This document shows positions 1 to 30,909 of a stretch of 30,909 nt of DNA, piece after piece; the first letter of the stretch is position 1; each line of letters opens with the position of its first letter. The stretch is from a virus. The DNA lies in the IMG/VR virus record IMGVR_UViG_3300028844_002561, positions 1 to 30,909 of that record, one strand, 5' to 3'. The notes below the pieces were generated by a model. The model was given only the letters and a program-made list of their open reading frames with translations, was not told where the DNA came from and did no database searches. The translations under genes and the position numbers were made by a program.

Positions 1-6
1 ACCCAT
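1..6 (-). CDS. Start of the next late gene (two codons only, runs off the left edge)
   Basis: An ATG at 6-4 on the minus strand is preceded by AGGAG with a 6-base spacer. This is as good a ribosome-binding site as any in the window. Only Met-Gly is visible, so the product cannot be named. It lies downstream of the capsid gene and its terminator, where a head-completion or tail gene would be expected in a phage late operon; that is inference from position only. Confidence 0.5.
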
Positions 7-83
7 GATTATCTCCTGTCTTGGGTTAAGTCAGATGCTTCATGCACCTGTCAGGGATACCGTGATTGTACAATACGTTTAAA

Positions 84-115
84 CAAAAAGAAAGGGGCCA
101 TCCGAAGACGGCCCC
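84..115 (-). terminator. Rho-independent terminator after the major capsid gene
   Basis: On the minus strand a 9-bp stem (arms 115-107 and 102-94, one G-T pair) closes a TTCG tetraloop and is followed by the T-rich run TTTCTTTTTG at 93-84. The stable C(UUCG)G loop plus U tract is textbook. It lies 33 bases beyond the capsid stop codon and would end or attenuate the capsid transcript before the gene that starts at position 6. Confidence 0.88.
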
Positions 116-147
116 AGTTTACAATACAGGGAGGTTGTATCGCAGTA

Positions 148-1053
148 TTATACGCCAGGAGATCCAAAAACGCAACGAGGATCTGAGAACCCAAACGAGT
201 AACGCTCACGGGCTTTAAACCGCATGTTACCAGTATCAAAGTCCGCTTCCATGTTGGTTGAAAGAGGCGTCCGCTCAAAGTGGATGAACCCGCGAGGAGC
301 ATCGGTCAAGACGTAGAACGCATCTGGATCTGTCAAGAAATCGTTGACGGCGTAACCACCGGGCAACATTCCCATACTCCGAATTGCGTTTGTATCGTTG
401 TCCGAAGTACCTACCCGAAGTTCAGTGTTGAGTATCCGTTGAGCTACAAACTGTAGCTGGCGCGGGATAATCATCTTCACACCACGAAGAGCAACCTTCA
501 GGCCACGCTCATCAACGAAGCCAGCGATGTTGATAAGAGCGTCCTCAAGAGAGGTTTCGTTCAAATCAGCGGCTGACACGTTGTCAAGAGTTCCACCGTT
601 AGTCAGTGGGTGATCCGAAGCACAGAGAGCTTTACCGTCACCACCCGCTGAAGCACCCGCGGTAAACGCATTGTTAAGAACCGCAGCGGCTTTAACTTGT
701 TTACTGTGAGCCATCGAACGAGCAAGGGCTTTGGTATAGCGAGATCCAAGACGATCATAAAGATTGTCCTCGATTGCTTCCTCCGTAATTGAGAAGGCCA
801 ACGCAAGAGTTTCGTGATTATAACGAGCAGTGTACGCTTCGTTGGCATCATCAAAACTAATAGCTGCACCTTCCGCTTTAGTGGGCGCAGCGCCAAATCC
901 ACTGAGCATAACTTCTTCCTCGAACGCTCTGTCCGAAGATTCGGTTGTGTAGATTTCTGCGTGTTGACCCTCGTACCGGTCGTATTCCATTCCAAACAGT
1001 GCGTTTAGGCCGGGTTCTAGCTCTTTCGCTAGTTGTGCGCGAGAAATAGCCAT
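148..1053 (-). CDS. Major capsid protein
   Basis: 301 aa. The protein is expected to assemble the icosahedral head. It resembles phage major head proteins of the Mu gpT-like/HK97-fold type. An N-terminal stretch rich in aspartate, glutamate and aromatic residues is followed by a central segment with the motif CASDHPLTNGGT, a form of the S/A-x-HPL-x-x-GG-T signature I associate with gpT-like heads. A strand-rich C-terminus follows, ending near a RERYSFGFSDPR stretch. The start is supported by AAGGAAGGG upstream. The gene lies last before a strong terminator, downstream of scaffold-like and co-chaperonin genes, which fits a head-assembly cluster. Assignment rests on motif, size and position, and I am fairly sure of it. 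Confidence 0.82.
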   Translation of the reverse strand: MAISRAQLAKELEPGLNALFGMEYDRYEGQHAEIYTTESSDRAFEEEVMLSGFGAAPTKAEGAAISFDDANEAYTARYNHETLALAFSITEEAIEDNLYDRLGSRYTKALARSMAHSKQVKAAAVLNNAFTAGASAGGDGKALCASDHPLTNGGTLDNVSAADLNETSLEDALINIAGFVDERGLKVALRGVKMIIPRQLQFVAQRILNTELRVGTSDNDTNAIRSMGMLPGGYAVNDFLTDPDAFYVLTDAPRGFIHFERTPLSTNMEADFDTGNMRFKARERYSFGFSDPRCVFGSPGV

Positions 1054-1068
1054 TATCTATACCCTTCC

Positions 1069-1713
1069 TTATACGCCAGTTGTTGAAACAGTGCCAGCTG
1101 CAATGGAGCCTGTCGGCGCATTGAAGTGGTTGTTTAAACGAACGATTAACGGGATACCAGCAACGGTAAAGTCGCTATTCTCTGGGTCATCAAGAACACC
1201 CATAATACGACAGAACAATGTGTTGGTAGTTGCGATGGTATTCAAATCCACAGTTGCAGAAGAAATACCAGTGGTAGTAGAACCACTATTACCTGTAGCT
1301 AACGCAATGTTAGCAAAGACCGCAGCACGAATTTCTGCCTCAGTGTTTGCCGCAGCAACAACGTTAGACGTTGCAATGGTAAACAGTTGAGCAGGATTGT
1401 CGTACACAAAAGCCTTTACAGGGAAGTTAGAGTCCGCTCCAGATCCGGGCCAAAAGTTGGAAAAGATCTTTTCACCGGTAGTAGAAGACACGTATTCGCA
1501 GCCGTTAAAGACACCAACCGTAGAAACGTTACCGCCAGCCGCAGCTTGCAGATCGTCAATGACCCCCGCAGCCAACGGAATAACCGCCATGCCTTGGAAG
1601 ATCGGGTTGCTGTTATCTGATGCGATACGATATTCAGTTGTACCGGTGGTGTTAGCGGCCGAACCTAAAACACCATACGGGCGGAACCCGAAAGCGACAT
1701 TAGAATTTGCCAT
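1069..1713 (-). CDS. Probable virion structural (head decoration-like) protein
   Basis: 214 aa. The composition is rich in Gly, Ala, Ser, Thr and Asn with few charged residues, and predicted beta-strand runs include a NSDFTVAGIPLIVRLNNHF stretch near the C-terminus. Such composition is common in capsid decoration or accessory proteins. A GAGGTG Shine-Dalgarno sits 5 bases before the ATG. The gene ends 15 bases upstream of the capsid start and is certainly co-transcribed with it. No catalytic motif is visible. The decoration role is inferred from position and composition and could equally be another head protein. Confidence 0.6.
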   Translation of the reverse strand: MANSNVAFGFRPYGVLGSAANTTGTTEYRIASDNSNPIFQGMAVIPLAAGVIDDLQAAAGGNVSTVGVFNGCEYVSSTTGEKIFSNFWPGSGADSNFPVKAFVYDNPAQLFTIATSNVVAAANTEAEIRAAVFANIALATGNSGSTTTGISSATVDLNTIATTNTLFCRIMGVLDDPENSDFTVAGIPLIVRLNNHFNAPTGSIAAGTVSTTGV

Positions 1714-1729
1714 GATAGCACCTCAAATT

Positions 1730-2182
1730 TTAATCGGAGGCTCTCCCTCCGAAAGTTACACGGGATTGCCGTTTATTACTAATCGGCATTGAAGGATGTT
1801 GCTCCTTCATTAAGTCAGAATCTACAGCGACCATTTGATCTCGGGTCTGTAATCCGTAATATTCAGCACGTTCTTTCGCTGTTTCTTCAGGCAGTCTGCA
1901 AAGCATTAGTCCACCGTTACCGATTATCCCAACATACTGCCCACTATCGATTGTGGGGTACTGATAGTCGGGGTACTCATCTGCACGAACCGGTTCCCAT
2001 CCTTCACGAAGTTTTGTATAGACATTTGTTTTGTCTTCTTCGCCTCGCATGGAAATCCTAATCCATCTTTGTACATACCCTGGAGGACAGGGCGGAGCAT
2101 CTAATCGTTGGGGCGGAGCCCATGGTTTACGCCGCTCAGTTTTTTCGCGAGTTGAGCTTTCTCGAGTTTTTCTTTCAGCCAT
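1730..2182 (-). CDS. Small charged protein of the head cluster, function unknown
   Basis: 150 aa. The N-terminus is very basic (KTRESSTREKTERRK), followed by a CPPGYVQRWIR stretch and a central region rich in Tyr, Asp and Pro. The CPPGY motif recurs near the C-terminus of the large repeat protein at 10787-13474, so the two may share a short structural element. The start is fixed by AAGGA upstream, and the preceding scaffold-like gene ends 4 bases before it. Its place between scaffold and capsid suggests a head-assembly role, but no family is recognised. Confidence 0.6.
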   Translation of the reverse strand: MAERKTRESSTREKTERRKPWAPPQRLDAPPCPPGYVQRWIRISMRGEEDKTNVYTKLREGWEPVRADEYPDYQYPTIDSGQYVGIIGNGGLMLCRLPEETAKERAEYYGLQTRDQMVAVDSDLMKEQHPSMPISNKRQSRVTFGGRASD

Positions 2183-2185
2183 GGT

Positions 2186-3076
2186 CTAATCCTTCACAAA
2201 TTTTGCGTATTCAGCGAGAGGGACGTTAAGTTTCTTCGCCATAATAACTTGCCTCTGGGTCAGCCTGACCGACTTAGTACGCTTCTGGTTAGTGTTACGA
2301 GAGGCTGAGGATGCAGCAGAAGCGACCTGGGCACCCCCTCCCGATTTCTTAACGGCAAACTTATTTGGAAACTCCGAACGCATCCGCCTATCTACCTCTG
2401 TATAGTAGTCATCGGACGTTGGGTCAAACCCTTCTTGAGTAACCATCCTATTGTGGATAGCAAACACAGACGCCGTCATTACGTCATCGTCACCAAACCA
2501 AGTGTTTTTCTTAGCCCAAGCATCTGCTTTAGGGTCTACTTGTGGTGCCTGTTGTTGTTGAGGAGCGGCCGGCTGTTGAACAGGTTGTTGCGCCTGTTGT
2601 TCTACCCGCTGTTTAGCAGCGGCAAAGCGGCTTTCATCGTATTGAGCCCTGTTTAAAGCCTTTTGCGCGGCCAACATTGCTTCAGTATCGCCCTCGTCCG
2701 CGGCTTGAAGATATGCTTTCTCCGCTGCGGAAGTCTCAGACTGAACACGATTTCCGTACTCATTGAGATACCCAGTATCTAATTGTTGAACTCTTGCCTG
2801 AAGCTGCCTGTTTTGCTCTGCTAGCTTTTCCGCAACCTTAGTCGCTTCTTCTCGGCTAACCTGTTCATCACGATACCGCTGGTTAAGTTGACGTATGCGT
2901 TTCTGCACACCCTTACTATACTCATCCAGTTCCTCCGGATCTTCCGCTACAGGTTCAGGAACAATTTCAACTTCGGGCTCTGGTTCAGGAGAAGCCTTTG
3001 CTTCTTTGGGCTCCTCTTCTTGACCCTCAATCTCAATCTCAATTTCTTCTTCTACCTCGTTAGACATGTCTGACAT
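2186..3076 (-). CDS. Scaffold-like acidic coiled-coil protein
   Basis: 296 aa from the chosen start. The first about 60 residues are extremely acidic (runs of Glu, Asp and Pro). A long helical, Gln/Glu/Arg-rich coiled-coil region with a poly-Gln/Pro linker follows, then a basic C-terminus containing NQKRTKSVRLTQRQ. This layout (acidic N-terminus, helical middle, basic end) is that of phage capsid scaffolding proteins, and the location just before the capsid genes agrees. Two adjacent ATGs occur; the one at 3076 has GGAG at a 7-base spacing and is preferred, overlapping the end of the co-chaperonin gene by 17 bases. No protease motif is visible. Confidence 0.68.
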   Translation of the reverse strand: MSDMSNEVEEEIEIEIEGQEEEPKEAKASPEPEPEVEIVPEPVAEDPEELDEYSKGVQKRIRQLNQRYRDEQVSREEATKVAEKLAEQNRQLQARVQQLDTGYLNEYGNRVQSETSAAEKAYLQAADEGDTEAMLAAQKALNRAQYDESRFAAAKQRVEQQAQQPVQQPAAPQQQQAPQVDPKADAWAKKNTWFGDDDVMTASVFAIHNRMVTQEGFDPTSDDYYTEVDRRMRSEFPNKFAVKKSGGGAQVASAASSASRNTNQKRTKSVRLTQRQVIMAKKLNVPLAEYAKFVKD

Positions 3077-3527
3077 CATCTGGCTCCAACAATGTTGCAA
3101 TTACTTCATCGTCATTAAGAATACGGACTTCTCCACCCTCAATCTTAAATCGAGATCCGGAGTATCTGCCGATGCAAACCCATTGGCCTTCTTTACACCA
3201 AGGTGTGCCTTCAAACTTGTTCTGATCCTTGTATGCCAGAGGGCCCAACTTGAGAACATATGCCACAACAGTAGCAACAGTTTCTCTCTCCCGAACCTCG
3301 TCCGGTATATGCAGGCCAGAAGCTGTCTTTGATTTTCCTTGATATGGCATGACCAAAACCCGCCATCCGGTAGGTTGTGGTAGTCTTTCCATCAAGGTCT
3401 TTTCCAGAAGGGAAGGGTCTAACACCCGAGCTTCAGGGGGAACATACGCTGTTTCGGAAACATCTTTAGATCGATTGTCCTTAACTTTTTTAGCTACATG
3501 TTCAGGAAGAAATAATGTCTTCGACAT
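3060..3527 (-). CDS. GroES-like co-chaperonin
   Basis: 155 aa. From about residue 53 the protein follows the Cpn10 fold: GWRVLVMPYQ matches the conserved first strand (DRVLVKP), SKTASGLHIPDE matches the mobile loop that binds GroEL, and the end ILNDDEVIATL matches the conserved GroES C-terminus. The first 50 residues are an extension lacking in bacterial GroES. T4 gp31 is a precedent for a phage co-chaperonin that lets host GroEL fold a capsid protein. The position just ahead of scaffold and capsid supports the same job here. The gene overlaps the one upstream by 26 bases. Confidence 0.8.
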   Translation of the reverse strand: MSKTLFLPEHVAKKVKDNRSKDVSETAYVPPEARVLDPSLLEKTLMERLPQPTGWRVLVMPYQGKSKTASGLHIPDEVRERETVATVVAYVLKLGPLAYKDQNKFEGTPWCKEGQWVCIGRYSGSRFKIEGGEVRILNDDEVIATLLEPDDVRHV

Positions 3528-3714
3528 CGTCTTGATTACTCTCCAACAGGGTCTTGATTTCTTCTTGCGCTAGGGAAAGGCCCCGAATTTCCCCGACAAG
3601 CATCTTGTAGTCTTCCCAAGTTTTAACGCTACCTTGGGACATAGCGAATGCAATGTCACTCTCCCTCGCACGAAGAACTTTGTATAAGTACTTAGAAAAG
3701 TCTACTACATCCAT
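3502..3714 (-). CDS. Small helical protein, function unknown
   Basis: 70 aa. It appears almost wholly alpha-helical, with a WEDYKMLVGEIRGLSLAQEE segment and an acidic C-terminal tail, so a short coiled coil is possible. Two in-frame ATGs lie two codons apart; the one at 3714 is chosen because GGA sits at a usable distance. It overlaps the co-chaperonin gene by 26 bases, implying translational coupling. The function is not recognised; position suggests late expression with the head genes. Confidence 0.55.
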   Translation of the reverse strand: MDVVDFSKYLYKVLRARESDIAFAMSQGSVKTWEDYKMLVGEIRGLSLAQEEIKTLLESNQDDVEDIISS

Positions 3715-3746
3715 AAGCATATCCGTATGGCCGTCTTATGACGTTG

Positions 3747-4421
3747 TCAATCGTCGTTGTATATATTGTCGAAGATTTTAGTAACGTCTAACGTGTAATC
3801 TAAGTCAGACTTAGAGTAGTGAATGTGTTGAGAGGGACGAAAGTCAGGGGCGCCCTCCCCCGTTTCAAACCAAGCAGGGTGCGTTACCCGCACTCGATTG
3901 TTAGGCAAAGCTACAATATTACCCGTGTACTCACCCGCATCCAACAACTCCAATACATGGCTCTGCTTATGCTGGGCAGGATCATCAGCTATCTCGCTGT
4001 CCGTGTAATCTACTGTAAACAAATACTTTGCAGGATAGAACTCACTGTCTATCTTTGCCATCCAAGGACAAGGCGTTGCCCTGTCTAACTTGTAAACCGC
4101 ATGAGTATGCGATGAACAATCCCAGGGTTGGGCCGAATGTACCGCCATTGGCATGGGCCACTCCTCGTATGGAGTATCCGCCACTAACGCCGTGATTGGC
4201 ATTCTTGCCCACATTGCGCCACCATGCACGTTAGGTGTGTCTTCTATGTCAGCCTCACAACCAGTGAAGATAACCTGAAAACTCAAGCACCTATTAGGCA
4301 TGGTGGTGACGGCAATTGCCATCGCATGTAAGAACTCCCCGTGATACCCGTTATGATTATATGTGTATTCACGCCGCACCCAGCATTTAAAATGTGGGAT
4401 GTTACTTTGTAAATATGGCAT
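3747..4421 (-). CDS. Conserved-looking late protein of unknown function
   Basis: 224 aa. It is rich in aromatic residues, His and Cys (for example the N-terminal FKCWVRREYTYNHNGYHGEF), with many Pro and Gly, suggesting a compact beta-rich domain. No signal peptide or membrane segment is present. I do not recognise a catalytic motif. The start ATG overlaps the stop of the preceding gene as TAATG, so it is translated by coupling. I have an impression of similar proteins in marine phage contigs, but cannot name a family. Confidence 0.6.
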   Translation of the reverse strand: MPYLQSNIPHFKCWVRREYTYNHNGYHGEFLHAMAIAVTTMPNRCLSFQVIFTGCEADIEDTPNVHGGAMWARMPITALVADTPYEEWPMPMAVHSAQPWDCSSHTHAVYKLDRATPCPWMAKIDSEFYPAKYLFTVDYTDSEIADDPAQHKQSHVLELLDAGEYTGNIVALPNNRVRVTHPAWFETGEGAPDFRPSQHIHYSKSDLDYTLDVTKIFDNIYNDD

Positions 4422-4744
4422 TAATACGTCATACCCCTTCTGTTGTTGAACCGAACATCACCAGCGCGAACTCGTCCACCAGCGGCATATCCCTTAGACT
4501 TAATCATGCCGCCGTTCTTCAGAGCTTTGCCCTTATCTTTTTTATCGATAAAATCTTTTTGCTCTCGGGGTTTTGTGTCTTGTTCTGGACTACGCATTTC
4601 ACCGTCATCATCTTTATAATCTGTACCGGGAGCCCCATCTGGGTGCAAAACGTCCGCAACAATCTCATCAATACGCTCCGCTTGAGTCTTTTCCTTCTTC
4701 TTTTTGGGGCGTAATTTAGGTCGAAGTGATTTTTCTACAGACAT
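4421..4744 (-). CDS. Small Lys-rich protein with Gly-Arg C-terminus
   Basis: 107 aa. A strongly basic N-terminus (RPKLRPKKKKEK) is followed by an acidic middle and a GYAAGGRVRAGD segment near the end. The KNGG...GYAAGGRVR pattern recurs in short proteins of marine phages in my memory, where its function is unknown. An ideal AAGGAG is placed 6 bases before the ATG. Charge and size would fit a virion DNA-associated or assembly protein, but that is speculation. Confidence 0.55.
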   Translation of the reverse strand: MSVEKSLRPKLRPKKKKEKTQAERIDEIVADVLHPDGAPGTDYKDDDGEMRSPEQDTKPREQKDFIDKKDKGKALKNGGMIKSKGYAAGGRVRAGDVRFNNRRGMTY

Positions 4745-4754
4745 GACTGTCTCC

Positions 4755-4970
4755 TTAATAAATAGAATGTTTCGTTGGGTCTTCTAAACGTGTCGGCACA
4801 CAGTACGCTACAGCGCGATCTGATAACCCAATCCCATGAGTAGAGTACCTCTTAACCAATGACTCCGCTACCTTGTTGCAGTAGTTTACCTGTTTAAAGT
4901 ACATGTCATCAATAACTAAAGTACGCTCGTCCCCATACCCTAGATACAGCATGAGAACGAACACATGCAT
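4755..4970 (-). CDS. Small protein with hydrophobic N-terminus, unknown
   Basis: 71 aa. The N-terminus MHVFVLMLYLGYG is short and hydrophobic and could act as a signal or membrane anchor. The rest contains two Cys. The start overlaps the endolysin stop as ATGA, so it is probably translated by coupling with the endolysin. Position in the lysis-like cluster hints at an accessory envelope role, but nothing else supports that. Confidence 0.5.
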   Translation of the reverse strand: MHVFVLMLYLGYGDERTLVIDDMYFKQVNYCNKVAESLVKRYSTHGIGLSDRAVAYCVPTRLEDPTKHSIY

Positions 4971-5425
4971 CAGAACATGATCTCGAAATGTGGAGCATCG
5001 ATAAAGGGCCTACGAGATTGAGATCTACGGGTGTCTATATAGGAAACCATCGCATGTTCCGCCGTCCCAGGATAATCTCCTAGATCGTCAATAGTCCACG
5101 CAGCGCCCCACCGTAGTTTCACTCCCGCAGCCGCGGCGCCCTCCTTCATAGCATCAGCAATCTCGTCGTATAAGTTTAGCTCCCACCGGCCACCGCCCTC
5201 GCAGTAAGCCATCAAATCAACAGCGTTGCCGTCAATGTGTTTTGATTTCATGGTTTGCGAGGCCCCTTTTGCGACCAACGCCCTCTGTTCGTCTATCGTT
5301 CTCAGTCCGCAAATCACACTGAAGTCCTGCTTCGTAACGCCGATAGCGTACTTCACGACAGTTACCAGTTCTTCGTTGACACCTTCTAGCCTTGATAGGC
5401 TTCGCTTTCCTAACTTGTATCCCAT
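4970..5425 (-). CDS. Endolysin, M15-family D-Ala-type peptidase
   Basis: 151 aa. The signature SKHIDGNAVDLM (SxHxxGxAxD) supplies the zinc-binding His and Asp of the M15B/VanY-like peptidases, and PHFEI at the C-terminus supplies the last zinc His. An upstream FSVICGLRTIDEQ segment is the usual SG-x-R-T/S-x-x-x-Q motif. Enzymes of this family cut the peptide bridges of peptidoglycan, and phage members are endolysins. No signal peptide is visible, so release would need a holin, and the two membrane proteins just upstream are candidates. GGGGA precedes the ATG. Size is normal for the family. Confidence 0.9.
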   Translation of the reverse strand: MGYKLGKRSLSRLEGVNEELVTVVKYAIGVTKQDFSVICGLRTIDEQRALVAKGASQTMKSKHIDGNAVDLMAYCEGGGRWELNLYDEIADAMKEGAAAAGVKLRWGAAWTIDDLGDYPGTAEHAMVSYIDTRRSQSRRPFIDAPHFEIMF

Positions 5426-5427
5426 AA

Positions 5428-5883
5428 TTATTTCCCCGCATATTTAGAGATTGCTCTATTTCCAAACCAAAACGCTAACACAGCACTGAACAAACCAGAG
5501 GTTTCTCCATCCCACATTAGATCAACTGCCTGCATCCAATCACCACCAGCCTGCGTAACCTTAACCATAATCACAACCTTCGTGGCTACGAACAATCCGA
5601 AAAAGGCATAAGTAACAATAGGACGAACACTACCCCGAAGACCGTTGATAAATCCGCCAGCGTCGATAGATCGGTCATGCTCATACAATCCCTTCGTTTC
5701 CGCGATATCCGCCTGCTTATCTAACTCAACTAGCTTCATCTCAGAACGTTTCTGAGCAAGCTCTGTCTCTAGTTGCATCATCTCCATACGATGCTTTTGT
5801 TGTTGGTTAGCTTTAAAATAACTAAGTACCTCGGGGAGAAATGAACTCCCAAAGCCTAGTAAACTGCCCAGTAATGCCATCAT
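5428..5883 (-). CDS. Membrane protein, holin-like candidate
   Basis: 151 aa. From the ATG at 5883 (overlapping the previous stop as ATGA, with AGGA 7 bases upstream) the protein begins with a hydrophobic ALLGSLLGFGSSFLPEVL segment. A charged helical coiled coil of about 45 residues rich in Met, Gln and Glu follows, then two hydrophobic segments near residues 85-105 and 120-140. This resembles three-TM holins (Holin_3TM type). The gene directly precedes the endolysin, with 2 bases between them, which is the expected neighbourhood. The longer ORF that begins at 5994 runs through the upstream gene and is not supported. Confidence 0.65.
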   Translation of the reverse strand: MMALLGSLLGFGSSFLPEVLSYFKANQQQKHRMEMMQLETELAQKRSEMKLVELDKQADIAETKGLYEHDRSIDAGGFINGLRGSVRPIVTYAFFGLFVATKVVIMVKVTQAGGDWMQAVDLMWDGETSGLFSAVLAFWFGNRAISKYAGK

Positions 5884-6080
5884 TTTTCTGATCCTAACCA
5901 TACGGCGAAGGCGCCCGTCATGGCGCCCGTTACGGTTGCAGTCAGCGCAGTAGCTTGCGTACTGACAACATCCTGCGGCAACGACATAAACCACTCAATC
6001 ACACGAATATACATAACAGTCATCACCAACATCATAAGACGAGGCATAACCTTCCACGCCAAAAACTTCTCCATAGTCAT
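5880..6080 (-). CDS. Small two-TM membrane protein, second holin/antiholin candidate
   Basis: 66 aa. Two hydrophobic stretches are visible: PRLMMLVMTVMYIRVIEWFM (about residues 13-32) and a Ala/Thr/Gly-rich helix ending GAFAVWLG (about 45-63). Short two-TM proteins ahead of a lysis gene are often holins or pinholins. The TMs, and overlaps on both sides (upstream stop and downstream start), place it in the same lysis cluster as the next membrane protein and the endolysin. Which of the two is the true holin cannot be decided from sequence. Confidence 0.62.
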   Translation of the reverse strand: MTMEKFLAWKVMPRLMMLVMTVMYIRVIEWFMSLPQDVVSTQATALTATVTGAMTGAFAVWLGSEK

Positions 6081-6346
6081 TAGAAACCTCCTTTCAGGCC
6101 ATCTAATATCTCCGATAAACTAGGGCGTTTATCCTTCTTCTCATAAAGACAACTAAAAACCTTCGGACACTCTGAAAAACTCTTCGTAGGGTAATGATAC
6201 CCCAAGCCACCATATCCCGCTGTGAACCTATAAACACACACCTTTTGACCGTTTTCGGCTGTAAACCGTTTCCATAAGTGACACTGAACATGCGTGGGGT
6301 TGGCTACTCCCGCAAGAGCAACAGAAAGAATTAATGCATGGATCAT
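6080..6346 (-). CDS. Small probably exported Cys-containing protein
   Basis: 88 aa. MIHALILSVALAGVANP looks like a short signal peptide with a cleavage site after Ala. The mature part has four Cys (in QCHLW, VCVYRF, ECPKVF and SCLYEK), which could form two disulfides in the periplasm. No lipobox is seen, so it is not an obvious spanin. It overlaps the neighbouring genes by a few bases. The envelope role is inferred only from the leader and the position. Confidence 0.55.
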   Translation of the reverse strand: MIHALILSVALAGVANPTHVQCHLWKRFTAENGQKVCVYRFTAGYGGLGYHYPTKSFSECPKVFSCLYEKKDKRPSLSEILDGLKGGF

Positions 6347-6822
6347 TGTGTAACCAACATTATTAAATACATACCACCACCTAAAACACCAATTATACCA
6401 AGACTTAACGCACCAATAGCCATGTTGTTCTGTATCTGGCGTTTGGCTTCCATAGCCTTATATACAGTCTCTTCTCGTTCAGCGCGTATCTTGCGCCGCA
6501 TACCCAACATCTCATCGTAAGTCCCCAAGCCAAACCTGTAGTCCAGCATGAACTTAATTTCTTTTTCTTTTTCGAGCAAAGTCTTCTTGCGGATCACGAT
6601 ATCCATAGCTTGCTGTTCTATGTTATCAGTTCCGTGCGTCTTCTTATCCAACCACGTAGGGTTTTTACGTTGTGTTTCTGCCTTGGAAATATCTGCAACA
6701 GCACAGTACCACTGCCCAAGCTGTTTGCTAACGTCCTGCATTTCACGGCCGGCGCCAACAAGCATTTTAACGCCTTTAAAGGCCGCGTTAGCTGCTGCAA
6801 AGGCTGTGACAGGATCTATCAT
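6343..6822 (-). CDS. Helical protein with C-terminal membrane anchor, unknown
   Basis: 159 aa. An Ala-rich N-terminal segment is followed by a long charged coiled-coil region (about residues 50-125). A single hydrophobic helix, IGALSLGIIGVLGGGMYLIM, sits at the extreme C-terminus, so the protein is probably tail-anchored with its bulk in the cytoplasm. The gene follows the portal by 21 bases and precedes the lysis-like genes. Similar proteins occur in marine phage late operons in my memory, without known function. Confidence 0.6.
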   Translation of the reverse strand: MIDPVTAFAAANAAFKGVKMLVGAGREMQDVSKQLGQWYCAVADISKAETQRKNPTWLDKKTHGTDNIEQQAMDIVIRKKTLLEKEKEIKFMLDYRFGLGTYDEMLGMRRKIRAEREETVYKAMEAKRQIQNNMAIGALSLGIIGVLGGGMYLIMLVTQ

Positions 6823-6843
6823 AACACATCTCTAACTAGGGAT

Positions 6844-9324
6844 TTACCCCCTACGAGCCATAGCTTGACGTTGAACGTCTATACGCTCCCGATTAACATC
6901 GTTCCTGTTTTGAGCAATCTCTTCAGTGCTTTCAATCCGAGCGGCATCAGTAACAGCACGTTGCTCCATCTTAGCAGACTCAAGCATAATCTGGGCCTCG
7001 TCCTCTTGAGCCTTACGCTGAAGCTCCTTATCCTTGATCTCCACCTCTTTCATGCGGATCTGTACCAATGGATCAGACATAGGATCTTGACCCGGAGGCG
7101 TAATCTGATCCAGAGTGGCTTTCATAATCTCTAGCTCTTGCGCCGCAACAGCCTTCTCCATCTCAGCAGGGTTCTGCATTTGCTGCTGTACTTCTTGGAT
7201 TTGCATCTGCGCCGCCATAGGATCGATCAAACCTTGTTGTACCTGTTGCTGTACCTTTTGAACCAACTCTTGGATCTCTTGAACGATACTCGCCCTCGCC
7301 TTCATTGAAATATGTTCTTGAAGGTGTGCGTAAAACGTACCCATAACTTGTGGAGAAGTCATAATTAAAGGCGTTCTCATAAACATAACGTGAATAGCTA
7401 TGTGAGTATCGTGGTCCTGTTCCTCAAAGGCCACCAGTATTTCACCCATCAAACCACGGGCGTTCTCAATAGCAGGGTCCAACGGCTTGGGCTTTGGTGC
7501 CGGCGGTAATATCTCATCAATGTTCTGTACTTCCAACGCTTGATACATACGCCGGTATGCCGCGTGTAAGTTATGCATCTGAGGATTAGATTGCGCCAAC
7601 TGCAACTGCGTTTGAGCCAAAGTAACCCGCTGCGCCATCGAGAAGATGTTAGGATCCGACACCGGTATAACATCTACCCGACCATCAAAGTCCTGCGCCT
7701 TAATGCTTCTCTCGCCACCAGCTACATCATAAGGATATTCCTGATCCATATTCTCTGCACAGATACGAGCCAGAATACGGAACTCATTCTTCTGAGCATA
7801 ATGCAGCCGCTTGTGAATGGCCGACATCACTTTCATGCCACGCTCAAGCATAGCAACAGTCGTACCAACAGGTGTTTCTTGGTTCATATTACTGGTCTGT
7901 TCGTCAGCCAGTGATACAAAGCGGCGTCCGCCCTCCACCAGAGCGCCTAGAAGCTGTGCTAGAGTGGCACTAGGCTCCTTGTACGGCAATGGTATAATAG
8001 AGTCCCTAATGTTGCCCCCAGGGGCATCTATATCACGCCACTCTCCGGGCTGTAATGGCTCGTCATCGTTGCGTAACCGCACACCCCGAGCCTTAAATCC
8101 AGCCGGCAGGTTTGCCAAAGTACCCGCATCAATCAACTGACGCAGAATACTGGTAGCAGCGCGGCCCAAACCACCAATCATGTGGATCAAACCAAAGCCA
8201 TAGAACCCAAGACCGGGCATAAACCGGTAGTGAACAAAGAACTGACGCTTCTTAGCGAAGTCTGTTTCAGCCTCAAAGTTCCTGCGTATCGCTAGAACCT
8301 TGCCAGAAGCCTCGTCCAAAGTAACAATGTAAGGCAGATGAATACCCGTTGGCTCCCCATCAGGGGACATGTCCTCAAAGCCCTCAACGTCCAGATCGAC
8401 ATGCATCTCCAACAACGTGTAGATTTCGTCCTGATAGGTGCGGGATGTACCCTGTATCTCATCAACCTTCTGCCGAACCTCGTCAGGCTCCGCGTCAGAC
8501 GCCTGTAACTCAATGTCCTTGAAGAACCCAGCAACCTGCATCTTGCGAACTTGGTTGTAATCCATACGCAAAACATGAGTAACCCTAGATGCCGACTGTA
8601 AATCAGCCGCAGCGTAAGGAACAACTAAGTCTTGAGCCGGCACAAAGGTCGAAACAGCCCTTTGCTTGGACTCGTCAAAGTAAACCTTCTTGAACGTAGA
8701 TCCGGACATAGGGAGATAAAACAACAACTGATCCATCTCAGGATCGTATTCCTCCATCACTTCCGTAATCTGGTAATTCAAGTAATCCTTAACGCGATTA
8801 GCCTGCGCCTCAACCTCAGCGTCCTGCTTGCCCAAAATCTGCGTCTGAACAGGGCCACCCGCCGGCAGCAACTCTTTGTATGCTTGAGATTGAAACTGAG
8901 TTACAGACTCTACAATCAAAGGATGCGTAACGCCCGAGGCACCCTCAAAGGGTTGGGTGCGATCCTCTTGCTTAATACCTAGCTGGTCTAAACCCCTAGT
9001 ATATGTCTCTTCCCAATCTGATCGAGACTCCAAATCATCCTCGTAAGAAGCACGAAGCTCACTTGATAACTCGCCCAAGTACCCATCATCCAAATATTCC
9101 GCTAAGTTAGCATCATGTGGAATGTCCTCGGGTATCTCGTCCCCCATAGCCTCTTCCAGAAGCTCCTCAATGGTAACACTGCCATCCTCGTTAGGAATAA
9201 TCTCCGCACCCATGGCAAAATCCATCGGCTCTGGAACATCAACTTCCGTTTGCTCCCCAGTTACATCAAGAGGCATCAAAGATGGATCAACAAGAGATCC
9301 CATGGGTCGAGGTGGCAGGGCCAT
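6844..9324 (-). CDS. Portal protein
   Basis: 826 aa. The portal forms the dodecameric ring at the head vertex through which DNA is packaged. Evidence is a long acidic N-terminus, then THPLIVESVTQFQSQAYKELLP and a repeated aromatic/charged core typical of podovirus-type portals. A clear C-terminal Gln-rich coiled-coil (about residues 680-815, with VQKVQQQVQQGL) matches the long helical barrel tail of P22-like portals. Size is at the large end for podovirus portals. Its ATG overlaps the terminase stop as ATGA, giving the usual terminase-portal gene order. Confidence 0.85.
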   Translation of the reverse strand: MALPPRPMGSLVDPSLMPLDVTGEQTEVDVPEPMDFAMGAEIIPNEDGSVTIEELLEEAMGDEIPEDIPHDANLAEYLDDGYLGELSSELRASYEDDLESRSDWEETYTRGLDQLGIKQEDRTQPFEGASGVTHPLIVESVTQFQSQAYKELLPAGGPVQTQILGKQDAEVEAQANRVKDYLNYQITEVMEEYDPEMDQLLFYLPMSGSTFKKVYFDESKQRAVSTFVPAQDLVVPYAAADLQSASRVTHVLRMDYNQVRKMQVAGFFKDIELQASDAEPDEVRQKVDEIQGTSRTYQDEIYTLLEMHVDLDVEGFEDMSPDGEPTGIHLPYIVTLDEASGKVLAIRRNFEAETDFAKKRQFFVHYRFMPGLGFYGFGLIHMIGGLGRAATSILRQLIDAGTLANLPAGFKARGVRLRNDDEPLQPGEWRDIDAPGGNIRDSIIPLPYKEPSATLAQLLGALVEGGRRFVSLADEQTSNMNQETPVGTTVAMLERGMKVMSAIHKRLHYAQKNEFRILARICAENMDQEYPYDVAGGERSIKAQDFDGRVDVIPVSDPNIFSMAQRVTLAQTQLQLAQSNPQMHNLHAAYRRMYQALEVQNIDEILPPAPKPKPLDPAIENARGLMGEILVAFEEQDHDTHIAIHVMFMRTPLIMTSPQVMGTFYAHLQEHISMKARASIVQEIQELVQKVQQQVQQGLIDPMAAQMQIQEVQQQMQNPAEMEKAVAAQELEIMKATLDQITPPGQDPMSDPLVQIRMKEVEIKDKELQRKAQEDEAQIMLESAKMEQRAVTDAARIESTEEIAQNRNDVNRERIDVQRQAMARRG

Positions 9325-10790
9325 CAGTAATACTCCCGATTACGCGGTCTATATTCATCCTCATAAGTGTCATCTCCTTCCAAGGAAACAAACCCACCCT
9401 TACGAAAACGCATTAATGCTAAGGTCATACTATCACAAAAGTCATCGTTGTCACCATTGGGAAATGAAACAACCTCCTCAATGACCTCTTCACTGAATTT
9501 CTTGGTAGTCGGAGCCCAAACCTTGCCAGCCTCAAACAACGGAGCAATCATATGCATACGAGTGGTCTTGTCCTGACCCTTACCGGGCGAAAAACCCAAA
9601 GCAGGAATGCCATGCAACCGTAATTCGTCAATCAAGGGTTGTCCCGTGGCTTTTGCTTCAACCAGAACCATGTCTGGCTCCCAATATTCGTGTTCCTCAA
9701 ACGCAACTTCCTTTAATTCTGGGAAATTCCAGCGATCACGCCGCGCATCCATCAGAATTATGTTGTCTCCGGTCCCATCCTCGGGGTCAAAAATCCCCCA
9801 AGTTGTAATTGCGCTGTAATCCGCAGTCTCCTTCTTGGAAAACGCCGTGTCATACGCCTGAATTATGTATTTAATCGTGGGAATCTTCTTTTTGTCCCAA
9901 TCACGCCACCATTCGCGCTTAATTATGGCCGATTCGGACGCAGTCGGGTTCTGTTGCCACTGAGCGTTCCACTTTTGAATGGGCAAAGACGCCTTAATCG
10001 AAAGCAAAGCGTCCTTATCCCAGAACTGAGGCCATAATGGGTTGTCACTGGGTAGTATTGCAGGAAATTCTACAACCTCCCATTGATCAGCCAGTATATC
10101 CTTGCCCTGTTCCGCCAACAAACGGCCCGTCAAATCCTTCTTACCCCAGCGGGTCATAACAACAATGATAGTTCCGCCCGGTTGCAAACGCTGACGAGGA
10201 CCAGAAGTATACCACTCATACGCATGATCAAACGCAGTCTCGCTTAATGCGTCCTGTTCCGAATGGGGGTCATCAATGACAAGCAAGTCCGCGCCGCGGC
10301 CAGTAATCGCAGCCCCAACACCCGCCGCAAAGTATTCCGCGCCCTTGTCAGTGCCCCACTTACCCGCGCCCTTGTTGTCTTCCTTGAGGTTAGTTTCAGG
10401 GAATATCTCTTTATAGGCTGGGTCATCAATTAAATCCCTTACTTTACGGCCAAACCGAACGGCCAACTCCGTGTTGTGCGTAGCCTGAATAATCTTGAGC
10501 TTCGGGTTCCTACCTAAAAACCAAGCAGGCATTAAGTAGCTGGCAAACTCAGACTTGGAATGACGAGGCGGCATGTTAATAATCAAACGCTTTAACTCGC
10601 CCCGAGCCACACGCTCCAGCTTCTCCGCAATAATCCGGTGATGACGGCCCTCGATGAAGTTCTCATACACATGATGAGCAAACGGCATGAAGTAATTCTC
10701 CGCCTGTTCGCGTATGTCTAACTTTCGTTTGGCCTCAGTTAACGCCAAAATCTCTTTCAGCGCGTCCTCTGGTAGTGCTTGTAAATTCAC
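9324..10790 (-). CDS. terL: Terminase large subunit (packaging ATPase/nuclease)
   Basis: 488 aa. The N-terminal ATPase has an unusual Walker A PPRHSKS at residues 74-80, Walker B LLVIDDP at 169-175 and the coupling motif VMTRW at 211-215. The C-terminal RNase H-like nuclease shows acidic residues in QAYDTAFS (Asp 314), VEAK (about 378) and NGDNDDFCDS (about 446-454). The protein translocates DNA into the prohead and cuts the concatemer. It starts with GTG (GTGA overlap with the upstream stop). The partner small subunit is not adjacent; it lies at 19751-20320 in a separate transcription unit. Confidence 0.93.
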   Translation of the reverse strand: MNLQALPEDALKEILALTEAKRKLDIREQAENYFMPFAHHVYENFIEGRHHRIIAEKLERVARGELKRLIINMPPRHSKSEFASYLMPAWFLGRNPKLKIIQATHNTELAVRFGRKVRDLIDDPAYKEIFPETNLKEDNKGAGKWGTDKGAEYFAAGVGAAITGRGADLLVIDDPHSEQDALSETAFDHAYEWYTSGPRQRLQPGGTIIVVMTRWGKKDLTGRLLAEQGKDILADQWEVVEFPAILPSDNPLWPQFWDKDALLSIKASLPIQKWNAQWQQNPTASESAIIKREWWRDWDKKKIPTIKYIIQAYDTAFSKKETADYSAITTWGIFDPEDGTGDNIILMDARRDRWNFPELKEVAFEEHEYWEPDMVLVEAKATGQPLIDELRLHGIPALGFSPGKGQDKTTRMHMIAPLFEAGKVWAPTTKKFSEEVIEEVVSFPNGDNDDFCDSMTLALMRFRKGGFVSLEGDDTYEDEYRPRNREYY

Positions 10791-13474
10791 TGTGTTCTTG
10801 CTCTACGCCCAGGAACGTATGGTGTGTAATTACTCTCAACCATTTCCGGTACATAATACGGACTGATCTTCGGACGCTCCGTTATCGGTATGTCAATCAC
10901 AACATCATCCTCATCCTCTGTCTCTTCGGCAGGATCAGAAGACTCCGCAACCGAAGGCTCATCAATCCGTCCGCATATCGGTTGGCCCGTGGCAGGATCC
11001 AACACACGGCGATAACCGGGAGGACAACCTTGGGCATCATTACTATCATCTGTCATATCTACAGGAACAACAGCAGGGCGGTCATCACTAGGGCCGCTAG
11101 GTCCACCTTCCCTCTCCTCGGGAGGAAGAACATCGTCCGTGGGTAACTCAGGGAAGTATGGTGTTCCCTCTTGATCCTGAAGCTCTGTAAAATCTTTGCG
11201 CTCAGTATCAATGCCAGTAACAACTCGTCTTGTTGGCGGAACCTTACGCCGTTTCGCCGCGTCTTCAGCCGCATCCAAAGAACCCACGCCCTTCTTTAAC
11301 TCTGCTTCGGTGGGTGTCGGCCTTTGCGCCGCAGCTAACTCATTCTCTTGAGCCGCGAAACGCGCACGTTGACGCGCCAAACGGTTTTCAAGACTAAAGG
11401 GATCCGGACCTAAATCACTTTTTATTTTTTGATCCGTCAACACCAATGGTTCTAGACTAGTTGTATCTACCGGCGGAGTTCCTTCTTGAGATTTTAGGGC
11501 AGACACAGTTGAACGGACCTTTGGCATTGGCACTTTAGCCACCGCTTCCTCAAAGGATATCTCTGGATCAGTCACCGGTACTGCGGCGTCCATCGCCTCT
11601 GGAGCCTTTCCACCACGAATTATCCTTGAAGGCTTTAATGCTCCAATTCCTTTATCCTCAAGGTCCAAAAGCAACTGTTCCTCAAGAGATGGAAGAGGGC
11701 CAGTGAAATTAAAATCTCCTTGAACTGGGATGCTTGGTCCTTGCATTGGAGGTATAATATCCGGTTCACCAACAGATTCAGGTGAGGCGGCTACAAGCGG
11801 AGCCATCGCTGGGGCTTCTACGGGAGTAGTAAGGGCCGCTAACTGCGCTTTTGTTTGAGGAGTAGTAAACTCTGGGGTGGCTGGTAAGTTAACAGGCAAC
11901 GGTGTTTTACCCGACGCTATAACTTCGTTAACTGCCTGAAGCTGCTCCATTTGAGTGGCTAACTGATTAGCTAACGCAACCTCTTTTTCCGCTTCCGAAA
12001 CATCTGTCTGACTTCTAAGTATCGCATTCTGAGCAGTCTCCAAAGGCCGCATCGCCTCTGCTTCTGCTTCACCCTTCAAACGATTGGCAATCGCCCTGCG
12101 CCGATCAGCTTGCGCGGCCGGTGAATCTGTTAAAGAAATGTTAGACGGGAAGTTTCTTAATGATCCAATGCCAGCAGGATCTACAGGCAAACCGCTTAAA
12201 AGAGCCGCATCCGAGGCTTCAATAGCCTCAACTCCTGCGGCTTTTCCCGCCGCTTCCGTTTCACCACGTTCCTGTCGAGCAAGACGTTCCTTATTCATTT
12301 GTGCCGCTATTTGCTCTCCGGTGTACTGACCCTTAGCCGTTGGAGCAAGTCTTGACGGAACAAAATCATCCCTAATATTTCCATCAGCATCTCTGATAGA
12401 ATACTGTCTTGTACTGCCCATATCACCCAAGAGTAGCTCACTTTGAGTTTCTCGTTTGGGTACACGGCCAATAGTGTCTGGAGGAGTGGCGCCTAAGTTT
12501 GAACGACCCGCCTCTCTGTTTTCTTGAGCTTGCTGAAACGCTATGTCCTGAAGTTTAGTATCAAGATCAGTCCCAAGATTAAAATCAAAACCAAAAGGCA
12601 AGTAATCAGGTTTTTTCCTCAGTATTGCATCAACCACACCGCTTCTACCAGCCGCGGCGCCAACAGACTTTGGTTTGCCACCAGGAACAAGTAAATCAAA
12701 CTCTGCTTGAGCCTCGGGAGTAATCGCAGCCGCTTGCGCCGCAGCCGTATCAACTTGAGAAGGATCAAAGCCCCGCTGGTTTTCTAAACCAACTGGGCCA
12801 ACAAAGTTAGGATCACCTGAAACAGGGGCAACTGGGCCAACAAAGTTAGGATCACCAGCCACCGGAGCAAGCTGAAGAGGACCAATGAACTCCGAAGACC
12901 CTGGCCTAGGCACAGCAGGAAGAGGACCAACAAAGTCTGGGTCACCCGGAACAGGGATCGTGCCACTTAATACATCTGCCGCCGCCGCCACGGTAGGTTG
13001 TGTCGGGCCAATGAAGTTAGGATCACCCGCTTGAGGAATAGTCGGACCTTGAGAAGGTTGAAGCGGACCAACAAAACCTGGGTCACCCGGAACAGGGATA
13101 TTCGGTCCTTGCGGGGAAGGAAGAGGGCCAACAAAATCTGGATCACCCGGCTTGGGAGCAGATTCAATAGTCGGACCAACTCTAGATCGAGGTCCAAGAC
13201 CCAAACCTTGAGCCGCCGAAACGCCACCTGTCGCGGTGCTGCCACCAAGAAAACCAAGAATGCCAGACTCTTTGCGCTGGGCCGAAGTCTGCTTTAATGC
13301 CTGAGCATCGTTATACCAAGAAGGAATCTCCGCCTCAGCAATCTCCTGCATTCCCTCAGTCAAACCCTCAATTGCCATCCTAGATGCAGCTTCTACAGTC
13401 GGACCCACAACACCACGGCGCCCAGTTTGCGTGGCACCCTGAACCGCAGCCTTCTGAGAAATAGCCTTAGCCAA
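10787..13474 (-). CDS. Large repeat-rich virion-type protein, downstream part of an apparently frameshifted gene
   Basis: 895 aa if begun at the TTG at 13474, but no convincing ribosome-binding site is present there. The frame stays open upstream through a GAVTKPLAKAIS stretch into the end of the preceding ORF. Residues about 1-90 are helical and hydrophobic. About 105-235 hold seven copies of a GDPxFVGP element, with an eighth near 590. The middle is Ala/Glu-rich and helical. The C-terminus has CPPGYRRVLDPATGQPIC and a long acidic tail. Nothing enzymatic is recognised. The position directly before terL in a late operon suggests an internal virion or ejection protein; that is inference. Confidence 0.6.
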   Translation of the reverse strand: MAKAISQKAAVQGATQTGRRGVVGPTVEAASRMAIEGLTEGMQEIAEAEIPSWYNDAQALKQTSAQRKESGILGFLGGSTATGGVSAAQGLGLGPRSRVGPTIESAPKPGDPDFVGPLPSPQGPNIPVPGDPGFVGPLQPSQGPTIPQAGDPNFIGPTQPTVAAAADVLSGTIPVPGDPDFVGPLPAVPRPGSSEFIGPLQLAPVAGDPNFVGPVAPVSGDPNFVGPVGLENQRGFDPSQVDTAAAQAAAITPEAQAEFDLLVPGGKPKSVGAAAGRSGVVDAILRKKPDYLPFGFDFNLGTDLDTKLQDIAFQQAQENREAGRSNLGATPPDTIGRVPKRETQSELLLGDMGSTRQYSIRDADGNIRDDFVPSRLAPTAKGQYTGEQIAAQMNKERLARQERGETEAAGKAAGVEAIEASDAALLSGLPVDPAGIGSLRNFPSNISLTDSPAAQADRRRAIANRLKGEAEAEAMRPLETAQNAILRSQTDVSEAEKEVALANQLATQMEQLQAVNEVIASGKTPLPVNLPATPEFTTPQTKAQLAALTTPVEAPAMAPLVAASPESVGEPDIIPPMQGPSIPVQGDFNFTGPLPSLEEQLLLDLEDKGIGALKPSRIIRGGKAPEAMDAAVPVTDPEISFEEAVAKVPMPKVRSTVSALKSQEGTPPVDTTSLEPLVLTDQKIKSDLGPDPFSLENRLARQRARFAAQENELAAAQRPTPTEAELKKGVGSLDAAEDAAKRRKVPPTRRVVTGIDTERKDFTELQDQEGTPYFPELPTDDVLPPEEREGGPSGPSDDRPAVVPVDMTDDSNDAQGCPPGYRRVLDPATGQPICGRIDEPSVAESSDPAEETEDEDDVVIDIPITERPKISPYYVPEMVESNYTPYVPGRRARTQ
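11700..13165 (-). repeat. GDPxFVGP coding repeats
   Basis: Seven copies encoding a degenerate unit (GDPDFVGP, GDPGFVGP, GDPNFIGP, GSSEFIGP and similar, usually preceded by Pro-Val or Pro-Gln) lie between about 12780 and 13165. One outlier (GDFNFTGP) lies near 11700-11735. DNA-level copies such as caacaaagtctgggtcacc and close variants are alike, so the array probably grew by duplication. Unequal recombination in this tract could change copy number between relatives. Confidence 0.75.
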
Positions 13475-13478
13475 AGGC

Positions 13479-15527
13479 TTAGTAACCGCGCCATTTAAAA
13501 CAGAGAACCGCCTCAGCGTCAGAAAGACCCGTAGCCTTTAAATCCTGAAAACCAGGGGTGTTCTGTAAGCGTCCCTCGTCAAACTCCTTTTGAATAGCCC
13601 CCTCAATCTGAGAGTCCATGCCACCCACACCAAGAGTAACACCAGCAACAATAGCCGCCGGCAAACTAGCTACCGCTGCCGCAGTGCTAACCGCAATAGA
13701 AGGAGCCATGTTCGCCAACTTAGTGCCAACATTGTCAAAACTTAATTCACCTTCTAACTTCGCTTTTGCCTCATCACTCAAACGATCATATGCCGCCTGA
13801 GAGTTTGCAATAGCAGGATTAACAACCTTCTCTGTGTAAGCCTTTTGTAGATCCGTTTGCGGAGCCATAGCCTGCGCCATGGTTACATCACTATCAACAT
13901 CAGCGCGGCCAACCCCCGGTCCGCCTCCCCGGTAGCCAATAGTACGGAAAAGGTCAGTACCAAAATCAAGAGCTACATCGCCAGCCCGTGCAACAGTTTC
14001 AGGAAGGCTAGCCAAACCCTGCTCTAAAGCAGTAAGGTTCCTGTCCGGTGGATCACCCCTGTAAACTCGGCGCTGTAATCCAAACCGATCTGGGGCCGTT
14101 TCAAAAGCACGGTTGCCCCTAACTTCAGTCTGTAAAGCAGAATCCATCGGAGCCCCTATCAACTCGTCAGGAAGAACTGTATTATAAACATTCCCCTCAG
14201 TCTCAGAACCAGGGCCATCGCGCCGACCCGGAGGAACCGAAACAGCAGGAGAAGGCTGAGGTACAGGCAAACTTGCAACACCGCCGCCAGATGTAGTCTC
14301 CAACTGGGCGTTAGGGCCTAAAATGTTCTCGTTTAAAAACTTCCCAAAACCAGTGTCACCTAATCCAACAGAATCATAAGACGCTTCGTCAATAAAACGA
14401 TCAGAACCCTCTTGATCTCGACGCTGCTGTTGCTGAAACAATATGTCCCTAACAGACTCAGGCGCACTAGGCTGAACATCCAACATGTCAGGACGCCGAA
14501 CAGGTCGATCCGCTAACGCAGGATCACCACCACCTAACTCAGGACTATAAGTACTAGGACGAGAACCAGGATCAAACGAACTTAAAAAAAGCTCTGGATC
14601 CCCTCCCGGCGCCTTGGGAGCAGGCAATCCAAACGGAGCCGCGCCAATGCCCCCAGGACCATAAGCCGCGTCCTGATACAAACTATCATAATCAACAATC
14701 GGAGCCGCAGTAGGAGTAGTAGGGCGTAAATTAGGACGTAAACTGGTCTTGGGCGCCCGATCTATGTTAGTCGTAAACTGCTTGCCGCCATACGTGAACG
14801 TACCACCATCACCGCCAGCCTTCCGTCGAGCCTCAGCAAAAGCATCACCAAATGAACTCGCCTCACCACTCAATGAACCACTGTTCATAATCGCGTCAAC
14901 CTCACGCGATCCAGAGAAATTTGAACCAGCTACAGTGCCACCATTCTTCTTAACACTGCCACCCTTCGTAACCTCATATCCAGCATCCGTTAACGCCTTG
15001 CGCTGCGCCGAAGTCATACCCTTCGTACCAATGCGCTGACGAGGAGGGCGAGGTGCCGATGATCCGCCACCAAAAGCACGAACCGCAGCACCCAACGCTC
15101 CGCCACTACGAGCGTAATTGCCAACAGCAGAAAATATATTCTGATCTAATGGATTAGCCCTAGCCTCAGCAGCACTCACATAACCATCGTTGTTCGTGTC
15201 AGCCCTAGAACCACCGCCACTGCCCGATACAGCGCCAGACTTGCCAGGACCACCGCCGTCAAACATATCAGCCAAACTAGTGTAACCGCCTAACGAACCG
15301 CCAGTGGATGCTTTAGAACTAGCCGTGGACATCTTTTTGTCATAACTCTTGTCCGCAAACTCAACCTTCTGACGGCCCTTGCCCTTGATGTTTACAGCAT
15401 TGCCATGCTGACCATCACGCGCAGCCTCAGATAAACTGTTGTAAGTCTTGTCAGAACCGCCGCCGCCGCTGCCGCCCTCGTCACCACCACCCCAAACAAC
15501 CCGTGGCCTCTGCCAAACACTGAACAT
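13479..15527 (-). CDS. Large Gly-rich protein with EF-hand-like loop, upstream part of an apparently frameshifted gene
   Basis: 682 aa from the ATG at 15527 (GGGGA 5 bases upstream). The N-terminal about 110 residues are Gly/Ser-rich. Residues 110-121 read DTNNDGYVSAAE, matching the 12-residue EF-hand calcium loop (D-x-N-x-D-G-x-V-x-x-x-E). The middle is Pro/Gly-rich and disordered. Residues about 610-650 are hydrophobic (NMAPSIAVSTAAAVASLPAA). The frame then reaches LSDAEAVLCFKWRGY and stops. One base fewer in the TTTT run just before would continue into the following ORF, giving a protein of roughly 1,580 aa. The first part follows the HlyC-like gene directly. Confidence 0.6.
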   Translation of the reverse strand: MFSVWQRPRVVWGGGDEGGSGGGGSDKTYNSLSEAARDGQHGNAVNIKGKGRQKVEFADKSYDKKMSTASSKASTGGSLGGYTSLADMFDGGGPGKSGAVSGSGGGSRADTNNDGYVSAAEARANPLDQNIFSAVGNYARSGGALGAAVRAFGGGSSAPRPPRQRIGTKGMTSAQRKALTDAGYEVTKGGSVKKNGGTVAGSNFSGSREVDAIMNSGSLSGEASSFGDAFAEARRKAGGDGGTFTYGGKQFTTNIDRAPKTSLRPNLRPTTPTAAPIVDYDSLYQDAAYGPGGIGAAPFGLPAPKAPGGDPELFLSSFDPGSRPSTYSPELGGGDPALADRPVRRPDMLDVQPSAPESVRDILFQQQQRRDQEGSDRFIDEASYDSVGLGDTGFGKFLNENILGPNAQLETTSGGGVASLPVPQPSPAVSVPPGRRDGPGSETEGNVYNTVLPDELIGAPMDSALQTEVRGNRAFETAPDRFGLQRRVYRGDPPDRNLTALEQGLASLPETVARAGDVALDFGTDLFRTIGYRGGGPGVGRADVDSDVTMAQAMAPQTDLQKAYTEKVVNPAIANSQAAYDRLSDEAKAKLEGELSFDNVGTKLANMAPSIAVSTAAAVASLPAAIVAGVTLGVGGMDSQIEGAIQKEFDEGRLQNTPGFQDLKATGLSDAEAVLCFKWRGY

Positions 15528-15530
15528 CAA

Positions 15531-15923
15531 TCAAATTCCCCTGTTTAAAACCGAAGCTAACCTCGATCCGCGGTGCGAACGTATCCGAATAATCTCCGGA
15601 AACTCTCGATTGAAAAAATCCCGAACATCCCTTGATATAAACAATACATCAGAAAGACCCCCCTTGGCAATCATATCTATAACAACCAAACAATCACCGT
15701 AATCACGGGAAAATACCTCCAATCCACAATACTCATTGGAAATGTACTCCGCATCCGTCAAAAATGCCCAACTCACAAAACCCATGTAACGATCACCGTC
15801 CCAATAATGACGTACCCTCCCAGCAGCCTCAGCAGGCAATAATCGCCAACCAATCGTCGCTGACCGAAAACCGCAATACGGCTCCTCACTGCACCACAAC
15901 TCAATCGCATTCAATAAACCCAT
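15531..15923 (-). CDS. HlyC-like (RTX toxin-activating type) lysine acyltransferase homologue
   Basis: 130 aa. The order of motifs follows HlyC: LLPAEAAGR (LPAI..), then YMGFVSWAFLTDAEY (PVAYCSWANLSLENE), YGDCLVVIDMIA (SGDRKWFIDWIA) with Asp 83 in the position of the catalytic Asp, and FNREFPEIIRIR (FPDELFRAIRV). HlyC enzymes move a fatty acyl group from ACP to toxin lysines. The catalytic His of HlyC (His23, after S-P-L) aligns with Cys 17 in EEPYCGF, so activity is uncertain. It is the first gene of the late operon, just before the large Gly-rich EF-hand protein. No Shine-Dalgarno is seen before the ATG. Confidence 0.72.
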   Translation of the reverse strand: MGLLNAIELWCSEEPYCGFRSATIGWRLLPAEAAGRVRHYWDGDRYMGFVSWAFLTDAEYISNEYCGLEVFSRDYGDCLVVIDMIAKGGLSDVLFISRDVRDFFNREFPEIIRIRSHRGSRLASVLNRGI

Positions 15924-16191
15924 ATGAAACTATATACCGCATATTTTGAAGGCCAATCAAGGACCATGGTCCCAAATGGAAAAATACCGGAATGAATTTA
16001 CCGGACCTACTTTTACAGCCTGCTACGTGCGACCGTAGCCGGGTTTTGGGGGGTGTGGGGTCGGCCGATTGCTCTAGATTCCCATGGCATCGCGTCCAGT
16101 AACCCCTAGGCTTGCGCCGGTATAGCGTGTCACTGCGCCGCTGGTATCGGTATTTTTTTGTCTATGTGGTCCGATATGGTCTGTTTTTGTG
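15924..16191. other. Divergent intergenic region between late and early operons
   Basis: No gene is seen. Contents are: the candidate leftward promoter near 15931-15960; a 6-bp perfect inverted repeat (GCTACG at 16022-16027, CGTAGC at 16034-16039); a G-rich run at about 16040-16064 with three blocks of three or more G; and several CTAG tetranucleotides. The rightward promoter and operator begin at 16192. Confidence 0.55.
15931..15960 (-). promoter_or_regulatory. Candidate late-operon promoter (minus strand)
   Basis: TTGATT at 15960-15955 and TATATA at 15936-15931 are separated by 18 bases on the minus strand. The predicted start of transcription falls within a few bases of the ATG at 15923, so the first message would be nearly leaderless, consistent with no Shine-Dalgarno before that ATG. 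The match is moderate, and late promoters of this phage could use a different factor. Confidence 0.35.
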
Positions 16192-16221
16192 TTGACAAGC
16201 ACCCGAATCATCGCCTAGATT
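16192..16221 (+). promoter_or_regulatory. Rightward early promoter
   Basis: A perfect TTGACA (16192-16197) is followed after 18 bases by TAGATT (16216-16221), a 4-of-6 match to TATAAT. It sits 53 bases upstream of the first early gene and is the only good rightward promoter in the intergenic region. It should drive the module 16274-17226. Confidence 0.6.
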
Positions 16222-16230
16222 ACATCTAGG
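16214..16230. promoter_or_regulatory. Candidate operator palindrome over the -10 and start site
   Basis: CCTAGAT, a 3-base spacer TAC, then ATCTAGG form a perfect 7+3+7 inverted repeat. It covers the -10 element and the predicted transcription start of the early promoter. Such a dyad is what a dimeric repressor would use to shut off early transcription. No repressor gene is assigned to it. Confidence 0.5.
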
Positions 16231-16273
16231 GAAAGCAAAACGCGGACCTAGTTAATCAGAAAAGAGGTAAGAC

Positions 16274-16609
16274 ATGACACTCATTAACCTAGTATCGGAA
16301 AAGACTCTTGAGGTAGTATCGCCAAGCGCAAGCGAACAAGCGATCCTCGCGGCACGTATTGACGCAATCAAAGCATTGCAGAAAAGCCTAGGCGCGATGC
16401 TTAAAGAGGACCAAGCGACGGCCGTCGCGAACGGTTTCGCAGAATATAAAGTATCAGACGTTCGCACAGCGCCAAAAGTATCGGACTTTGAAACACTAGC
16501 ACAGAACGGACATAGCGACCTAAGCAAGCTAGAACTACGTGGCATTGCTAAGATGTTTGCTCTATTCGCTAAGACAGGAACACGGAACACATTCCGCTGG
16601 ATCGACTAG
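16274..16609 (+). CDS. Early protein, unknown
   Basis: 111 aa, first gene of the rightward early module. The N-terminal half is helical and Ala-rich (LAARIDAIKALQKSLGAML). The C-terminus is basic and ends NTFRWID. No domain is recognised. A good AGAGG lies 7 bases before ATG. It is followed by two perfect hairpins and a palindrome before the next gene. First-expressed phage genes often encode host-takeover proteins, but nothing in the sequence shows which target. Confidence 0.65.
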   Translation: MTLINLVSEKTLEVVSPSASEQAILAARIDAIKALQKSLGAMLKEDQATAVANGFAEYKVSDVRTAPKVSDFETLAQNGHSDLSKLELRGIAKMFALFAKTGTRNTFRWID

Positions 16610-16621
16610 GCAAGATATGGC

Positions 16622-16677
16622 CGGCACCCTAGCAATAGGGTGCCGTAACATATCAATCCTGATATGACACCGGCCGG
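16622..16677 (+). other. Hairpin group after the first early gene
   Basis: Three perfect inverted repeats in a row: arms 16622-16630 and 16637-16645 (9 bp, loop of 6), arms 16649-16655 and 16660-16666 (7 bp, loop ATCC), and the 8-base palindrome CCGGCCGG at 16670-16677. None is followed by a T run, so they look like RNA-stabilising, processing or regulatory structures rather than simple terminators. Confidence 0.65.
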
Positions 16678-16712
16678 ATCGCGGCCAACCCAGAAGAGAA
16701 AGAGGTAAAACA

Positions 16713-16916
16713 ATGCGGATTAAACTAGAGTATATCGAGGTACAGATGCTAATTGCAGGGCTCGATGCAATGCATTTGCCGACTATCATGCACGATGAAG
16801 TGAAAAAGAAATTGAAGCGGCGCCTGGAGCGCATGGAGTCTGATTTCACTGGATCCTATGCCGATACTGCTATCGGCAAAAAGATTGAAGCGGCCGTCGA
16901 TAAGATCGACGCATAA
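16713..16916 (+). CDS. Small helical early protein, unknown
   Basis: 67 aa, highly charged and helical (KKKLKRRLERMES). An N-terminal strand-like segment is followed by a long amphipathic helix. AGAGG precedes the ATG by 8 bases. It is flanked on both sides by hairpins, so it forms a self-contained cassette with its own leader. No family is recognised. Confidence 0.6.
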   Translation: MRIKLEYIEVQMLIAGLDAMHLPTIMHDEVKKKLKRRLERMESDFTGSYADTAIGKKIEAAVDKIDA

Positions 16917-16925
16917 ACCTAGACC

Positions 16926-16952
16926 GGCTAGCCTATGTGATGTAGGCTAGCC
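16926..16952 (+). other. 10-bp perfect hairpin after the second early gene
   Basis: GGCTAGCCTA (16926-16935), a 7-base loop, and TAGGCTAGCC (16943-16952). There is no T tract. The arm includes ACCGGCTAGC, which is also the first part of the 36-bp-spaced repeats at 17347-17439, so the hairpin and the repeats share sequence. Confidence 0.7.
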
Positions 16953-16980
16953 ATACGTTAATCAGAAAAGAGGAAAGACA

Positions 16981-17226
16981 ATGCCAGATATTTATTGCGG
17001 ACACTGCGGCGAACCATGGGAGATGGACACGCTACACGATGTAGTAAGTGAGGGTAACGCAACGAACTATCGCGATGCCGCGCACAAGTTCACTAAGTTC
17101 GGATGCGGCATTATGATGTACCCTACGACCGGCACATGTACTAATCCGGTAGTGGATCAATACGCGGCGGACCGTGCAAGAGTGAACCATATCATGTCGC
17201 CGCATCCAGATGAATGGATGGAATAG
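16981..17226 (+). CDS. Zinc-ribbon-like early protein
   Basis: 81 aa. The N-terminus IYCGHCGEPWEMDTLHD has a CxxC knuckle followed by EPWE and LHD. I remember this motif from many small phage proteins (often in actinophages), whose role is unknown. Further Cys occur in FGCG and GTCTN and could complete a zinc site with His residues. It carries the 17-base repeated leader and is followed by a strong terminator, so it closes the first transcription unit. Confidence 0.68.
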   Translation: MPDIYCGHCGEPWEMDTLHDVVSEGNATNYRDAAHKFTKFGCGIMMYPTTGTCTNPVVDQYAADRARVNHIMSPHPDEWME

Positions 17227-17232
17227 AACCAA

Positions 17233-17258
17233 GGGCGCCCTAGCGGCGCCCTTTTTTT
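17233..17258 (+). terminator. Rho-independent terminator
   Basis: GGGCGCC (17233-17239), loop CTAGC, GGCGCCC (17245-17251), then seven T. It ends the first early unit six bases after the stop codon at 17226. Confidence 0.93.
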
Positions 17259-17284
17259 GTGCCGAGGGCGCCTAGGATCTAAGC

Positions 17285-17439
17285 GCAGGCCTGCCGGCGA
17301 ACGGCAAACGCGCAGGGCGCAGGGCGCAGAACATGATAGAGATCGACCGGCTAGCGGGGGCGCAGACATCTATAGATATATACCGGCTAGCGGGGGCGCA
17401 GACATACCGGCCGGCAGGCCTGCTAGCGGGGGCGCAGAC
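17285..17439. repeat. G-rich direct-repeat cluster 1, bracketed by an inverted repeat
   Basis: This 361-base gene-free stretch (17227-17587) holds three tandem 7-mers GCGCAGG/GCGCAGA at 17310-17330. Three copies of GCTAGCGGGGGCGCAGAC start at 17350, 17386 and 17422, exactly 36 bases apart; the first two match over 23 bases. A 13-base sequence GCAGGCCTGCCGG (17285-17297) recurs inverted at 17411-17423. Iteron-like arrays of this sort are found in replication origins and in partition or recombination sites; which applies here cannot be told from sequence. Confidence 0.75.
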
Positions 17440-17587
17440 CGGCACCTTGGAGCCGCGGGGCTCGATGGAAAGACCAGCCGGCACCCGTTTATTTTTGACT
17501 ATATAGACCTACAAATATGTTGCCGCTGCGCGACCGATACTATAGACTAAACCTACGTTAACTAGAAACAGGAAAGGAATCCGACTC

Positions 17588-18286
17588 ATGAAATCCGGTA
17601 TCATATACAAAGGGCAAAGCCTCTTGGATGGTAAACCCGTTGTTGCCATTGCAACATATAGCGACCGCAACACAAAGACAGGCAAGGTTTTACAGACCTA
17701 TATAATCCGGTCAGACATCTCCCCACTAGACGCAAGCAAAACGGGCGCAGACTTCTCTATCTGTGGTGACTGTAAATTCAGGGGGACACCGACCGATGAC
17801 CCTAATCGCAAGCAAGCGGTCAAGCGTGACTGTTATGTAAACCTAGGGCAAGGTCCGACTATAGTTTATAAATCATTCTTACGTGGTACTTATCCCATGG
17901 CAGACAATAGGGGGGACCGTATGACACTCGGGGCCGGCCGTGTTGTTAGACTTGGAACATATGGGGATCCTGCCGCTATTCCGTCATGGGTATGGGATCA
18001 ACTATTGACCAGTTGCGCGACTCATCTGGCATACACGCATCAATCTGGATTTCGTCCAGATATTGCAATGCAGTCGGCCGATACAAGAGCGGAAGCGGTC
18101 GCGCATTGGAACAACGGCCGGCGGACGTTCCGAGTCATTACGGACCTAGGCGATATCGTAAAAGGTAAAGAGATCCTTTGTCCCGCAAGCAAAGAAGCCG
18201 GCCGGCGGGTGCAATGTAACGCCTGTAAATTATGCGGGGGCAATAGCACGAAATCATCTAAATCAATTGCCATTGTTCAACACTAA
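17588..18286 (+). CDS. Conserved phage/plasmid Cys-rich protein of unknown function
   Basis: 232 aa. It matches a widespread hypothetical family I recognise by its motif order: SICGDCKFR (CxxC), CYVNLGQGP, RLGTYGDPAAIP, YTHQSG, a central S-x-DT-x-x-EA segment, then CPASKEAGRRVQCNACKLCGG with a CxxCxxC cluster, and a closing SIAIVQH. The Cys pattern suggests bound metal (zinc or possibly iron-sulfur). No activity is established to my knowledge. It is the largest gene of the early module and sits directly after repeat cluster 1, with a variant of the repeated leader before its ATG. Confidence 0.72.
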   Translation: MKSGIIYKGQSLLDGKPVVAIATYSDRNTKTGKVLQTYIIRSDISPLDASKTGADFSICGDCKFRGTPTDDPNRKQAVKRDCYVNLGQGPTIVYKSFLRGTYPMADNRGDRMTLGAGRVVRLGTYGDPAAIPSWVWDQLLTSCATHLAYTHQSGFRPDIAMQSADTRAEAVAHWNNGRRTFRVITDLGDIVKGKEILCPASKEAGRRVQCNACKLCGGNSTKSSKSIAIVQH

Positions 18287-18299
18287 TGGCACAATCAAC

Positions 18300-18320
18300 G
18301 CGGGGGCATTGTGTCCCCGC
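18300..18320 (+). other. Hairpin with TTG triloop (copy 1)
   Basis: GCGGGGGCA, loop TTG, TGTCCCCGC forms a 9-bp stem with one G-T pair. The inner 19 bases (18301-18319) are identical to the hairpin at 18573-18591. No T tract follows; instead the leader with the next Shine-Dalgarno follows after an ACTAGTA. Confidence 0.75.
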
Positions 18321-18340
18321 ACTAGTAAAGAGGAAAGACT

Positions 18341-18568
18341 ATGTACCTTAAAGATCAAAAGACGCTAGACGAACTAGTCGGCATGTTAGAATATAAACTG
18401 GAAATATTAATGGATGACATGCCAGATGCGCCGGTCACAGAGGATTTGGAAAGCGTTGTAATACCGACCATTCGAAAACTTAAAGTACCGGTTCATTATA
18501 ATCCGGACACATTGCCAAATCTTATGGGAGATTATGTCACCGCAGCATATGAAAATATGCAGGAATAA
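18341..18568 (+). CDS. Small acidic early protein, unknown
   Basis: 75 aa. The N-terminus is helical and acidic (LDELVGMLEYKLEILMDDM), followed by a Pro/Val-rich middle. AGAGGAAAG lies just before the ATG. It is framed by two copies of the same hairpin (18300 and 18573), as if it were an inserted cassette. The coding end also contains GCATAT-GAAA-ATATGC (18545-18560). No family is recognised. Confidence 0.58.
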   Translation: MYLKDQKTLDELVGMLEYKLEILMDDMPDAPVTEDLESVVIPTIRKLKVPVHYNPDTLPNLMGDYVTAAYENMQE

Positions 18569-18572
18569 AGAA

Positions 18573-18591
18573 CGGGGGCATTGTGTCCCCG
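18573..18591 (+). other. Hairpin with TTG triloop (copy 2)
   Basis: CGGGGGCA, TTG, TGTCCCCG: 19 bases identical to the core of the hairpin at 18300-18320, and again followed by ACTAGTA and a Shine-Dalgarno. The two copies bracket one small gene. Confidence 0.75.
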
Positions 18592-18612
18592 ACTAGTAGA
18601 TAGGAAAACCAA

Positions 18613-18804
18613 ATGGACTATGAAGCAGCACGAAATCTAGCAGACCAGATTGAAAAAGAGGTGAATAAAAAGCCTGATTTCTGGACACAAGATATGTATT
18701 GGAACAAGTGTAGAACCATTGTTGAAATGAGGCATCCTAAAATGGATGTCATGAAACAAGCCGAGCTTGTCGGCAAAATGATGCAAGAAAAGTTCCCGTC
18801 ATGA
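18613..18804 (+). CDS. Small helical early protein, unknown
   Basis: 63 aa. It is helical and charged, with NLADQIEKEVNKKPDFWTQD near the start and a Met-rich C-terminal helix. Its stop overlaps the next start as ATGA (18801), so the two are translationally coupled. This is the only coupled pair in the early module. No domain is recognised. Confidence 0.58.
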   Translation: MDYEAARNLADQIEKEVNKKPDFWTQDMYWNKCRTIVEMRHPKMDVMKQAELVGKMMQEKFPS

Positions 18805-19193
18805 TTAGCGCGGAGATCTCTTGCGATATCGCATCCCTTGCCATTGAGGCAGGGGACACGATCTTCACCTTGGCAAACGACATAAGCGCAGACGGGGGCT
18901 TTAACGTTTACATATATCTAGATCCTAAAGACATTGAGACATCAGAAGACGCAGAGTTGATGCACTCCATCATGGATGCGCGGAGTGGCGCATTCCTACA
19001 GCGTCTGGTAGTCGGGCCCAGACAGGCACGGATTTGCTGGTCTGATTGCTATGATCCTTACCAGACAGAGATGAACAAGGTAATTTATGAGGATCAAGGG
19101 CGCAGCCCCTATGCTGCAACACTACAACAAGGGCGCTATGATGTATTCTGCTATTATGGTGATTGGCACTTTGTACGGGCGGGGGATTTATAA
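18801..19193 (+). CDS. Early protein, unknown
   Basis: 130 aa. Mixed alpha/beta with no membrane segment. Features are a VYIYLDPKDIETSEDAEL stretch in the middle and an aromatic C-terminus (YDVFCYYGDWHFVRAG). It is the last gene of the early module, with a terminator 11 bases downstream and repeat cluster 2 beyond. The coding sequence around 19096 contains a lone GGGCGCAG like the repeat core. Confidence 0.6.
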   Translation: MISAEISCDIASLAIEAGDTIFTLANDISADGGFNVYIYLDPKDIETSEDAELMHSIMDARSGAFLQRLVVGPRQARICWSDCYDPYQTEMNKVIYEDQGRSPYAATLQQGRYDVFCYYGDWHFVRAGDL

Positions 19194-19203
19194 CGACACA
19201 AGA

Positions 19204-19244
19204 GGCGGCGCTGGGGATTTCCCTGGCGCCGCCCCATTTTTTTT
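19204..19244 (+). terminator. Strong rho-independent terminator closing the early module
   Basis: GGCGGCGC (19204-19211) pairs with GCGCCGCC (19226-19233). The stem is continued by GGGG/CCCT pairing inside and followed by CCCA and eight T (19237-19244). It separates the rightward module from repeat cluster 2 and the opposing nuclease gene. Confidence 0.92.
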
Positions 19245-19264
19245 CACATACACATTAGAGCGAA

Positions 19265-19461
19265 GGCGCAGGGCGCAGACCGGTTGGCCGGCCACCTCGA
19301 TCGGGGGCGCAGGGATCCGGAGAAGTTAACAAACATACCCTAAATGTTAACCAGCTAGCGGGGGCGCAGACCTGCGGAGCCCGAACCCTGACGCGGGGGC
19401 GCAGAAATTAGGGCGCAGGGGCGCAGACACCTGCGTAATGATTAAGCAAGCGGGGGCGCAG
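19265..19461. repeat. G-rich direct-repeat cluster 2
   Basis: Five GGGGCGCAG cores occur near 19303, 19362, 19395, 19418 and 19452, mostly as GCGGGGGCGCAG. The copy at 19354-19372 is the full GCTAGCGGGGGCGCAGAC of cluster 1. Shorter GGGCGCAG units lie at 19265-19278 and 19411. A 7-bp inverted repeat GTTAACA/TGTTAAC lies at 19325-19351. All copies face the same way as in cluster 1. The last copies run into the 3' end of the nuclease gene. Confidence 0.72.
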
Positions 19462-19830
19462 GGCCGTGAACACGGCACCAACGTCCCCGAAAACATGTCC
19501 AACCCCGCATTTCAACCCCTTTTCCATGAGGAATGGGCCTTGATCCCCCCCAAATAGATGCAAGGAACGGTCAGAGAGGCTCTTGACTAAGAAGAAACAC
19601 GCGCCCCCTCGCGACCAATACTGCATATTCCACGCGACTTGATGAGATCGGAGATTGACTGCATTGCTTTTGCTTGTCTTCAATTCAATCCAGAAGGGTA
19701 ATCCATCCCAGATTACATGCACATCGGGAACTCCCCCGCCATGTACGTTCTCAATCCGTGTCGCTGATGCCTTCGGCGGTAAGTTCTGCCTTATCGTGTT
19801 CCAAAAGTTCGCCTCTGGTCCCTTTGACAT
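19408..19830 (-). CDS. VRR-NUC-type nuclease
   Basis: 140 aa. The segment GGGVPDVHVIWDGLPFWIEL followed by KTSKSNAVNLRSHQVAWN matches the VRR-NUC branch of PD-(D/E)XK nucleases: GxPD, then ExK (IELKTS), then S-x-x-Q-x-x-W. Such enzymes act on branched DNA and are common next to phage packaging or recombination genes. The start overlaps the terminase small subunit by 80 bases in another frame, supported by AAGGA 8 bases upstream. The last about 20 residues (ending VCAPAP) are encoded by repeat cluster 2, so that tail is probably not part of the fold. Confidence 0.82.
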   Translation of the reverse strand: MSKGPEANFWNTIRQNLPPKASATRIENVHGGGVPDVHVIWDGLPFWIELKTSKSNAVNLRSHQVAWNMQYWSRGGACFFLVKSLSDRSLHLFGGDQGPFLMEKGLKCGVGHVFGDVGAVFTALRPRLLNHYAGVCAPAP

Positions 19831-20320
19831 CTGTCACATCCTTGAACTCAGCATCTATCACAAATGCTTGTGGGAATTTCTTTTGGAGATCAGCAAGCCG
19901 ACCGACTATTTCATCACGGGACATGGTGTCGATGGTGTGTGTCTGTTCCCGTCTGTCTACAGTCAGACCACCAAGTGCTGATCGTATCTTTTCAGCATTG
20001 ATAGCAGCAGAGAATTGACCTGCCTCTTCAGCCCCCTCGGACAGCTGGTGTAAGCGTTGCAGTTGTCCGATGGTTGACACCCCGTACCGGCGTTCTCTTT
20101 CATCGCGCATCTCTTGTATGTATTCTAGCACATGGGGATAGTCCCGCCCGTTCAGCAAACGAGAGGCGTGTTCTTGTGCAAGAGACTTTTTGTATCCAGC
20201 CTTTCTTGCACTCTCAGCATTGGAGTAGATGCCTTCCACGATGTGCCGTGCGAAGGTCATTTGTCTGGGCGTCAGCGTTCTGGAGTGTGCTTTCTCGATC
20301 TTCTTTTTCAGCGATGCCAT
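19751..20320 (-). CDS. terS: Terminase small subunit
   Basis: 189 aa. LTPRQMTFARHIVEGIYSNA followed by ESARKAGYKK is the Terminase_2-type N-terminal helix-turn-helix. The middle (LEYIQEMRDERERRYGVSTI) and an acidic C-terminus complete the usual layout of phage small terminases, which recognise the packaging site and recruit TerL. The ATG at 20320 is chosen because GAGGA sits 7 bases upstream and a promoter lies directly ahead. The frame is open to 20497, but that extension reads through the promoter. TerS and the nuclease form their own leftward unit, about 9 kb from terL. Confidence 0.83.
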   Translation of the reverse strand: MASLKKKIEKAHSRTLTPRQMTFARHIVEGIYSNAESARKAGYKKSLAQEHASRLLNGRDYPHVLEYIQEMRDERERRYGVSTIGQLQRLHQLSEGAEEAGQFSAAINAEKIRSALGGLTVDRREQTHTIDTMSRDEIVGRLADLQKKFPQAFVIDAEFKDVTDVKGTRGELLEHDKAELTAEGISDTD

Positions 20321-20345
20321 AGCAAAATCCTCAATGTTTACAGGT

Positions 20346-20374
20346 ATTATAGGTGTCGCTGCGCGATGCATCAA
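20346..20374 (-). promoter_or_regulatory. terS promoter
   Basis: On the minus strand TTGATG (20374-20369) and a perfect TATAAT (20351-20346) are 17 bases apart, just upstream of the GAGGA and ATG of terS. This is the best sigma-70-type match in the region. Confidence 0.72.
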
Positions 20375-20460
20375 GTTTACATATAGTGTTTTCTCCAGAG
20401 GAATTGGGACGGGTTGGACCGAAAAATCTAGGAGAGGGCAGTACGAGGCAACTGGGTAAG

Positions 20461-20587
20461 TTGTTCCCGTTGTTCCCGCCTTGACCCCACTGCTCAAAAG
20501 TATGGCGGGAACAAGGTGTATATGTATAACCCATTGTCCGGGCTTAATAATATTTCATCTTTAGTATGTTGTTCCCGTTGACCCCAC
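20461..20587. repeat. TTGTTCCCG motif array, probable regulator sites
   Basis: TTGTTCCCG starts at 20461, 20470 and 20569, and occurs reversed as CGGGAACAA at 20506-20514. A related GTGGGAACA lies near 20645. Two copies extend to the same longer element (TTGTTCCCG, then TTGACCCCAC). Copies 20470-20480 and 20504-20514 form a perfect 11-bp inverted repeat with a 23-base gap. Several spaced copies between two divergent promoters is the pattern of cooperative repressor or activator sites. Confidence 0.6.
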
Positions 20588-20662
20588 CAAATCCCAATAG
20601 TTTTCAGTTCAAAAAGTTTCAAAACCTCCAGCTACCCCCTATAGTGGGAACACAGAAACATT

Positions 20663-20691
20663 TTGACATCGGACCGTGCTGCGTTTAACTT
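20663..20691 (+). promoter_or_regulatory. Candidate promoter of the long rightward operon
   Basis: A perfect TTGACA at 20663-20668 and TAACTT at 20686-20691 with a 17-base spacer. The -10 is weak (3 of 6), which would suit a regulated promoter given the adjacent TTGTTCCCG motifs. Confidence 0.48.
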
Positions 20692-20740
20692 GATTCGCGA
20701 GGCATGGTGCTTCGACTAGTAGTAGATAGGAAGGTAGAAG

Positions 20741-21136
20741 ATGGAACTCCAAGATATATTTAACAAGGCATCTGAGCATTTATCCGCGATGTCTGGTCCG
20801 TGTATGCGGAACCGTTCTTGTGTTTATCGTGATGGCAAGGGCGGCATGTGTGCTGTTGGTGTGTTCATTACTGATGAGCATTACACTCCGGAGATTGAGA
20901 GCATTGGGATTGCTGATGGCAATCGTGGTGATTTGGTTCGTGACGTTGTTGCGCGGTCTTTGGGTTTGAAAGCATTGACCCGTGATCAGTTGTCTTTGTT
21001 TGCTGCTTTACAGGATGTTCATGACGAGTGGGATTGTGACGTTCGTTTTGCCGCAGAATCTGAAGATCACTCTGATGTTATGGAGAGGAATTTAGAGAAC
21101 GTCCGCAACCGTTTTGATTTGGAGTGCTTGTCATGA
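20741..21136 (+). CDS. Small Cys-containing phage protein, unknown
   Basis: 131 aa. The N-terminal segment CMRNRSCVYRDGKGGMCAVG, followed by FITDEHY, matches a pattern (C-x-Y-R...G-x-x-C-A-V-G-x-x-I-x-D-E-x-Y) that I remember from many short phage proteins without known role. The rest is helical and acidic. It opens the rightward operon, with AGGAAGG just before the ATG, and its end overlaps the next start (ATGA at 21133). Confidence 0.66.
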   Translation: MELQDIFNKASEHLSAMSGPCMRNRSCVYRDGKGGMCAVGVFITDEHYTPEIESIGIADGNRGDLVRDVVARSLGLKALTRDQLSLFAALQDVHDEWDCDVRFAAESEDHSDVMERNLENVRNRFDLECLS

Positions 21137-21639
21137 ATTTGGAATTGAAATCTATTAAGTACACTGAGTGGATGTCTGAGGAGACATTGTGTTTTACTGC
21201 CAATCTTTGGGTAGATGGCAAGGTCTTTGCTGAGGTTAGCAATCAGGGTCATGGCGGTTGCACTGACGTTCACATGCATTGCAAGTCTGAGTTTGGCAAG
21301 GCTGGCAAGCGGACTTCTTTTTATCGTGTATTAAAAGAGGTTGAGGCTCATTGTAATGCGATGCCTAATCTTGAGCCGTGTGAATTGTTTGAGGAAGGTT
21401 TGCCCATGGACTTAGAACTGTGGTGCAATCTTGAGGTTGAGGCTTGGTTGGCGCGGCGTGATATGAAGCGCAAGTTAAAGTCTCATGTTTTGTTTCAAGT
21501 TGAGGGTAGCAATGGCATTTTCCAGACCAAGTACCATCCTACTGTCACTGATGGTTCGTGGAATAATGGTCGGCGTATTTTGAACGACATGCCTTTGGAA
21601 GCGGCTTTGGAGATTTGGAACTCACGGAGTTTTAACTGA
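21133..21639 (+). CDS. Phage protein with His/Cys N-terminal motif, unknown
   Basis: 168 aa from the ATG at 21133, which has GGAG 8 bases upstream and overlaps the previous stop. The N-terminal half carries EETLCFTANLWVDGK and NQGHGGCTDVHMHC, a GHGGCTD motif I have seen in small phage proteins of unknown function. The C-terminal half contains tandem Trp/Leu-rich helices. Metal binding by the His/Cys cluster is possible but unproven. Confidence 0.6.
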   Translation: MNLELKSIKYTEWMSEETLCFTANLWVDGKVFAEVSNQGHGGCTDVHMHCKSEFGKAGKRTSFYRVLKEVEAHCNAMPNLEPCELFEEGLPMDLELWCNLEVEAWLARRDMKRKLKSHVLFQVEGSNGIFQTKYHPTVTDGSWNNGRRILNDMPLEAALEIWNSRSFN

Positions 21640-21866
21640 TGCCCTCGCTTTGGTTCACACCTACGGATCCTCGCAATACTGCGGGGGTTCGTTCTTTGTT
21701 GGTTGCTGTATACGAGCGGTGGATTAATGAGAATGGCTTTGGTGATTATGTTGGCGATGCCATGGATTTGGCTTTGGAGGATGCGTCCACCCTGTCTCAC
21801 TGTCAGCGCAATTTCGTGAATGCATACATTAGATTATGGGAGGCTATGGAAGATGGCGATTATTAG
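21639..21866 (+). CDS. Small protein, unknown
   Basis: 75 aa, starting at an ATG that overlaps the previous stop (TGATG). It has an aromatic, Asn-rich core with one Cys. No motif is recognised. It overlaps the next gene by 14 bases, continuing the coupled chain. Confidence 0.55.
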   Translation: MPSLWFTPTDPRNTAGVRSLLVAVYERWINENGFGDYVGDAMDLALEDASTLSHCQRNFVNAYIRLWEAMEDGDY

Positions 21867-22275
21867 ACCGGATCAATACGTTGAGTTGTACTCTGAGTTA
21901 GCAGAGATGATGTTGGAAGCGAACAACGGTGACGAGATTTTGTTGGTGACTGATGCGAATGGCGATGAGCGTTACACGGAAGCCGCGCAAGATCGGTTCA
22001 ACGATTACTGTGAAGATGTTGAGTCTGTTTTGTTGGCGAACAACATTGTTGGTGAGCAATATTTGTCTGAGAACAATGTAGATCGTAACCTTCGCCTGTT
22101 GGTGAAGGCTACAATTTCGGCTTTTGAGTACAACGTTTTGCAAGTTGCTCTTGATCACATGATTGAGCATCAGGAAGGCATTCAGTCGGATGATGTGCCA
22201 TGCGATGATGCTGAGTGGGATGACATTTGCAAGAGGTTGCAAGCCGCCAAGAAATTGAAGGCTTTGTTTTCATGA
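21853..22275 (+). CDS. Acidic helical protein, unknown
   Basis: 140 aa from the ATG at 21853. It is strongly acidic and helical throughout, with one Cys pair region near the end (VPCDDAEWDDICKRL). Acidic all-helical proteins of this size in phage early operons include DNA mimics and inhibitors of host defences, but nothing beyond composition suggests that here. Its stop overlaps the methyltransferase start (ATGA). Confidence 0.55.
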   Translation: MAIIRPDQYVELYSELAEMMLEANNGDEILLVTDANGDERYTEAAQDRFNDYCEDVESVLLANNIVGEQYLSENNVDRNLRLLVKATISAFEYNVLQVALDHMIEHQEGIQSDDVPCDDAEWDDICKRLQAAKKLKALFS

Positions 22276-23420
22276 GTGCGTATTACAATGAGATAGATCC
22301 GTTTGCCGCTGATTGGCTCCGCAACTTAATTGGTGCGGGGTTAATTGCGGATGGTGTAGTGGACGAGAGGAGCATCAGTGATGTCAGACCAGAGGAACTT
22401 TTTGAATTTACTCAGTGCCACTTCTTCGCAGGAATTGGCGTCTGGAGCCACGCACTCAGGGGTGCGGGATGGGACGATGACCGGCCGGTCTGGACGGGAT
22501 CCTGTCCGTGTCAGCCTTTCAGCGGGGCAGGCAAGAGAGCGGGGATTGCTGACAAGCGGCACTTATTCCCAGATTGGTTCCACCTCATCCGCGAGTGCCG
22601 ACCTGCAACGGTCTTTGGAGAACAGGTTGCGAGTAAAGACGGGCTTGGTTGGATCGACCTTGTACAAGCTGACATGGAAGGAGAGGGCTACGCCTTTGCA
22701 CCGTTCGATTTGTGCGCTTCGGGCTTCGGTGCGCCGCACATCAGGCAACGATTGTGGTTCGTGGCCCACTCCGACCACGCGGGATCACAAGGGCGGATAT
22801 CAGGGTGGACGCATTCGGAACGGCAAGATCAGCACGGATACATTGGATGTGACGGCACAGTTGACGGGATGGCCGACCCCGAATGCGACCAACAACGGTC
22901 GGGGCGAGGAACCGGACGCGAAGGTCAAGCGGGGCATGAATGCGGGGTTGAACCCAGCGGACGCGGCGAGGCTAGCGGGATGGACAACACCGGCGGCATC
23001 GGACGGCACGCGGGGCGGCACGGGAATTACGGCGGGGATGTCCGGATCGAGTTTGACGCAACTGTCGAAGATGTCGGGCTGGCCCACTCCTCAAGTAGCG
23101 GACGACAATATGAGCCGCGTATCAAATCCTCAAGAGTACAGTCGCAAGAGATTGGAAACGAGGAACGCAGGCCAGAACTTGGCGGACACGGCTCAAGCCT
23201 TGGTTCAGGCGCAAAGACTAACGGTGTCTGGCGAGATGCAGACTGGCTCTATTGCAGGGATGGAAAGTGGAGGCCAGTTGAACCCTTCACATTCCCGCTG
23301 GCTAATGGGATTGCCGGGCGCGTGGGACGATGCCGCGCCTACGGGAACGCGATTGTCTCGGAAGTCGCGCAAGGATTAATCAGTAGTTTTATAGAAGGAG
23401 AGAGAGATGGCACGATTTGA
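22272..23420 (+). CDS. C5-cytosine DNA methyltransferase
   Basis: 382 aa. Motif I FFAGIG at residues 51-56 binds AdoMet. Motif [12 protein letters not shown] gives the PCQ loop with catalytic Cys at about residue 80. Motif VI appears as FGEQVA (Glu 117 in place of the usual ENV start), and motif VIII is IRQRLWFV at about 157-164. A long Gly/Ser/Arg-rich segment (170-330) stands where the target-recognition domain would be, and the end [13 protein letters not shown] is motif X-like. Methylation of phage DNA would protect it from host restriction. The middle and end are overlapped by a complete ORF in another frame. Confidence 0.88.
22381..23379 (+). CDS. Nested ORF inside the methyltransferase gene, unknown product
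   Basis: 332 codons wholly inside the methyltransferase gene, in the +1 frame. The ATG at 22381 has the strong site AGAGGAG with an 8-base spacer (22366-22372). The protein shows a [14 protein letters not shown] motif and a [12 protein letters not shown] motif, then four WPTP/WTTP repeats (at [37 protein letters not shown]), and ends [20 protein letters not shown] then [10 protein letters not shown] recall separate phage proteins with these same motifs, which suggests the frame is a real gene, though I cannot run a search. Function is unknown. Confidence 0.62.
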
Positions 23421-23577
23421 GTGTGTAATAACAATTAAGGTAAATCCAGTACGTGAGGCGGAAAGCCGTGAGGAATTTATTGAAAAAATTATTGAGGAAT
23501 ACAACGATCAATGTTTTGGCTTGTTTGATATTGACGCATCAGATTTGTCAGAAATTACAGAAGGAGAGAGAGAATGA
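23407..23577 (+). CDS. Small protein, unknown (56 aa)
   Basis: 56 aa: ATG at 23407 after GAAGGAG, stop overlapping the next start (ATGA at 23574). It is an acidic alpha/beta protein with FIEKIIEEYNDQCFGLFDI in the middle. Its own strong ribosome-binding site and coupling on the 3' side support it as a real gene despite its size. The 14-base overlap with the methyltransferase end also fits the operon style. Confidence 0.62.
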   Translation: MARFECVITIKVNPVREAESREEFIEKIIEEYNDQCFGLFDIDASDLSEITEGERE

Positions 23578-23813
23578 CTGACGAGTATGACTACAGAAAA
23601 CGCATGAGTGCTTTAAACAAGGCGGCGTATGCCGCTGTTGGGGTGTGTCCACATAAGTATCCGCACCCTACCTTTAAGGCCTTGGTTAAGATTTGTCATG
23701 AGATTGACGCTCTTATTGATGATGAGACATGGGGCAGGGACAACATGCCGCCTGATGAGTGGACCGCTGCGGGTGGATTGAAGGCATTTTGTAAACAGCA
23801 AGGAGAGAAGTAA
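23574..23813 (+). CDS. Small protein with Cys/His, unknown
   Basis: 79 aa. It is helical, with VGVCPHKYPHPTF and a second Cys segment (KICHEIDAL), so a metal site is possible. AGAAGGAGAGAG lies before its ATG, which overlaps the previous stop. It ends two codons before the next gene's TAATG junction. Confidence 0.56.
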   Translation: MTDEYDYRKRMSALNKAAYAAVGVCPHKYPHPTFKALVKICHEIDALIDDETWGRDNMPPDEWTAAGGLKAFCKQQGEK

Positions 23814-24265
23814 TGGGATTAGATGCATATTTAATTGCGGAGCGGAACAACACTACAACGAGTGTTGTGAAGGGAAAGTATGAGGCTGTTGACCGGCCAA
23901 CGGAAGCGGTCGGTCACGTAAAGACGGGGGACGCAGAGTTGCGTCCTTCTGAGGTTTGCTGGCCTATTGCCTCGGTCCGGTTGGAGATCCAGTACTGGCG
24001 CAAGCACTGGGATTTGCATGAGTTAATTAACCAGAGCTATGCAAGCCCTGATCAGTACAACGAAAACCCTATGAAGGTGTATTTATCTTCTGATAATTTG
24101 CGGGAGATTGCGGCTAAGATCCGCGATGATTTAACGGAGGACGCAGACCCTCGGTATCGTCACCATACAGAAAGGGAGGAGTACGCTAAGAAGTTTGATT
24201 TAGCGGCTGATTGGATTGAGTTCGATGGGTGGAACAGATCGGTTTATTATCGGGGAGATTTCTGA
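23813..24265 (+). CDS. Conserved phage 'MGLDxYL' protein, unknown
   Basis: 150 aa. It begins MGLDAYLIA and contains IQYWRKHWDLHELI and YLSSDNLREI, the pattern of a common phage family in my memory whose members begin MGLDMYL and carry YWRKANxIHxW. The function is not known. A C-terminal YAKKFDLAADWIE helix ends the protein. It starts at a TAATG junction and ends at TGATG, so it is coupled at both ends. Confidence 0.66.
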   Translation: MGLDAYLIAERNNTTTSVVKGKYEAVDRPTEAVGHVKTGDAELRPSEVCWPIASVRLEIQYWRKHWDLHELINQSYASPDQYNENPMKVYLSSDNLREIAAKIRDDLTEDADPRYRHHTEREEYAKKFDLAADWIEFDGWNRSVYYRGDF

Positions 24266-24447
24266 TGCTTGATTACACTTGGGGCGCAAGCACCGTTGCT
24301 ACTAAGTACGTGCATCAACGGTTGCATGAGGTTTTGGACATGGAGGATAATGACTCTATGTCCATAGCGTTGTCTCAGTTTTATGCTGAGTTAGCGGAAA
24401 ACTATTACAAGGACACGGGTCAAAGGATTGGTGATCCGCATGATTGA
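24265..24447 (+). CDS. Small helical protein, unknown
   Basis: 60 aa from the ATG at 24265 (overlapping the previous stop; GGGGAG upstream). The sequence is helical with SQFYAELAENYY. No family is recognised. Confidence 0.55.
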   Translation: MLDYTWGASTVATKYVHQRLHEVLDMEDNDSMSIALSQFYAELAENYYKDTGQRIGDPHD

Positions 24448-24601
24448 GTGTCCGGAGTGCAGTTACACTGGTCACAAGGGCATGGTTGAGAAGACCTTGT
24501 ACCAGCGGTTTGGCGAAACGTTAGAGCCGGTAGCTGAGTGGGTTGCTTGTGAGAATTGTGATGGTTCTGGCGAAGTGGAGCCTGATGATGAGTACGCATA
24601 G
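24440..24601 (+). CDS. DnaJ-type zinc-ribbon micro-protein (53 aa)
   Basis: 53 aa: ATG at 24440, TAG at 24599-24601. Two CxxC pairs are clear: IECPECSYTGHKG at the start, and ACENCDGSGEV near the end. CxxC...CxxCxGxG pairs are the zinc-finger pattern of the DnaJ Cys-rich domain and of small phage zinc ribbons. The gene overlaps both neighbours by a few bases. A structural or nucleic-acid-binding role is likely, but no function is known. Confidence 0.66.
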   Translation: MIECPECSYTGHKGMVEKTLYQRFGETLEPVAEWVACENCDGSGEVEPDDEYA

Positions 24602-24821
24602 CGTTAAGGCAAAGTCGCGGCATCCAGGGGCGCCGCGACAACATTTCAAGGTCGCTCATCTGACCTTTGAATTAACTGATACCACGTTTGCATTGATAGC
24701 TGGTGAGGCGGTCTTGGAGAAGGACCGCCGGCCATTGTTTACGGGTGTTATAACCAAGGGCATAGCCACTGAGTTGCGTAGGTTGGCCCATCATTTTGAC
24801 GAGAGGGAAGATAAACTGTGA
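24588..24821 (+). CDS. Small protein, unknown
   Basis: 77 aa from the ATG at 24588 (GGAG 7 bases upstream; an adjacent ATG at 24585 is too close). The N-terminus is basic (THSVKAKSRHPGAPRQHF), then a Leu/Thr-rich region, and a GIATELRRLAHHFDER helix at the end. No motif is recognised. It is coupled by a GTGA overlap to the HTH gene that follows. Confidence 0.55.
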   Translation: MSTHSVKAKSRHPGAPRQHFKVAHLTFELTDTTFALIAGEAVLEKDRRPLFTGVITKGIATELRRLAHHFDEREDKL

Positions 24822-25114
24822 ATGCATCAGAAAGAAGACAGAGAGTATTGGACGTTGCCGCTGCGGAGAACAAGCGGATGTTGGAACAGTATGGGTATCG
24901 AGGTCCGAATTACGGCATTAAAAATGAGGTTGTTGAGGGGCGCATTGGCAGGTTTGCTACCAAGCAGGGGCGTCCATTGCAGTTAAATTCTAAGATTATC
25001 ATGAACATGACTAAGCAGGGGCGCAACGCGGATGAGATTGCCGCTGCCTTAAACATGCAACGCAAGAGCGTAATTCGCACGGCGCTCAGACATGGTATAG
25101 ATATCATTAAGTGA
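24818..25114 (+). CDS. Helix-turn-helix protein, likely small DNA-binding regulator
   Basis: 98 aa, GTG start overlapping the previous stop. The C-terminal third IIMNMTKQGRNADEIAAALN then MQRKSVIRTALRH reads as a classic HTH (helix, turn at the Gly-Arg-Asn, recognition helix). This is similar in shape to resolvase-type or HTH_38-like domains. The N-terminus is charged and helical. A regulator in the middle of this operon could be the one acting on the motif arrays at 16214 or 20461, but this is only a suggestion. Confidence 0.6.
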   Translation: MNASERRQRVLDVAAAENKRMLEQYGYRGPNYGIKNEVVEGRIGRFATKQGRPLQLNSKIIMNMTKQGRNADEIAAALNMQRKSVIRTALRHGIDIIK

Positions 25115-25196
25115 TGGTGAGAGGCGGCGGTGAACATGGTAAGGTTTCAGTTGAATAAGCCGCCCCTCATAAAAAGTATATCAAAGGACGCAGAGA

Positions 25197-25379
25197 ATGC
25201 CAGAAATAACTTTGTCTCAAGTCGCAGAACTAAAACATTTGCGGCGCATGGTAGATAATCTTGAGCCCGAAGCGTATAAGACAGGTGCTGGGGCTGATGC
25301 GAAGAACAAGTTGTATCAGGCCCGACTAGAATTAAAACAGTTTGTAAGTAGTCTAAGACAAGAAGGATATAGAATATGA
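25197..25379 (+). CDS. Small helical protein, unknown
   Basis: 60 aa with AAGGA before the ATG and a stop overlapping the next start (ATGA at 25376). The whole sequence is charged and helical (KHLRRMVDNLEPEAY, ARLELKQFVSSLRQE), consistent with a small coiled coil. It follows an 82-base stretch in which I see no gene. Confidence 0.56.
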   Translation: MPEITLSQVAELKHLRRMVDNLEPEAYKTGAGADAKNKLYQARLELKQFVSSLRQEGYRI

Positions 25380-25822
25380 TAGTAGATACCAAGCGGGTAT
25401 TGGTTGAAGAGTTGACCTACTCGGGCAGTGCCTTTGGGGTACTGGCTAATGGTGAGGGGGTGTTTATTAACTCTCGCATTGTAGACAAGATGGAACTCGC
25501 CCCTGGCACTGCGGTTCACGCGCAGGTTTTGCCTAACTTTTCTGACAAGCGGGAGCAGATTCCATGGCGCGTGGTTAATGTTCAGGCGGAAACGGCGGAT
25601 GAATTACAGCCAACTCCAACTTCGGAGCCAGAGGCCGAGGTGAATGATCATGAGGATGATATAGACGTAAAGATCTTTGATGTTTTGGAAGAGGCAGGAA
25701 AACCCTTGACCATGCGTGAGATTTTTGACGCTACTGATCTGCATTTACCTGACATACGCGCATCGCTGCACCGGCAACGTGAGTTGGTGTCCAAGGTAGA
25801 AGTATACTTTGTATCTAAGTAG
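25376..25822 (+). CDS. Putative nucleic-acid-binding protein (OB-like N-terminus, winged-helix-like C-terminus)
   Basis: 148 aa. Residues 1-75 are beta-rich: RVLVEELTYSGSAFGVLANG is followed by GVFINSRIVDK and QIPWRVVNV, a pattern I recall from phage proteins with an OB-like or cold-shock-like shape. An acidic Pro/Glu linker follows. Residues 95-148 (IFDVLEEAGKPLTMREIF, then LPDIRASLHRQRELVSKVEV) resemble a winged helix. The combination suggests a small nucleic-acid binder. No direct evidence of specificity is seen. The gene overlaps the upstream stop. Confidence 0.55.
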   Translation: MIVDTKRVLVEELTYSGSAFGVLANGEGVFINSRIVDKMELAPGTAVHAQVLPNFSDKREQIPWRVVNVQAETADELQPTPTSEPEAEVNDHEDDIDVKIFDVLEEAGKPLTMREIFDATDLHLPDIRASLHRQRELVSKVEVYFVSK

Positions 25823-25832
25823 GGAGTTTAAT

Positions 25833-26300
25833 ATGAAACAGTACAAGTTTACTGCGGCGTATGTTGCTGCAATTGTAGCCGTGAACATTGGCTTTGTTTA
25901 TGTTCCTTTGGTTCCAATATGGGGAGAGATGTTTCCGCCCATGTCACTAGTAGTTGGAGCGGTTTTTATTTTGCGAGACTTTGCTCAACGTGAAATTGGT
26001 CATCACATTTTAGCGGCGATGGGTGTTGGAGCGGCGTTAAGTTACCTGATGGCGGACCCTTATGTTGCGTTAGCTAGTTTGGTTGCTTTTTTAATTTCAG
26101 AGCTGGTGGATTGGTATGTTTACACGTTCACTGGGCGGCCCTTGGCGCAACGAATCTTGCTTTCTTCCGCGATAAGCACACCCATTGATAGCGCAGTTTT
26201 TTTAGAAATGATTGGTCACTTTAGTTTTGTTGGCTTTGCAATGATGACGGCGGCGAAAATGCTAGCGGCGGGTGCGATTTGGTGGAGGTTATCACGATGA
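25833..26300 (+). CDS. Queuosine-precursor transporter-like membrane protein (VUT/YhhQ type)
   Basis: 155 aa, mostly hydrophobic, with about five to six membrane segments. GAVFILRDFAQREIGHHILA and ISELVDWYVYTF match the conserved motifs of the VUT family (YhhQ/DUF165), whose characterised member imports the queuosine precursors preQ0/preQ1. ATG at 25833 follows GGGAG. A phage would use it to bring in 7-deazaguanine bases. The DpdA-type gene that uses such bases is encoded 240 bases downstream in the same operon. Family assignment is by motif from memory, without a search. Confidence 0.75.
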   Translation: MKQYKFTAAYVAAIVAVNIGFVYVPLVPIWGEMFPPMSLVVGAVFILRDFAQREIGHHILAAMGVGAALSYLMADPYVALASLVAFLISELVDWYVYTFTGRPLAQRILLSSAISTPIDSAVFLEMIGHFSFVGFAMMTAAKMLAAGAIWWRLSR

Positions 26301-26545
26301 GAGTAGTATACAACGCAACTTTTGTTGCCGATTGTCCAAGCGATGGTAAGGAAATTGTTTACAGAGTTAAGTTAATTAGCTCACACATTATTTTGGTAGA
26401 GGATCTTCACAAATGTTTTTCTGAAATAAAGAAAACACCTATTTACCAAGAGGACGTTACGGCACTTTTGGCACAAAAGTTTGATTGTTCTGTTGAAACT
26501 AGCGGATCACATCAAAATGTTTCTATCTTTTGCGAGGTGGAATGA
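26297..26545 (+). CDS. Small protein between transporter and DpdA, possibly linked to deazaguanine metabolism
   Basis: 82 aa from the ATG at 26297, which overlaps the transporter stop (ATGA); its own stop overlaps the DpdA start (ATGA). It contains FVADCPSDGKEIVYRVKLIS and ILVEDLHKCF, then a C-terminal SHQNVSIFCEVE strand. The CPxDGxxxxY...E pattern superficially recalls the Cys and Glu of QueF-like/T-fold enzymes that act on preQ0, but I cannot establish homology. Being locked between two deazaguanine genes argues for a related role. Treat as unknown with a testable hypothesis. Confidence 0.5.
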   Translation: MRVVYNATFVADCPSDGKEIVYRVKLISSHIILVEDLHKCFSEIKKTPIYQEDVTALLAQKFDCSVETSGSHQNVSIFCEVE

Positions 26546-27219
26546 TTCACTACCATGGAACGCCTATCACCCCGGTCAGAGAACTTTTAACTCTGGCCGG
26601 TCGGCACTTCTGCGTTAGTCACATGCGTCCAGACGATGTCACTCGATGTCACCAGATTGGGCAGAGCGTCATGTTAGATAACGGCGCCTTTAGTAAGTGG
26701 AAGTCTGGCAAGCAGACTGATTGGAAAAGTTATTACGAGTGGTGTGATAAATGGTTAGACTACCCAACCACATGGGCTGTAATCCCTGATGTTATTGACG
26801 AGGGCACTCAAGCCCAAGAATCTTTGGTGCGGGATTGGCCTTATGGTGATAGAGGATCACCGGTTTGGCATATGGATGAACCTATCTCTAGGTTATTATC
26901 TTTGTGTGAGGATTGGCATCGAGTATGTGTGGGATCAACGGCGGAGTATGCTGTTGTAATGTCTCCATCTTGGTGCATGAGAATGGATGAAGCCTTTAAT
27001 GAGATTGAGGCTACGTTTAAAAGAATACCCAACCTGCATATGCTTAGAGGCATGAAGTTATCTGGGCGTCAGTGGCCCTTTGCCAGTGCTGACTCTACAG
27101 ACATTGCCCAGAACCATCACTTAAAACACAACACCGCTCGTTTGATGGCGGATCGTTGGGACGGGGCTCAGTGCCCTGGAAGGTGGACAATTAGACCACA
27201 TCAAACAAGTTTTTTATAA
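26542..27219 (+). CDS. dpdA: DpdA-type transglycosylase (7-deazaguanine into DNA)
   Basis: 225 aa from ATG 26542 (GAGGTGGA upstream). The TGT-like motif order is present: HYHGTPITP; VMLDNGAFSKW at 43-53; TTWAVIPDVIDEG at 76-88; SPVWHMDEP at 106-114; VCVGSTAEY at 128-136; LHMLRGMK at 165-172; and ASADSTDIAQNHH at 181-193. This is the pattern I remember for the phage DpdA2-like group, which swaps guanine in DNA for preQ0 or a derivative. Asp residues in LDNGAF and IPDVID are the likely acid/nucleophile positions. No queC/queD/queE/folE is seen, so the base must come from the host or from import. Confidence 0.82.
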   Translation: MIHYHGTPITPVRELLTLAGRHFCVSHMRPDDVTRCHQIGQSVMLDNGAFSKWKSGKQTDWKSYYEWCDKWLDYPTTWAVIPDVIDEGTQAQESLVRDWPYGDRGSPVWHMDEPISRLLSLCEDWHRVCVGSTAEYAVVMSPSWCMRMDEAFNEIEATFKRIPNLHMLRGMKLSGRQWPFASADSTDIAQNHHLKHNTARLMADRWDGAQCPGRWTIRPHQTSFL

Positions 27220-27235
27220 AAAGGACTGATGAGTA

Positions 27236-27487
27236 ATGATCAACAGGGAAGAATACAGTCGATTAATTGCAGAGTTAGTGGCTGCTAAGTCTGAGATAAA
27301 AAGGCTGCAAGCAAAGAACAAAGAGTTGCAGGAACAAAGCAAGACCTATGAGATTATTAAGTTACTAAAGGCAGCAGGTCCGGGAGATGCCAACAAGATC
27401 AACAAAGAAATAGCAGAAAAAGTCGGGTGTTCTTTGCAATACATATACTATTGCAAGCGCGAGATGCGTAGAGAGGTGTTGATATGA
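27236..27487 (+). CDS. Coiled-coil and HTH-like small protein (paralogue A)
   Basis: 83 aa. Residues 1-40 are a charged coiled coil (EIKRLQAKNKELQEQSKTY). Residues 45-80 read as a short HTH or SpoVT/recombinase-like region (NKINKEIAEKVGCSLQYIYY). The first about 32 residues recur almost unchanged in the following gene. GGACTGATGAGTA stands before the ATG. A transcription regulator made of a dimerising helix and a DNA-binding half is a plausible reading, though no family is certain. Confidence 0.58.
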   Translation: MINREEYSRLIAELVAAKSEIKRLQAKNKELQEQSKTYEIIKLLKAAGPGDANKINKEIAEKVGCSLQYIYYCKREMRREVLI

Positions 27488-27627
27488 TTAACAGGGAAGA
27501 ATACAGTGTATTAATTTTAGAGTTAAAGGCTGCTAACTCTGAAATAGAAAGGCTGCAAGCAGAGAACAAAGAGTTGCGGGATTTCCTTAAGAAGTTCCGC
27601 GACAAGACATCTTCTATGTTTCAGTGA
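27484..27627 (+). CDS. Truncated tandem copy of the coiled-coil gene (paralogue B, 47 aa)
   Basis: 47 aa: ATG at 27484 overlaps the stop of paralogue A (ATGA), stop at 27625-27627. The first 32 residues (MINREEYSVLILELKAANSE, then IERLQAENKELRD) match those of paralogue A at about 23 positions. The HTH part has been lost and replaced by FLKKFRDKTSSMFQ. It looks like a tandem duplication that kept only the dimerisation helix, so the product could pair with paralogue A and block it. Confidence 0.6.
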   Translation: MINREEYSVLILELKAANSEIERLQAENKELRDFLKKFRDKTSSMFQ

Positions 27628-27635
27628 GGGTGATT

Positions 27636-27779
27636 CTACCTGTCAATTGGTAACTTATCCGTCCGAAATATATCAGCCTTCTGCTTCAGTATAAGTTCTC
27701 GTTGACGTTCAAGTTCCTCAAACTGCCGGTCGATTTCCGACAGCTTGGGGAACTCTACAATTTTACTTTCTTGGTTCAT
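27636..27779 (-). CDS. Small helical protein, unknown (47 aa)
   Basis: 47 aa on the minus strand, ATG at 27779 and TAG at 27636-27638. The sequence is helical (SEIDRQFEELERQRELILKQ). It overlaps the upstream gene's end by 17 bases and converges with paralogue B, leaving only 8 bases between their stops. The ribosome-binding site is weak, so I hold it with less confidence than its neighbours. Confidence 0.45.
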   Translation of the reverse strand: MNQESKIVEFPKLSEIDRQFEELERQRELILKQKADIFRTDKLPIDR

Positions 27780-28038
27780 TGGACTTGCCAATCTTGGACT
27801 TTCTTAAATGCTCTGGTTCTTTTGAGTAGCCTCTGATCTGGGTAACGTTGTTACCGTTCATAGATTTAAGCAACGCCTTTGATACATCTAGGTCCAACCC
27901 TGTTTGCTTGGATATAACTTGGGCTCCACTATCGATTGTTCGCAACTGGCGTTTCTTATCCACCATGGTTTCAACCATGGCATCTACCATTTCTTTCGCT
28001 ACTTCTTTTGCCTGTAGTTCTAAGTAAGTTTTAGCCAT
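27763..28038 (-). CDS. Small charged protein, unknown
   Basis: 91 aa. The N-terminal half is helical with a Met/Val pattern (KEVAKEMVDAMVETMVDKK). The C-terminal half is basic (GYSKEPEHLRKSKIGKSN). The start overlaps the helicase stop by 19 bases, with GGAGAGAAAGCAAGAGA upstream, so it is co-translated with the helicase. No family is recognised. Confidence 0.55.
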   Translation of the reverse strand: MAKTYLELQAKEVAKEMVDAMVETMVDKKRQLRTIDSGAQVISKQTGLDLDVSKALLKSMNGNNVTQIRGYSKEPEHLRKSKIGKSNEPRK

Positions 28039-29474
28039 TCTCTTGCTTTCTCTCCTAATACTAATGCGCCTATGTTGATCTTGTTTCTAAGTGCTTCAAC
28101 GATACGTTCGTCTATTGTGCCTTCTGAGATCAGATCAATATAGGTCACGGGGTTTTTCTGTCCGATGCGATGCGCCCGGTCTTCACTTTGGATCCGTGTT
28201 TCCAAGTTGAAGTCATTGGCATAGTATACCACAAGGTTGGCCTCGGTCAAAGTCAGGCCGTAACCAGCGGTAGCTGGGTTGCCCACAAAGTATTTCAGTG
28301 GGTGGTTGGGGTCTTGAAAGTTCTGCACGATAGCCAGACGCTCATCGTCCGGAGTGTCTCCAAAGTATGCCGCTGCGGCCCCAAGTCCAAACTCTTTGTT
28401 TAGCATTGCAACGATAGACTTGATGTCATGACGGAACCGCGACCAGACAATTGCTTTGCCATCGTGTTCTGACATTATTTCTTTGAGTGCGTCTGTTCTT
28501 TTGGTTGGAAAGTACTCGATGTCTCCCTCATCTGTCTTGATATGGCCTGACAGGATCTGTTGTAGGCGCAAAAGCTGTGTAATTACTGCGGGTGCGCTGA
28601 CCAATTCACCATTGTTTAGCAGAACCATGGCCTGTCGAGAGATATCGTTGTACATTTTGGTTTGTTCTGGCGTCAGTTGTACATATCTGACGGTGTATGT
28701 CTTGTCTGGCAGGTCTAGGCATTCTTTTTTAAGAACACGGTAGCTGAAGGAACTGATTCGTTCTGTTAGTTCATCCAGATATCGATAGCCTACGATCTGA
28801 GTAAACGATCTGGCGCCCATCTTCTGTTGTTTGGTTATCGCATACCGGCCTTGGAACGCCCAATACGAATCACCTAGCATACCTCGTTGCAGAAACTCTG
28901 CTTGCGAGTAGATATCGAGAGGAGACTTGGTGATTGGTGATCCGGTCAGTAATCTTTTGTATGAGAACCCATCAGATATATCCATGAGTGCTTTGGTTCT
29001 TTTGGCCTTGGGGTTTTTGATGGTGGTGCTTTCATCAATGGCAATCAGACCGTGCTTGCCTAGATGTTTTGACATCCACTTTCCTACACGCTGCCCCTTC
29101 GTTGAGGAAAAAGCCTCCACGTTCATGACAAACACGGTGAGCCCAGCAAAACCTTTTTGTATTGATCGTATTTCTTCTGTTTGTTTTTTGTTTGGCGATG
29201 CTACCCAACGAATCATTCGCAGCGGTACATCATCCGACATGTGTTGAGGTATTTCCTTAGCTACCCAGTTTCGATACACGCCCTTTGGCGCTATCACCAA
29301 GGCGAAGTTGATCTTACCTTCCAAGAACAACTGTCCCATGTTATCAATGAGAACTTTAGATTTGCCGGTGCCCATTTCCATAAAGAACCCAAAGAAATCT
29401 TTCTGTCCAGCAGCATTCAATGCGGTTCGTTGGTGGTCATACGGTTTCGTTTTGAATTTATAGTTGACTGTCAT
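28020..29474 (-). CDS. SNF2-type DNA helicase/ATPase
   Basis: 484 aa from the ATG at 29474 (GGGAGGAAC upstream). Motif I is MEMGTGKSK (34-40); motif II is IAIDESTTI with DEST at 147-150; motif III is LTGSPI at about 177-182. In the C-terminal RecA domain IVWSRFRHD (342-350), GYGLTLTEA (404-412) and EDRAHRIGQKNPVTYIDLI (431-449, motif VI) follow. The AHRIGQ signature is typical of the SNF2/Rad54-like family. Such phage enzymes act on replication or recombination intermediates, or remodel bound proteins. It heads a leftward unit with two small genes. Confidence 0.9.
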   Translation of the reverse strand: MTVNYKFKTKPYDHQRTALNAAGQKDFFGFFMEMGTGKSKVLIDNMGQLFLEGKINFALVIAPKGVYRNWVAKEIPQHMSDDVPLRMIRWVASPNKKQTEEIRSIQKGFAGLTVFVMNVEAFSSTKGQRVGKWMSKHLGKHGLIAIDESTTIKNPKAKRTKALMDISDGFSYKRLLTGSPITKSPLDIYSQAEFLQRGMLGDSYWAFQGRYAITKQQKMGARSFTQIVGYRYLDELTERISSFSYRVLKKECLDLPDKTYTVRYVQLTPEQTKMYNDISRQAMVLLNNGELVSAPAVITQLLRLQQILSGHIKTDEGDIEYFPTKRTDALKEIMSEHDGKAIVWSRFRHDIKSIVAMLNKEFGLGAAAAYFGDTPDDERLAIVQNFQDPNHPLKYFVGNPATAGYGLTLTEANLVVYYANDFNLETRIQSEDRAHRIGQKNPVTYIDLISEGTIDERIVEALRNKINIGALVLGEKAREWLKLT

Positions 29475-29493
29475 AACGTTCCTCCCATATACT
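29464..29493 (+). promoter_or_regulatory. Rightward promoter for the last gene group
   Basis: TTGACT (29464-29469) and TATACT (29488-29493), each a 5-of-6 match, are 18 bases apart. Transcription would start near 29500, about 50 bases ahead of the ATG at 29551. The -35 lies inside the helicase coding start, so the element doubles as codons. Confidence 0.65.
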
Positions 29494-29495
29494 CC

Positions 29496-29524
29496 AAAAT
29501 ACGGCACAAAAATGGTTGTGTCAA
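29496..29524 (-). promoter_or_regulatory. Leftward promoter for the helicase unit
   Basis: On the minus strand a perfect TTGACA (29524-29519) and TATTTT (29501-29496, 4 of 6) are 17 bases apart. It directs the helicase gene, whose ATG is at 29474. Its -10 overlaps the predicted start of the rightward promoter, so the two polymerases would compete. Confidence 0.62.
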
Positions 29525-29550
29525 CTTAACCCTGAAGAGGATGTACTTTA

Positions 29551-30111
29551 ATGGAAGACATATTTGATGACATATTCGACACTAGCCAAGCGTTGGCCGG
29601 TGTTGATGCAGAGGTAGGCAAGAGCCTGTCTCAACTGGTGAAACAGGTCACCCAGCTTGATAAAAAAATCGATGATTGGGAAGGACAGATTAAAATCCTA
29701 AAGGATCAGCGTAAGCGAATTACTCATGACCGCATACCTGGTTTGATGGATGAAATGGGTGTGGAAAAGATAGAAGTAGAAGGCGCCTCGGTTTCTTGTA
29801 AGCCTGTAGTACACGCATCTATTCCTGTTCCACGCAAAGAGGAAGCATTCGCTTGGCTTAGAGAAAATGGTCTGGACGGTATCATTAAGAACGATGTCGT
29901 TGTGACGTTTGGTAAGGGCGAAGACAACATTGCCGGCAATCTTGTTGGGCAGTTGCAGGAGAAGGGTTTTGATCCCAAGACCAAGACACACATCCACGCT
30001 TCAACACTCAAGGCTTTTGTAAAAGAGCGGGTAACAGCAGGTAAGCACATCGATCTGGACATGTTCGGGGCGTTTGTTTCATCAGCAGCAGAAATTAAGA
30101 GGAAAGCATAA
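29551..30111 (+). CDS. Phage replication/recombination-region protein, unknown
   Basis: 186 aa. The N-terminal about 60 residues form a coiled coil (QLVKQVTQLDKKIDDWEGQI). The rest is alpha/beta with ASVSCKPVVHASIPVPRKEE and a C-terminal STLKAFVKERVTAGKHIDLD then MFGAFV. I recall a similar protein in marine phage genomes next to recombination or SSB-like genes, but not its name. AAGAGGATG precedes its ATG. It is coupled by TAATG to the next gene. Confidence 0.6.
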   Translation: MEDIFDDIFDTSQALAGVDAEVGKSLSQLVKQVTQLDKKIDDWEGQIKILKDQRKRITHDRIPGLMDEMGVEKIEVEGASVSCKPVVHASIPVPRKEEAFAWLRENGLDGIIKNDVVVTFGKGEDNIAGNLVGQLQEKGFDPKTKTHIHASTLKAFVKERVTAGKHIDLDMFGAFVSSAAEIKRKA

Positions 30112-30308
30112 TGGGTGCTACTAAACAGATGATCATTGAGCAGATGGAAAAGGACGGTGAGGAATACACCGATGAGTACGGTGGTTTCATGGACAATGAC
30201 GAGACAGAATTTGAAGAGCTTACTAATATTCCTAGCCGTAGTAACGAGGCTGAAGAAGAGGAAATGAAAAAGTTTGGCTCAACAAAAAGGGAGAAAAGTA
30301 ATGGGTAA
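30111..30308 (+). CDS. Small acidic protein, unknown
   Basis: 65 aa, about one third Asp and Glu (DGEEYTDEYGGFMDNDETEF), with a basic tail. The start is a TAATG junction, and its end overlaps the next start by 8 bases. The very acidic composition could fit a DNA-mimic or a protein partner, but it is only a small linker-like polypeptide from sequence. Confidence 0.52.
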   Translation: MGATKQMIIEQMEKDGEEYTDEYGGFMDNDETEFEELTNIPSRSNEAEEEEMKKFGSTKREKSNG

Positions 30309-30909
30309 CGCAGTAGCTAATAAAAAAAGTGCAGAGTTAAGCACAGATGTTCTTGACGATATTTTTGAAACCGCAGGTGAAGGCGCCTCGTACAGTAGTG
30401 AAGAGATGCAAATCCCTTTTGTTCGGTTGCTTCAGCCTATGAGCCCTCAGATTAACAAGAAAAAGCCTGAGTTTATTGCCGGCGCTGAACAGGGTGATGT
30501 TTTCAACACTGTTACTGGTCAGTATTGGCCCGGCGAAGAAGGTATAAAAGTTATTCCGTGTTATCAAAACACTGAGTACTTAGAGTTTGTACCCAGAGAT
30601 TTAGGCGGTGGGTTTAAAGGTAGGGTTCCTCTTGGTGATCCGTTAATTAACCAGACCAAACGCGAGGGAATTAAGGAAATCCTACCCAACGGCAATGAAC
30701 TGATTAAGTCTGATCAACATTACTGTTTGGTTTTAGATGATGACGGTTCCTATCAGCCAGCTATTATTGACATGAAGTCTGCTAGCTTAAAGATTAGCCG
30801 ACAGTGGAAGTCTAAGATTTCTATGCAGAAGGTCCAGCATCCTAAGACAGGGCAGATTGTAAAACCTGCGGTGTTTGCCACAATCTGGCGGTTGCGTTCT
30901 GTTGAGGAA
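30301..30909 (+). CDS. Probable DNA-binding/recombination-associated phage protein (runs off the right edge)
   Basis: At least 203 residues, still open at the end of the window. ATG at 30301 follows GGGAGAAAAG. The N-terminal segment IPFVRLLQPMSPQINKKKPE and QGDVFNTVTGQYWPGEEGIK match a family I remember in phages near recombination genes (F/L-x-x-x-L-x-x-x-S-P, then G-D-x-x-N-T-V-T-G, then G-I-K-V-I-P). Members are variously called ssDNA-binding-like proteins, without firm evidence. The C-terminal boundary is unknown because the gene is cut by the window. Confidence 0.6.
   Translation, partial: MGNAVANKKSAELSTDVLDDIFETAGEGASYSSEEMQIPFVRLLQPMSPQINKKKPEFIAGAEQGDVFNTVTGQYWPGEEGIKVIPCYQNTEYLEFVPRDLGGGFKGRVPLGDPLINQTKREGIKEILPNGNELIKSDQHYCLVLDDDGSYQPAIIDMKSASLKISRQWKSKISMQKVQHPKTGQIVKPAVFATIWRLRSVEE

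Follow-up and report, generated by a model that had tools for sequence, protein, structure and literature searches.

A two-tiered RNA element with a competing third strand, resembling modelled T7 RNase III sites, between small genes of a virus contig

In a marine phage known from an IMG/VR contig of 30.9 kb (the window, meaning the whole stretch of 30,909 nucleotides analysed here), the small genes on the + strand are separated by strong hairpins, and two of these, A and B, are RNA structures since they covary strongly in relatives. Element A (16607-16666) is a two-tiered stem that shares its modelled shape with RNase III sites of phage T7 and carries in addition a third strand that competes for one strand of the stem. 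Processing or stability appears to be the likeliest role for A. The reading that we prefer, to which we give a little less than an even chance, is that A would be cleaved cotranscriptionally by RNase III and that the downstream message would then refold into a 5' hairpin, with hairpins B and C serving as simpler barriers.

The large terminase of the contig is 57-60% identical to those of Pelagibacter phage HTVC027P and phage 023Pt_psg01. Structural genes occupy the - strand (1-15923) and are followed by the small genes on the + strand (16274-19193) and then by the terminase small subunit on the - strand. The genes of HTVC027P lying between its two terminase genes hold a position comparable to this small-gene block, and all early-expressed genes of that phage are of unknown function (PMC12753301). 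The block of the window is probably likewise one of 'early' genes. A sigma70-like promoter candidate, TTGACA-N18-TAGATT (16192-16221), recognised by its match to the consensus, lies upstream; this and all other features described below are on the + strand. The first gene, g1 (16274-16609, 111 aa), is without a family and its place is taken in relatives by divergent genes, g2 (16713-16916, 67 aa) is in relatives the constant downstream neighbour of element A, g3 (16981-17226, 81 aa) has no Pfam or PHROG family and g4 (17588-18286, 232 aa) belongs to phrog_2554 (unknown function). These are followed by g5 (18341-18568, 75 aa), g6 (18613-18804, 63 aa) and g7 (18801-19193, 130 aa), the start of g7 overlapping the stop of g6.

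Five perfect stems of at least 9 bp were found in 16201-19250 compared with 0.37 in shuffles (shuffle maximum 2), and ten of at least 8 bp compared with 1.1 (shuffle maximum 5); within 1-16200 there was no stem of at least 9 bp. The hairpins listed in the original prediction are all present with coordinates correct to within a few bases, the stem at 16622-16645 having 10 bp, rather than the 9 given for it, and a GCAA loop. A 7 bp pairing (16649-16655/16660-16666) lies downstream of it, and a 5 bp hairpin, A3 (16672-16686, GGCCG-GATCG-CGGCC), precedes the g2 leader. In one relative (L010) hairpin A3 reads GGCGC-GGATC-GCGCC, and it is missing from short-form elements. Hairpin B (16926-16952), 8-9 nt 3' of a stop codon, has 10 bp plus one U-G in the window and 10-12 bp overall. 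Hairpin C (18300-18320) has 9 bp including one G-U and an invariant apex, CAUUGUG, and its second copy, C' (18573-18591), has 8 bp including one G-U and is identical in sequence to 18301-18319. Stems of this kind are also common among near relatives, in which 36 of 82 intergenic gaps contain one of at least 9 bp compared with 0.25 expected from shuffles. Searches of Rfam 15 gave nothing above the gathering cut-off, either in the window region, where the best of the sub-threshold matches had E 0.73, or in 23 relative loci.

Hairpins A, B, C and C' have no T run, and each has a stop codon on its 5' side and a Shine-Dalgarno leader on its 3' side, with fixed spacing. The leader, AGAAAAGAGG(T/A)AAGACA, recurs at 16258, 16696, 16964 and 18324 and is near-identical at g1, g2 (16688-16712), g3 (16957-16980) and g5. 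The expectation that a near-identical leader follows each hairpin therefore holds for g2, g3 and g5, is weaker at g6 (18592, TAGATAGGAAAACC) and fails after the terminator T1, where the next start (17588) lies beyond about 330 nt of non-coding repeats. Leader and hairpin are best regarded as separate modules, since the leader of g1 (16251) has no such linker hairpin in front of it. As had been predicted, T runs are confined to the intrinsic terminators, namely T1 (17231-17258), a 9-bp stem (17231-17253) followed by seven T, and T2 (19204-19240), a 13-bp stem with a run of eight T that was absent from the earlier list. Strong GC stems directly after stop codons might in themselves suggest that the early genes are separated by weak terminators or attenuators, but the eight bases 3' of A, B and C contain at most three T compared with at least six at T1 and T2. 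We consider this explanation very unlikely, and the suggestion of termination or antitermination is not upheld for A, B and C, whose coding strand lacks a T run.

The minimum-energy fold of element A is a single long stem in which 16607-16610, beginning at the g1 stop codon, pairs with 16658-16661, and 16614-16619 (the up strand) pairs with 16649-16654 (the mid strand). Above these and a 2x3 internal loop stands a 10-bp hairpin, P3 (16622-16631/16636-16645), closed by the GNRA tetraloop GCAA (16632-16635). This irregular two-tier stem of 10 + 6 + 4 bp, with 2x3 and 3x3 loops and close to the roughly 20 bp of a T7-type site, was found in no shuffle, and the folding z for 16607-16672 is -6.3. 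The region had been described as two successive hairpins of 9 and 7 bp; this description is superseded, as 16614-16619 is the better partner for 16649-16654, and the result is a composite stem that has an alternative state.

Covariation was assessed in about 120 loci, many of them overlapping, obtained in scans with g1, g2, g3 and g4; the loci are mostly fragments and the gene calls in them are our own. In element A (alignment A3, 11 distinct elements) two-sided changes were present in 11 of 16 pairs, and the covariation score (0.605 as against 0.226) was reached in none of 500 shuffles, with slid controls far lower. Hairpin B (alignment A4, 11 elements) showed two-sided changes in three of its 12 pairs together with further G-U changes, and its score was likewise reached in 0 of 500 shuffles. 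As the sequences are related, these shuffle counts are not probabilities, and covariance-model E-values are similarly rough. Hairpin C (alignment A5) is 100% paired; one-sided variation through G-U is seen in four of its pairs and two-sided variation in none. Thus the sequence of the hairpins varies among relatives and the pairing is kept; the comparative folding called for by the original prediction produced compensating changes in A and B and only one-sided G-U changes in C, so that for C the question is half answered. The remaining non-standard cells in the alignments of A, B and C are C-C, U-U or A-G and never A-C. Because a G-U pair on the coding strand would be A-C on the other, selection must act on the coding-strand RNA. 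The loops of element A agree with this, being GNRA (GCAA, GAAA or GCGA) in eight of 11 rows and a hexaloop in the remainder. The proposal of built-in RNA structure is thus borne out by the covariation of A and B and by G-U as the sole tolerated wobble.

The early message of T7 is a 7 kb polycistronic RNA that is cut by the host RNase III at five sites (PMC4858673). These sites, R0.3, R0.5, R1, R1.1 and R1.3, lie between early genes transcribed by the host polymerase, and A likewise lies between the g1 stop and the g2 leader in a presumed polycistronic message, with one promoter-like site in front of it and terminators located at 17231 and 19204. Folded with RNAfold, A has an upper stem of 10 bp, a loop of 4, a 2x3 internal loop and a lower stem of 6 bp. 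The corresponding values for T7 R1 are 9 bp, 4, 2x3 and 5 bp, and the upper tier is matched by R0.3 (9, 4, 2x3) and R1.1 (10, 4, 2x3), both of which also share the GCAA loop. This likeness is one between modelled shapes, as the published structure of R1.1 has a 4/5-nt internal loop (PMC6121014) and the 2x3 loop is RNAfold's model. T7 belongs to a different phage group without sequence similarity to the window, whose element is known from its sequence and modelled fold. A-like geometry was found in seven of 70 gaps of near relatives (none in five shuffles) and in 11 of 189 gaps of others (0 to 1 in shuffles), under scan settings (stem lengths and loop sizes) picked after the first examples had been seen. 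The same scan recovers two T7 sites, R1 and one near 36.8 kb, both directly after stop codons. A covariance model of element A run on 100 loci found matches in the window's own lineage only, and the other families with three strands were found by shape and not by sequence.

The feature that sets element A apart is its third, or down, strand (16660-16666), which competes with the up strand for the same mid strand. Folding favours the long state of A over that with the up strand masked by 2-5 kcal/mol. The mid:down pairing has p=0.005 in the window, and in elements of the L004 type all three strands are altered together (TACATAG, CTATGTAGA, TCTACATA). Three-strand elements of unrelated sequence were also found, reading, in the order up/mid/down, GUUUCGG/CCGAAGC/GCUUC (L073, L167), GUAUCGG/CCGAUGC/GCAUC (L048, L172), UAGUGG/CCACUGC/GCAGU (L035, L037, L040), UAGCGG/CCGCUGC/GCAGC (L077) and UAGCCC/GGGCUGC/GCAGC (L080). 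Two-tier matches numbered 102 in a scan of 7,699 post-stop segments and 9-13 in shuffles. Among 21 distinct elements selected without regard to the third strand, mid:down pairing was significant at p<=0.05 in 17, corresponding to 12 of 14 distinct middle strands, although binomial figures overstate this evidence because the middle strands belong to roughly three or four groups unrelated to one another. Up:mid covaries in families 2 and 3, mid:down is 100% paired in both, and all three strands change together, from U/A/U to A/U/A and from U/A/U to C/G/C; the covariation of mid:down amounts to one changed pair in each family and is weak in family 3 (58/500). No third strand was found at the element after g3 in L136, L137 and L139, though this is two-tiered, nor was a significant one present at the two recovered T7 sites (p=0.22 for R1 and 0.38). 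A longer fold of T7 R1.1 places the middle strand in a 3' hairpin (AUUGACC/GGUUAAU). As R1 lacks the competing third strand, A is a variant and not a plain T7-type site. In the parts scanned of five cultured relatives that served as controls (HTVC027P, DSL-LC04, CRP-901, CRP-810 and CRP-118) two-tier matches were scattered and none was an intergenic third-strand element. Covariation of the outermost stem with the identity of the stop codon was seen in L047, L048, L073 and L170 and is not claimed, as it is not general.

The up strand begins 4-5 nt past the stop codon in 13 of 13 A elements, which follow at least four types of upstream gene. This constant spacing suggests that termination of translation and formation of the stem compete, and it forms the basis of a model in which the element is a translation-sensing switch that needs no cleavage: the up strand would be masked by a ribosome at the upstream stop, mid would pair downstream, and the two states would alter access to the next start region or the coupling of the genes. 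When the up strand is masked, every one of the 11 variants forms the mid:down hairpin. Several relatives have the stop codon itself within the stem, and families 2 and 3 each have a mid base that invariably forms U-G with the up strand and G-C with the down strand, which gives an impression of tuning. How the switch would act on the next gene is not evident, however, since neither helix includes the leader, whichever state is formed; computed accessibility of the site is uneven and uninformative (also as a test of insulation), and a switch of this kind leaves the match to T7 site geometry unexplained. We regard it as unlikely as a full account, though the switch and cleavage models are not mutually exclusive.

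Under the preferred model of cleavage followed by refolding, the early message would be made as one piece by host RNA polymerase and RNase III would cut the 3' side of the internal loop of A. The g1 message would then end in P3, and the g2 message would begin at or near the mid strand. Released from the up strand, mid would pair with down and form a 5' stem-loop ahead of the Shine-Dalgarno site, so that both products of cleavage would gain a protective fold. This sequence of events would account for both the two tiers and the three strands. Since the up strand lies so close to the stop codon, a ribosome ending translation of the upstream gene would keep the cleavable stem from closing, and this could couple processing to translation. 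T7 R1.1 is cut at a single bond to give 47 + 13 nt (PMC4858673) and is also cut by an alphaproteobacterial RNase III (PMC6121014). A phage-encoded RNase III gene was not found in eight partial records, and a host enzyme must therefore be assumed. If the model is correct, phages far from T7 share its cutting of the early message into separately stable units, with a refolding step that is missing from the T7 sites tested and a link between the termination of translation and RNA processing. The element would be compact and portable, separating genes while protecting the RNA at both ends, which would explain the free swapping of small early genes, each retaining its own expression unit. The 5' stem-loop before the A-rich Shine-Dalgarno leader of T7 gene 10, like other 5' stem-loop stabilisers, resembles the predicted mid:down state of A, whereas the stem-loop of A would form only once freed from the longer stem.

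It is conceivable, and we put it forward more tentatively than the cleavage model itself, that stop-anchored three-strand intercistronic RNAs are a widespread and undescribed viral class, in which a T7-like cleavable stem would form first and, after the cut or masking by a ribosome, mid would pair downstream, leaving both halves hairpin-ended and linking processing to upstream translation. A literature search confined to open-access papers turned up no account of an element of this kind.

One mechanism does not cover all linkers, because B (12 bp) and C (9 bp) are without a second tier; these could be simpler barriers or insulators. Intercistronic CUUCGG hairpins, such as those of T4, are likewise simple, stable intergenic stems that lack a T run, and exactly such hairpins occur at the position of C in some relatives. 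The hairpins of the window have other loops, and A is two-tiered and bistable. All of the linkers might be plain intergenic stabilisers that, like these hairpins or REP elements, act as a barrier to 3' exonucleases or as insulation for the ribosome site that follows, with no specific processing. Such a role fits B and C as single perfect stems, the occurrence of GGGGCCUUCGGGCCCC at the C position in more distant relatives and the persistence of the hairpins while their sequence changes. The two tiers, internal loop and third strand of A-type elements are not predicted by it, and as an explanation of the whole set we think it improbable. Also considered was that C might pair instead with what follows the stop; the triple covariation that seemed visible by eye was not above shuffles. 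A 21-mer pattern of C gave eight scattered matches across unrelated phyla in 257 Gb and three unrelated phage contexts, few enough for near chance or simple convergence, and C was rejected as a host or mobile repeat.

Mosaic phage genomes have short conserved linker or boundary sequences between exchanged genes; the linkers of the window are more than conserved sequence, being structured RNAs that covary. The inverted repeats might instead be sites acting at the DNA level, as operators or as recombination sites whose homology drives gene exchange. Gene families do assort freely around the linkers, the up and down strands are near-direct repeats, and the loss of g5 together with one C copy, seen in L004, L005, L007, L008 and L009 where a single C replaces C-g5-C', is the expected product of recombination between C and C'. 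The features noted above (G-U but never A-C, GNRA loops, and constant orientation and stop-to-start position) are however those of RNA, and recombination may be a consequence and not the function, so that we hold a DNA-level role to be highly improbable, while homology of the linkers offers a simple route for gene exchange. The predicted modular cassettes are supported by this joint loss and by linker B, which occurs in all four combinations of an upstream g2 or inserted ORF with a downstream g3 or MPNPFGKTR. Hairpin C always has g4 upstream and is followed by five different gene families. The type of element A and that of the upstream gene assort independently, as g1 is found with type I in the window and with type II in L004, and another gene with type I in L011 and with type II in L012; in L014 there are two A elements, each before a different gene.

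The hairpin that follows g4 (element C, 18300-18320; GCGGGG-N-CATTGTG-N-CCCCGC) was also found in contigs unrelated to the window, namely L091, L095/L097 and L099. These amount to three unrelated sources, where by a rough estimate well under one would be expected, and in L091 and L095/L097 the hairpin is preceded by a stop codon and followed by a Shine-Dalgarno site. Directly ahead of C in the window is an additional 8-bp stem, TGCCATTG/TAATGGCA (18268-18291), which spans the g4 stop codon and is disrupted by a C-A mismatch in L019-L025.

Other linker hairpins occur in relatives. In more distant relatives (L120, 2942-3276), the elements that flank g2 in the window, A and B, are replaced by a repeated hairpin present on both sides of the gene, the copies reading GCGGCCGG-ATCCA-CCGGCCGC and GCCGGCCGG-ATCCA-CCGGCCGGC. 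Elements located 3' of the g3 homologues in L136 (1675-1770) and L138 (1454-1545) fold into stems of approximately 22 bp with small internal loops. A third strand, which in element A competes with the upstream strand for the middle strand, was looked for in this L136-type element and none was found. The L136-type element represents another, second type of two-tiered RNA lying between genes.

In the second plus-strand block (20741-27627) the genes are tightly packed with overlapping starts and, unlike in the first, gaps and linker hairpins are almost absent. The non-coding zones downstream of both intrinsic terminators (17257-17480 and 19240-19480) are filled with plus-strand repeats, CTAGCGGGGGCGCAGAC and GGGCGCAG, spaced at 36 nt in part of the array (17356, 17392, 17428). 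GGGCGCAG occurs 15 times on the plus strand of the window and never on the minus strand, and near relatives carry comparable arrays. These repeats may be replication-origin iterons or binding sites.

Adjoining the structural genes, a minus-strand gene (15531-15923) encodes a 130-residue protein with a Pfam match above cut-off to HlyC, of the RTX toxin acyltransferase family (E 6.9e-7). This protein is possibly an acyltransferase that acts on a phage protein.
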